Source: an uncultured Lachnospiraceae bacterium (GTDB lineage: Bacteria > Bacillota > Clostridia > Lachnospirales > Lachnospiraceae). Taken from it: 49,208 bases of DNA. The stretch's first letter is position 1; every line of letters begins with the position of its first letter. A program made the translations under genes and the position numbers. Under the pieces are notes generated by a model. The model made no database searches. It was given only the letters and a program-made list of their open reading frames with translations, and was not told where the DNA came from. The stretch is from assembly GCA_947566705.1 (NCBI GenBank), contig CANOLA010000014.1, forward strand, positions 1 to 49,208. The letters are read 5' to 3'. This document shows positions 1 through 49,208 of this stretch, piece after piece.

Positions 1-3000
1 CCCTCTGCATTTACTGTTCCATAAATATCTATGCTCTTTGTTTCTTCATTGTATTTAATGTCCGTAATCTGCGCCAGAAGCTGCCAGTCCGCAGTCTTTC
101 CGGTTTCAATGGAAAGCAGGATGCCGTTTGTGGATACATTTCCTGCCGCATCCGCTGCCGTCAGAAGGATTTCGTAGGTGCCGTCCGTAAATCCGGAAAT
201 ATCCAGCGTTCCCAGAACATCCTCATGTACCGGGCTGCTGCTTTCCTTAAATACATGGTAATCGCTGGCCGTGTCTTTTTTGTATGCCAGTGTATATTTT
301 CCAAACTCTGTCTCATCCTCCGCAGTTCCCTTAATCTGAACATTAAAGTCCAGTTCGGAACCGGATTTCGGGGAGGTGATTTCTGCAGTCGGCGCAGTAA
401 CGTCGCGGTCATCCACTACTTTGACAGTGACTTCCTTTTCGCTGCGGTTTCCGCCGATGTCCACGGCCTCTGCCTTTATGGTAATGGTTCCTGCCTGCGC
501 CGGGGTATAAAATGTACGCCCGAAAGAGTCCAGTTCCTTTTTTCCATCCACATACAGGGCAAAACTGTCAGTTCCGTAATCATCAAGGGAATATCCGTCA
601 ATGCGCAGCTGTTCGCCCACTTTGACTTCCGGCCTGGATGTTATGATAAAAATCTCCGGAGGTGTATTATCCTTGATTTTCACATATTCCAGGAAATCCC
701 TTGTTTTTACAACTGCCACTGCCGGGAAGGACAAAGTCCCCTCCAGATCCTTTACCTGGTATTTTACAAGATATGTCTCACCGGCCGTGACACTGTTCGG
801 CATCCTTCCCTCGGTCCACTCCGCGTCCTTTACATTTTTGTATGCAAAGTATTCCTTCCTGATTCCCTTTCTGGAATCCTTTGGATGGTCCGCATCCTTT
901 GCGGAATACGTTGTTTTTACAGTACAGGTCTTACTGTCTTTTTTGCTTTTCGTAACTTTAACATCAATATCAGCAGCCGGCCTGCTCTGGACGATTACAA
1001 GTTTTTTATATTCATCCGTGCCGGACCATCTGCGGTATTCATCCAGCGCATCATTGTCTCCGGCCGGATTGTCGCGGACTTTCAGCCTGATGACATAAGC
1101 GCCGGTTTCCGTAAAGGTTGTTATCGGTTTGTCTTCTTTCCGTACGATATGTTCCTTTTTTCCGGATACATCCCCGAATACGGTCGGGTCGTATTCGTAT
1201 TCCCACTGTTCCTCATAAACCGGGTCATTTTCCGCGTCACTGTAATAGCTGCCATAGGAAATAATGTCATCCGTGGTCAGGTATTTTCCCACGGAATAAT
1301 CCTTTGCAAGAACAGAATCCGTCAGGTAATTATTCACCACATCCATGGTTGTGCCTGCCGTGCCGATATCCGTATACATCCCGCCGCAGCCGGCTGCATT
1401 CAAAAGCTCAGTGAACTGGTCCTCATTATTTTCATTCCCGATTCCAATAAAAGCTGCTTCATTCTGTACCAGCGCAGCCGCAAGGTCTGCGGTCATCTCC
1501 TCATTGGCAAGCTCCGGCACTTCTGCCCTGCTTAAGTTGATGACATAGTGTGATGCACCCGGTCTCCAGTCATATCCGGACACAATATCGGAAAGGCTTT
1601 TTCCGGTAACCGTTTCCATGGTGATATTTTTAAAGGTAAAATAGGACTGCTGGTTACATCCGTGATATCCATGGCTAATCATTGGGCCAAATCCATACCC
1701 ATAGTCATTTTCCGGCAGGATAAAATTATCAATGACAAGCGTGTCCCCGTCCCATACCGAAATGGTCTTTTTATCCACTGCAATCTTAAAATGATGGTTG
1801 TCATACAAATTGCCAATCCGGACGGTTCTCAGCTGTCTGCCGGCATTATGTACCCATCTGAAATATCCGTTCCGGAACTGCTCCAGTTCACTGCAGTCAA
1901 TCTGCACGAGACGAAGCCCGTCCCCTGCCACCAGAATACAGAATCCCCGGATGGTATTCTTTTCCATGGACACTGTCGTATTGAACAGAAAACCGCCGCC
2001 CTCCATGCTGTGCCAGTCGGTTCTGTCTCTCTGTAAATCAAACTCGAAAACCTTCCGTCCCGGACTGTCATCCGGAACATACAGGAAATCCTTGATTGGC
2101 GCACTTGAATACCCGACCATCTTTATGTCGCTTCCTTCATAGAGGATATGTTTGTCCAGTGTCGGAAGATAAGGGTCTTTGTAGTTATAGTGGTCAAATT
2201 CCTCCCACGCAAACGTATCCTGCGCCGTCAGTGTTTTCGAGGAAGCCACATCAATCCTCGCATCCACGCCCTTTTCCTCAAGTATTTTCTTTAACGCCTC
2301 CGCCTTTGCGCTGTAGATACTGGCAGTCTCCTGATCCGCATCCCCCAGCGTAAACACAATATCCGCAGACTTTGACTTTTCCACGGACAGCCTTGCTTCC
2401 GGCGCTTCGTTCCCTACTTCAAAAACGCATGCGCTGCTGTTATATGCAGACGTATCCCCGCGTAAAAAGACTTCATCCCCTATAAGCTTTGGAATCGTAT
2501 CCGTAAACGTCTCAACAACAGTAAGTACTACTTTGTACTTTCCGACTTTGTCCGTATTGATTACAAGCTCGGTCTTATTGCCGTCGCTGTATACCTCTGC
2601 CTCACTGTCCTCAAATTTTCCGTTATTGTTTTTATCATAGTAAACGGTCCAGATTCGCTGCCCGATTTCATCCCCGTCCGGTGAAGCGGATGCATCCGTA
2701 AGTGTAATTTCTGCCTGTCCCTTTTTGTCCCTGGAATAATAATTCTCTCCAAGTGCGAAAGCTGCCAGGGGATTTAAATCCTTTTCAATAACGATTTCCT
2801 TTGTAACAGTATAATCCACTTTTCCGGTCGTAACAGTAACACTGACCTGGTAAGTTCCGGCTTTTCTGAAAATCATTTCCTTGTGGAATGCAGAAGAAAC
2901 GTCCTCGTCAAATGCATAAGCAGACTCTTCTTCACTTCCGTCCTTCGTAATCTTCCAGACCGTGTCGTCTTTTTTTATATATTCGGTATTCTGGATTTCT

Positions 3001-4289
3001 TCCACATCCAGAACAAGCTTACGGTTTTCCTTCCGGTTTCCCTCCACCTTAAGGTCGATTTCCGGCTGGAACAGAAAATCCAGCATGTCAAAATCATACG
3101 GTCCGGCGTTGATATTGATCAGCGTTCCGTTAATCCGTACCTGTTTTGCAATGATTCGTCCGTTCAGGGTGAAATTGTTTGCGTTTACGCTGACGCAGCC
3201 ATTTGGTGCATATAAAACGGCATCTAAGTTAATTTCTGAACCGTTCAGCGTAATGTTTCCGTTTTCCGACGCCAGAAGTACGCGGGAGTCATCCGGGGTG
3301 GTCAGCGAGCCCACATTATATGTGATGGAATCCTTTGCATAAATGATTCCCTTTCCCAGAAAATACGTGGCGTTAAAACTGACGTCACCTTCCACAACAA
3401 CCGGCTTTTCCACGACCAGGGCGTTGCTGTTAAAATTCTTTGTTCCGTCATAAACCTTTCCATGCTCTTTACAGTAATGATATACCTCACCGGTAATATC
3501 CGGCATTTCCACGGTATCCGCCTGTTCCTTTCTGGCGGATACTTTCTGGCAGTCCGCGCCGCTGGAGGTTGTGATTTCCACAGTATCCGCCGCCTCAACC
3601 GTGCCGTTTACAGCAAGCTTTGTACCCTGGTAATAAAATCCCCGGTTACTGTGGACATCCCCTGTAATATTTGTTTCATTTGTATAAAGGGAAAGCGTTT
3701 CATCCCCTGAGGTAAAAAGGGCATAATTTAATCCCTTCCACTTTTCCGGAATGCTAAAGGCGGTTTCCACCTTAGTCCCGGCTTCGTCATTTCCGCCGTC
3801 CTCTGTATGATCCTCTTTTTCGTCTTCTGTTCCGGTTTCCGGCGGAGTGTCTTTCACCAGCCGGATATCTGCCGGGGCATCCGGCTTTTTGTCTGTTCCA
3901 TGTGCGGTAAAACCGAAAGAAACTGACTGTCCTTTTTCTATTACGCTGTTATAGTCCTTGCATCCGACAACGCTTTTCCCATCCTCCGAGGAAAGGATAT
4001 CTGCGTTCCAGATATTGTCAATGATTCCATCATAAACTAGGGAAAGCTGCCAGTTTGCCTGCAGTTCTTCTCCGTCATTTTTAATGGTAATATCCGCGTT
4101 CACATAGTTGTCCCATGTGCTGCTTTCTTTGTAAATAATGGTGCATCCTTCGGATTCATAAACATGCTCCGATGTCTGTGTCCCGTTTTCCACAGACGCA
4201 TACGCGCTCTGCGGCACAAGTCCCAGCAGCATTGCCAGAACCAGCACAAAAGACACGATTCTTTTTCTCCATGTCCTCATTTGTTTCAT
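1..4289 (-). CDS. Giant exported multidomain protein, CBM2-like N-terminus and Ig-like repeats (3' end outside window)
   Basis: The frame is open from an ATG at 4289 (ribosome site AGGAGAAAG) to the left edge, about 1429 codons with no stop, so the C-terminus is missing. Residues 1-31 are a Sec signal peptide (KRIVSFVLVLAMLLGLVPQ, then SAYA). Residues 45-132 resemble a family 2 carbohydrate-binding module: central WQLSLVYDG, then GQSVSFGFTAHG. An acidic linker follows, then a region of short beta repeats (about 195-395: NITGDVHSNRGF, NGTVEAADTVEI, APNGCVSVNA) that could form a beta-solenoid. Further on are Ig/PKD-like domains and a segment containing WHSMEGGGFLFNTT that may be a beta-sandwich. 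The last visible domains (PTAEITSPKSGSEL, LGTLDISGFTDGTYEILLTA) resemble the beta domains ahead of RHS/YD repeats. Whether RHS repeats and a toxin tip follow cannot be seen. It has its own LytTR-type promoter. Confidence 0.85.
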   Translation of the reverse strand, partial: MKQMRTWRKRIVSFVLVLAMLLGLVPQSAYASVENGTQTSEHVYESEGCTIIYKESSTWDNYVNADITIKNDGEELQANWQLSLVYDGIIDNIWNADILSSEDGKSVVGCKDYNSVIEKGQSVSFGFTAHGTDKKPDAPADIRLVKDTPPETGTEDEKEDHTEDGGNDEAGTKVETAFSIPEKWKGLNYALFTSGDETLSLYTNETNITGDVHSNRGFYYQGTKLAVNGTVEAADTVEITTSSGADCQKVSARKEQADTVEMPDITGEVYHYCKEHGKVYDGTKNFNSNALVVEKPVVVEGDVSFNATYFLGKGIIYAKDSITYNVGSLTTPDDSRVLLASENGNITLNGSEINLDAVLYAPNGCVSVNANNFTLNGRIIAKQVRINGTLININAGPYDFDMLDFLFQPEIDLKVEGNRKENRKLVLDVEEIQNTEYIKKDDTVWKITKDGSEEESAYAFDEDVSSAFHKEMIFRKAGTYQVSVTVTTGKVDYTVTKEIVIEKDLNPLAAFALGENYYSRDKKGQAEITLTDASASPDGDEIGQRIWTVYYDKNNNGKFEDSEAEVYSDGNKTELVINTDKVGKYKVVLTVVETFTDTIPKLIGDEVFLRGDTSAYNSSACVFEVGNEAPEARLSVEKSKSADIVFTLGDADQETASIYSAKAEALKKILEEKGVDARIDVASSKTLTAQDTFAWEEFDHYNYKDPYLPTLDKHILYEGSDIKMVGYSSAPIKDFLYVPDDSPGRKVFEFDLQRDRTDWHSMEGGGFLFNTTVSMEKNTIRGFCILVAGDGLRLVQIDCSELEQFRNGYFRWVHNAGRQLRTVRIGNLYDNHHFKIAVDKKTISVWDGDTLVIDNFILPENDYGYGFGPMISHGYHGCNQQSYFTFKNITMETVTGKSLSDIVSGYDWRPGASHYVINLSRAEVPELANEEMTADLAAALVQNEAAFIGIGNENNEDQFTELLNAAGCGGMYTDIGTAGTTMDVVNNYLTDSVLAKDYSVGKYLTTDDIISYGSYYSDAENDPVYEEQWEYEYDPTVFGDVSGKKEHIVRKEDKPITTFTETGAYVIRLKVRDNPAGDNDALDEYRRWSGTDEYKKLVIVQSRPAADIDVKVTKSKKDSKTCTVKTTYSAKDADHPKDSRKGIRKEYFAYKNVKDAEWTEGRMPNSVTAGETYLVKYQVKDLEGTLSFPAVAVVKTRDFLEYVKIKDNTPPEIFIITSRPEVKVGEQLRIDGYSLDDYGTDSFALYVDGKKELDSFGRTFYTPAQAGTITIKAEAVDIGGNRSEKEVTVKVVDDRDVTAPTAEITSPKSGSELDFNVQIKGTAEDETEFGKYTLAYKKDTASDYHVFKESSSPVHEDVLGTLDISGFTDGTYEILLTAADAAGNVSTNGILLSIETGKTADWQLLAQITDIKYNEETKSIDIYGTVNAE

Positions 4290-4320
4290 AACTTTCTCCT
4301 TTGTATTTTTTTCTTACAAT

Positions 4321-4388
4321 AAAATACCGCCTGTCACATGCCCTTGCAAGACAAATGTAACGAGCGGTCGAATTTTGTAACGAATGGT
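4321..4388 (-). promoter_or_regulatory. LytTR-type direct repeats plus promoter for the giant exported protein
   Basis: Read on the minus strand, two 13-bp direct repeats, ACCATTCGTTACA (4376-4388) and ACCGCTCGTTACA (4356-4368), lie exactly 20 bp apart. Six bases later comes a -35 box TTGCAA (4344-4349), a 17-base spacer and a -10 box TATTTT (4321-4326), followed by the ribosome site and ATG at 4289. Two direct repeats with a period of 20-21 bp just upstream of -35 are the known operator form of LytTR regulators. The same layout occurs at 15797-15864. The LytTR gene is immediately upstream, so it is the obvious candidate activator; that link is inference. Confidence 0.8.
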
Positions 4389-4424
4389 AATATTTTTCTT
4401 ATTTAACCGGAATTTCCCAGTATT

Positions 4425-5135
4425 TCAATGTGCCATCTCAGTGACAAAGTCCCAGTATGCCCTGTCAAAATCTTTTTTCATGCGCCTGCTGCTGGGGATG
4501 CGGCTTCCATCCGTCAGTATGACCTCTTCACTGCATTGTTTTACATATGCAAGGTTGACATAATAACTTCTGTGACAGGATGCAAAGCCGTAACCCTCCA
4601 GTTCCTCTTTCCACTCACCATAACCTTTACTGTTGCAGAAAATATCCCTGCAATCCCGCGTTGTCCGGATTCTTGAATATCTTCCGGCGGCCTTTACATA
4701 CACAATATCCTGAATATGTACAGCCACAATCCCCTGCACGGTTTCATATGTCACCACTGTATTTTTCATCTGCCAGTCATACATAACATCATCCATTCTC
4801 TTTTGAAATGCCTCATAGGTAACCGGTTTTACCAGAAACCCGAATACATTTTTTCCAAAGGCCTCCTGACAGCTCTCCACATGGCTGGTACAAAAAATAA
4901 TTCGGATATTCGACACCCGTCTCTGGAAATATTTCTTTACATCCAGTCCACTGCAGCCCGGCATTTCAATATCCAGAAAAAGAATATCAGGTTCCTCTTC
5001 CTCCAGAACTTCTTTTCCGGAATAAAATTTCTGTATGTCTGTTTCCTCTTTTCTTTCCTGAAAATATTGACGACAGAAGTTGTATATCTCATCAATGTAT
5101 CTGTTTTCATCATCACAAATGCCTATTCTCAGCAT
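4425..5135 (-). CDS. LytTR-family response regulator
   Basis: The 236-residue protein is of usual length for an AgrA/LytR-type regulator. Residues 1-120 form a receiver domain: acidic pocket ICDDE (7-10), phospho-acceptor Asp55 in LFLDIEMPG and Lys103 in FLVKPV. Residues about 125-232 form a LytTR DNA-binding domain, recognised from IVYVKAAGRYSRI, FASCHRSYYVNLAYV and the ending ILTDGSRIPSSRRMKKDF. The start overlaps the end of the upstream kinase gene by 7 bases, implying translational coupling and a cognate pair. Its likely targets are the twin direct-repeat promoters at 4321-4388 and 15797-15864, because LytTR proteins bind such repeats and no other regulator is encoded nearby. Confidence 0.93.
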   Translation of the reverse strand: MLRIGICDDENRYIDEIYNFCRQYFQERKEETDIQKFYSGKEVLEEEEPDILFLDIEMPGCSGLDVKKYFQRRVSNIRIIFCTSHVESCQEAFGKNVFGFLVKPVTYEAFQKRMDDVMYDWQMKNTVVTYETVQGIVAVHIQDIVYVKAAGRYSRIRTTRDCRDIFCNSKGYGEWKEELEGYGFASCHRSYYVNLAYVKQCSEEVILTDGSRIPSSRRMKKDFDRAYWDFVTEMAH

Positions 5136-6412
5136 AATATTTCTCCCTGCATATTCAGTATTATCTTAATTTCAAACACGCGTTCCGTTACATCAAAAAA
5201 GTATTTTCCCCCAAGTTTTTCAACCGTATTTTTTATATTATAAATTCCATATCCATGTCCCTGCTTTTCTTCCTTTGAAGTAATTCTTCCCAGTCTGTCC
5301 ACATCTATTTCCCACTCAATAGGGTTGCGGACTGCAATCACAATATTCCCCTGGTAACATCCAAGTTTCATTTTAATCAGTTTTTCTGATTTCTCCAGTC
5401 TTTCGCATGCTTCAGCAGCATTGGACACCGCATTGGAAAATATGGTGCACAAATCATAATCTGATATACCCGTATTTGCAGGCAGTACGCCTTCACACTG
5501 AATCCGGATACCCTTATGCCCTCCCATTGCATGGGAAATTACAGCGTCCGCCATCTCATTTCCCACCAGGTTTATGACCTGCACTTCATAAATACCGGCA
5601 TCCTTCATCCGGTTCAGATAATTCCGGGCATCCGCATATTTTTGGTTTTTCAGATAATGTTCAAGGGAACTGATATGGGATTTCATATCATGTTTGATAC
5701 GGCGCACCTCCTGCATATGGTCAGAAATCTCCTGGAAATGGTCTTTTGACATCTGCAGGTATTTATCCTTTATTGCGTTTTCCTCCTGAATTCCCTGGCG
5801 GATGATATCTATGTATATAATCAGAATACCCAGAAAATATACAAAGACGTTTACAATTGCATTTAATATTTTTACTGCGGTAATACCGCGCCCCTCCATG
5901 CCCTGCGTGAAATAATCCACAAAATAAATTATTCCGTTGTCCAGAAAACCGCACAGTCCGGCTGTAAATAAAAAACGGCTGCGGGCTTTTCGGATATTGT
6001 ACACAAGACTTTCATTTTTTCTGATTAATTTTCCGATATATAGGATAAGAAAAATCGTTATTATTTCTGCAAAAATCTGTTTTAATTCTTTGTGGGCATT
6101 CCCAGCAGCAAATATAACCAGTTTAATTGGATAATATATTACTGTATAATACGAAAAGGAAAAAAGGAATACCGAACAACAACGCTGTAAATCTGTCTGG
6201 AACAAAAATATAGCAACAACTAACTTTAAAAGTAAACATATAACTATAAACAGACCTATTTTATCTGATAAATAAAAAGTAAGGATTGATAAAGCCAGCA
6301 TTCCCATAGAAATCATAATTCTCTTTTTATTTTCTGTTGTTTTTATCTGGCAAATCTCATATATAAAAAAATATATACCTATACTTCCCAAAAACATCCT
6401 AAAGGTTTCCAT
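5129..6412 (-). CDS. AgrC-like membrane sensor histidine kinase (GHKL type)
   Basis: The N-terminal ~210 residues hold about six hydrophobic segments, as in peptide-sensing kinases of the AgrC/HPK10 class. The H-box is RRIKHDMKSHISSLEHYL with the phospho-acceptor His at about residue 241. A GHKL ATPase domain follows, with N-box SNAVSNAAEACE and G-box GHGYGIYNIKNTVEKLGG. I chose the ATG at 6412 because GGGGGATTTT precedes it; an in-frame ATG lies 10 codons upstream. The gene overlaps the LytTR regulator downstream. Upstream, after 96 bases, lies a 20-codon ORF with a strong ribosome site that could encode a signal peptide. No AgrB-like protease or AgrD-like precursor is present. Confidence 0.93.
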   Translation of the reverse strand: METFRMFLGSIGIYFFIYEICQIKTTENKKRIMISMGMLALSILTFYLSDKIGLFIVICLLLKLVVAIFLFQTDLQRCCSVFLFSFSYYTVIYYPIKLVIFAAGNAHKELKQIFAEIITIFLILYIGKLIRKNESLVYNIRKARSRFLFTAGLCGFLDNGIIYFVDYFTQGMEGRGITAVKILNAIVNVFVYFLGILIIYIDIIRQGIQEENAIKDKYLQMSKDHFQEISDHMQEVRRIKHDMKSHISSLEHYLKNQKYADARNYLNRMKDAGIYEVQVINLVGNEMADAVISHAMGGHKGIRIQCEGVLPANTGISDYDLCTIFSNAVSNAAEACERLEKSEKLIKMKLGCYQGNIVIAVRNPIEWEIDVDRLGRITSKEEKQGHGYGIYNIKNTVEKLGGKYFFDVTERVFEIKIILNMQGEILC

Positions 6413-6508
6413 AAAATCCCCCGTTTCATAAATACACATCATATTACATTCATATCAATAATATAATTGTATCATAGAAACAAGGGATTTTCCATTTTTT
6501 AACTGGTA

Positions 6509-6571
6509 TTATCTCTTTCCAGCTATTATTTCCCAGATTCTTATCCAGATTGGGTCTGCTGAATAATACAT
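6509..6571 (-). CDS. Tiny ORF, candidate signalling or membrane-active peptide
   Basis: An ATG at 6571 is preceded by AAAGGAGGTGAGGAGA, one of the strongest ribosome sites in the window, and opens a 20-codon frame ending in TAA: MYYSADPIWIRIWEIIAGKR. The peptide is rich in aromatic and branched residues with a basic tail, so a short amphipathic helix is plausible. It lies 79 bases after the RTX gene stop and 96 bases before the AgrC-like kinase gene, where pheromone precursors of peptide-sensing systems often lie. I know no named family for it. It could be an unmodified exported peptide pheromone, a phenol-soluble-modulin-like peptide, or only a leader ORF for the kinase gene. The strong ribosome site is observed; the role is inferred. 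Confidence 0.6.
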   Translation of the reverse strand: MYYSADPIWIRIWEIIAGKR

Positions 6572-6650
6572 TCTCCTCACCTCCTTTCCCATTCATCCAT
6601 CCACCCCATATCCGCGGACAGATTCCTATTTTGGATTATTTATTTTCCAC

Positions 6651-9600
6651 TTACTCCATCACTGCAGTTGTAAATGCAAGCTTCACCGGATTTTCCTCAT
6701 TATCATATGAAAATCCCGTTCCATCTGCAAAATTCACATTAAAATTCCTGCAGTTTTCCGAAGTAAAATAATCCCTGATAACAAGCCTGTCATCCGAACC
6801 GGCAAATGCAATCGTCAGGTTATTCCAGTTCGTGCGGATGAACATCATTTCGGCTGCCTGAAAACCTTCACCAAAAGATATGGTATTTATTCCCTCCGAA
6901 TCAATAATGGTATCTGTACCCCAGCCGGTATTAAAAATATAAGTATCGTCCCCGGCACCGCCGTAAAGGCAGTCGTCGCCTTCTCCGCCGTCAAGCACAT
7001 CATTTCCTTCGTTTCCATAGAGCTGGTCGTTTCCCGCACCGCCGTATAGTCTGTCGGCCCCTTTTTTGCCGTTTAGATTATCCTCACCTGCTTCCCCGAA
7101 AATGGTAACACCTTTATCATCCATTGCCTCAATGTACTCACTTTCATCAGTTCCATAAATCGTCCTGAGCGGACTGTCTGCCGCTGCGGCATGAATCCTG
7201 CATCCTTCAAATTCCAGGTAAAAATTCCGGTTTGCCTCGGCATTAAAAAATCCTTCAATTACAATTCTGTCATCCGTTTCCCCGAACGTAACCGTGATAT
7301 TATTCCAGTTCGTGCGGTAAGCCTTAATCTGGTCCGGTGAATAACCGGATATCTTAATCGTATTTTCCCCGCTGTCATCACCAATGGTATCCGTTCCATA
7401 TCCTTCTTTAAAAATATAGGTGTCATTTCCTTCTCCGCCGTAAAGAAAATCGTTATCCTCCCCGCCGTCCAGAAGGTCGTCGCCTTTCAGCCCAGTCATC
7501 CGGTCGTTTCCTTTTCCGCCGTAAAGGAAGTCATTTCCGTCACTCCCCACAAGCTGGTCGTCCCCGTCCTGTCCGACTTTTGTTACTCCGTCATCATAAA
7601 CTGACGGCATATACTCACTGTCATCGGTTCCGTAAATTGTTTTCAGAGGGCTGTTTTTTGCAGCGGCATCTACCACGGTTCCATCAGAAAACACAAGCTT
7701 ATAACCCCTTGCATTTTCATTTACACAGTAATTTTTAAGCTTCAGCCTGTCCTCATGTCCATCGAACGTCACCAGTAAATCATTCCAGTTGGAACGGTAT
7801 GATTTTATGCTTTCTGCGGTTAATCCATCACCGAATACTATGGTATTTTCCCCTTCATTATCCTGTATGGAAACCTCCCCGTATCCCTGCCGGAATACAT
7901 AAGTATCATCGCCGCTGCCGCCATCCGCGAAATCCTTTCCTTCGCCTGCGTCTATATAATCATTTCCATTTCCGCCATTGATATAGTCGTCCCCGGCGCC
8001 TCCAAAAACCACGTCGTCCCCGCCTGCAAAAAGAAGCTGGTCATTTCCATCGTCACCAAATACATATTCCTTATCATCTGTACCAATGATCCGGTCGTCG
8101 CCTTTTCCGCCTGCTAAAATTTCCTTTCCGTCATTTTCAAAATAATCCCCGTTTTCAGAGCCGGAATAGTAACTACTGTTTTCACCTGAAAGATAATTTT
8201 CCAGCGGAACCTTATCCTCTCCTTCCTGAATAAAATACTTTTTGGAATGATCCATGTACCCCTGGATTACCAGACGATCTTTCGTGTCTTTTATGGAAAT
8301 CACGGCATTGTCCCCTGCCGGACTGACTTCCAGATTCTGGACAGCAGTCTCTCCTGCAAGCCGGATCACAGATTCACCTTCGGAATCACTGATAATGTCC
8401 GTGCCATAATCCGTTCCCCAGACATAGGTATCATTTCCTTCACCGCCGTAGAGGAAATCATCCCCCGTGCCGCCGTCCAGAATGTCATCCCCGTCACCGC
8501 CGTAAATGATGTCTTTTCCGCCACCGGCAGAAATACTGTCGCTGCCGCCATTTCCGTAAATAACATCATTGCCATCTTTTCCATACAGTGTGTCATTTCC
8601 GTCAAATCCATAAACAGCGGAACTGTCCAGCACCGCCTTTAAGGTATTATCCTCATCATTCCCGTAAATAAAGCGGAACGGGCTGTCCGGGTCAGCAGCA
8701 TGCATCTTTACTTTTGTAAATTCAAGCATATAATTCTGATACTTTTCTCCCCTGCAGAAATCCTGGATTACAAGGGAGTCATTTGTTCCCCTTATATATA
8801 CGGTCACATCATAGTCCCCCGTACCGTTTACCAGTAAATCCTCTGGTTTTAGACCCTGAAAACGGATGGTATTTGTTCCGCTGCTGTCAGTAACTGTATC
8901 ATGCCCGAATCCCTTTGCAAATATATAGGTATCATTCCCGTCCCCGCCGGAAAGACGGTCATTACCGCCGCCTCCGCTTAAGGTGTCATCTCCCCCTTTG
9001 CCGGATATGAACTCATTCGCATTCGTCCCCTGGTAATTATCATTACCGTCCGTTCCCACATAGGTGGTTCCCGAACCTGAAAGGCTGACAATATCGCGGC
9101 AGTGCTCTGACAGTTCTGAAAATTCCCTGCTGAATTCCTTATAATAATCCGTGTCATGGATACTGTCATAAGCACGCAGATACATTCCAAGGTCATAAAG
9201 CAGGGCATCTGCGTTTTTGCCGCTTTCCAGTTTTGACTGGATCAGGGTACTCAGTGTAAGGTAGTTTAGTTTTGTATCCCCCTTTTCATCCTGGTATTCA
9301 AATACAAACTTTAAATAAGTTCCAAACTTGGAATAAAGATTCAGGACATTGAAATAATCATCCTCTATACGGCCATAAATTTCTTTTAACATCCGGGCGG
9401 CATTAACATTCGGATTAGTGCCGCCGACACCTTCAAATTTCCGGCCCATGAATTTTTCAATTACTTTTAAGTCTCTTGCGTCAATGTTTCCGCCGCGGCT
9501 GTTTTGTTTTAAATCTGTTGCACCGGTCAGATAATATAAAATCTCTTTTGTACAGAACCGTTTGTGTGCGATATCATCCGATTCTGCAAATTCGCAGCAA

Positions 9601-11360
9601 AGGGAGTAAAGTGTTCCGCTTTCATCCCGTTCTATCGCAGTTGCAAGATCCGGTACATCCCCAGCCGTAACGGTGTCTCCATGCGTTGTATCTGAGGAAT
9701 TGACCGGGAACCAGAACTCACTAATTTTAGTTACCTTCTTATTTCCTGCCTTTTGAATAATTACCTTTGCACTCTCTGCAATGCGGGCTCCCGTTTCTTC
9801 ATCAACCACATTGTTTTCCTCATGCTCCAGGCTGATGGATATGATTCCCAGCTCATCCAGCGTATGCAGTTCACCCGCCTTTGATTTCCCGTTATGGTCC
9901 GTGTCAGTCCATACCAGAAGACTGGTAAAGGCGGAATCCTCCGAATCAATTAATTTGTCATGGTTTTCATCCAGTTCCCCGAGCGCCTCAAAACCGGATG
10001 CAGAGATTGTTCCATCCTGCAGGATTACCTGGTCTCCAAACAGTTCCCCTCCGTTATCAATTTTTCCATTTTCATTCCTGTCCAGCGCAAGAAATCCATC
10101 CTCAGTGTCAATCCACGCGGTCCTTTCCGCAAATCCGTTGTTATCCAGGTCAAAGTATACCCCGTTTTTTACGTTGTGCAGCTTAATGCCCTTTTCCCCC
10201 AGATCGATAATCAGTGGATCTCGCGGTGGCTGCGCCTCTCCCGCTTTCTCATAATCATCATTTTCTTCCTGAATCAGCCGGATAATATCGTCTACAGCCT
10301 CTTCGTCATTTTCGGTAAGCTCATGCATGATCTGCTCTACTGCTTCGTCCGAACCAAACATCTCCATCAACAGCAAAAAGTCATCAACGGCTGCATTTAC
10401 TTCTGCCGCTTCTACGGTTTCCGGGCTGGCGATGTATTCCGTTAATCTAGCTATAATTGATGTACCTACAGCCACAATTGTGATGGATAAGGAATTTGCA
10501 GCCTTTTTTTCGATTAGTTTTTCATGGTAAGCCATCCATGCAGCCACTATTCCAACAATTGTGGTTGCCCCTGCTGTGGTAATACACACTACAGTTTTCG
10601 GATCAATATTTCCTGTCACATCTGCGACTGCCTTATCTTTTTCCGGAAGGGTAGCCGGAGCACGCTCTGCTTCCTCCTGCTTTTGTTTCTCGCGCTTTTT
10701 GGCGGTGCGTTCAAATTCATAGATAATTAATCCGTTGTTTTCTACAGTATATGTAATTAAATAGGTGACATCCTCATAGTATTCTCCTCGGTCATATGTA
10801 TCTGAATATGTAATTTCTCCGCCGTTAATCTGGTTTCCGCCAGTATCAAAGTTCTTATCAGAATCCACATATCCCTTCAGCTGGACTTCCGCTTTGGCTT
10901 TCTTACCTGCATCTTTCCAGTAGGAAACCGGTTTTACCTCCCATAAATATATTTTTCCATCAATTTCCATACCGATATCTGCCCTGCCCTGCTTTCCTGT
11001 CGGTTTTCCATTTTTATCCTTATATATGATGGGAATCTCTTTTCTCACACCCTTTTCCTTATAATTAAAAACTATATCATCCTGCACCTTGTTATGGAAA
11101 AAATTCCATGCAAGACCATCCACATGGTGTGCAACATACCATTGTTGTTTTAATACTGACGAAGATTTAGCATCTTCCCTCGCTTCCGCTGACGCTTTCG
11201 CCCGGCTTTCCGCAGCTGCAGCTAAATCTGACAGAAACTCCACTGCCTTCACACTGCTGTCTGTTTCTGCCTGCACCTGTGACACTGGTACTGACGTCAC
11301 GCTTAATGCGATTACCAGTATCATGGCAATCCACTGTTTCCATCTCTGTTTTATCCTCAT
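6651..11360 (-). CDS. Exported RTX/EF-hand calcium-binding protein with nuclease-like N-terminal domain
   Basis: This 1569-residue protein begins with a Sec signal peptide (1-31: basic start, hydrophobic core WIAMILVIALSVTSV, end QVQA). Residues about 70-220 contain GRADIGMEIDGKIYLWEVK, i.e. Asp128, Glu141 and Lys143 followed by Gln160, as in PD-(D/E)xK nucleases. Two hydrophobic stretches follow (about 257-277 and 290-305). Residues 381-560 match the calcium-binding region of FrpC-like RTX proteins: RDPLIIDLGEKGI, then DLDNNGFAE, DRNENGKIDNGGELFG and DENHDKLIDSED loops. In FrpC the corresponding Asp-Pro bond is cleaved autocatalytically with calcium; here it is Asp381-Pro382. A helical region precedes five RTX blocks (about 766-1569). 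The ribosome site AAGGAGGAAGAACC supports the start. It is last in the operon from 15739. No type I exporter is encoded nearby. Confidence 0.9.
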   Translation of the reverse strand: MRIKQRWKQWIAMILVIALSVTSVPVSQVQAETDSSVKAVEFLSDLAAAAESRAKASAEAREDAKSSSVLKQQWYVAHHVDGLAWNFFHNKVQDDIVFNYKEKGVRKEIPIIYKDKNGKPTGKQGRADIGMEIDGKIYLWEVKPVSYWKDAGKKAKAEVQLKGYVDSDKNFDTGGNQINGGEITYSDTYDRGEYYEDVTYLITYTVENNGLIIYEFERTAKKREKQKQEEAERAPATLPEKDKAVADVTGNIDPKTVVCITTAGATTIVGIVAAWMAYHEKLIEKKAANSLSITIVAVGTSIIARLTEYIASPETVEAAEVNAAVDDFLLLMEMFGSDEAVEQIMHELTENDEEAVDDIIRLIQEENDDYEKAGEAQPPRDPLIIDLGEKGIKLHNVKNGVYFDLDNNGFAERTAWIDTEDGFLALDRNENGKIDNGGELFGDQVILQDGTISASGFEALGELDENHDKLIDSEDSAFTSLLVWTDTDHNGKSKAGELHTLDELGIISISLEHEENNVVDEETGARIAESAKVIIQKAGNKKVTKISEFWFPVNSSDTTHGDTVTAGDVPDLATAIERDESGTLYSLCCEFAESDDIAHKRFCTKEILYYLTGATDLKQNSRGGNIDARDLKVIEKFMGRKFEGVGGTNPNVNAARMLKEIYGRIEDDYFNVLNLYSKFGTYLKFVFEYQDEKGDTKLNYLTLSTLIQSKLESGKNADALLYDLGMYLRAYDSIHDTDYYKEFSREFSELSEHCRDIVSLSGSGTTYVGTDGNDNYQGTNANEFISGKGGDDTLSGGGGNDRLSGGDGNDTYIFAKGFGHDTVTDSSGTNTIRFQGLKPEDLLVNGTGDYDVTVYIRGTNDSLVIQDFCRGEKYQNYMLEFTKVKMHAADPDSPFRFIYGNDEDNTLKAVLDSSAVYGFDGNDTLYGKDGNDVIYGNGGSDSISAGGGKDIIYGGDGDDILDGGTGDDFLYGGEGNDTYVWGTDYGTDIISDSEGESVIRLAGETAVQNLEVSPAGDNAVISIKDTKDRLVIQGYMDHSKKYFIQEGEDKVPLENYLSGENSSYYSGSENGDYFENDGKEILAGGKGDDRIIGTDDKEYVFGDDGNDQLLFAGGDDVVFGGAGDDYINGGNGNDYIDAGEGKDFADGGSGDDTYVFRQGYGEVSIQDNEGENTIVFGDGLTAESIKSYRSNWNDLLVTFDGHEDRLKLKNYCVNENARGYKLVFSDGTVVDAAAKNSPLKTIYGTDDSEYMPSVYDDGVTKVGQDGDDQLVGSDGNDFLYGGKGNDRMTGLKGDDLLDGGEDNDFLYGGEGNDTYIFKEGYGTDTIGDDSGENTIKISGYSPDQIKAYRTNWNNITVTFGETDDRIVIEGFFNAEANRNFYLEFEGCRIHAAAADSPLRTIYGTDESEYIEAMDDKGVTIFGEAGEDNLNGKKGADRLYGGAGNDQLYGNEGNDVLDGGEGDDCLYGGAGDDTYIFNTGWGTDTIIDSEGINTISFGEGFQAAEMMFIRTNWNNLTIAFAGSDDRLVIRDYFTSENCRNFNVNFADGTGFSYDNEENPVKLAFTTAVME
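6930..9065 (-). repeat. Five RTX nonapeptide blocks inside the exported calcium-binding protein
   Basis: The C-terminal half of the protein contains five cycles. Each has a run of GGxGxDxLY/I nonapeptides (for example YGGEGNDTY, YGGAGNDQLYGNEGNDVLD) ending in GNDTYIF or similar, then a spacer domain of about 75-90 residues with conserved parts such as DSEGINTISFGEGF, RTNWNNLTIAF and DDRLVI. RTX runs fold as calcium-dependent beta-rolls in known proteins. Cycles 4 and 5 are most alike (both have YGTDxSEY and RTNWNN), suggesting the most recent internal duplication. Confidence 0.88.
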
Positions 11361-11390
11361 GGTTCTTCCTCCTTGTTCTCATTCATAATT

Positions 11391-12140
11391 TTAAAATTCC
11401 AGTCCGTAACCCCGTAAAATTGCCTGATTCGCTGCCTTTCGTCTTTCCATTTCCTCCAGCACCTTCTGGTGGTATCTTTCATCCTCCGTGTACTTTCGGA
11501 ATATGGCAACCTGCTCCTTCATAAGCTGTGCATGTTTCTCTTTATACCTACTCTCTATCCTTTCCACGGATTTTCTCCACCGTTCCTCAAACTTTTCCAG
11601 AGTATACAGTTTGTAATTCAGCATCCCCTCCTTTTCATCACATTCATACTCAAAATCAAGGTCATACACATAAAATGAAATCGCCCCCAGTATCTCCATA
11701 CAATCCTTTAGAGTTTTCACCTGGTCCATCCGTGGCAGGGCATTTTGTATCACAGCCTCTGCGGACCGTTCCAGCTCCTCCATCATGTCCACGTCATTTC
11801 CACCGACCCGATAATGGAGTCCCGGTTTCAGCGTGCTGTCATCCCGGTACTGGAATGTCACGTGTCCTGACGCATCCCAGACGTAATTCTTCATCCAAAT
11901 CTCATACCGCGGGTTTCCATCCAAATTTATTTTTGGGCGGTAGACCGTCGCCAGTCCCCACACTACATTAAAGTCTTTGTACGGCCTGACAGACGTGCCG
12001 GCGTCTGCATACGATACCGCATGGATAATTTCATCCCCCACCATCCGTACCAGATATGGTCTCTTTCCTTTAATCTTCCGGAACCCGTAGGGCGCCAGTT
12101 TCTCTGCATAAAGATGCTTAAATGCTGTATTAAATGTCAT
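11391..12140 (-). CDS. Uncharacterised immunity-like protein, single-domain paralogue A
   Basis: The 249-residue protein has no signal peptide or membrane segment and is probably cytoplasmic. It starts FNTAFKHLYAEKLAPYGF then IKGKRPYLVRMVGDEI, continues through YRPKINLDGNPRYEIWMKNY and GGNDVDMMEELERS, and ends in a charged helical region (RKYTEDERYHQKVLEEMERR) closing with ILRGYGLEF. The opening resembles DUF4304-like proteins, a group found in immunity settings, but this is a loose resemblance. It is about 85% identical by eye to the gene directly upstream and to the second domain of the 441-residue paralogue. It lies 30 bases upstream of the RTX gene. An immunity or chaperone role for a toxin is inferred from the tandem array, not demonstrated. 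Confidence 0.8.
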   Translation of the reverse strand: MTFNTAFKHLYAEKLAPYGFRKIKGKRPYLVRMVGDEIIHAVSYADAGTSVRPYKDFNVVWGLATVYRPKINLDGNPRYEIWMKNYVWDASGHVTFQYRDDSTLKPGLHYRVGGNDVDMMEELERSAEAVIQNALPRMDQVKTLKDCMEILGAISFYVYDLDFEYECDEKEGMLNYKLYTLEKFEERWRKSVERIESRYKEKHAQLMKEQVAIFRKYTEDERYHQKVLEEMERRKAANQAILRGYGLEF

Positions 12141-12160
12141 TTTTGTTCTCCTTCATCACT

Positions 12161-12910
12161 TTAAAATTCCAGACCATAGCCCCGTAAAATTTCCTGGTTA
12201 GCCGCCTTGCGTCTCTCCATTTCCTCCTGCACCTTCCGGTGGTATCTTTCATCCTCCGTGTACTTTCGGAATATGGCAACCTGCTCTTTCATTATTCGGG
12301 TACGTCTCTCTTTGTCCCTGGCTTCTACACTATCCACAGTTTTTTTCTTTCGTGCTGTAAATTCTTCAAGAGTATACAGTTTGTAATTCAGCATCCCCTC
12401 ATCACTATCGTATTCTCCCCCAAGATCATAATCACGGACATAAGCTGCATCTGAACCCAATATTTCCCTGCAGTCCTTTAGGGTTTTCACCTGGTCCAGC
12501 CGTGGCAGGGCATCTAGTATGACAGCTTCTGCAGACCGTTCCAGTTCTTCCATCATGTCCACGTCATTTCCTCCAACACTGTAATGAATTCCCGGTTTCA
12601 GCGGGCTGTCATCCCGGTACTGGAATGTCACGTGTCCTGACGCATCCCCGACATAATTCTTCATCCAGATCTCATACCGTGGGTTTCCCTCCAGATTAAT
12701 CTTTGGACGGTAAACCGTCGCCACTCCCCATACTACATTGAAATCCTTATATGGTCTGACAGATGTACCGGCATCCGCATACGAAACCGCTTGAAGTATT
12801 TCATCCCCCACCATCCGCACCAGATAGGGTCTCCTTCCCTTGATTTTCCGGAACCCGTAAGGCGCCAGTTTCTCTGCATACACGTGCTTGAATGCTGTGT
12901 TAAATGTCAT
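12161..12910 (-). CDS. Uncharacterised immunity-like protein, single-domain paralogue B
   Basis: This 249-residue protein is a close tandem copy of the one just downstream (20 bases between stop and start). It shares the opening FNTAFKHVYAEKLAPYGF, the core KINLEGNPRYEIWMKNYV and the ending EILRGYGLEF. Differences cluster around residues 160-200, where it reads DAAYVRDYDLGGEYDSDEG while its neighbour reads FYVYDLDFEYECDEKEG. Such local variation in an otherwise conserved array would fit changing partner specificity, but the partner is unknown. Same strand, same operon, no export signal. Confidence 0.8.
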   Translation of the reverse strand: MTFNTAFKHVYAEKLAPYGFRKIKGRRPYLVRMVGDEILQAVSYADAGTSVRPYKDFNVVWGVATVYRPKINLEGNPRYEIWMKNYVGDASGHVTFQYRDDSPLKPGIHYSVGGNDVDMMEELERSAEAVILDALPRLDQVKTLKDCREILGSDAAYVRDYDLGGEYDSDEGMLNYKLYTLEEFTARKKKTVDSVEARDKERRTRIMKEQVAIFRKYTEDERYHRKVQEEMERRKAANQEILRGYGLEF

Positions 12911-12930
12911 TTTTATTTTCCTCCATCACT

Positions 12931-14256
12931 TTAAAACTTCAGTCCATACCCCCGCAAAATTTCCTGATTAGCCACCTTTCGTCTCTCCATTTCCTCCAGC
13001 ACCTTCTGGTGGTATCTCTCATCCTCTGTATACTTTCGAAATATGGCAACCTGCTCTTTCATAATTTGGGTACGTCTCTCTTTGTACCTGGCTTCTACAC
13101 TCTCCACAGATTTCTTTTTTCGTGCCTCAAATTCCTCCAGAGTATACAGCTTGTAATTCAGCATCCCCTCATTTTCATCACATTCATGCTCAAAATCAAG
13201 GTCATACACATAAGCCGCCGTCGGTCCCAGTATTTCCATACGATCCTCCAGGGTTTTTACCTGGTCCAGTTTTGGCAGTATTTCCTGCTTTACCACCTCC
13301 ACGGACCACTCCAGTTCCTCCATCATGCCCACATCATTTCCGCCAACCTGGTAGGAAACCCCCGGTTCCATTACATATTCATTCCGGTATTCGAAATACG
13401 GACCGTTTCCGGGGTCTCCCATGCCATCCATCCAGTTGGCATCCCGCGGATTTTCCTCCAGGTCTATCTTTTTGCGGTAAACCGTTGCCACACCATATCT
13501 TACAATAAAGCTTTTGTACGGCCTGCATGCCCAGCTGTTTGCATATGCGATTACATGGGCAATTTCATCCCCTTCCATCCGCACAAAATACGGTCTTTTT
13601 CCCTTGATTTTCTGAAACCCATAAGGCGCCAGTTTCTCTGCATACAGCCGCTTGAACGCCGCGTCAAAGGACGGCGTCCGTTTCCCCTTTCTAAAATAAA
13701 GGGCAGTGCAGAATCCGTTTCCGTCCTCCCCGGCGCTGCCCGCGTCCATCCCAAGAAGCGGTCCCAGCTCCCTCAGTCCGTCCTCCGCATAGGTATGGGA
13801 GCCTGCAAGCGTTTCCTGGAACCGCTCCCAGGTACAGCCTTTTTTCAGCAGGGGTTCCCAGTATTTTTTCATTCCCCTGGGCGCATCTTCATCCCCCAGG
13901 TATCCCGAAACGTCCCCCAGCGCCACCATGTCCGTCTCCTCCCTGCTTCTGGCATAAAGTGCAAGCGTCGCAAAATCACTGTCCACCAGTTCCATGCCAA
14001 TGCAGCTTGTCTGCAGGCTTTCCGAAAACCAGCCCGCATCCTCCATCAGGGCGTCCCGGTCGCTTTCGTAGGCATCCCTTTCCAGAGTCACCCAGTCGCT
14101 GTTTTCAGAAAAAACAAGCACATAGCCGCTTCCGTTTTTTTCCGTTGCGCGCTTGTACCCACGCTTCTCCATGCTCATAGAAAAATCCTCGGTAAACTCT
14201 TCTTTTGTCATCTGTTTTTCGTTGCGAATAAAAACTGCAGTGCTAAAATTGCCCAA
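12931..14256 (-). CDS. Uncharacterised immunity-like protein, two-domain paralogue C
   Basis: The 441-residue protein has two parts. Residues 1-185 form a separate domain (FSTAVFIRNEKQMTKEEF, MEKRGYKRATEKNGSGYVL, VDSDFATLALYAR, YWEPLLKKGCTWERF). Residues 195-441 repeat the 249-residue module of the two downstream genes (FDAAFKRLYAEKLAPYGF to EILRGYGLKF). Translation appears to start at a TTG (14254-14256) with GGAGGTTTTCAA in front; no ATG start is better placed. It is cytoplasmic by sequence. It lies 20 bases upstream of paralogue B and downstream of the 467-residue paralogue D. Function unknown. Confidence 0.8.
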   Translation of the reverse strand: MGNFSTAVFIRNEKQMTKEEFTEDFSMSMEKRGYKRATEKNGSGYVLVFSENSDWVTLERDAYESDRDALMEDAGWFSESLQTSCIGMELVDSDFATLALYARSREETDMVALGDVSGYLGDEDAPRGMKKYWEPLLKKGCTWERFQETLAGSHTYAEDGLRELGPLLGMDAGSAGEDGNGFCTALYFRKGKRTPSFDAAFKRLYAEKLAPYGFQKIKGKRPYFVRMEGDEIAHVIAYANSWACRPYKSFIVRYGVATVYRKKIDLEENPRDANWMDGMGDPGNGPYFEYRNEYVMEPGVSYQVGGNDVGMMEELEWSVEVVKQEILPKLDQVKTLEDRMEILGPTAAYVYDLDFEHECDENEGMLNYKLYTLEEFEARKKKSVESVEARYKERRTQIMKEQVAIFRKYTEDERYHQKVLEEMERRKVANQEILRGYGLKF

Positions 14257-14335
14257 TTGAAAACCTCCTTATATTATATTTCATGTTTAAAATTAGAAAC
14301 TTTCTTACCATATTTAAAATATTTATTATATTTTT

Positions 14336-15739
14336 TCATATTTCCAGCCCATAACCCCGCAACATTTCCTGGTTTTTCTTTTTCCTCCGTGCAAGCTCGG
14401 CAAGTGCCTTTCTATAGATTTCAGGATTATTATAGATTTCATCCCTCCTTCTTACAGTCCCAGCCCTCCAGCTCTCCAATCCCCTGCGCTCTTTCTCATA
14501 AGACCACATTAACTTGATTCCGTTTTTCTCCTGTTGCTCCAGTTCATTAAAAAATCTTTTGTATTTCTCTACAAGATTATCATGATTATCCGTCTGTATA
14601 TATAAAAGCCCTTCATTCTCATCAAGCTTTCCGAAATCATCCTGTTCCCCATTGTATACTGGCACGTTCAGAACTGACCCATAAAAAACTCTAAAATAGT
14701 CAATGCAGGCATCTAAATCTGTTACTTTGTCTAGTTTAGGTATCATTTCCCGTTTTGTTGCGTCCATGGCATTCTTCATTTTTTCATACAAATCCTCCCC
14801 ATTACCCTCCTGATAAGAATATCTAAACATTGACATACAATACTCATAATTATAATCTTTTTCACTTTTATGTAATGTTGAATAATAATCACTAAGCAGC
14901 AAAAGCCAGTTTGTATTATCTCCCGGACTACATGTCAAATTGATTGCCCGCCTGTATACCGTAGCCACACCACCCCATACGGAAAATGATTTATATCCCT
15001 TCTCCCCGCACCATTCACTCTTGCAGGCAATCACATGAACGATCTCATCCCCGATTACCCTGACGAGATACGGCTGTTTTCCTTTAATCTTAACAAATCC
15101 ACGTTCTTTCAGCCCTTCCCCAAACACCTGCTTAAACACCGTATTTAATGACGGCATCCGTTTCCCTTTCTGAAAATACAAGTTCACCGTATCCTGCCCG
15201 TTTCCGTCCCTGTCCTGACCTCCTGCTCCAATCCCCAGAAGCGGTGCCATTTCCTCCAGTCCGTCTTCCGCATATACATACTCTGCGGTCAGTACCTTCT
15301 GAAAATCCTCCCACGTATACCCTTCCTTCAAAAGCGGTTCCCAGCATTTTTTCAGTCCCCTTGACGGTTCCCCGTCCCCCCAGTAACCCGATGCATCCCC
15401 CAGCACTGCCATGTCCGTCTGTTCCTTTGACCGGCTGTACAGTTCAAGGACTGCAAAGTCACTGTCCACAAGTTCAGCGCTGACACAGTGCGTCTGCATG
15501 GCTTCAGAAAACCATCCCGCATCCTCTGCATGGGTAAAACCGCCATCTCCATATGCTGTTCTTCTGAGCATCACCCAGTCACTGCCTTCTGAAAAAGCAA
15601 GTGCATATTTACTCCCACTTTTCTCCGTTGCACGCTTGTACCCACGCTTTTCCATGCTCTTACAGAATTCCTCTGCAAACTCTTCCTTTGTCATCTGCTT
15701 CCCGTTGCGGATAAAAACCGCAGTACTAAAAGTCCCCAA
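14336..15739 (-). CDS. Uncharacterised immunity-like protein, two-domain paralogue D (first gene of operon)
   Basis: The 467-residue protein has the same N-terminal domain as paralogue C (FSTAVFIRNGKQMTKEEF, VDSDFAVLELYSR, CWEPLLKEGYTWEDF) and a more divergent second domain (LNTVFKQVFGEGLKERGF, IKGKQPYLVRVIGDEIVHVI, ending EMLRGYGLEI). It also uses a TTG start (15737-15739), with a clear GGAGGTTTACAG ribosome site. It is the first gene after the LytTR-type promoter at 15797-15864, so it probably sets transcription of the whole array through the RTX gene. Its middle region (about 280-400) has diverged most from the other paralogues. Function unknown. Confidence 0.8.
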   Translation of the reverse strand: MGTFSTAVFIRNGKQMTKEEFAEEFCKSMEKRGYKRATEKSGSKYALAFSEGSDWVMLRRTAYGDGGFTHAEDAGWFSEAMQTHCVSAELVDSDFAVLELYSRSKEQTDMAVLGDASGYWGDGEPSRGLKKCWEPLLKEGYTWEDFQKVLTAEYVYAEDGLEEMAPLLGIGAGGQDRDGNGQDTVNLYFQKGKRMPSLNTVFKQVFGEGLKERGFVKIKGKQPYLVRVIGDEIVHVIACKSEWCGEKGYKSFSVWGGVATVYRRAINLTCSPGDNTNWLLLLSDYYSTLHKSEKDYNYEYCMSMFRYSYQEGNGEDLYEKMKNAMDATKREMIPKLDKVTDLDACIDYFRVFYGSVLNVPVYNGEQDDFGKLDENEGLLYIQTDNHDNLVEKYKRFFNELEQQEKNGIKLMWSYEKERRGLESWRAGTVRRRDEIYNNPEIYRKALAELARRKKKNQEMLRGYGLEI

Positions 15740-15796
15740 CTGTAAACCTCCATTACATTCCTATATCACGTATCCTGAATCTTTCCCTATATTCCT

Positions 15797-15864
15797 AACA
15801 TAACGCCCACCTCATTCCTATGCAAGTAAAATGTAACGAGCGGTCGATATTTGTAACGAACGGT
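15797..15864 (-). promoter_or_regulatory. LytTR-type direct repeats plus promoter of the five-gene RTX operon
   Basis: On the minus strand the repeats ACCGTTCGTTACA (15852-15864) and ACCGCTCGTTACA (15832-15844) are 20 bp apart. After 6 bases come -35 TTGCAT (15820-15825), 17 bases and -10 TATGTT (15797-15802). The leader to the TTG start is about 55 bases. Spacing is identical, element by element, to the promoter at 4321-4388, although the sequences between the elements differ. This implies selection on the elements. The likely activator is the LytTR regulator at 4425-5135 (inference). Confidence 0.8.
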
Positions 15865-15928
15865 CGTTTTTTCCTACTTCCTGGGAAAATTTACTCCCTT
15901 TTGTACAGCCCAAAAAACTGCAGAAAAA

Positions 15929-15959
15929 AAGCAGGAAACCTTTTCCTGGTTTCCTGCTT
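15929..15959 (-). terminator. Rho-independent terminator after the GNAT gene
   Basis: A perfect 12-bp stem, AAGCAGGAAACC paired with GGTTTCCTGCTT, encloses a 7-base loop. On the minus strand it is followed by a run of seven T. It ends the acetyltransferase transcript and insulates the LytTR-regulated promoter that follows. Confidence 0.88.
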
Positions 15960-15977
15960 CAATATGCCATCATCTAT

Positions 15978-16406
15978 TCACCTTTTCCATACCATAACAA
16001 ATTCCTTTTCCCCGGTATCCTCATCATAATTTTCAGACTGAATCACAAAAGATTCCCTCTGGTAAAAGCGTACTGCACGTATATTTTTCTGATACACACT
16101 TAAACTCAGATTTGTTTTGCGTTTTTTCACATAATCCATTAATTGTTTTCCAGCCCCGTTTGACTGAACATGTTCCCTTACAAAAATACCTGCAATATAA
16201 TTATCCGTCAGTCCAATAAAACCGTCGGCCTGATGTGTATTATTATCTTCATACACATATAATTCTGCTTCCGGCAGCATATCTTTCACCATCTCAAAAT
16301 TATCCATCCAGTATTTCTGCGGGATGAAGCTGTGGGCCTGGATATTTGTCTCAAACCATATTTCCATAACCGCACTTAAATCATTCCTGTGAAATTTTCT
16401 GATCAA
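15978..16406 (-). CDS. GNAT-family N-acetyltransferase
   Basis: The 142-residue protein is a single GNAT domain. It opens with IRKFHRNDLSAVMEIWFE, has the acetyl-CoA-binding segment GIFVREHVQSNGAGKQLMDYV, and ends with SVYQKNIRAVRFYQRESF. This layout resembles YjaB-like acetyltransferases. The substrate cannot be told from sequence. A GGGGGA ribosome site precedes the ATG at 16406, and a strong terminator follows the stop. A single copy of the LytTR-type repeat unit lies about 95 bases upstream (16501-16513). Confidence 0.85.
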   Translation of the reverse strand: MIRKFHRNDLSAVMEIWFETNIQAHSFIPQKYWMDNFEMVKDMLPEAELYVYEDNNTHQADGFIGLTDNYIAGIFVREHVQSNGAGKQLMDYVKKRKTNLSLSVYQKNIRAVRFYQRESFVIQSENYDEDTGEKEFVMVWKR

Positions 16407-16500
16407 AGCATATCCCCCATTTCCTTTTTCTTCAACGGACCTGTCAGACTATTATTCCATAAATAAAAACACCGTCCGCCATATCCCCTTTCAGGAATAA

Positions 16501-16513
16501 TGTAACGAACGGC
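16501..16513 (-). promoter_or_regulatory. Single LytTR-type repeat unit upstream of the GNAT gene
   Basis: On the minus strand GCCGTTCGTTACA matches 12 of 13 positions of the repeat used at 15852-15864, but no second repeat lies 20 bp away on either side and no good -35 follows at the expected distance. It may be a relic or weak site. Confidence 0.3.
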
Positions 16514-16522
16514 ATCCCTTTT

Positions 16523-18073
16523 TTATTCTGTCTCTTTCAGCAGACTGTTAATGTCCTCTACCATCTCATTAATTTGATTTACCTGCTCAGTCATCTCCAC
16601 AATATCGTCCGAATTACTTTCAACCATCTTATTAATGGACATAAACTGCTCATTTTCAGTTTTGATACTGTCTGCAATATCTTTATTGATTGAAACAGTA
16701 TTCATAATTACCTCAGCCTGTTTACTATGTACATCTCCCATCGTATTTACAGCTTCCCCGGAAATGTCAAGCAGTCTTGTCATATCCTTCATGCCTTCAA
16801 ATACACTGTGGAACTGCTCATTCTGCTTCTCCATCTTATGGGAATTTTCCTCAACCTGCAGTGTGATATCACTTACATTATTCTGCACACGCTCAATAAC
16901 CGTCTCCACTTCTTTTAATGTATCCTGCGTGCTGCTGGCAAGGTTTCCCACTTCCGCAGCAACAACTGCAAATCCCCGGCCTGCTTCACCAGCCCTGGCG
17001 GCTTCTATGGAAGCATTTAATGCCAGCAGATTTGTGGATGATGAAATTTCATTAATCAGGTTTAAAGTAACTCCAATTTCCTCCACCGCATCCGAAAGCT
17101 TGCGGGTCACATCAATTGTGGTCCCCATGGACTCGGAAACTTCATTATTAATTGCCTGCAAACCGTTCAGCAGTTCCTCATTGTCCCTTGATTTTTCCAG
17201 CAGGTCACCGGAAGCCTGCTCCACCTTCTGAACATTTTCCGCAACAAGTGATACCCACTGGTTCAGTTCATTCAGATTCGTCATGCTTTCTTCTGTTTTT
17301 TCTTCCAGACGGTTGCTGCTTTCCAGCAGATGCTCGCTTGTTGCTGCAAGCTCTTCTGATGAAACACTTTCATTCTCGGAAATTTTGGAGAGGTTTGTCC
17401 CGGCAGAATACAGTTTTTCCGCCATATTCTGCACGGAATCCAGTACCTTCCTGACATTTTCATTATTGTGTTCCATCTCGTCTTTCTTTGCATCCACGAG
17501 ATAATGTGAAACCATGAAAATATTAAGATAGATATAAAACATCGACAGTGCAATACAGACAACCCTTCCGATTAGATTCGGCATAAACATCTCATCCTTA
17601 ACCGGAAGCAGGGCATCACCCTTAATAATCCATGACACAATAAGCGACAGACTGATTTCCACAATTGTTGCCATAACCATTTTCCGGTCAAGAAGAAGCC
17701 CCGTAACTACAGTAAATAAAAATGAAAATGCCCAGAATTCCTTTGTCGGCACTGCATACAGAATAAAATTAAACTGTATAAACATGATGACAACCAGAAA
17801 TACCTTACTGTATTTCAGTTTCTGTGCATCAACAATACCATCTTTAACCCCGGTTTTAATAAAGTAAACAGCAATTGCCAGATATACCAGATCTGTACAG
17901 TCAAAAATAATCAGTGTAATCCAGCTGACATCTGCAAAATTCCCCTGGAACTTCTGAGAAGTATACCCCATACCTGCCAGCAGACAGGTAAGCGGCACCA
18001 GCAGCAAAACAAGTTTGTATGCCCTGTTAATATAGACATCCAGCGCTGTTAAAGCCTTCTTATTATTTTCCAT
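16523..18073 (-). CDS. Methyl-accepting chemotaxis-type receptor with multi-span membrane domain
   Basis: The 516-residue protein has about six hydrophobic segments in the first 195 residues, with no large extracellular sensor domain and no obvious HAMP. Residues about 210-516 form a long coiled-coil signalling domain. Its hairpin tip is easy to recognise: [43 protein letters not shown], cited here from residues near the domain centre. The membrane part may sense within the bilayer, as in other multi-span receptors. No chemotaxis or flagellar gene cluster is nearby, so it may act in motility elsewhere or in another CheA pathway. It lies 42 bases after the pyruvate kinase stop. Confidence 0.92.
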
Positions 18074-18115
18074 AATATTTACCCACCTTTATCAAAACGT
18101 ACGTTACAGACACCT

Positions 18116-19531
18116 TTATTTCACATGTTCCACCTTAATCAGATTCGTATTTCCCGTCTGGCCGTTCATCAGGCCTCCTGTCAGAACAACATGGTCCCCT
18201 TTCTTTAAGTCAAACACCTCCTTGGCACGTATCATGGCATTGTAAAACATAACCTCCATGGAGCTGAACTCCTCGCTTAACACCGGTTTTACGCCCCAGC
18301 TTAAGTTTAGTTTGCGCCATGCCTTTTCAGATGTCGTCATTCCGATAATATCAACCGGACAGCGGAAACGGCTGACCATCCGCACGGTTTTTCCGCTTAA
18401 GGAACTGACAATAATACATCTTGCCTGCACATCAATCGCCATTGCGCAGGTCGAATGGGAAATGGCGTCCAGAACGCTTTCCGTTTCAAACTCTGTATTC
18501 TGGAAACGTCTGGTATAATTAATCTGCTTTTCCGTATATTCTGCAATATCAGCCATATTACGGACAGCATCCACCGGATACTTGCCTGCCGCCGATTCCC
18601 CGGAAAGCATAATGGCAGAGGAACCGTCATACACGGCATTTGCCACATCCGAAAGCTCCGCACGGGTCGGACGGGGATTGTGAATCATGGATTCAAGCAT
18701 TTCCGTTGCCGTAATCACACGGGTTCCCAGCATACGGCATTTGTTAATCAGGTATTTCTGGATTGCCGGAACCTCCATGCCCGGAATTTCAACTCCCAAA
18801 TCCCCGCGTGCAATCATAATTCCGTCGGCAATTTCACAGATTTCCTCCACATGGTCCACACCGGATCGGTTCTCAATTTTAGCGACAATATCAATGCTTT
18901 CGCCGCCGTTGGCATCCAGAAATTCCCGCAGGTCCACAACATCCTGCTTTACCGATACAAACGAAGCCGCCACAAAGTCAACGTCATTTTTTATACCAAA
19001 AAGCAAATCTTGTTTATCCTGTTCACTCAGGTATTCATTGTCCATGACCTTGTTCGGAAAGTTCATGCTCTTGCGGTCAGAAAGCTCCCCGCCTGCCAGT
19101 ATCCGGCAGATGGCATTCGGTGCTTCCAGTTTTTCCACCTCCAGGATGATAAGGCCGTTATTAATCAGTACCCTGTCACCCACCTTGAGATTCTCAACCA
19201 GTTTTTTATATGTCACTGACACACGCTCTTCATTTCCCACAACATCTTCTGTTGTCAGTATGAACGTATCTCCCTCTTTTAAGGTAACCCTGCCGTTTTC
19301 AAACGTTTTAATACGGTATTCCGGTCCCTTGGTATCCAGCATGATGGCAATCGGGAGATTCAGCTGCTTTCTGACTTTTTTTATCAGATCAATCTTTTTC
19401 TGGTGTTCTTCATGGCTTCCATGTGAAAAATTCAGACGGGCAACATCCATGCCCACCTGGCACATCTTCGTTAATACGTCTTCCTTTTCACTCGCCGGTC
19501 CAATTGTACAGATAATTTTTGTTTTTCTCAT
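18116..19531 (-). CDS. pyk: Pyruvate kinase
   Basis: The 471-residue protein catalyses phosphoenolpyruvate plus ADP to pyruvate plus ATP in glycolysis. It starts with TKIICTIGPAS and carries VARLNFSHGSHEEH, the catalytic segment IVAKIENRSG, metal-binding ARGDLGVEIPG and TATEMLESMIHNPRPTRAE, and a C-terminal allosteric-type domain. Many pyruvate kinases have Q where this one has E in TAT(Q/E)ML; this reads as normal family variation. It is the short form, without the PEP-utiliser domain found at the C-terminus in bacilli. It lies downstream of the FprA gene. Confidence 0.97.
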   Translation of the reverse strand: MRKTKIICTIGPASEKEDVLTKMCQVGMDVARLNFSHGSHEEHQKKIDLIKKVRKQLNLPIAIMLDTKGPEYRIKTFENGRVTLKEGDTFILTTEDVVGNEERVSVTYKKLVENLKVGDRVLINNGLIILEVEKLEAPNAICRILAGGELSDRKSMNFPNKVMDNEYLSEQDKQDLLFGIKNDVDFVAASFVSVKQDVVDLREFLDANGGESIDIVAKIENRSGVDHVEEICEIADGIMIARGDLGVEIPGMEVPAIQKYLINKCRMLGTRVITATEMLESMIHNPRPTRAELSDVANAVYDGSSAIMLSGESAAGKYPVDAVRNMADIAEYTEKQINYTRRFQNTEFETESVLDAISHSTCAMAIDVQARCIIVSSLSGKTVRMVSRFRCPVDIIGMTTSEKAWRKLNLSWGVKPVLSEEFSSMEVMFYNAMIRAKEVFDLKKGDHVVLTGGLMNGQTGNTNLIKVEHVK

Positions 19532-19581
19532 ACCACCCCTCCTACTTCCTTCCAGAGCACAATAACAGGAACATCAGCTTG

Positions 19582-20748
19582 TTATGCTTTCGCTATTATC
19601 TCCGCCAGAGCTTCCATTGCCGGAATGTCTGTTTCCTTCATGGTTGATTTTATTGTCACTGACGGCTCCACAATTGTTACATTCTTCATGGTTTCCAGAA
19701 CTGCTTTCATAGCCTTTGCCGCACACGGCGCCCATGAACCGTTTTCTATGATGCCCACTGTACGATTCTGGTATGCCTTGGACTGTAAATGGTGCAAAAA
19801 GTCCTGCATACACGGGAACACGCCTCCGTCATAGCTTGCACCCGCAACAACCATGCGGTCATACCGGAATGCATCTTCAATAACCTCTGCCATATCCTCC
19901 CTGGCAAGGTCACTGACAACCACTTTTTCAACGCCCTTTTCACGCAGCATTTCTGCAAACTTCTCTGCTGCCTTTCCTGTATTGCCATGAATGGATGCAT
20001 AGGCAACCAGCACACCTTTGTTCTCCGGCTGATAGCTGCTCCATGTATCATATAACCCGATATAATATCCCAGGTTTTCATCCAGAACTGGTCCGTGCAG
20101 CGGACAGATTTTTTCGATATCCAGCGTGGCAGCTTTTTTAAGAAGCGCCTGCACCGGAGCGCCGTATTTTCCTACAATATTAAAATAATATCTTCTTGCC
20201 TCGCATGCCCAGCCTTCATCATCCTCAGCATCCATTGCCCCGAATTTTCCAAACCCGTCTGCAGAAAACAGAATCTTTTCTGTACTTTCATAGGTCACCA
20301 TAACCTCCGGCCAGTGAACCATCGGCGCCATATAAAAATTCAGCGTGTGCCTGCCAAGTGAAAGGGACTCTCCCTCTGCAACCGTCTGCTGCTTAATCCC
20401 GGAAACATCGAAAAACTGCGGCAGCATGGCAAAAGTCTTTGCATTGCCGACAAGTGTCACCTCCGGAAACAGTTCCACCAGTCTGCCGATGCTTCCTGCA
20501 TGGTCAGGCTCCAGGTGGGAAACCACAAGATAATCCACTTTGCGTCCGCCAAGCTCCGCCATCAGGTTCTTCTCCCACTCCTCCATGCCGCGGGCATCCA
20601 CAGTATCCATTAACGCCACTTTCTCATCCAGAATCAGATATGAGTTATAGGTCACGCCCTCCGGCACAACATACTGGCTCTCAAACAGGTCAATCGTTCT
20701 GTCATCCACTCCAATGTACTTTACATCATTTGAAATCTTTACTTCCAT
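19582..20748 (-). CDS. fprA: FprA-type flavoprotein (oxygen or nitric oxide reductase family)
   Basis: The 388-residue protein has a metallo-beta-lactamase-like di-iron domain (1-245) with SHLEPDHAGS, and later MVHWPEVMVTYE, FSADGFGKFG and ICPLHGPV for iron ligands. The C-terminal flavodoxin domain (about 250-388) has the FMN loop YASIHGNTGKAAEKFAE. A-type flavoproteins reduce oxygen or NO to protect anaerobes. No rubredoxin or NADH oxidase domain is fused. It follows the DUF624 gene by 35 bases. Confidence 0.95.
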   Translation of the reverse strand: MEVKISNDVKYIGVDDRTIDLFESQYVVPEGVTYNSYLILDEKVALMDTVDARGMEEWEKNLMAELGGRKVDYLVVSHLEPDHAGSIGRLVELFPEVTLVGNAKTFAMLPQFFDVSGIKQQTVAEGESLSLGRHTLNFYMAPMVHWPEVMVTYESTEKILFSADGFGKFGAMDAEDDEGWACEARRYYFNIVGKYGAPVQALLKKAATLDIEKICPLHGPVLDENLGYYIGLYDTWSSYQPENKGVLVAYASIHGNTGKAAEKFAEMLREKGVEKVVVSDLAREDMAEVIEDAFRYDRMVVAGASYDGGVFPCMQDFLHHLQSKAYQNRTVGIIENGSWAPCAAKAMKAVLETMKNVTIVEPSVTIKSTMKETDIPAMEALAEIIAKA

Positions 20749-20783
20749 TTTATCTTTTCTCCTTTTCTAAATTTTAATCAAAC

Positions 20784-21431
20784 TTATCCCATATTATCTA
20801 TTTTGTCATTCTCCAGCTCCCGCTCTAAATCCTCTTTGCTCATATATTTACGGAACAGCCGCTCAAGAATAAAATCAAATGCAAGCGCAACAACTGACGG
20901 AACAATAAACAGAAAAAGCGGTATCATATAAGAAAGCAGCATGAATCCCAGCATCAGCACAATTAAAAGCAGCGACCATGGCAGATGCCTGATTTCAAGC
21001 AGAATGCCGTTTTTCAGCGTTGCCATAACCGTGTTTTCAAAACGGGCAATATATGGAAACATATAACACGCCCAGCCGATGGCAACCGCAGTCAGCACCA
21101 GAAAAAAGTAAAAAAACAGACCCAGGCTGCTTCCGGACAGTAACACTGCCCTCGTAATATAAATATCCCCGACCAGCACCACCATCACAACCAGCCAGAC
21201 CAGATGCACGAGTGTTGACTGTTTAAAATTGTCCTTAAAGGCAGAAAAAAAGTTCCTGGTTGTATACCCGCGGTTTCCGCGTATGGACTTGTGCACCGCA
21301 TAATATAACGCAGTGCTTGCAGCGCCCATGGTAATAACCGGAATACTGCAGATAAACCACAGCAGGCTCAGCCACACACAGTCCACCAGTTTCCCAAGCC
21401 CGGTAAAAAACTTGTTATCATACTTCAGCAT
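20784..21431 (-). CDS. DUF624 (YesL-like) membrane protein
   Basis: The 215-residue protein begins KLVDCVWLSLLWFICSIPVITMGAASTALYY, the typical DUF624 opening, and has about five membrane segments followed by a charged tail. DUF624 proteins often sit beside sugar-transport genes, but this copy is in an aroE-aroK operon. Function unknown. The gap to aroK is three bases, so it is almost certainly cotranscribed. Confidence 0.9.
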   Translation of the reverse strand: MLKYDNKFFTGLGKLVDCVWLSLLWFICSIPVITMGAASTALYYAVHKSIRGNRGYTTRNFFSAFKDNFKQSTLVHLVWLVVMVVLVGDIYITRAVLLSGSSLGLFFYFFLVLTAVAIGWACYMFPYIARFENTVMATLKNGILLEIRHLPWSLLLIVLMLGFMLLSYMIPLFLFIVPSVVALAFDFILERLFRKYMSKEDLERELENDKIDNMG

Positions 21432-21434
21432 ATC

Positions 21435-21962
21435 CTATTCCTCCAGTTTATCCAGTATCTCCTGACAGATATCCTCCCGCGTCCTGCCGTCCGTTGCAAC
21501 CGTTACATCGGCTGCCTCCTCATAAAGCGCCCGCCTCTGTTCCATCAGTCCGGCGATGTATTCCACATTCATGTGTCCGTTTAACACCGGACGGTCGTTA
21601 CTGTTTTTTACACGCTCATATATTGTCTCCGGAGCTGCCGTCAGCAGTACAATCCTTCCGCTTTTTTTCATATTGGAAACATTCTGCGGACGCAGGACCA
21701 CGCCGCCCCCGCAGGAAATGACAGCGGATTCCTCCATGCCAAGGCTTAAAACCAGCTGGCTTTCTATGTCCCGGAAATACTCTTCCCCGTATCTTTCAAA
21801 GATTTCCGTGATTGCCATGCCCTGTTCTTTTACAATCCGCTCATCCATTTCCACCAGCGGAAACTGCAGTTCCTCCTGAAGTGCCTGCGCAACCGTACTT
21901 TTTCCGGTTCCCATAAATCCAATCAGAAAAATATTAAAATCAATTTCCCTTTTTGTACTCAT
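21435..21962 (-). CDS. aroK: Shikimate kinase
   Basis: The 175-residue protein phosphorylates shikimate with ATP in the chorismate pathway. It carries a Walker A motif GFMGTGKSTVAQAL (15-28), the shikimate-binding stretches MDERIVKEQGMAI and FRDIESQLVL, the glycine loop SCGGGVVLRP, and the lid region NSNDRPVL. Length is normal. Its ATG overlaps the aroE stop by four bases, so the two are coupled. Confidence 0.96.
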   Translation of the reverse strand: MSTKREIDFNIFLIGFMGTGKSTVAQALQEELQFPLVEMDERIVKEQGMAITEIFERYGEEYFRDIESQLVLSLGMEESAVISCGGGVVLRPQNVSNMKKSGRIVLLTAAPETIYERVKNSNDRPVLNGHMNVEYIAGLMEQRRALYEEAADVTVATDGRTREDICQEILDKLEE

Positions 21963-22825
21963 GAAAAAAATTTCTCCTTTACTTCCCCGACCGGCATGTC
22001 CATGCCTGTATATAATTTAAATGCTGCAACCCCCTGCCACAAAAGCATTCCCTTTCCGCCAACGCAGGTACATCCGGCGGCTTTCGCATCACGTAACAGT
22101 TTTGTTTCTTCCGGATTGTACACGGCATCGCATACGACCAGGTTTTCATGAAATGCCGAAAGGTCTTTTACAACGCTCTGGTCTTCCATCGGCTTCATTC
22201 CGACAATGGTCGCATTTACAAAAATACCGCTGCTCTGTATTTCTTCTGTCATTTTAGCTGTATCCGCAATATCATAGACATTTACCGCGGCGGAAGTCGC
22301 AGTACGTATCTTTTCCGCAGTTTCCAGCGTGCGTTCAAAAAAAGCGTCTTTCATATTAAAAATAGTAATTTCTGACGCACCGTCAAGGGCGCACTGCACC
22401 TGAATCGCAGTTGCTGCGCCGCCGCCCCCGGCAACGGTAATTTTTTTCCCGCAGATATCAATGCCATGATCCTTTAAATTATTTACAAATCCCTCACCGT
22501 CTGTAATGTATCCCTTAAGTTTCCCGTCTTCGTTGACAATGGTATTGACTGCACCGATAATTTCTGCTGCCGGCGACAGTTCATCCACATGCTTTGCCGC
22601 CTCTGTTTTGTCAGGCATCGTTACGTTGCATCCCTTCATATGGAAAAGCCGCATGGCATCCAGCGCTTCCTTTACCTGGTTTTCCTTAATATCAAATGCA
22701 ACATATGCGTAATCCAGTCCCAGCTTCTCAAAACTATAGTTGTACATTGCAGGCGAACCGGAATGTCCGACCGGCGAACCAATCAGCGCAAGCAGTCCGG
22801 TTGTCCCTGAAATTCTTTTTTCCAC
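21959..22825 (-). CDS. aroE: Shikimate dehydrogenase
   Basis: The 288-residue enzyme reduces 3-dehydroshikimate to shikimate with NADPH. The substrate-binding SGSPAMYN, catalytic Lys in NVTMPDKTEAAKHVDEL, GAVNTIVN and cofactor-binding AGGGGAATAIQ are all present, as is the C-terminal VGGKGMLLWQGVAAF. It heads the cluster aroE-aroK-DUF624-fprA-pyk. The start has a GGAGAATCATACAGG-type leader. Confidence 0.96.
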   Translation of the reverse strand: MEKRISGTTGLLALIGSPVGHSGSPAMYNYSFEKLGLDYAYVAFDIKENQVKEALDAMRLFHMKGCNVTMPDKTEAAKHVDELSPAAEIIGAVNTIVNEDGKLKGYITDGEGFVNNLKDHGIDICGKKITVAGGGGAATAIQVQCALDGASEITIFNMKDAFFERTLETAEKIRTATSAAVNVYDIADTAKMTEEIQSSGIFVNATIVGMKPMEDQSVVKDLSAFHENLVVCDAVYNPEETKLLRDAKAAGCTCVGGKGMLLWQGVAAFKLYTGMDMPVGEVKEKFFS

Positions 22826-22896
22826 CTGTATGATTCTCCTTTTTTATAGTAACAGTCCCGCAGATGCCGGACTGCCATCATATTTTACCACGAAAC

Positions 22897-25155
22897 CTAT
22901 ATAAGATACAATAGGTCAAGCGGAGTTTGAATCAGCGTTTTTGCACCGTTTTTCTTTAAAAACTTTTCACTGCGGAAGCCCCATGTCACTGATATACACG
23001 AAAGTCCCGCATTTTCAGCGGTCATAATATCCACCTCGGAATCTCCCACATAAAGCGTTTTGCTCCTTTCCGTTCCAAGCACCGCAACTGCCTCATTTAC
23101 CATATCGGGAGCCGGCTTTCTTGCCACATTCTCACGTTCCCCGATGGCAGTCGTCGTATAGCCCCCAAAAAACCGTTTATCCAGTTCCTTTACTGCCGAA
23201 TCCAGCTTGTTGGATACAATTGCCGTCTTTACCCCGCGCTCCTTTAACTCCTGCAGAAGCTCCAGGACATTCGGATACGGCTTCGTATGGTCCAGACAGT
23301 GCCCGCCGTAGAATTCCTTAAATGCTGCAAATGTTTCCTCAAATTTCGGATTATTTTCACCATCAGGCACAGCGCGCTGCATCAGCCTGCGCACCCCGTT
23401 CCCCACATAATGACGCACCTGCTCCAGGGTACAGACCGGCATATTCATGGACAAAAGCGCCGCATTGACCGCTTCCTTCAAATCCTCCAAAGTGTCCAGA
23501 AGCGTTCCGTCCAGGTCAAAAATAACTGCCTTAATCTCCTCCTGTTCCTTTGCCATCCGGTATGTTTTTTCAAACCGTTCTTTTTTCATAATATGGATTC
23601 CGTTGAGCTGGTCCGTACTGTCAAGCAGATAATCCCCGACTCTTCCCAGACTGTACAGCTTTGCATCGCCTTCCTTAAACAGTTTTACCTTGCGGTCCAG
23701 CTGCTTTGCATAAACGACCTTGTTTCCTTTCGGTACACAGACTTTCGCAAAATCCAGCGGTATAATCACAGTTTCTGACCCGCTTGCCTTAATAATCGGT
23801 TCATATTCTGCATCGGCAAGGTGAAAATCCCATTCCGGATAAATACGGTACTGTTTCCGGAACTCCGTCTCCCTGCGGAAATAAATTTCCCCTCTCGGAC
23901 CGACCGTCAGGATAATTCCCTCCTGCACCGTCGCATTCACATCCCCGTGTACCGTCCGCACCGTAACCGGCGTCCCCTCCGGCAGAAGGTCTGTCAGCGG
24001 AACATACCCCCACGGAATCATCCGCGGACAGAAGCTCTTCGCATTCAGGACATTCAGACGGCATTCATCAGCATATAAAATATCCGTATCATCCATGTAT
24101 TCACGGAAACGCTGCTCAATCACTGCCTTGATTCCTGATGCCGTCGGCTGTTTGTTTATGCCTTCCTCGTCATATTCCATGCGCGGGGAAAAGTTCTGCT
24201 GTTCACAAAAAGCAAGGTATTCCTTCGTCAGAAGATCCATCTGGATAAAACCGCCCGCCTTTCCCACATGTCCGCCGCCTGACCCGATTCCCTTGCAAAG
24301 CTCCGCCGCAAGCTCACTTGCCTTGACTTCCTCCACACAGCTGCGCACGGAAATCTTTACGCCGCCCTTTTGCACATTAAATACAATACATAAATCCACC
24401 GCGTCCACTTCAAGTATTAAATCACTGATAATCCCCAGCACATTCGGGTCACACGGCGCTGATTTCACAATCGCAACCCTGTAGGCATCCAGATAATCGC
24501 TGTGCAGCAGTGCCGCGCCCGCCACTTCCAGATCCTCCAGCGTCATATTTGCATTCCGGTATTTCTGCATCAGAAGCTTGTCATATTCTGTCTCATCCCG
24601 CAGATCCTTGTCAAGCGGATGCACAATTTCCGTAAAACCACTGGTATCTGTATACAGCCCGTAGTAAAGCGCCGTAACCATTTCCCTGTTATGCCGGATA
24701 TCATACCCTTCCGCTTTTAACATACTCCAGACCAGTGTGGAACATGCCCCAAGGTGTGTCTGTACCCTTGAAAGCTCCGGAAGCTCGGTACTGATACGGT
24801 GATGGTCTATAACCGCTACATTTTCAGCCGGAAAAACCGCGGAATTCCCCCCGTCATACTGGCAGTCCACCATCAAAAGAAGCTGCGGCGGTTTCATATT
24901 TTCCACATGATGGATGGGAATATTTAAATCCTCGATCATCATAACAAGGTTTGTTTTGCGGATAAAATTTCTTCCGCCATAAATAAACTCCGGCTCCTTC
25001 CCATTGTCCTTCAGATAACGGTATACCGCAAAGCCGCTTGCAATCGCATCTGCATCCGGGTTGTCATGTGCCTGTATCACAATTTCATCAAATTCCAGCA
25101 AATCTCTCAGTCTCATTTTTTGTACCATGCCGCAGGCGTGATGCCATTTCAGCAT
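22897..25155 (-). CDS. DHH-family phosphoesterase fused to a HAD phosphatase
   Basis: The 752-residue protein joins two hydrolase families. Residues about 15-330 form a DHH/DHHA1 unit: AHDNPDADAIASG (30-42), MVDCQYDGG, IDHHRIS and the GGGH-type SGGGHVGKAGGF. Such enzymes cleave short oligonucleotides or cyclic dinucleotides. Residues about 340-530 are an unassigned linker containing KVCVPKGNKVVYAKQL. Residues about 535-752 are a phosphoglycolate-phosphatase-like HAD: VIFDLDGTLLDT, TAIVSNKLDSA, ARKPAPDMV, YVGDSEVDIMTAENAG. The ATG at 25155 has only a weak ribosome site; Met10 and Met14 are alternative starts. The joint may link nucleotide turnover to dephosphorylation of the product, but this is inference. 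Confidence 0.9.
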   Translation of the reverse strand: MLKWHHACGMVQKMRLRDLLEFDEIVIQAHDNPDADAIASGFAVYRYLKDNGKEPEFIYGGRNFIRKTNLVMMIEDLNIPIHHVENMKPPQLLLMVDCQYDGGNSAVFPAENVAVIDHHRISTELPELSRVQTHLGACSTLVWSMLKAEGYDIRHNREMVTALYYGLYTDTSGFTEIVHPLDKDLRDETEYDKLLMQKYRNANMTLEDLEVAGAALLHSDYLDAYRVAIVKSAPCDPNVLGIISDLILEVDAVDLCIVFNVQKGGVKISVRSCVEEVKASELAAELCKGIGSGGGHVGKAGGFIQMDLLTKEYLAFCEQQNFSPRMEYDEEGINKQPTASGIKAVIEQRFREYMDDTDILYADECRLNVLNAKSFCPRMIPWGYVPLTDLLPEGTPVTVRTVHGDVNATVQEGIILTVGPRGEIYFRRETEFRKQYRIYPEWDFHLADAEYEPIIKASGSETVIIPLDFAKVCVPKGNKVVYAKQLDRKVKLFKEGDAKLYSLGRVGDYLLDSTDQLNGIHIMKKERFEKTYRMAKEQEEIKAVIFDLDGTLLDTLEDLKEAVNAALLSMNMPVCTLEQVRHYVGNGVRRLMQRAVPDGENNPKFEETFAAFKEFYGGHCLDHTKPYPNVLELLQELKERGVKTAIVSNKLDSAVKELDKRFFGGYTTTAIGERENVARKPAPDMVNEAVAVLGTERSKTLYVGDSEVDIMTAENAGLSCISVTWGFRSEKFLKKNGAKTLIQTPLDLLYLI

Positions 25156-25236
25156 TATCCATTCTTTATTTTTTATTATTTTTCAATCTTTATCTCATAA
25201 AATAATGTCATTCTTTACAGCGGATTCTGCGGTCCG

Positions 25237-27183
25237 CTAATACGGGAAAAACACATCGCTTCTTCCTTTTTTGTCAAACATCGAATTGTACTGCAGCTGC
25301 TCATACCGTCTGAGCCATGCCGCTTCTTCCCCTGCTGCCTCATCCAGATGCAGATACCTCCCCTGTGTCCTGGAATAATATCCGCGGGAGTTCAGCGCAG
25401 GAACGACCTCCATCATCTCCGACAAAAACTTATTATAAGGAAACAGCTCCATTCCCGCTTTTTCCAGTGTCAGTGTGGACAGATAATTCAGGCTTGTGAT
25501 TTCCACCGTTTCCTCCGGCGTATCATAATTAGTCCAGATAAAAAACGGCACCATATACAGTTTTTCCAGCTCATCCTCCGTCAGTCCCGAAAGCCCCTTT
25601 CCATTCAGAATAGGGTAAAAACTGCTGTTCAGGCTCGGCTGGTGGTCCCCGAAAAACACGATTTCCACCGGCTCATCCACCTCTGAAAAATAACTGATTA
25701 AATATTCCAGTGCTTCATCACTTTCATGAACAAGGGAAAAATACTGGTTTGCATCCGTATAGGAACGCCCGATCTTATAATAATTTTCCGGAAAGTTCTC
25801 GTGGGTTTCCGTATACCCGCCATGATTCTGCATCGTAATCCCCATCAGGTACAGCTTTTCATTCACTTTCCGGTTTTCATAGCGTTCAATCACCTTTTCG
25901 TACAGTTCCCTGTCCGAAATATATTCCCTTATGAGCTTTGTCTGGTCAAAATCTTCAATAAAGTGCATTTCATCATAGCCAAGGTCCGGATAAACCTGGT
26001 TCCTGCTCCATCCGCTGGCATAATACGGGTGCATCGCCACACAGGTATACCCCCTGCCCTTTAAGCCTGACACAATGGAAGTCGGGGTACTGTTAATGTA
26101 CTGCTGGTACACCACAGACCCTTCCGGCAGAAACGCCATCGAATTTCCCGTCATAAACTCCCACTCGGAATTAGGTGTTTTTGCGCCGAATACAGAAGAC
26201 AATGCGTATCCCTTCGTTGTATTCTCGTAAAGGGAATCATAAAAAGGTGTCAGCGGCATATTGGTACGCAGCTCCCCAAGCACTCCAAGGTCCGCAAAAG
26301 ATTCATTCATAATTACAATAATCGTGGGTTCCCTGTCCGTCAGGGAAGCAGATGTTTCTTTCACTTTATAGGTTTCTTCCAGCTTTGCAACCGCCTCCGC
26401 AGAATATCCTTCCGGTGCAGAAATAAAGCTGTCACGGATTCCCAGCACATAATTTAAGATATAGCCGTTGCGGTAACTGCCCTTCTGTTCCCATGTTTCA
26501 GTATTCACATTGTATACATTGGCGGCAACAATAATTCCGCAGAGAACAGCCCCCATAACTGCCATGATCCGCATATGCACACGGTGTACAAAACTGACAC
26601 GGCACCTGCACACCAGTGCAAAAAAAAGCGTTGTTGCAAGAAGCACATATGCCCCCCTGTCCTCCAGCCGCAGACGGTAATTATCCGCCACGCTGAGTCC
26701 GGTTCCTATGGAACGCAGGTCAGAAAAGCTGAATTCATTCCCACGGAACATATATACAAAATAATTGATAAACCCAAGCAGCAGAAGTCCCGAATGGGCT
26801 ATAATGCAGGTCAGCCCGCTGTTGTTTGTGAAAACCTGAACAAAAAGATACACCAGAAGAACACAGAGAATATTCATACGCAGCATATGACTGCTGGTCT
26901 TTGCAAAAAGCTCCGCATCCAGAAGCAGGTACTGGATGGAATAAACAGTAAATACCGCACCTGCGGCAAACATGATGGCAGTCCACAGCCACGGCGTGCG
27001 TTCATCCAGTTCCAGACGGATACTGCGGATGAAAAACAGCAGAAGCCCGAACAGAACCAATGCGAGCGGATGGTATCCGACCGCCAGAAACATGGCAAAT
27101 GCCAGAAGCATCGCAGCCCCGACCCATATAAAGTTTTTCTTTTCATACTCAAATATTACCTTAAATCTTAATTTAACTTTCAT
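25237..27183 (-). CDS. LTA synthase-like membrane sulfatase-fold transferase
   Basis: The 648-residue protein has about seven hydrophobic segments in residues 18-224 (more than the five of Staphylococcus LtaS) and an extracellular alkaline-phosphatase-fold domain from about 285. Metal-ligand Glu294 lies in IMNESFADLG, and the nucleophile is Thr336 in GAKTPNSEWEFMTGNS. HPYYASGWSRNQVYPDLG, NHGGYTETHENF and FFGDHQPSL follow. The family adds glycerol-phosphate or other phospho-groups to surface polymers. Whether this one makes lipoteichoic acid or modifies another glycan is open. It is divergent from the phospholipase-like gene at 27301. Confidence 0.92.
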   Translation of the reverse strand: MKVKLRFKVIFEYEKKNFIWVGAAMLLAFAMFLAVGYHPLALVLFGLLLFFIRSIRLELDERTPWLWTAIMFAAGAVFTVYSIQYLLLDAELFAKTSSHMLRMNILCVLLVYLFVQVFTNNSGLTCIIAHSGLLLLGFINYFVYMFRGNEFSFSDLRSIGTGLSVADNYRLRLEDRGAYVLLATTLFFALVCRCRVSFVHRVHMRIMAVMGAVLCGIIVAANVYNVNTETWEQKGSYRNGYILNYVLGIRDSFISAPEGYSAEAVAKLEETYKVKETSASLTDREPTIIVIMNESFADLGVLGELRTNMPLTPFYDSLYENTTKGYALSSVFGAKTPNSEWEFMTGNSMAFLPEGSVVYQQYINSTPTSIVSGLKGRGYTCVAMHPYYASGWSRNQVYPDLGYDEMHFIEDFDQTKLIREYISDRELYEKVIERYENRKVNEKLYLMGITMQNHGGYTETHENFPENYYKIGRSYTDANQYFSLVHESDEALEYLISYFSEVDEPVEIVFFGDHQPSLNSSFYPILNGKGLSGLTEDELEKLYMVPFFIWTNYDTPEETVEITSLNYLSTLTLEKAGMELFPYNKFLSEMMEVVPALNSRGYYSRTQGRYLHLDEAAGEEAAWLRRYEQLQYNSMFDKKGRSDVFFPY

Positions 27184-27231
27184 TTCACCCTGGAACCAAT
27201 TATGTTTTACTTACACCAAATAAAATAAATC

Positions 27232-27260
27232 TTTATTCCGCTTTATGGATATATTATAAT
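27232..27260 (+). promoter_or_regulatory. Probable promoter of the phospholipase C family gene
   Basis: A consensus -10 TATAAT (27255-27260) is preceded after 17 bases by a weak -35 TTTATT (27232-27237). It lies about 40 bases before the plus-strand ATG at 27301. Confidence 0.5.
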
Positions 27261-27300
27261 ATGAATAAACCAAATAATTACACAGAATCGAGGAAAAACC

Positions 27301-28287
27301 ATGCCAGGCTTTACAACACACTATTTGTTCGGAACAGATCTGCACCAGCATCTTACATCCGAACGGATTCGCAAAAACTTAAAACAGAACCATGCGGCTT
27401 TCGGACTCGGCCTGCAGGGACCGGACCTGTTTTTTTATTATCTTCCAGTGTATCTGGTATCCCCGGAAAATCCGGGGGCACTTGCACACAGTAAGGATAC
27501 CGGAGCATTCTTTTCCAGTCTTCTGGATAGCCGCATGCTCTTTACTGGAAACAAGCGTGACCTTAACATCGCGGATGCCTATATTACCGGATTTATCGGG
27601 CATTACACATTAGACTGCGCCCTCCACCCTTATGTTTATGCATTTACCGGATACGAACCGGAGCATCCTCTGACCAACCTGGAGTATTTCGGCAGGCATT
27701 CCTATTTTGAAACGGAAATCGACAAGGAACTTCTGAGACAGAAAAAAAATCTGTCCCCGTCCCGTTTCCGCCAGAGTGCCACGATTCGTCTCACTCCAGT
27801 ACAACGCAGGGTTATCCGCCGGATGCTTGCATACGCATACCGGACTGCCTATCCTGATTACAAGGCGGGAAAAATGCTTCCGGGCAGCGCTCCGGAATGG
27901 ATGCAGCTTGGCACCCGTTTTTTCCACGACCCGTCCGGCAGGAAAAAAGTAATTCTGCGCTTTTTTGAGCGGCTGTTTATCGGCAGGGCGTTCATCTCAC
28001 CGATGATTGCCAGTGATAAGTACTGCTTTGTGAAAGACCCGCTTAATCTCTGCCACAGAAACTGGATGCATCCCTGGACGAAAGAAACCGTAAATACATC
28101 ATTTCCGGAACTTTACCAGAATGCCTTAGACCAGTACTGCAGCCGCGTCAAAAACTACTACAGACTCCGCAGCAACGGCTTTCCGGAATCACAGGTGCAG
28201 GCATTTCTGCAGGAATACGGAAACCTTTCCTTTTTAAACGGGCAGCCCTGCGACAAGGTATTCCCTACAGATGAAAGAATTCTTTAA
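27301..28287 (+). CDS. Zinc-dependent phospholipase C family protein
   Basis: The 328-residue protein opens with PGFTTHYLFGTDL, has FGLGLQGPDLFFYYLP and HSKDTGAFF, and carries the metal-ligand stretch GFIGHYTLDCALHPYVYAFTG. This His-rich order marks the Zn_dep_PLPC family, which includes clostridial alpha-toxin-like enzymes. There is no signal peptide, so it is probably not a secreted lecithinase; many cytoplasmic members are of unknown function. It is one of two plus-strand genes and overlaps the convergent hydroxyacid dehydrogenase by 23 bases. A GAGGAAAAACC ribosome site supports the start. Confidence 0.88.
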   Translation: MPGFTTHYLFGTDLHQHLTSERIRKNLKQNHAAFGLGLQGPDLFFYYLPVYLVSPENPGALAHSKDTGAFFSSLLDSRMLFTGNKRDLNIADAYITGFIGHYTLDCALHPYVYAFTGYEPEHPLTNLEYFGRHSYFETEIDKELLRQKKNLSPSRFRQSATIRLTPVQRRVIRRMLAYAYRTAYPDYKAGKMLPGSAPEWMQLGTRFFHDPSGRKKVILRFFERLFIGRAFISPMIASDKYCFVKDPLNLCHRNWMHPWTKETVNTSFPELYQNALDQYCSRVKNYYRLRSNGFPESQVQAFLQEYGNLSFLNGQPCDKVFPTDERIL

Positions 28288-29200
28288 TCTGGTTTAAAAT
28301 AATCTGCATCAGCCGGTTTCTTGCTTCAATACTTGCCCATGCAATATGCGGTGTAATCAGAAGCTTTTCGCTGTCCTTAATCCCACGCAGGGGATTATCC
28401 TCCCGCATCGGCTCCGTATCCAGCACATCCAGTCCCGCCGCCGCAATCCGCCCCTGTGCCAGCGCATCAGCAAGATCCTGTTCCACAACTATGGGACCGC
28501 GCCCAAGGTTTAAAAAGACTGCCGACGGTTTCATTTTTGAAAACGCCGCAGCATCCATCAGACCGCGGGTGTTTTCATTTAACGGCGCATGCACGGACAC
28601 AATATCCGACTGTGCCAGGAGTTCATCAAACTCCACCCTCTCATATTCCGGCTGGCAGTTCTTTTTCGACGTTGAATAATAGATAACCCGGCAGCCAAAC
28701 AGCTGCGCAATGTCCGCCACTCTTTTTCCAATATTTCCAAGCCCTACAATCCCATAGGTCATACCGTTTAACTCATGAAATGCTTTCGCAAAATGGGTAA
28801 AGGTCACATCATTCACATATTTTTCTGTCTTTACATAATCATCATAATACCGCAGTTTTTCCAGCAGGTAAAAAAGCATGGCAAATGTATGCTGCGCAAC
28901 GCTTTCCGTCGAATATCCCGCGACGTTGCGCCATGCAATCCCTCTCCTGTCCAGATATTCCTTATCCAGGTTGTTCGTCCCTGTCGCAGTAACACAGACC
29001 AGTTTCAGGTTTTCAGCTTTCCCGACTGACGCTTCATTGATTTCTACTTTATTTAAGATAACCACATCCGCGTCCCTTGTTCTCTCCCGTGCTTCATCCG
29101 CCGTTGAAAAGCCGTACTTTACAACGGTTCCAAGCCCGTCAAACCCTGACAGGTCAATGTCATCCCCAATCGTTTTTGCATCCAGAAATACAATCTTCAT
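28265..29200 (-). CDS. D-isomer-specific 2-hydroxyacid dehydrogenase
   Basis: The 311-residue enzyme has the NAD-binding motif GIVGLGNIGKRVADIAQLFG, the catalytic Arg in FLNLGRGPIVVEQDLADAL, a Glu in DVLDTEPMREDNPL and the His in LITPHIAWAS. It is likely to reduce a 2-ketoacid with NADH; hydroxypyruvate or phenylpyruvate are possible substrates, not decidable here. It is tail-to-tail with the phospholipase-like gene, 23 bases overlapping, and 13 bases downstream of galM. Confidence 0.93.
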   Translation of the reverse strand: MKIVFLDAKTIGDDIDLSGFDGLGTVVKYGFSTADEARERTRDADVVILNKVEINEASVGKAENLKLVCVTATGTNNLDKEYLDRRGIAWRNVAGYSTESVAQHTFAMLFYLLEKLRYYDDYVKTEKYVNDVTFTHFAKAFHELNGMTYGIVGLGNIGKRVADIAQLFGCRVIYYSTSKKNCQPEYERVEFDELLAQSDIVSVHAPLNENTRGLMDAAAFSKMKPSAVFLNLGRGPIVVEQDLADALAQGRIAAAGLDVLDTEPMREDNPLRGIKDSEKLLITPHIAWASIEARNRLMQIILNQIKEFFHL

Positions 29201-29213
29201 TTTATTTCTCCGT

Positions 29214-30248
29214 TTATATCAGACTGAATGTATATACCGTTTCTGAATGGTATGCTTCTCCTGCCTCTGTAAGCGGGGTGGTAAAGTTTGGCTCATTGAT
29301 GGAATTCGGGAAATACTGTGTTTCCAGACAGAATGCGTCACGGTTGTCATAAACCACACCGCCTTTTCCCTTCTGTCCGCGGATGAAATTTGCAGTGTAA
29401 AGCTGGATTCCGATACAGTCCGTGCTGACATCCATTCGTATGCCGGTCTTCTCACTGTAAACGCCTGCAACCGTTTCCATGCCTGCCTGCTCTTTGTCAA
29501 TGGCATAGTTATGGTCGTAGCCATTGCCATACCGCAGCTGCTCGTTGTCTGCATCAATATCCTGTCCAATTATCTTCGGCGTGCGGAAATCAAACGGTGT
29601 TCCCTCCACAGATGCAATCTCGCCGGTCGGAATAGCTTTTTCGCTCTTCACCGGTGTATAGTGTGATGCCTTAATCTGCAGAACATGATCCATTGCGGTT
29701 CCTTCCCCGTTCAGATTAAAATAAGAATGGTTTGTAAAGTTAAACAGAGTCTTCTTGTCCGCAGTTGCATGATACGTGATTTTCAGCCCGTTTTCTTCTG
29801 TTACCTCATATGTCACCGCCACAGCTGCATTTCCGGGAAATCCCTGCTGCATATCAGCATCCTCAGCCGTCAGCGTGATTTTATTTTCCTGATATTCCTT
29901 CACTTCCCAGATACGTTCGGACAACCCGTTTGCACCGCTGTGCAGATTGTTTTCATTGTCGTTTGCGTCCAGTATGTACTGCGTATCATCAATCATGATC
30001 TTTGCGTCCGAAATACGGTTGCAGTTCCTTCCGACTGTTGCCCCGAAATAACAGGTCTGCTTCTCGTATTCTGATGCATCCTCATAACCAAGGATTACAT
30101 CTGTATCCGCTCCGTTTTTGTCCTTCACAAATATGGAAACCAGTGTTGCACCAAAATCTGTCACCAGAACCCTCATTCCCTTAGTATTTGCAATTGCATA
30201 CAGTGTTGCAGCCCCCTGGGCAGTCCTTCCAAACTGTTTTTTTTCCAT
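29214..30248 (-). CDS. galM: Aldose 1-epimerase (mutarotase)
   Basis: The 344-residue enzyme interconverts alpha and beta sugar anomers. Recognised by FGATLVSIFVKDKNG, LGYEDASEYE, GRNCNRISDA, LHSGANGLSERIWEV, the catalytic His in LFNFTNHSYFNLNGEG and the catalytic Glu in DAFCLETQYFPNSINEP. Length is standard. AGGAGGCTGCTT is the ribosome site. It appears to be the first gene of a pair with the downstream dehydrogenase. Confidence 0.95.
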   Translation of the reverse strand: MEKKQFGRTAQGAATLYAIANTKGMRVLVTDFGATLVSIFVKDKNGADTDVILGYEDASEYEKQTCYFGATVGRNCNRISDAKIMIDDTQYILDANDNENNLHSGANGLSERIWEVKEYQENKITLTAEDADMQQGFPGNAAVAVTYEVTEENGLKITYHATADKKTLFNFTNHSYFNLNGEGTAMDHVLQIKASHYTPVKSEKAIPTGEIASVEGTPFDFRTPKIIGQDIDADNEQLRYGNGYDHNYAIDKEQAGMETVAGVYSEKTGIRMDVSTDCIGIQLYTANFIRGQKGKGGVVYDNRDAFCLETQYFPNSINEPNFTTPLTEAGEAYHSETVYTFSLI

Positions 30249-30432
30249 AAGCAGCCTCCTGATTAAAATCCTTTTTATTTATAACTGCCGGATATAACGC
30301 CGACAGCTACAGTAATTTTACTTCTTTTTGGAAAAGATGTAAAGAAAAAGAATGACTTGACGATATATATTATAACAACTTGCGCCTTTATGGCCGACGC
30401 GGACAAAACCATAAAAAACAGGGAGGTTTCCT

Positions 30433-31002
30433 ATGGCAAAAATATCATCCGGAATAAATTTTACAAGTGATTATTTTTTAGGCACATTTTATACAAATAA
30501 CCGGGATGCCAGCAAAAAAACCACACGCGGTAATTTTAGCAATGTGGAGCTGGCATTTGAAGACAGCCGTGCACTTACCCGTGCCGCAAAACGTCTGAAA
30601 CGCAACGATTACACTGCAAGTGCAGACGACGGGGATATCACGGAATCCGTAAAAGCCTCCATTGAAGCTTTTGCAAGCACATATAACAATATGATTGAGT
30701 CAGGAAAAGAATCGGATGACTCCGAAACAAAACGCTACGTCAAACAGCTGAAAACCCTGACCAAAAAACACGCCGAGGAGCTGGAAGAAATCGGCATCAC
30801 AATCGAAAACGACGGTAAGCTTTCTGTTAATTCAGAGCTTCTTTCCATGGCGGACAATACAGCCGTCAGCAAACTGTTCTCCCCGGAAGAGGAATATGTG
30901 AAAAAATCCCTTACAATTGCCTCCCGGCTGAACAATGCTGCATATAATGATATTCTGGCACAGATTAACACTAAAAACCTTCATATAAATATTACAATAT
31001 AA
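30433..31002 (+). CDS. Orphan FliD-like (flagellar cap C-terminal type) protein
   Basis: The 189-residue protein has no signal peptide. Its middle (SVKASIEAFASTYNNMIESG, then YVKQLKTLTKKHAEELEEIGITIENDGKLSVNSELL) matches the form of the FliD C-terminal region in flagellar caps: a 'YN' helix, then 'GI...GKLSVN' and a helix with KLFS. The FliD N-terminal and variable domains are absent, so it is too short to be a cap. GGGAGGTTTCCT gives a strong ribosome site. No flagellar genes lie nearby. It may be a remnant, or a small regulator or secretion partner derived from FliD. Confidence 0.75.
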   Translation: MAKISSGINFTSDYFLGTFYTNNRDASKKTTRGNFSNVELAFEDSRALTRAAKRLKRNDYTASADDGDITESVKASIEAFASTYNNMIESGKESDDSETKRYVKQLKTLTKKHAEELEEIGITIENDGKLSVNSELLSMADNTAVSKLFSPEEEYVKKSLTIASRLNNAAYNDILAQINTKNLHINITI

Positions 31003-31008
31003 CGGCAT

Positions 31009-31245
31009 TTATCCGTTTCTTAAGATTTCCATGATTTTATCATAGTTTTCAGGCTTATGCGGGAAACTGCAGCTGGTACATACCTTCAGCAGTTTTCCGT
31101 TTTTTTCTTTATATTCCGGTGCTCCCGGACAATCCAGATGATACAGCGGACAGTAACAGAACAGACAGTTAAAATCCCCCGTGCCCTTATGGCACGGAAA
31201 ATATTTACAGTCCCGGTTTTCGAAAAAACGGTAAGAGTTTTCCAT
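31009..31245 (-). CDS. Cysteine-rich small-domain protein next to cobalamin genes
   Basis: The 78-residue protein carries about ten Cys and reads YRFFENRDCKYFPCHKG, NCLFCYCPLYHLDCPG and VCTSCSFPHKPENYD. This is the 'cysteine-rich small domain' family, known to sit beside cobalamin biosynthesis genes, and a metal-binding role is likely. I place the start at the ATG 31243-31245, the conserved start MENSYRFF; an upstream GTG at 31269 would add eight residues. It is the last gene of the cbi operon, 42 bases after the cbiA-cbiL stop. Biochemical role not established. Confidence 0.85.
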   Translation of the reverse strand: MENSYRFFENRDCKYFPCHKGTGDFNCLFCYCPLYHLDCPGAPEYKEKNGKLLKVCTSCSFPHKPENYDKIMEILRNG

Positions 31246-31287
31246 TTGTATCCCCATTCCCTTTCGCACAACAAAATAAATTACAAT

Positions 31288-33450
31288 TTAACATTCTTTC
31301 ACAATTACGGTTGTCAGGTATCCTGATGCTGACTTTAATTCCTCCAGTCCGTAATAAACCTTCTCATTCCCCATCCCGCAGTTGCTGATGCCGTAAATTT
31401 CACTGTGTTTTGTCCGCTCTTCTTTTTGAAGCAGCAAAATCAGCTCCTCCAGTTTTCTCCCGGATTTCATGTATACGCGTGTTCCTGTAAAAGCAAGAGA
31501 ATCCAAAATATCATAGGCGGCAGGAATAATATGGATTTCATCTGCATTTTCACCAAGGGAAATCCCAAGTCTTGCAGCGGCAGCGCAAAAAGACGGCACA
31601 CCGCTTATCATCTGCGCCTGCCATCCTGCTTCCAGCGCCCGCCTGTGCATATACATGTATGTGGAATAAACCGACGGGTCCCCAATCGTAAGAAGCCCCA
31701 CCTTATGCCCCGTTTTCAGGGCGTTTTCGATTTTCGCATAAATTTCAGCATGGGCTGCTGCAAGTTTTTTTTCATCCCGCGTCATGGGAAACGGCAGGCA
31801 CAGCACAGGCATTTTTCCAGCCTCCGGACAAATCTGCTCCACAATCCGGTAGGAATAACATGCATCCTTTGAAGCTGCCGGAAGAACCAGCACATCGCAG
31901 GCCTTAACAGCCTGTACCGCCTTTATTGTCATCAGCTCCGGCTCCCCCGGTCCGACTCCGATTCCATAAAGCTTCCCATTATGTTTTTGATTTATTATTT
32001 CTGTATTTAATTTTTCTTCACTGTATTCACAAGCTGATTCCCGTGTCTGTTCTGCCCTCTTTTTCTTCCACTCCCTGGCACAATGGATAAAATGCTCTGC
32101 AAAAGCAGGATTTGACGGATAGTACAGATGCGGATACCCCCACCAGTGGTTTTTTCCCTTATGAACGCAGTCCCAGCTTTTTTCGGATACCGGCTTTTTT
32201 GCCACAGCAAAATCCCCGTTGCAGTCGCTGTCATAATAATGAAATTCGTGTCCTTTTATGATACCGCCCTGTAAAAATACGGGCTCTTTTTCCCGAATCT
32301 CCACATAACCAAAACGCACCAGTTTTCCGGTATTCCTGCAGTTTCCCGCCACAACACCGGCCATTGGAAATGTCCCGTTTTCCACTGTTATACTGTCATG
32401 GAGGTACATAAATCCGCCGCATTCTGCAAGGGACGGCATCCCGCCTGAAACAGCCTGCCATATACTGCGGCGCATGGATACATTTTCAGACAGTTCTTTT
32501 GCATACAGCTCCGGATATCCGCCGCCCAACAGTATCCCGTCAATATTTTCAGGAAGCATCTTATCCGCAAGCGGGGAAAACGGAACCAGTTTTGCCCCCA
32601 TTTCACGCAGCATCTGCAGATTATCCTCATAATAAAAACAGAATGCTGCATCAGCCGCCATGGCAATCCTGACAGTTTCTTCCGGCTTTGTCCCGTCTAT
32701 TCCCTCTTTTTCCCGGATGCTTTTTTCCGGTCTGTTTTCCTCTTTTTTACCGGAATCTGCTGCAAACTCCGCAGCAATCTCCAAAAGTTTTTCAATATTA
32801 ACAGTCTTCTCAAGCTGTCCGGCGGCAGCTTCCACCTGATTTTGAAGATCTTCCATCTCCTGCGGCATTTTCAGGCCCAGATGACGGCTCTCCATATGAA
32901 ACTCCTTTTGCTGCGGAAAATATCCAAGCACCGGAAGTTTCAGTTCTTCCTCAATCACGCCGCGGACTGACTGGTAAACGCCTTCACCAGTCCGGTTTAA
33001 AATCACGCCTGCAATCAGCCCGCTTTTATCATACTGCCTGATTCCAGCAAGCACGGATACCATAGTTCTTCCCATTCCATGTGCATCCATCACCAAAATT
33101 ATAGGAAGATTTAAAATTTCAGCCAGATGATAGGCAGAACCTTCTTTTTTCACTCCTCCCAGTCCGTCATACAGTCCCATCGCACCCTCGATAATGGAAA
33201 ACTCCACTTCTTCCTCTCCCCGGCGGTACAGCTTTTGAAGCTGTTCCCCGTCTGAAAAAAAAGTATCCAGATTCCGCGACGGCACATGAAGCACCCGTTC
33301 ATGGAACATGGGATCAATATAGTCAGGCCCGCACTTAAAACTCCTTACTTTTCTGTTTTGTTTTTTCAATGCAGCAAGCAGCGCACAGACTATCGTTGTT
33401 TTTCCGCTGCCGCTTGACGGTGCAGCCAGCATAATTCCCGCATGAACCAA
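31288..33450 (-). CDS. cbiAL: CbiA-CbiL fusion: cobyrinate a,c-diamide synthase and precorrin-2 C20-methyltransferase
   Basis: The 720-residue protein joins two cobalamin enzymes. Residues 1-455 are CbiA: Walker A APSSGSGKTT (10-19), KCGPDYIDPMFH, IIEGAMGLYDG, and a glutamine amidotransferase part with LGGGYPELYA and the Cys in LAECGGFMYLHD. CbiA amidates the a and c side chains using glutamine and ATP. After a linker, residues about 490-720 are CbiL: YGIGVGPGEPELMTIKAV, LTIGDPSVYSTYMY, ISGVPSFCAAAARLG. CbiL methylates C20 of (cobalt-)precorrin-2 with SAM. The two act far apart in the pathway. The gene starts 24 bases after the cbiJET stop. Confidence 0.93.
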   Translation of the reverse strand: MVHAGIMLAAPSSGSGKTTIVCALLAALKKQNRKVRSFKCGPDYIDPMFHERVLHVPSRNLDTFFSDGEQLQKLYRRGEEEVEFSIIEGAMGLYDGLGGVKKEGSAYHLAEILNLPIILVMDAHGMGRTMVSVLAGIRQYDKSGLIAGVILNRTGEGVYQSVRGVIEEELKLPVLGYFPQQKEFHMESRHLGLKMPQEMEDLQNQVEAAAGQLEKTVNIEKLLEIAAEFAADSGKKEENRPEKSIREKEGIDGTKPEETVRIAMAADAAFCFYYEDNLQMLREMGAKLVPFSPLADKMLPENIDGILLGGGYPELYAKELSENVSMRRSIWQAVSGGMPSLAECGGFMYLHDSITVENGTFPMAGVVAGNCRNTGKLVRFGYVEIREKEPVFLQGGIIKGHEFHYYDSDCNGDFAVAKKPVSEKSWDCVHKGKNHWWGYPHLYYPSNPAFAEHFIHCAREWKKKRAEQTRESACEYSEEKLNTEIINQKHNGKLYGIGVGPGEPELMTIKAVQAVKACDVLVLPAASKDACYSYRIVEQICPEAGKMPVLCLPFPMTRDEKKLAAAHAEIYAKIENALKTGHKVGLLTIGDPSVYSTYMYMHRRALEAGWQAQMISGVPSFCAAAARLGISLGENADEIHIIPAAYDILDSLAFTGTRVYMKSGRKLEELILLLQKEERTKHSEIYGISNCGMGNEKVYYGLEELKSASGYLTTVIVKEC

Positions 33451-33474
33451 TGTTTTCCCCTCGTTTCCTGTGTT

Positions 33475-35583
33475 TTATCTTTCCTGGTTTTTTGTTACGC
33501 CTTCAGTTTTATCTATTATCTGCCGTTTCAGCCGAAGCCGAAAAATATACACCGGATTTTCCGCAAGCATCAGGTGGCTGTTTCCGGCTTTTTTGCTGCG
33601 GCTTACCTGAAGCTGTACCGTTTCCATATCCAGCCGGTATCCCTCTGGCAGGGTAAAATCCGTTTCTGCTTTTGAGATTTCTGCAACGGTTTCCAAAGAT
33701 ACCGCTGTGGCAACAATACAGGCCCCGGCATTTTTTTCCCAGACTGTCTCTATAATCTTACGCATTTTCCCCCCGCTTCCGCCGATAAATACGTGTGTCG
33801 GCGGAACCAGATTCTGCAGCACATCCACCGCATCCCCCAGCACGGGAATCACATTCTGCAAATGAAATTTCGCCCGGTTTTTCTTTACCAGTTCCACTGC
33901 CTCCTGCTTTTTGTCCACCGCGTATACCCGTATGTCCGGGGAACATCTGGCACATTCCACTGCAATGGAGCCGGTTCCGCTGCCTATGTCGTATACTACC
34001 GCCTGCCCCGTCAGTCCCAGTTTGCAGACAGCCACCTGCCGGATTTCCTCTTTGGTCATCGGCACTTTTTCCCGGATAAAATCTGCATCAGCAAGCATAG
34101 GTGTCAGCATTTTTTTCTGCGGTGCAGGGTTTTTTACCAGAAGGGTATACAGCCCCTGCCTGGTAACAGACGCTGCCTCCTTTGCCGGAAGTGTCTGAAT
34201 CCTTTCTTCTTTATAGGAAAGCTGGTATCCGCAGACCAGAATACAGGTTCCCAGTCCGGCATCTGTGAGCATCTCTCCGATTCTGGGGATATCCTCCACT
34301 CCCGAAACCAGTACAAAGGTCCTGGGATTGTACATCACAAAATCCACCAGTTCTGCACGCCACCGCAGCACGTCCTTCCTGCCATGAATACTTAATATCT
34401 TTGCATCCTCCCAGCTTTCACCAGCAGCTGCTGCCAGATAGGAAACGGATGAGGTTCCGGCATAAAGACAGATGTCATGAAATCCGTTTTTATTTAATCC
34501 TTCTTTTATTTTCTTTGCACCACTGTAAAACCCAACATCCCCTGACAGTAAAACAACTGCTTTTATTGTTTTTCCAAAGTTTTCTTTTTTCTTTTCCAAT
34601 AGTACGGAAACAATATCATCCGCCTGGTAATACGGATACTTTTCTTTCCCGGCGGGCGCGCAGGCAAGCATCCGTTCTGCACCAAATATAAAATCTGCAT
34701 TTTCCATTGCCCGGCATGCAGCAATACTCATGGTGTCCACTCCCATTCCGATTCCAATCAGTGAAACTTCCACCTTTGCTTCTTTCATCATATCTGTGCC
34801 AAGCAGCTTCTGCAGCTGTTTTACGACCTCCGAAAATGGCAGCCCGCTTTCTTTCGGCTGTCCAATCACCCACGCCTGGATTTCAGCTTCTTCCGCCGCA
34901 CGCATTTTTTCCGCAAAGCCCCCATTTGTACCACTCTCTTTTGTCACAATATGGCGGATATCAAACTGCCGGACCATGGCAAGGTTCAATTCCGCGGAAA
35001 ACGGTCCCTGCATGGCAATCATCTGTTTCCCGCAAATTCCCTGCGCTTCACATGCCGCAATGTTTTCCTGTGAAGGAAGAGTCCGTACATACAAACGCTC
35101 TTTTAATGCATCCGAACAGTAAACAGAAAGCGCACTGCTTCCGGTTGTCAGAAGAATGTTTCCTTCTGTTCCTGCAAGTGCCTTTGCACAGTCTTCATGA
35201 CTGTCAAAACAGCGGATGGATTTTTCATTTTGGCAGACGCCCGGATTCCCATCCCGTTTCAGACGCAGATACGGAATATTCAAATTGTTCAAGCTTCTTT
35301 TAATATTATCAGAAACCTCAGTGGCATAGGGATGCGTGGCATCCACTACCGCCCCATATTCCAACACCCCGCCGCTGTCTGTCCGATATCCTTCCTCTGT
35401 GAGTCCACGCATCTGCTCCTCATCCAGCCGTCCCACGGATACCTGCACACCATCCAGTTCCGGCATGACAATTTTTCCGTATTCCGTTGCAACGCAGACC
35501 AGACAGCAAATGCCTGATGCAGATAAAAGCTGTGCAAGTTCCCTTCCTTCCGTAGTTCCGGCAAAAATTAAAACTGCCTTCAT
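33475..35583 (-). CDS. cbiJET: CbiJ-CbiE-CbiT fusion: precorrin-6A reductase and two methyltransferases
   Basis: The 702-residue protein has three domains. Residues 1-262 are CbiJ, an NAD(P)H-dependent reductase of cobalt-precorrin-6A (LIFAGTTEGRELAQLL, VDATHPYATEVSDNI, TKESGTNGGFAEKM). Residues 270-487 are CbiE, the C5-methyltransferase (LIGIGMGVDTMS, LLSGDVGFYSGAKK, YAGTSSVSYLAAA). Residues 498-702 are CbiT, the C15-methylating decarboxylase, with the SAM motif DIGSGTGSIAVE (532-543) and FIGGSGGKM. CbiE-CbiT fusions (CobL-like) are known; adding CbiJ chains three neighbouring steps. Its ATG overlaps the cbiH stop by four bases. Confidence 0.93.
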   Translation of the reverse strand: MKAVLIFAGTTEGRELAQLLSASGICCLVCVATEYGKIVMPELDGVQVSVGRLDEEQMRGLTEEGYRTDSGGVLEYGAVVDATHPYATEVSDNIKRSLNNLNIPYLRLKRDGNPGVCQNEKSIRCFDSHEDCAKALAGTEGNILLTTGSSALSVYCSDALKERLYVRTLPSQENIAACEAQGICGKQMIAMQGPFSAELNLAMVRQFDIRHIVTKESGTNGGFAEKMRAAEEAEIQAWVIGQPKESGLPFSEVVKQLQKLLGTDMMKEAKVEVSLIGIGMGVDTMSIAACRAMENADFIFGAERMLACAPAGKEKYPYYQADDIVSVLLEKKKENFGKTIKAVVLLSGDVGFYSGAKKIKEGLNKNGFHDICLYAGTSSVSYLAAAAGESWEDAKILSIHGRKDVLRWRAELVDFVMYNPRTFVLVSGVEDIPRIGEMLTDAGLGTCILVCGYQLSYKEERIQTLPAKEAASVTRQGLYTLLVKNPAPQKKMLTPMLADADFIREKVPMTKEEIRQVAVCKLGLTGQAVVYDIGSGTGSIAVECARCSPDIRVYAVDKKQEAVELVKKNRAKFHLQNVIPVLGDAVDVLQNLVPPTHVFIGGSGGKMRKIIETVWEKNAGACIVATAVSLETVAEISKAETDFTLPEGYRLDMETVQLQVSRSKKAGNSHLMLAENPVYIFRLRLKRQIIDKTEGVTKNQER

Positions 35584-36314
35584 AAAATGTATCCTCTCTT
35601 AGTCACTAGTTTCCCGTCTATGATTTCAGACTGGGAATTGCCAATGAATACCGTCGTAAACATATTGACTTTTGCCTCTGCCAGTTCTTTCAGGCTGCAG
35701 GTAACAGCATGTTCGCCCTTTCTTCCTATATTTTCCACATATCCGCAGGCTCGTTCCGGTTCTGCCCCGTTTTCCATTAATATTTCGCAGGCGCGTTTCA
35801 GATAATCCGCCCGCTTACGGCTCGCCGGATTATAAACCGCAATGGCAAAATCCCCCGCCGCCGCTGCTTTCAGACGTTTTTCTATCTGCTCCCACGGCGT
35901 CAGCAGGTCGCTTAAACTGATGACACAGAAGTCATGTCCCAGCGGTGCGCCAAGAACTGCTGCCCCGCTGCCTGCTGCGGTCACCCCCGAAACCACCCGC
36001 ACCTCACATCCGGGGTATCCGGGCTTAAGCTCCAGCATAAGGGACGCCATGCCATAGATTCCCGCATCCCCGCTGCAGACCATGGCTACTTTTTTTCCTT
36101 TTTCGGCCTGTTCAAAACACATCCGGCACCGTGCGGTTTCCTGCCGCATCGGGGTGGACAGAAATTCCTTGTCTTTAAAACGCGCACCCAGTAAATCCAG
36201 ATACAGGGGATAGCCGACAATCACATCGCTCTGTTCCAGCACAGCAACCGCCTCTGCCGTCATCATTTCTTCCGCCCCCGGTCCCATTCCCACTATATAA
36301 ATAGGTTCATGCAT
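35580..36314 (-). CDS. cbiH: Cobalt-precorrin-3 C17-methyltransferase
   Basis: The 244-residue enzyme methylates C17 with SAM and contracts the ring. It has the tetrapyrrole-methylase opening IYIVGMGPGAEEMMTAEA, VCSGDAGIYGMASLML and VVSGVTAAGSGAAVLGAPLGHDF, and YNPASRKRADYLKRACEI typical of CbiH. Length and motifs are normal. It starts 38 bases after the cbiG stop and overlaps cbiJET by four bases. Confidence 0.95.
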   Translation of the reverse strand: MHEPIYIVGMGPGAEEMMTAEAVAVLEQSDVIVGYPLYLDLLGARFKDKEFLSTPMRQETARCRMCFEQAEKGKKVAMVCSGDAGIYGMASLMLELKPGYPGCEVRVVSGVTAAGSGAAVLGAPLGHDFCVISLSDLLTPWEQIEKRLKAAAAGDFAIAVYNPASRKRADYLKRACEILMENGAEPERACGYVENIGRKGEHAVTCSLKELAEAKVNMFTTVFIGNSQSEIIDGKLVTKRGYIL

Positions 36315-36352
36315 AATTTTCTTACCATTTATGATTTTTCAATCTTACCCTT

Positions 36353-37489
36353 TCAGTGTTCATTACCATAGGCTGGTTCTGCAAATCCATCCAGCAGCCT
36401 TTGATACAGAATTTCCTTCGGAATCCTTGCAAGTGCCAGTGTTACGCCATCTCCTGCCTGCTTCTGCAGCACAAGCTCCCCCTTCGCTGCCGCAGCTGCC
36501 GCCCGCTCACAGACATTATCCACACCGACCGTCTTTTTTACAAACTCAGATGCATGGAACTTTCCCTCCACCGCACCAAGTTCCTCTTTCGTAAACACAT
36601 AAAACGGAATCCTGTTCCGGTCCGAAAAAGCCACAATCCCGTCTTCTCTTTCTTTGCAGTCAATGGAAGAAACTGCCGCCAGATCGGTAAGCCTGACTGT
36701 CTGTAATCCGTTTAACTGTTTTTCCACAAAATCCTGAATCTGTTCATAAGCAGTGCCGCGCCTGCACCCGATTCCCATAACGTACTGTTTCGGCTTCATG
36801 CCAAGAACAGCAGACGCCAGTACTGTTTCATCAGTCGATATTATTAAATCTATATTTAAATTTTTATTGCATTTTTGGGCTTTCATGCTATAAGAAACCA
36901 TCTGCAATCCGGCGGGAAGGAATTTTCTCCAGTTTTCCACTCCGCTTCCCGTTACCCCCTCAACGGCAAGTGAAATTTCTTTTCCCAAAAGAAGTCTGCT
37001 GGAAATTTCCGCAATACCTGCTTTATTCACAATATGAAGTCCGTTTCGCCTGGCAAATACATCTGCAGACCACACATGGTGCACATCAGTTGCGGTTGTC
37101 AGTACGGCATCTGCCCCGATTCCCCCTGCAAGCTGTTCTGCAAGCTCATTTGCTCCTCCCAGATGCCCGGAAAGCACCGGAATGACATACCGTCCTGCCT
37201 CGTCTGCCACAAGTACCGGGCTGTCCACTGCTTTATCCGATACGAAAGGCGCCATAACACGCACGGCAATTCCCATGGCACCGATAAATAAAATCGGCGC
37301 ATGCTCTGCAAATGCCTGACGTACCCATTTGCCAAGTTTTTCCCCATGGCGCAAATGACATTCCAGACGCGGAGCCACAAAACGGCCGGTGGAAAACGGC
37401 TGTCCATAGCAGATTTCCAGGGTAAGTCCTGCTATCTTATCTGCAAGTTTTTCCCCCTCTGGTGAAAAGACCGTCACGTACAGCTTCAT
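36353..37489 (-). CDS. cbiG: Cobalt-precorrin-5A hydrolase
   Basis: The 378-residue protein opens the delta-lactone and releases C20 as acetaldehyde, a step only in the anaerobic route. Seen are FIGAMGIAVRVMAPFVSDK, PVLSGHLGGANELAEQLA, ATDVHHVWSADVFA, and the C-terminal domain GIGCRRGTAYEQIQDFVEKQL with LALARIPKE near the end. Its ATG overlaps the cbiF stop by four bases. Confidence 0.95.
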   Translation of the reverse strand: MKLYVTVFSPEGEKLADKIAGLTLEICYGQPFSTGRFVAPRLECHLRHGEKLGKWVRQAFAEHAPILFIGAMGIAVRVMAPFVSDKAVDSPVLVADEAGRYVIPVLSGHLGGANELAEQLAGGIGADAVLTTATDVHHVWSADVFARRNGLHIVNKAGIAEISSRLLLGKEISLAVEGVTGSGVENWRKFLPAGLQMVSYSMKAQKCNKNLNIDLIISTDETVLASAVLGMKPKQYVMGIGCRRGTAYEQIQDFVEKQLNGLQTVRLTDLAAVSSIDCKEREDGIVAFSDRNRIPFYVFTKEELGAVEGKFHASEFVKKTVGVDNVCERAAAAAAKGELVLQKQAGDGVTLALARIPKEILYQRLLDGFAEPAYGNEH

Positions 37490-38253
37490 TCTTCACTCCT
37501 TTTTGCTTTCCGGAATCCGGTCTCAAAATCGGCTGCATACAAACGTGATTTCAGGTAATTCCGTTGTGCCACTGCCGGTCCCACAAGTACGACTGCTGTT
37601 TTTTTAATCCCATGCACCTCCGCCGTTTCATACAATGTTTCCACGGTACAAAGATATGCTTCCTCCTCATTCCACGTCGCCCTGTAAACCAGTGCGGCGG
37701 GCGTATCTGCTTCATATCCGCCTGCAAGAAGACGCTCACCTAATTCCTTTAGCATCCCTGTACTTAAGTAAACTGCCATTGATGCATGGTGCGCCGCAAA
37801 ACTTTCAATACTTTCCTGTTCCGGTACTGCTGTTTTTCCGGCAAGCCTTGTAATAATAAGCGACTGTGATATCCCCGGCAATGTATATTCCAGATTTAAG
37901 GATGCTGCTGCACCGAAGCAGGCACTGACACCCGGACAGCTTTCGTAACTTATCTCTTTTTCTTCCAGAATATCCATCTGCTCACGGACTGCACCATAAA
38001 TACTCTGATCTCCTGTATGAAGTCTAACCGTGATTAAATTTTCTCTTTCAGCTTGTTCCATCACGTCTATGACTTCTTCCAGCGTCATTTCTGCACTGTT
38101 ATGAATCTGACAGCCTTCCCCGGCATATTCCAGCAGCGCAGGGTTCACAAGTGAACCTGCATAGATAATGACATCCGCTTTCTGCAGAAGACGCATACCC
38201 CGTACTGTAATCAAGTCGGCTGCCCCCGGTCCTGCACCTACAAAATAAACCAT
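37486..38253 (-). CDS. cbiF: Cobalt-precorrin-4 C11-methyltransferase
   Basis: The 255-residue enzyme methylates C11 with SAM. Motifs: VYFVGAGPGAADLITVRGMRLL, VIIYAGSLVNPALLEYA, LHTGDQSIYGAVREQMD, CPGVSACFGAAASLNLEYTLPG and VYRATWNEEEAYLCTV. The double 'GAGPGAADLITV' and 'YAGSLV' are typical of CbiF/CobM. The gap to cbiD upstream is 38 bases. Confidence 0.95.
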   Translation of the reverse strand: MVYFVGAGPGAADLITVRGMRLLQKADVIIYAGSLVNPALLEYAGEGCQIHNSAEMTLEEVIDVMEQAERENLITVRLHTGDQSIYGAVREQMDILEEKEISYESCPGVSACFGAAASLNLEYTLPGISQSLIITRLAGKTAVPEQESIESFAAHHASMAVYLSTGMLKELGERLLAGGYEADTPAALVYRATWNEEEAYLCTVETLYETAEVHGIKKTAVVLVGPAVAQRNYLKSRLYAADFETGFRKAKRSEE

Positions 38254-38291
38254 TTCCCGGCTTATCCTCCTGACTTAGTTTTTCTGGCTGT

Positions 38292-39419
38292 TCAGCCATC
38301 ATTGCACAATCCTTCTATCAGCTGTTTTGCCCCGGCCGTGGCTGCAAGCTCCCCGTATTCCATGGAATACATAATGCATTCTGCCGTAAGCTTTCCTGCT
38401 GTCCGTTTGTCCAGATAAAACGCAATATGCTCCATTACATCGTCCATCACACGCTGCCGGAATCCTGTGTTATCCAGTACCTTTAACGCCTCCTCTGTTG
38501 TTGCACATGAAAGCAGTTTGGGTAAACACTCTGCCGGAGCCTGCACACGGACTGCTGCCGCTGTCAGAAGTTCCATCCTGCAGTCCCCCTCTCTTGAATG
38601 GGTATTCATTACCCCGCCGGAGAGTTTTACTAATTTACCAATATGCCCGGTCAGAAGCAGTCCGGAAAACCCAAGCTCAACTGCCATGTCAATGGTTTCC
38701 CCGATATAATTACTGCACTTGATGCTTTTTTCCAGGTCATACCCATAAGTACGCTTCATAAATTCCAGTCCGTAATTTCCCGGAGCAACCGCCGCAACAC
38801 ACGCCCCAAGCACCCGCTGCTGCCGCAGCTCCACACGAATCGTTTCCAGAAGCGCACGTGAACTCATCGGCTCCACGATTCCGCTTGTCCCAAGAATGGA
38901 TATCCCCCCTTCTATTCCAAGCCGTGGGTTAAAGGTCTTTGGGGCAAGGTATACGCCTTCCGGCGCATAAATAATGACAGACAGGTTCCCGTGGTAATCA
39001 CATAGCTCACAGACCTGTCTGACTTCCTTTTCAATCATTTCACGCGGAACACGGTTAATGGCTGCAGCTCCCACAGGCTGGTCCAGTCCGGCAAGCGTCA
39101 CGCGCCCGATTCCCTCTCCGCCGTCAATCGTAATCAGCGGCTGCCCGTCTCCTGCCTGCTGCACAGATTCCGGAGAAAACGACACTCTTGCATAAATCCG
39201 GATGCCGTTTGTCACATCCGGGTCATCCCCGCTGTCCTTAATAACAGCACAGGTGCATTCCTGCCCGTTTCGTCTGATATCAACAAGCTGCGCCCGGTAC
39301 AAAATCCCTTTCGGCGTTTGAACCGTAATGTCATTTTTCTCATGTCCAGTCAGAAGCATATATGCCGCCGCTTTTGCCGCAGCTGCCGCACAGCTTCCGG
39401 TGGTAAATCCATACCGCAT
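38292..39419 (-). CDS. cbiD: Cobalt-precorrin-5B C1-methyltransferase
   Basis: The 375-residue protein methylates C1 in the anaerobic pathway. I take the start at 39419 (MRYGFTTGSCAAAAAKAAA), which matches the family opening and is five bases beyond the cbiC stop with GGAGCG in front; a longer reading frame upstream overlaps cbiC and is not supported. Other motifs: KDSGDDPDVTNG, GEGIGRVTLAGLDQPVG, ILGTSGIVEPMSSRALLETI and LLTGHIGKLVKLSGGVMNTHS. CbiD marks the anaerobic route. Confidence 0.95.
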   Translation of the reverse strand: MRYGFTTGSCAAAAAKAAAYMLLTGHEKNDITVQTPKGILYRAQLVDIRRNGQECTCAVIKDSGDDPDVTNGIRIYARVSFSPESVQQAGDGQPLITIDGGEGIGRVTLAGLDQPVGAAAINRVPREMIEKEVRQVCELCDYHGNLSVIIYAPEGVYLAPKTFNPRLGIEGGISILGTSGIVEPMSSRALLETIRVELRQQRVLGACVAAVAPGNYGLEFMKRTYGYDLEKSIKCSNYIGETIDMAVELGFSGLLLTGHIGKLVKLSGGVMNTHSREGDCRMELLTAAAVRVQAPAECLPKLLSCATTEEALKVLDNTGFRQRVMDDVMEHIAFYLDKRTAGKLTAECIMYSMEYGELAATAGAKQLIEGLCNDG

Positions 39420-39424
39420 AAAAA

Positions 39425-40066
39425 TCAGCGCTCCAGCCCGTAAAGAATCGCATTGACAATTGCTGCCGCCACAGTGCTTCCGCCTTTTCTTCCGCGGTTC
39501 ACAATATACGGCACATCTGTTTTTAAAATCAGCTCTTTTGACGTCACCACATTCACGAAACCGACCGGAACCCCAATGACAAATGCTGGTTTCCATTTCT
39601 TTTTCTGTATCAGGTCATATAAAGAAAGCAGTGCTGTCGGCGCATTTCCAACGACCACAATTACCGGATCCGGAATCAGCATGGCACGTTCCATGCTGAC
39701 AGCAGCCCTTGTCACCTGCCGTTTTTCAGCTTCTTTCCGCACATCCGCATCTGCCATGAAACAGTGTACCTGTCCGCCGTGGCTTTCCAGTATCCTCTTA
39801 TTAATACCGGAAAGTGCCATGCGGGTATCTGTCACAATATTCGCACCGTCTAAAATCAGCTTCTTAGCAATCGACACCGCATCTTTTGAATACGTCATCG
39901 TGACAGCATAATCAAAATCCGCACTGGTATGGATGACCCGCTTTGTCACGGACGCCTGTTCCCTCGGCAGTGTAATTCCCCGTTCACGAAGCTCACGCTC
40001 AATGATTTCAAAGCTCCTCTTTTCAATTTCCCCCGGCTGTATGTATTCTATCTCGTTATCCGGCAT
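39425..40066 (-). CDS. cbiC: Precorrin-8X methylmutase
   Basis: The 213-residue enzyme moves the C11 methyl to C12, giving cobyrinic acid. Motifs: RVIHTSADFDYAVTM with the catalytic His, DTRMALSGINK, PDPVIVVVGNAPTALLSL and GVPVGFVNVVTSKELIL, and NRGRKGGSTVAAAIVNA. First gene after a promoter at 40149-40177 and probably heads the unit cbiC-D-F-G-H-JET-AL-Cys-rich. Confidence 0.96.
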   Translation of the reverse strand: MPDNEIEYIQPGEIEKRSFEIIERELRERGITLPREQASVTKRVIHTSADFDYAVTMTYSKDAVSIAKKLILDGANIVTDTRMALSGINKRILESHGGQVHCFMADADVRKEAEKRQVTRAAVSMERAMLIPDPVIVVVGNAPTALLSLYDLIQKKKWKPAFVIGVPVGFVNVVTSKELILKTDVPYIVNRGRKGGSTVAAAIVNAILYGLER

Positions 40067-40148
40067 TGTTTTCTCCCCTGGTTATATTTCATCGTGTATA
40101 TTTTCATTCAGCTGTCTGCTGTCCTGTTTTCCGTTTCAGCCTGATATC

Positions 40149-40177
40149 ATTATATTCTTTTTCGGCAGATACTACAA
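40149..40177 (-). promoter_or_regulatory. Promoter upstream of cbiC
   Basis: On the minus strand -35 TTGTAG (40172-40177), 17 bases and -10 TATAAT (40149-40154) lie about 75 bases before the cbiC ATG at 40066. The leader is too short for a cobalamin riboswitch and none is visible. Confidence 0.65.
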
Positions 40178-40224
40178 TCATTTTTATAGAAGAATACCCG
40201 CAAAAGGGACAGAAGCATACACTT

Positions 40225-40734
40225 TTATCTTTGAACCACATACCTGGTATGCGGCATGTCCACGCCCCGGTAATGTTTCGTCCACGTGTCTGCAGGGGTC
40301 ATACCATTTCCAAGCGCCACTTTTTGGGACGCCGCATTGGTATCCCGGATGATGGAGCAGACCTCATCGGCATCCAGCACTTCAAAGGCATACTTTTTGC
40401 ACGCAGCCGCTGCTTCTGCTGCATAGCCTTTGTGCCAGTGTGACCGTTCAAACAGATACCCGATCTCAAGCTGCTCACTGTCTTTCCATGGCTGCATGGT
40501 CAGACCGCACTGCCCGATCATCTCTTCTGTTTCTTTTAAAACCACTGCCCACAGGCCAAAACCCCATTTTTTATAACGCATAAGCTGCCTGTCAAGCCAT
40601 TCCTGCACTTCCGTGTCATTAAATGCACCTTCATAGGCATACATCGTCTCTTCATCCTTTAAAATCCTGCATAGGGATGTAAAATCCGCCTGGTTCATCT
40701 CCCGCAGATACAGCCGTTTGGTTTCTAAAATCAT
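40225..40734 (-). CDS. RimJ/RimL-type GNAT acetyltransferase inside the cobalamin cluster
   Basis: The 169-residue protein reads ILETKRLYLREMNQADF, MIGQCGLTMQPWKDSEQLEIGYLFERSHWHKGYAAEAA and IIRDTNAASQKVALGNGM, the usual order in the RimJ/RimL group. It starts three bases after the cobD stop, so it is probably cotranscribed, but it has no known place in cobalamin synthesis. Substrate unknown. A gap of about 160 bases with a new promoter separates it from cbiC. Confidence 0.9.
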   Translation of the reverse strand: MILETKRLYLREMNQADFTSLCRILKDEETMYAYEGAFNDTEVQEWLDRQLMRYKKWGFGLWAVVLKETEEMIGQCGLTMQPWKDSEQLEIGYLFERSHWHKGYAAEAAAACKKYAFEVLDADEVCSIIRDTNAASQKVALGNGMTPADTWTKHYRGVDMPHTRYVVQR

Positions 40735-40737
40735 GAT

Positions 40738-41808
40738 TTACCTCCATATATTCCGCATTTCACTAATCAGTCTCCGGTTCTCTCCATGCCCTTTCACCGC
40801 AATCCGGTAATACCCGTTTCCCAGTCCCTGGTAATTGCTGCAGTCACGAATCAGGATTCCCTGTTCCAGCAGCAGCTCATACAGCGGTAATTCCGTTTTC
40901 AGCAGCAGAAAATTTGCGTCAGACAAAAAAATGGTTATCCCGTCCCCAAAGATTTTTTTAAGCCCGCTTTCCAGATATGCCCTTTCTTTTCTGGTGAAGC
41001 GGACGGTCTGCCTGATATATTCGTCCTTCTCCCACTGCGCGCTGTAAACAGCAATCCCCGCAGCCTGCGCCAGAACAGATACATTCCATTCCGGAAGCTG
41101 TCTGGCAATTTTTCTGCAGATGCTTTCCTGCGCCAGCAGATAGCCCAGCCGAATCCCTGGAACCGCATATATTTTAGTAAATGCCCGCACAACAACCAGA
41201 TTGGGAAACTCATTAAGCCATTTCACCGCACTGTCCTGTCCGGTAAATTCAATAAAGCATTCATCAAGCAAAACGGTAATCCCACATGTTCTGCAATGCA
41301 CGAAAAGCTCATAAAGCAGGTCCTCCGAAATACCGTTTCCGACCGGATTGGCAGGATTAGCCAGAAAAAGCATGTCTGTTTCCGCAGTCAGGCTGTCCCA
41401 TAAACTTTCTGTAACAGCAAAACCTTCGGATTCCTGCAGCCGTACATAATGAACGTCTGCATGTTCCATGCCACACGCCCACTCATAACCATAAAATGAA
41501 GGCAATGGAATCACAGCTTTTTTAGGTTTTAAGGCATGGACAACTGCTGCAAACAGCTCCGACGCCCCGTTTCCGCACAAAACATTTTCCATACGAAGCC
41601 CCATATCCCGCGCTATCGTCTCCCGCAACAGGCGGTTCTCATACTCCGGGTATGCCGCAGTCTGTAAAACAGCAGCCGTTAAAGCCTGTTTCACTGGCTG
41701 CGGAATACCAAGCGGATTTACATTAACGGAGAAATCGGACTGAACTTTTTTTGTATATATATCCCCGCCATGACGGGGACGCTGTAATTTTGAATTTTCC
41801 AGCTTCAT
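40738..41808 (-). CDS. cobD: L-threonine-phosphate decarboxylase (CobD type)
   Basis: The PLP enzyme makes (R)-1-amino-2-propanol phosphate for the nucleotide loop. The 356-residue form starts at the ATG 41806-41808, with AGGAG seven bases before it; the opening then reads RPRHGGDIYTKKV, as in CobD. Motifs: SVNVNPLGIPQPV, CGNGASELF, NPANPVGNGISEDLL, LLDECFIEFTG and the PLP lysine in RAFTKIYAVPGIRLGYLL. A longer in-frame reading back to 41904 lacks a ribosome site and runs into the 3' region of cbiB. Histidinol-phosphate aminotransferase is the close alternative, but context and length favour CobD. Confidence 0.9.
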   Translation of the reverse strand: MKLENSKLQRPRHGGDIYTKKVQSDFSVNVNPLGIPQPVKQALTAAVLQTAAYPEYENRLLRETIARDMGLRMENVLCGNGASELFAAVVHALKPKKAVIPLPSFYGYEWACGMEHADVHYVRLQESEGFAVTESLWDSLTAETDMLFLANPANPVGNGISEDLLYELFVHCRTCGITVLLDECFIEFTGQDSAVKWLNEFPNLVVVRAFTKIYAVPGIRLGYLLAQESICRKIARQLPEWNVSVLAQAAGIAVYSAQWEKDEYIRQTVRFTRKERAYLESGLKKIFGDGITIFLSDANFLLLKTELPLYELLLEQGILIRDCSNYQGLGNGYYRIAVKGHGENRRLISEMRNIWR

Positions 41809-41908
41809 GACTGACTCCTGACATATCATAAAATTTTCTGCGCAAACCGTCCCTGAACGCATCCGTCGTACTTCCCACATCTGCCAGGCAGGAAATATCC
41901 CCATTCAC

Positions 41909-41974
41909 TGCAAAAATGACAGTGTCATAATCAGTGCTCATTGCCAATATGACAGTACCATAACCAGCAGACAT
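41909..41974 (-). repeat. Tandem 33-bp duplication spanning the cbiB stop codon
   Basis: Two adjacent 33-bp units (41942-41974 and 41909-41941) agree at 24 of 33 positions, for example TTATGGTACTGTCATATTGG against TTATGACACTGTCATTTTTG. The upstream unit encodes the last residues of CbiB and its stop; the downstream one is a decayed copy in the gap before cobD. Confidence 0.5.
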
Positions 41975-42903
41975 AGTACGTAACACAGAAAAGACGCACG
42001 GTACATCAGCATGTTTGCACGTTTAATATCTTCGTATTCCACTGCCCGTTCTGTATCCCCTATTGTTGGTTTTTCCACGGTTTTCCCAAAGTAACTTGCA
42101 TTCCCCGCCAGACAAATCCCCATGCTTCCCGCACAGACACTCTCTGTCTGTGCTGAATTGGGACTGGCATGGTTTCTTCTGTCTCTTTTCCAGACACGCC
42201 ACGCATTTTTTCCATTATAATCCTTTCCAGACAAAAAGCTGGTAGCAATCATAAGCAGTGCGCTGATTCTCGCCGGTATAAAATTCAGAACATCATCAAG
42301 TCCTGCTGCACATCTCCCAAAATACAAATACTTTTCATTTTTATACCCCACCATGGAATCCATCGTGTTAACCGCCTTGTACAAAAAACCTGCTGCCGGG
42401 CCGCCAATGGCAAGATACAGCATCGGCGCAATCACTCCGTCCGAGGTGTTTTCCGCAACAGTTTCCACGGCGGCTTTCGCTACTCCCGTTTCGTCCAGCA
42501 CATCAGTGTCACGCCCAACAATCATGGATACCGCAGTTCTTGCCGCTGCCAGATTATTTTCCGCCAGACAGCGGCAGACCTTCATACTTTCGGTTTCCAG
42601 ACATCTTGCCGCCAGAAGCTGGTACGTCATTACAGTTTCCAGCGCACAGCCCGCCCACGGATGAATCCTGTAAGCAAATACAAGAAGTCCCAGTGCCGCA
42701 CCGCATGTGAGCACAAGAACAAAAAATACCATAGCCGCGCCCCTCCACAGCTTTTTACAATCAGAAAGTTCTGTTTTGTTCCACGTTTCAAATGCCGAAA
42801 CCAGTTTGCCAATCAGGCAGACCGGATGCCACAGCCAGTGCGGGTCACCCAGAAAAAAATCCAGTACAAACCCGGTGGCAAAGGAGATAATATGATAAAT
42901 CAT
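41938..42903 (-). CDS. cbiB: Adenosylcobinamide-phosphate synthase
   Basis: The 321-residue membrane protein attaches aminopropanol phosphate to adenosylcobyric acid. It opens FATGFVLDFFLGDPHWLWHPVCLIGKLVSA and has GRDTDVLDETGVAKAAVETVAENTSDGVIAP and AVNTMDSMVGYKNEKY, the conserved loops of CbiB, with several membrane segments. It overlaps cobC by four bases. The extreme C-terminus lies in a duplicated 33-bp unit. Confidence 0.95.
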   Translation of the reverse strand: MIYHIISFATGFVLDFFLGDPHWLWHPVCLIGKLVSAFETWNKTELSDCKKLWRGAAMVFFVLVLTCGAALGLLVFAYRIHPWAGCALETVMTYQLLAARCLETESMKVCRCLAENNLAAARTAVSMIVGRDTDVLDETGVAKAAVETVAENTSDGVIAPMLYLAIGGPAAGFLYKAVNTMDSMVGYKNEKYLYFGRCAAGLDDVLNFIPARISALLMIATSFLSGKDYNGKNAWRVWKRDRRNHASPNSAQTESVCAGSMGICLAGNASYFGKTVEKPTIGDTERAVEYEDIKRANMLMYRASFLCYVLCLLVMVLSYWQ

Positions 42904-43505
42904 AATTTAATTTCAATCTCCTTTCCTTGTTTTACAGAATCAAAGAATAACCCAACGTGATACCCATCTGCATTTTCCACCTGGTAATCAAAGTAATCAC
43001 CGCCACAGTAACTGGAGAGCAGCGCCATAATGGTTCCCCCATGCACCACTGCTGCCACTTTTGTTATCCCTTTAAACTCCCTTTGGCAGAGAATTTTCAC
43101 CGCCTGTTCCATCCCCTGTACACAGCGCAGTACAAATTCCTCCCGGCTTTCCCCGTCCGGAAACGGAATTGTTCCCCCGCTGTCTATCCAAGCCTGATAC
43201 CGGGGATTCCCGTCAAGCTGTGCATGGGTTTTATATTCAAATATTCCGAAATCTATCTCCCCCCACTGGGAAATTTCCACTATGTTCACATCCGGAAACA
43301 GAATCCGGGCACTCTGCACACAGCGCTGCATAGGACTTGTAAAAACAAGTTCCGGCATATCTTTACCTATGCGCCGGGTCTTCTGCCTGATTTCACAGAT
43401 TCCCCTTTCTGACAGCGGCTCGTCCGTCTTTCCCAGATAGCGGTGCTCTTCGTTTGCCAGTGTTAATCCATGCCGGACCAGGAAAAAATCAATCTGCCAT
43501 TTCAT
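42900..43505 (-). CDS. cobC: Histidine phosphatase family protein, probable alpha-ribazole phosphatase
   Basis: The roughly 200-residue protein has the RHG motif in FFLVRHGLTLANEEHRYLGKTDEPLSERG and the second His in AVVHGGTIMALLS. CobC removes the phosphate from alpha-ribazole-phosphate or adenosylcobalamin-phosphate. I place the start at 43503-43505 (MKWQIDF), where the ATG overlaps the stop of the upstream gene as ATGA; a longer form from 43529 overlaps it by 28 bases. Assignment to CobC rests on context. Confidence 0.85.
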   Translation of the reverse strand: MKWQIDFFLVRHGLTLANEEHRYLGKTDEPLSERGICEIRQKTRRIGKDMPELVFTSPMQRCVQSARILFPDVNIVEISQWGEIDFGIFEYKTHAQLDGNPRYQAWIDSGGTIPFPDGESREEFVLRCVQGMEQAVKILCQREFKGITKVAAVVHGGTIMALLSSYCGGDYFDYQVENADGYHVGLFFDSVKQGKEIEIKL

Positions 43506-43834
43506 TTGATTCTCTGTCCGATTCCGCATATCACACGCTCCACTCTTTCTGCTTCTGCCGCAATCTCTGTCAGCATCCGGCCAAGCCTCTCCCTGTATTC
43601 CCGTTCAAACGGATCCAGCGGTACAATTCCGTTTCCGACCTCGTCACTGATAAACACAGTATCCGGATGCTGTCTGATATACTCCCTGAGTTCCTCCTCC
43701 GGCTGTTCTCCTGCTTTCATCTTTTCAAGAAACCATAAATGCAGTTTGTTCCATACTTGTTCTTTCCCTATATTTCTATTTTTTAAAACATAATTTAATT
43801 TATCTTGTTCTCTTCCGCCAATATATAATTCCAT
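43502..43834 (-). CDS. Short CobU-like protein without a normal Walker A motif
   Basis: The 110-residue protein resembles the two ends of adenosylcobinamide kinase (CobU). The start ELYIGGREQDKLNYVL aligns with the CobU P-loop TLVIGGSGSGKSAYA, but the GSGKS residues are replaced. The second half SDEVGNGIVPLDPFEREYRERLGRM and ICGIGQRIK matches the CobU C-terminus. The middle region with the catalytic His is absent. Comparable short CobU-like proteins are common in Clostridia. A full CobU is encoded at 45069-45617. It may help cobalamin nucleotide-loop assembly or be a degenerate copy. Coupled to cobC by an ATGA overlap. Confidence 0.8.
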   Translation of the reverse strand: MELYIGGREQDKLNYVLKNRNIGKEQVWNKLHLWFLEKMKAGEQPEEELREYIRQHPDTVFISDEVGNGIVPLDPFEREYRERLGRMLTEIAAEAERVERVICGIGQRIK

Positions 43835-43854
43835 ACATTACCATCTTTCCAGCG

Positions 43855-43883
43855 TTGTTACTATTCACTCGGTTTAGTAACAA
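43855..43883. repeat. Perfect 9-bp inverted repeat before the short cobU-like gene
   Basis: TTGTTACTA (43855-43863) and TAGTAACAA (43875-43883) flank an 11-base centre. It is 20 bases before the ATG at 43834 and 40 bases from the antisense RNA promoter. It could be an operator or an mRNA hairpin; no U-run follows, so it is not a simple terminator. Confidence 0.5.
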
Positions 43884-43922
43884 GTCTTAATCCATGCAAG
43901 AACTTATTTCACATGATAGAGC

Positions 43923-43951
43923 TTGATTCTTTTCTGATTATATGGTATATT
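43923..43951 (+). promoter_or_regulatory. Promoter of the candidate antitoxin antisense RNA
   Basis: On the plus strand -35 TTGATT (43923-43928), 17 bases and an extended -10 TGGTATATT (box 43946-43951) point toward the toxin gene. Confidence 0.7.
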
Positions 43952-43957
43952 AGAAAA

Positions 43958-44050
43958 AAGGAGCAACCGTCCACAAAATGGTTAGCCTCCGTGTAGCTTA
44001 AGATAAGCCTACTTGAGTCGGCTAAGAAACAAGGTAGGCTTATTTATTTT
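43958..44050 (+). ncRNA. Candidate antisense RNA antitoxin
   Basis: Predicted from promoter and terminator: start near 43958, end near 44050, about 90 bases. The 5' part folds as GGAGCAACC against GGTTAGCCTCC with two bulges; its 3' arm holds AGCCTCC, complementary to the core GGAGG of the toxin ribosome site. The end is a 10-bp stem with a T-rich tail that overlaps the toxin stop codon. Convergent antisense RNA of this form is the antitoxin in known type I pairs (TxpA/RatA, BsrG/SR4, Fst). No homologue was searched. Confidence 0.65.
44003..44043. terminator. Terminator hairpin shared by toxin mRNA and antisense RNA
   Basis: ATAAGCCTAC (44003-44012) pairs perfectly with GTAGGCTTAT (44034-44043). 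On the plus strand TTATTTT follows, a good terminator for the antisense RNA; on the minus strand the tail is less T-rich. The toxin stop codon (44044-44046) adjoins the stem. Confidence 0.75.
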
Positions 44051-44139
44051 CGCTTATTCTTCCTATCAATATAGGTAAGCAATGCAATGAGAAACGTTCC
44101 AAAAAGAAACAACAAAGTAAGAACTTCGTATGTACTCAT
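44044..44139 (-). CDS. Small holin-like type I toxin, 31 residues
   Basis: The peptide starts MSTYEVLTLLFLFGTFLIAL and ends LLTYIDRKNKRK: a short polar N-terminus, one membrane helix and a basic tail. This matches the 'putative holin-like toxin' family of type I systems in Firmicutes. The ATG (44137-44139) has GGGAGGTGATGCTT in front; an in-frame ATG two codons earlier is too close to it. Promoter: -35 TTGTAC (44285-44290), 17 bases, -10 TATAAT (44262-44267). The 5' leader is about 115 bases and carries its own AGCCTCCC that can pair with the ribosome site. Too short for standard gene callers. Confidence 0.85.
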   Translation of the reverse strand: MSTYEVLTLLFLFGTFLIALLTYIDRKNKRK

Positions 44140-44261
44140 AAGCATCACCTCCCTTTTTCCGTATTTCCCCTGATGGGATATGCCGGATGGCATTGATAAC
44201 GATTGTTACCTTCAGAAAACCGGGAGGCTACCACCTTGCAACACAGTTGCCCTTGCGACAT

Positions 44262-44290
44262 ATTATAACATGCAGCATATACCAGTACAA
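44262..44290 (-). promoter_or_regulatory. Toxin promoter
   Basis: On the minus strand -35 TTGTAC (44285-44290), a 17-base spacer and consensus -10 TATAAT (44262-44267). It lies 16 bases after the cobS stop codon. The leader that follows has a hairpin GCAAC-TGT-GTTGC (44238-44250). Confidence 0.75.
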
Positions 44291-44305
44291 GTCCCCTTCA
44301 AAAAA

Positions 44306-45067
44306 TTAACACACAGTTGCAGCCGCAGCCGCAATTACCATAACCATTTCACAAATTGTCAGAAAATATCCTGCAGTATCTCCGGTAATTCCCCCAAACT
44401 CTTTATAACTCCGGTAGCGGTAATACACGAAGCTGAGTATTGCTGCAATCACTACTGCTGCTGCTGCTTTCCACGAAAAATATACCATCAGCAGTACGCA
44501 AAGCAGCATTTGCAGACACAGTACACAAATCACAATTTTTCTCCCTGCCGAATCCGCAAATGTATACAGAATTCCTTCTTTTTTCGCCGCTTTCAAAGTC
44601 ACAACACCCAGTCCGCTTAAACACCTGGAAAGAAAAAAGCCGCAGCAAAATACTTTCAGCGAACCACTGTCCATAATCTGCGCAAATCCAGCCAGATAAA
44701 TTAACACATAAACCACCAGCATAATCACAGAAAACGCCCCGATATGGGAATCCTTTAATATTTCAAGTTTCTTTTCTTTCGGCTGATAGGAGTGAAATGC
44801 GTCCATTGTATCCATATACCCGTCCATGTGAAATCCCCCTGTTACAAGAATCGGAATTGCCGCCGCAACCAGCACATAAGTAAACGTGCTAAGTTCAAGC
44901 GCCAGTGAAATCCGAAACCACAGCCAGATCATCGCTCCGGTCACCGCCCCAACCCATGGAAAAAAACACAGGCTGTATTTCATATCCTCTTTCTCCCACG
45001 GAAACTGCGGCATTGGGATTTTTGAATATGTAGAAAATGCGATTGCAAATGCTTTTAAAATCCTCAC
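44306..45067 (-). CDS. cobS: Adenosylcobinamide-GDP ribazoletransferase (cobalamin synthase)
   Basis: The membrane enzyme joins adenosylcobinamide-GDP and alpha-ribazole. Motifs: FSTYSKIPMPQF, GGFHMDGYMDTMDAFHSYQPKEKKLEILKDSHIGAFSV cited in parts, and several membrane helices. I choose the GTG at 45065-45067, with AAAGGAGAATAAA just before it and only one base after the cobU stop (253 residues). An upstream ATG at 45154 would overlap cobU by 86 bases and add an unfamiliar basic stretch. Normal length for the family. Confidence 0.93.
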   Translation of the reverse strand: MRILKAFAIAFSTYSKIPMPQFPWEKEDMKYSLCFFPWVGAVTGAMIWLWFRISLALELSTFTYVLVAAAIPILVTGGFHMDGYMDTMDAFHSYQPKEKKLEILKDSHIGAFSVIMLVVYVLIYLAGFAQIMDSGSLKVFCCGFFLSRCLSGLGVVTLKAAKKEGILYTFADSAGRKIVICVLCLQMLLCVLLMVYFSWKAAAAVVIAAILSFVYYRYRSYKEFGGITGDTAGYFLTICEMVMVIAAAAATVC

Positions 45068-45068
45068 T

Positions 45069-45617
45069 TTATTCTCCTTTGCTTTTCCCCTCTGACTTAA
45101 CTGAAACCGGAATTCCAACAACAACCTCTGTAACTGTATCCGCCATTTTGGCAAGTCCGCAGTTCACCTGCGCAAGTGCTTGCATATACTGCATAGTTGA
45201 ATCATCATAATCGATTCCGTCCTCAAAAACATTCACCGTTACAATAACAAGTTCCTCCGCTTCCTTTGATAAAGAAATAATATCCGCGATTATTTTCTCC
45301 GCCACGATTTCCGGAGGATATGGTTGATTTCCGCGAAACATTTCATTTGCTGCCAGATTGGATACGCATTCTAAAAGCAGTGCGCATGTTTTCCCCGCCA
45401 AACGCTCCTTTACTCCGTCAAGGTCATATGGCTGCTCTATGGTACAAAACCCTTTGCCTTCCCGCAGCTTCCGGTGTCTTTGTACCTTCTGCCTGCCTTC
45501 CTCATCAAAGACCTGCATGGTTGCCAGATAATATTTTGTTCCGGCATAATCCTCAAGCAGGCTTTCTGCATATGCAGATTTTCCGCTGCCGCTTCCGCCA
45601 ATTACCAGTGTAATCAT
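45069..45617 (-). CDS. cobU: Adenosylcobinamide kinase / adenosylcobinamide-phosphate guanylyltransferase
   Basis: The 182-residue bifunctional enzyme phosphorylates adenosylcobinamide and transfers GMP to it. Walker A is VIGGSGSGKSAYAESLL (5-21); RHRKLREGKGFCTIEQP holds the guanylylated His region; ALLLECVSNLAANEMF and VTVNVFEDGIDYDDSTMQYMQALAQVN follow. In most CobU the last part reads NEVG.GIVP; here it reads NVFEDGIDYDDST, a variant seen in some clostridial CobU. The short CobU-like gene at 43502 carries the standard EVGNGIVP instead. Confidence 0.92.
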   Translation of the reverse strand: MITLVIGGSGSGKSAYAESLLEDYAGTKYYLATMQVFDEEGRQKVQRHRKLREGKGFCTIEQPYDLDGVKERLAGKTCALLLECVSNLAANEMFRGNQPYPPEIVAEKIIADIISLSKEAEELVIVTVNVFEDGIDYDDSTMQYMQALAQVNCGLAKMADTVTEVVVGIPVSVKSEGKSKGE

Positions 45618-45630
45618 ATATAATCCTTTG

Positions 45631-46707
45631 CTATGACAGTCTCTGATACTGTTCCAGTTCTATTTTATCAAATGTTGTCCGGCTCTGGTAAAGCGCAAGC
45701 GCCGTATCCAGAAGCTGAAACATCATCACTGCACCCGTACCTTCCCCAAGTGCCAGACCTGCATCAATGACCGGATGCAGACCAAGCTCTGCTGCAATTT
45801 TTTCTGCTGCCGGCTCCCTGCTCATATGGGAAGGAAGCAGATATGCCCTGACACCGGGTACCAACCGCTCCGCTGCAAGTGCCGCCGCCATGCTGATTAC
45901 GCCGTCCAGTACCACCGGAATATGGTAAATGGCCCCGCCGATGCACACGCCTGCCATTCCTGCAATATCCAGGCCTCCAAATACAGACAGAATCTGCAGG
46001 GCATCCATCGTTTTAGCCGGATATTTTGCAAGTGCCTGCGCAATCACCTCCCGCTTGCGTTCCAGTCCCACGTCACTCAGCCCTGCGCCTCGTCCGGTCA
46101 CAGTCTGAACATCACAGCCTGTCAGTGCAGCAGTAACAGCACTGCCCGTTGTCGTATTACCAATTCCCATTTCCCCGGTTCCAAGCAGACCATACCCTTT
46201 TTCCTTACACTCCCTGCAAAGCCGGATTCCAACAGAAACCGCTTCCAGTGTTTCCGCTTCCGTCATGGCAGGTTCCTTCAGAAAATTGCGTGTTCCTTTT
46301 CTGACTTTACAGTCCCTGACTCCGGAAATCCTCTCATCAGAATTAATTCCAATATCCACTGGTATCACATCCGCTCCGGCACACGCTGCCATTTTCCCCA
46401 CGGAACTTTCCTGCCTCCCCATACTGACAGCAACCAGCCTTGTCACTTCCTGCCCGGACTGGCTCACGCCTTCCTCCACAATACCATTATCTGCACACAT
46501 GGTTATCACGGCTTTCTTTCGTATATCAATTTCTGTACTTCCGGTAACTGCGCCAATCTGGGCAATAAATTCCTCAAATCTCCCCAGTCCGTCCAGTGGT
46601 TTTGCAACCTTGTCCCATATTTCCTTTACCTGACAATAAATCCTGTTATCTGCCGGCGCTGGTTTTAACTGCACCAGCTTTTCCCTCGTCCATCTTTCTT
46701 CCTGCAT
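45631..46707 (-). CDS. cobT: Nicotinate-nucleotide:dimethylbenzimidazole phosphoribosyltransferase
   Basis: The 358-residue enzyme activates the lower-ligand base as alpha-ribazole phosphate. Motifs: KPLDGLGRFEEFIAQIG, MCADNGIVEEGVSQSGQEVT, GTGEMGIGNTTTGSAV, GRGAGLSD, and the catalytic Glu in AGLALGEGTGAVMMF. It lies 13 bases before cobU. No dimethylbenzimidazole (bza or bluB) genes are in the window, so the base may be scavenged. Confidence 0.96.
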   Translation of the reverse strand: MQEERWTREKLVQLKPAPADNRIYCQVKEIWDKVAKPLDGLGRFEEFIAQIGAVTGSTEIDIRKKAVITMCADNGIVEEGVSQSGQEVTRLVAVSMGRQESSVGKMAACAGADVIPVDIGINSDERISGVRDCKVRKGTRNFLKEPAMTEAETLEAVSVGIRLCRECKEKGYGLLGTGEMGIGNTTTGSAVTAALTGCDVQTVTGRGAGLSDVGLERKREVIAQALAKYPAKTMDALQILSVFGGLDIAGMAGVCIGGAIYHIPVVLDGVISMAAALAAERLVPGVRAYLLPSHMSREPAAEKIAAELGLHPVIDAGLALGEGTGAVMMFQLLDTALALYQSRTTFDKIELEQYQRLS

Positions 46708-46767
46708 AACTGTTTTCCTGTACCTATTCTACTTCTTTCGCTTTTTAACTTTATTCATTCGGCAACA

Positions 46768-48255
46768 CTACAGCAGCCCATACACAAACTCCATGTCCAT
46801 ATGCTCCCGAAGTCCCTGCGCGAGTTTGTCATACTGGCTTTCTCTAAACATGGCATAATCACTTTCATACCCCGAACTCCAGCAAACCCCCTTACGCCTG
46901 GCAAGAATTTCTATGATACGGACCGCAATATCACCCTCATCAAAAATACCATGCACATAACTTCCATAAACATTATTCAGATACGCCCCGTCTTCTTTTC
47001 CCTGTTCCTGCATTCCGGTAACAACGCGCGGCAGGTTTTCACATTCCGTCTTTTTTGTTTCCCCCATATGTATTTCATATCCCGACAGCTTCATGCCTGA
47101 CAATTCTGCAAAAATTCCTTCCAGTTTTCCAAAGCTTCCCCGGACCTGCGTCCGTATTTTCTGTGTCTTTAATACGGTTTCCTCCGACAAAAGCTCCATA
47201 CCGCGTATTTCACCACCATTTTCCATATAATCCGGATCATAAATCCTTTTCCCAAGCATCTGGTATCCGCCGCAGATACCCCAGACAGGTATACGCCCCG
47301 CCCGCTTTTTAATGGCTGCCTCCAGCCCGTTCTGACGCATCCACAGTAAATCAGCCATCGTATTTTTACTTCCAGGAAGCAGTATCATGTCCGGATTTTT
47401 CAGCTCTTCAACACTGCCTGCATACCGCACGGATACTCCCGGAAGCTGCTCAAATACATGAAAATCAGTAAAGTTGGAAATTCGCGGAAACCGGATAACA
47501 GCAAGGTCTACCAGTCCGGTTTCTTTTTGTTTTTGCTCCACGCCAAGACCGTCCTCATCCTCAAGTGACAATTCCATGTACGGCACCACCCCGGCAACGG
47601 GAATACCGCATTTTTCCTGAAGCATCGCAACACCGGAATCGAGTATTGACCTGTCCCCACGGAATTTGTTAATAACCAATCCCTTAATCCGTTCCTTCTC
47701 ATCATCTTCCAACAGCATCACTGTCCCGTAAAGCTGTGCAAACACACCGCCCCGGTCAATATCCCCCACAAGAAGCACGGGGGCATCCAGAAGCTTTGCA
47801 AGCCCCATATTCACAATATCATCTGCTTTCAGGTTAATCTCGGCCGGACTTCCCGCTCCTTCCACAACAATAATATCCGCCTGCTTTTCCAGCTCATGGT
47901 ATGCATTTAAAATATCCGGCACCAGTTTTTTCTTATAGGCAAAATAGTCCTTTGCGCTCATATTGCCAAGCACCCTGCCATTTACAATTACCTGTGATCC
48001 GGTATCGTTTGTCGGCTTTAAAAGAACCGGATTCATCAGTACCGACGGCGTGACTCCTGCCGCCATGGCCTGCATCACCTGCGCCCGTCCCATTTCCAGT
48101 CCCTCATCCGTAACAAAGGAATTAAGTGCCATATTCTGCGATTTAAAAGGTGCCGCCCGGTATCCGTCCTGCTTAAAAATCCGGCACAGACCGGCAACCA
48201 GCAGGCTTTTTCCCGCATTTGACATCGTTCCCTGCACCATAATTACTTTTGCCAT
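46768..48255 (-). CDS. cobQ: Cobyric acid synthase
   Basis: The 495-residue enzyme amidates side chains b, d, e and g. I place the start at 48253-48255 ([20 protein letters not shown]), with GGTGGGAGCG in front; a longer form to 48297 is not needed. Motifs: [40 protein letters not shown], and the amidotransferase part [20 protein letters not shown] with its Cys, and [10 protein letters not shown] with its His. It lies 44 bases after the CorA-like gene. Confidence 0.96.
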
Positions 48256-48299
48256 AAACGCTCCCACCTGACATTCTAAAATGTACCTGTTTTCCAAAT

Positions 48300-49208
48300 C
48301 TACAGAAACTTTTTCCTTTTAAAGAAAAACAGCTCTGCAACAATAATCAGAACACAGATTAAAGCCACAACCCCGTATCCATGAGGAGTTTTCAGCTCCG
48401 GCATATTCACAAAATTCATCCCATACCACCCGGTTACAAGTGTCAGCGGAAAAAACATCGTGGTTACCATGGTAAGCATCCGCATGGTATTATTCTGCTG
48501 GATATCAATCTGCTGCTGGTAAAGTTCCCGGATCTGAACCATATACTCCCGCAGCATCTGGGAATAGTCATACAGCCTGTCTGCCCGCTTGCCAAGTTCC
48601 GCAATACTGGAAACTGTTTTTGCCGTTAAAAAGTCCTGATCGTTGCTCACCAGAATATCACATAAATCAGCCAGCTGCTGGTAATAAAAATTACGCACAA
48701 GCAGCCGCTTCCTGTAACGCAGAATATCCGGCATCGGCTCAAGCCGTTCCTTTTTCTCAGTAAGCTTCTCCTCCATATCATAGCAGACTGCTTCAATTTC
48801 CTGCAGCTGTTCCATGTCATGCGAAAGCATGGACTCCAGAAAACGGCAGAAAAACTGCTCCGGAGTCCCGGCTCCCTCATGTTCAATTTTCAGTACCATC
48901 TTTTCAATAAAAAGATGGTCTTCCTCCTGAACCGGAAAAACCAGCTCCTCTTTTCCCAGATAATAAGGAACCGTAATCTGCAGCTGGCGGCGTTTCACAG
49001 TTTGGGGCAGTTCCGTTTCCCGCATCACCATCCGCGGTGCTACCACCAGAACCCCGACGATACTTTCCGAAAACATCGCCGCCTTGGAAAAATAGGTCTG
49101 GTGGTTCCTTAAAATTTTCCACAGCTCTTCCGTTCCCGGCTTACCCTCAAGATATCCTCCTGCATCTTTCATACTTAAAATATAAACTTTTCCGGATTCC
49201 AGATCCCG
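48300..49208 (-). CDS. CorA-family divalent-cation transporter (5' end outside window)
   Basis: The frame is open to the right edge: the residues before the first internal Met (49172) read [12 protein letters not shown] without a stop or ribosome site, so the real start is off-window. The visible part of about 302 residues has long helices ([19 protein letters not shown]-like), the conserved YGMNF signature after [13 protein letters not shown], and a second membrane helix ending in FFFKRKKFL. CorA proteins carry Mg, Co or Ni. Beside cobalamin genes a cobalt role is tempting, but this is not shown. Confidence 0.9.

Follow-up and report, generated by a model that had tools for sequence, protein, structure and literature searches.

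A twenty-codon frame beside an AgrC-like kinase as a candidate leaderless peptide signal in a Lachnospiraceae bacterium

What does an AgrC-like kinase sense when no AgrB gene lies beside it? This question was raised by the window, the whole stretch of 49,208 nucleotides analysed here. A reading made from its letters alone (the sequence-only reading) had pointed to a 20-residue frame placed between a large exported protein and such a kinase, and had proposed that the frame supplied the signal in a new signalling arrangement. From its anatomy, its recurrence beside related kinases and the direct repeats that accompany it, we consider it fairly likely that the frame encodes a leaderless peptide which serves as the signal in a three-component system that induces itself. 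The window peptide would probably be sensed by the neighbouring membrane kinase, as its ligand.

The peptide gene and its neighbours

The frame was real and lay on the minus strand. Its neighbours agreed with the sequence-only reading, with an exported RTX-repeat protein upstream and a GHKL kinase and a LytTR regulator downstream. The features concerned were, in the order of the minus strand:

14336..15739, minus strand: gene 1 of the run, 467 aa, paralogous to genes 2-4 and without a Pfam family
12931..14256, minus strand: gene 2 of the run, 441 aa, paralog
12161..12910, minus strand: gene 3 of the run, 249 aa, paralog
11391..12140, minus strand: gene 4 of the run, 249 aa, paralog
6651..11360, minus strand: gene 5, exported RTX-repeat protein, 1569 aa, with PF00353 (HemolysinCabind, 11 stretches) and PF06594, and a signal-peptide-like start by reading
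6577..6587, minus strand: ribosome site AAAGGAGGTGA, exact 11-mer, 5 nt before the peptide ATG
6509..6571, minus strand (ATG 6571-6569, TAA 6511-6509): peptide gene, 20 codons, product MYYSADPIWIRIWEIIAGKR, candidate leaderless signal
6466..6494, minus strand: promoter-like site between peptide gene and kinase, TGGAAA-17-TACAAT with TG before the second hexamer, by consensus scan only
5129..6412, minus strand: AgrC-like GHKL histidine kinase (PF14501), 427 aa from the likelier ATG at 6412, the open frame extending to 6442
4425..5135, minus strand: LytTR response regulator (PF00072 and PF04397)
3..4289, minus strand: large exported protein (by reading), behind the second repeat described below and running off the contig end

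A small peptide gene, an HPK and a LytTR regulator thus stood together. The order along the strand was four paralogs, the RTX protein, the peptide frame, the kinase, the LytTR regulator and a second large exported-like protein. The genes of the run that ends with the peptide gene were separated by 20-79 nt, and no exporter was found beside the peptide gene.

The ribosome site had been called perfect, and the 11-mer AAAGGAGGTGA at 6587-6577 was indeed exact and the sole exact copy in the window. On both strands of the window, two frames of 14-26 aa carried a match of at least 7 nt to AAAGGAGGTGATC near their start, and the peptide frame was one of them. A second in-frame ATG lay 7 codons 5' of the peptide ATG, with the ribosome site falling within that extension. 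No double-glycine leader was recognised, the frame having 7 open codons upstream, and both Cys and a precursor tail were absent from the product. An AgrD-like precursor was rejected on the missing Cys and on the lack of AgrB nearby. The peptide had also been described as aromatic and amphipathic. It is aromatic, while the helical moment of residues 8-20 was 0.18, under the shuffle mean of 0.37, and the amphipathic alpha helix was dropped as unsupported. Its core, IWIRIW, departed from the commoner [DE]W[LI]. No Rfam family reached its gathering score in positions 1-17000 of the window.

The kinase was modelled with AF2 (mean pLDDT 83), giving 7 TM-like helices followed by DHp and ATPase parts. 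The best PDB fold matches were the cytoplasmic parts of S. aureus AgrC (6e95 and 6e52), which covered the cytoplasmic part of the model only. A PDB sequence search with a 3-row kinase profile returned no match, and NCBIfam held no specific name for the kinase. Across the window's assembly there were 34 matches to PF14501, 32 of them above the cut-off, and at least two AgrB genes (on C69 and C2, one of them beside another kinase), the count being a lower bound, like that of the repeat sites below, as the assembly is 84% complete. Neither AgrB gene was in the window. The statement that there is no AgrB/AgrD pair held for the window, as judged by an AgrB profile. Many AgrC-like kinases share the genome with only these two AgrB genes, which leaves most of them without an assigned signal.

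The four tandem paralogs (15739..11391) were 29-82% identical to one another, and no Pfam family scored above cut-off in those scanned. With lengths of 249-467 aa, they directly precede the RTX-repeat exported protein, and a fifth paralog stands behind a repeat site on another contig (C136). They may confer immunity to the exported RTX protein or act as its partners. In that protein (1569 aa, 6651-11360), part of the N-terminal region, with its IYLWEVKP context, resembled a nuclease-type fold by reading; matches in Pfam and NCBIfam were confined to the repeat part.

Direct repeats ahead of the exported-protein genes

Direct repeats with a period of ~20-22 were found ahead of the putatively regulated genes, the peptide gene included, each followed by a promoter-like pair:

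15928..15960, minus strand: terminator-like hairpin just upstream of repeat 1, by consensus scan
15833..15864, minus strand: LytTR-type direct repeat 1, ACCGTTCGTTAC-N8-ACCGCTCGTTAC, heading the run of genes 1-5 and the peptide gene
15797..15825, minus strand: promoter-like pair after repeat 1, TTGCAT (15825-15820), N17, TATGTT (15802-15797), by reading
4357..4388, minus strand: LytTR-type direct repeat 2, ACCATTCGTTAC-N8-ACCGCTCGTTAC, heading the large exported gene
4321..4349, minus strand: promoter-like pair after repeat 2, TTGCAA (4349-4344), N17, TATTTT (4326-4321), by reading

The two repeats scored 24/24 (15864-15833) and 23/24 (4388-4357), and scores of at least 22 occurred in 0 of 20 shuffles. 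The -35/-10-like pair started 7 nt after each repeat, with a spacer of 17 nt, a placement suited to LytTR control. An assembly-wide search allowing up to 3 mismatches returned three sites only, again a lower bound, and none with the reversed pattern as control. The third site (C136, 3 mismatches) lay 42 nt before a 313-aa paralog of the run genes, which was 37% identical to gene 1 (E 1e-66). Repeat 1 stands at the head of a run whose last gene is the one for the peptide, so that this gene appears to be part of the adjacent regulator's regulon. Its distance from this putative promoter and repeat is ~9.2 kb. Within the RTX gene there were two terminator-like matches on this strand, and such matches were no commoner than in shuffles (8 versus 8.5). 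By consensus scan, 34 promoter-like sites were counted in the region against 23.7 expected; given the site between the peptide gene and the kinase, the kinase-regulator pair may have its own promoter.

Repeats of this kind also accompanied related kinases. The repeat RCCGYTYRTTMC-N8-RCCGYTYRTTMC, with a spacing of 20-21, was present 0-64 nt past the kinase stop in 11 loci (L003, L004, L058, L059, L043, L061, L119, L062, L063, L042, and L045). When the 200 nt upstream of 39 curated small frames (described below) were compared with themselves, requiring at least 9 matches in an 11-mer, period 20 was found in 23 and period 21 in 13, partly in the same frames, and the remaining periods between 14 and 30 in 0-3 frames each; some AT-rich frames had a best self-match unlike a LytTR site. 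The window frame, whose repeat lies elsewhere, was left out of this count, and repeats had not been a criterion in selecting the frames, several of them having already been seen by then. Half-sites differed by system, as in TGTCGTTYRTGG (L196, ~2865-2900), ACCGATAAAAG (L163, ~3610-3645) and GCCCGTTCAGG (L090, before the small frame). With the period constant at 20-21 and the half-sites differing, the regulators might each read a DNA word of their own.

Small frames beside related kinases

Short frames were sought beside related kinases in 397 genomes of the family and in further regions, and small Trp-rich ones turned up repeatedly across Lachnospiraceae. A strict pattern at the DNA level that combined ribosome site and frame, applied to 60 genomes, matched the window alone and was discarded as too narrow. 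The nearest kinase, in G046 (L003), was 34% identical and was followed by a 19-codon frame, MLLSASSEIWEWIWGLLRN, with the site AAAAAAGGAGGTGAGG; a C39 bacteriocin exporter (TIGR01193) came directly after the frame, and then small proteins with GG-leader-like starts (by reading). The order was repeated in G014 (L004), where the gap held MNNTSMNSDVWLIIKKLLGL with a weaker ribosome site and a Peptidase_C39 exporter came directly after the frame. Among 62 genomes of the genus, these two were the only ones with a full-length close kinase, and no close ortholog of the window frame was found. Further kinase-linked frames were MYFANDNTIWEWILSILNGGR (G240, L058), MYFSTGESLWKLLKELFGW (G273, L063) and MSTYSWEFWEWLKQFFK (G133), and G212 carried two, MPYGLNWDWLIGLITGNGGKEEE and MMYYSLDVWEWLAGIFFGDEEE. 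In most relatives with a frame it lay downstream of the kinase; it preceded the kinase, as in the window, in L070, L072, L190, and C52 of the window's own genome (= L102). Other candidates in that genome were MICSGLKILLEFVSNLWK on C98, MIENLYEWWKRHW on C52 and MFLGIPLFPFFK on C9, and on C28 the inner ATG of a listed frame would give MVYGSNDFLELLRRLLGSG (by reading). The genes behind the frames varied while the small frame recurred (10 loci).

Several further features were seen at these loci. In L080, tandem small frames at 1038-1100 (MVFYICDLTDWLKWILGIHK) and 1828-1884 (MVFYICDLTDWLKHIFGF) had an identical 20 nt before each start. Kinase-like proteins of 204-234 aa in L005, L006, L007 and L008 matched the catalytic part (33-37% identity) and left no room for a TM sensor. 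A 207-aa gene behind the frame in L010 was considered as AgrB and was not AgrB by Pfam. Of 141 full-length kinase loci, 9 were flagged for AgrB, with a profile seeded from one AgrB and with short loci among those scanned.

The recurrence was measured in 117 gaps downstream of kinases, taken from 153 distinct kinases after 36 were dropped (locus end less than 250 nt from the kinase, or gap below 60 nt). In 23 of the 117 gaps there was a frame of 14-26 aa preceded by a site of 7 nt or more, 21 of the frames containing Trp, with the frame size and site criteria picked after the first hits and those hits kept within the 117. The antisense strand of these gaps held one such frame (one with Trp), dinucleotide shuffles gave a mean of 1.4 (0.4 with Trp), and gaps behind other genes, drawn from the same loci, had a frame in 6 of 214 (3 with Trp). 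The Fisher p values were 5e-7 for all frames of this kind and 7e-8 for the Trp class. A 6-nt site gave a weaker contrast (31/117, with 4 in antisense, 7.8 on average in shuffles and 16/214 in other gaps). Among kinases fetched once the criteria were fixed, 6 of 9 had a frame, some of these loci being orthologs of one another. Coding constraint was seen in two ortholog pairs of frames (L196/L197 and L163/L168), which had 12 base differences distributed 3/0/9 over the codon positions (p 0.004), with no indel, and 8 synonymous against 4 non-synonymous codons; the L196 and L197 kinases were 90% identical.

We then describe the peptides themselves from 39 curated frames (40 with the window), hand-picked as Trp/Phe-rich with a plausible ribosome site, ortholog pairs counting twice. 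The 40 peptides were 13-33 aa long (median 19); Trp occurred in 37, at least two Trp in 29, and Cys in 4. The motif [DE].?W[LIFMV] was present in 21 of the 40, where 2000 shuffling trials gave it in 6.1 on average and in 14 at most, and 13 of the 40 had a significant helical moment. Since 36 of the 40 frames had at most 20 open codons 5' of the ATG, a leader is hardly possible. When 37 kinase-peptide sets were compared in 659 pairs, the similarity of the peptides tracked that of the kinases (r 0.19 for the sensor and 0.25 for the core, permutation p 0.0002 each), which shows that peptide and kinase are co-inherited. Specific co-evolution of peptide and sensor was not demonstrated, the core correlating at least as well as the sensor.

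Frames were not universal. The 14 closest kinases (score at least 234) had a frame in 8 (the window, L003, L004, L058, L059, L043, L063, and L042, where the kinase is interrupted), and one (L061) ended at the contig edge. No frame was found near L060, L119, L062, L194 or L195, that is, 5 of the 13 close kinases with enough sequence. A repeat without a frame was present in L119 and L062, and in L194 by reading. The frame was likewise absent at the corresponding place in G511, an ortholog with 80% identity that belongs to the G212 group. In the 14-18 kb around the five frameless kinases and G511 there was no convincing candidate: in G372 one was already in the loose census and one was a GTG frame at the far side, and of four in G511 one contained Trp, ~9 kb from the kinase. 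The loose census of full-length kinases without AgrB gave a candidate in 54 of 132, with false candidates among the 54, and none in 78. The sequence-only reading had held that kinase-regulator pairs lacking a conserved frame would speak against it; its proposal largely survived, frames recurring well above controls, with coding constraint and upstream LytTR-type repeats, and gave way where close kinases were frameless.

Roles considered for the peptide and known systems

A signal is one of several roles that such a frame could have. The peptide could remain in the cell that makes it, bound to the membrane as a small feedback regulator that would attach to the kinase and turn it up or down after induction. 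Small kinase partners of this kind are MgrB and SafA. The absence of a leader and of a neighbouring exporter in the window, the hydrophobic and aromatic peptide, its putative control by the kinase's own type of regulator and its co-inheritance with the kinase all agree with such a role. We nevertheless regard it as possible but unlikely, as the peptides are very short, with a median of 19 aa, and most of them by reading show no clean hydrophobic TM stretch, and as the G046 and G014 frames lie beside a C39 exporter, in the slot of the pheromone in the part of the ubericin K report consulted (PMC8515946). The peptide could instead be an output, a leaderless membrane-active product resembling a bacteriocin or a phenol-soluble modulin, induced by the regulator while the kinase senses something else. 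Being aromatic and small, it lies in a putatively induced run with exported proteins; helical moments were significant in about a third of the curated peptides (13/40) and L080 has tandem copies. The window peptide, however, lacks helical amphipathicity, the small frame recurs while the other genes behind it vary (10 loci), and its similarity follows the kinase, so that a pure output appears rather unlikely.

Two other explanations have less in their favour. A leader or attenuator frame controlling translation or transcription of the kinase gene would suit the position just upstream of the kinase in the window. It was disfavoured by the frame following the kinase in most relatives that have one, by the promoter-like site between window frame and kinase, and by the empty Rfam scan of positions 1-17000, and we hold it highly improbable. 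That the frame is a chance opening in a spacer would fit the frameless kinase relatives and the lack of a close ortholog of the window frame, constraint having been tested in relatives only. The gap controls, the third-position bias in two pairs, the shared motif (21/40 versus 6.1), the upstream repeats and the exact 11-nt ribosome site leave chance a very slim prospect.

The leaderless-signal reading was compared with known systems. With three-component bacteriocin systems, Blp, plantaricin and ComCDE among them, the window shares a GHKL kinase, a LytTR regulator and repeats before the regulated genes. The same applies to ubericin K, whose locus, in the part of the report consulted (PMC8515946), is ordered regulator, kinase, pheromone and C39 exporter, the order also seen in G046 and G014. 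The ubericin pheromone is listed there as a leader-containing 27-aa member of the ComC/BlpC family (PMC8515946), whereas the whole frame here is ~20 aa, lacks a recognisable leader and, in the window, has no adjacent exporter. Behind the C39 exporters of G046 and G014 (L033:12295-18136 and L034:12738-16680) are small proteins with MCYxGALxxPSSYxVMxxEEM..EGG-like starts, which by reading are probably GG-leader bacteriocin-like precursors. Agr (AgrBDCA) has in common with the window an AgrC-type multi-TM GHKL kinase and a LytTR regulator; it differs in that AgrB is not beside the window kinase and that Cys, found in 4 of 40 peptides, does not provide a conserved thiolactone residue. The phenol-soluble modulins and delta-toxin of staphylococci are short, leaderless outputs under AgrA-type control that form amphipathic helices. 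A short leaderless peptide under AgrA-type control would be common to both, and the amphipathic helix is what the window peptide lacks.

Leaderless signals as such are already known, and in this respect the proposed arrangement was not new. In the parts of PMC10518010 consulted, LCPs are mostly 8-10 aa and leaderless, and are sensed by RopB, a cytosolic receptor of the Rgg type. By anatomy the window peptide is likewise very short, hydrophobic, aromatic and leaderless, and LCP genes lie beside the gene of their receptor (PMC10518010, in part); here the peptides are 13-33 aa and the adjacent receptor-like gene encodes a membrane kinase, not Rgg/RopB. The main text of PMC10518010 contains no occurrence of "histidine kinase", "Lachno" or "Clostridi". 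What looks new is the pairing of a leaderless peptide with a membrane histidine kinase and a LytTR regulator. A search of an open library yielded no paper in which a membrane histidine kinase has a leaderless peptide as its partner, which is weak evidence of novelty with most subscription papers and preprints outside the search.

If the frame encodes a leaderless signal, translation from its strong ribosome site would yield a peptide that leaves the cell by some route and reaches the TM sensor of the kinase, where it would bind. The 7-TM AgrC-like kinase would then activate (phosphorylate) the LytTR regulator, which would bind the 32-bp direct repeats at 15864 and 4388. Repeat 1 would drive, as one message, the four paralogs, the exported RTX protein and, last, the peptide gene, and repeat 2 the other large exported protein. 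More peptide would mean more kinase activity, a positive loop by which the exported proteins would be turned on at density. Since no processing would be needed, a peptide of 20 residues can be made synthetically and tried directly.

The tiny peptides of the relatives, placed under the kinase's own type of switch, suggest a little-studied chemical language without an export leader. Genes of ~20 codons are easily missed by annotation, and for this reason such a class of peptides could go unnoticed. The triad of peptide, kinase and repeat offers a rule for locating the cognate signal and regulon in many Lachnospiraceae. We lean, cautiously, towards a widespread and unnamed class of leaderless Trp-rich signals (~13-33 aa) that would be sensed directly by 7-TM AgrC-like kinases, without a processing protease and often without a dedicated exporter, and that would be autoinducing through LytTR repeats, one genome perhaps running several channels. 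In the window's genome, candidate channels were found on C14, C98, C52, C28 and C9.
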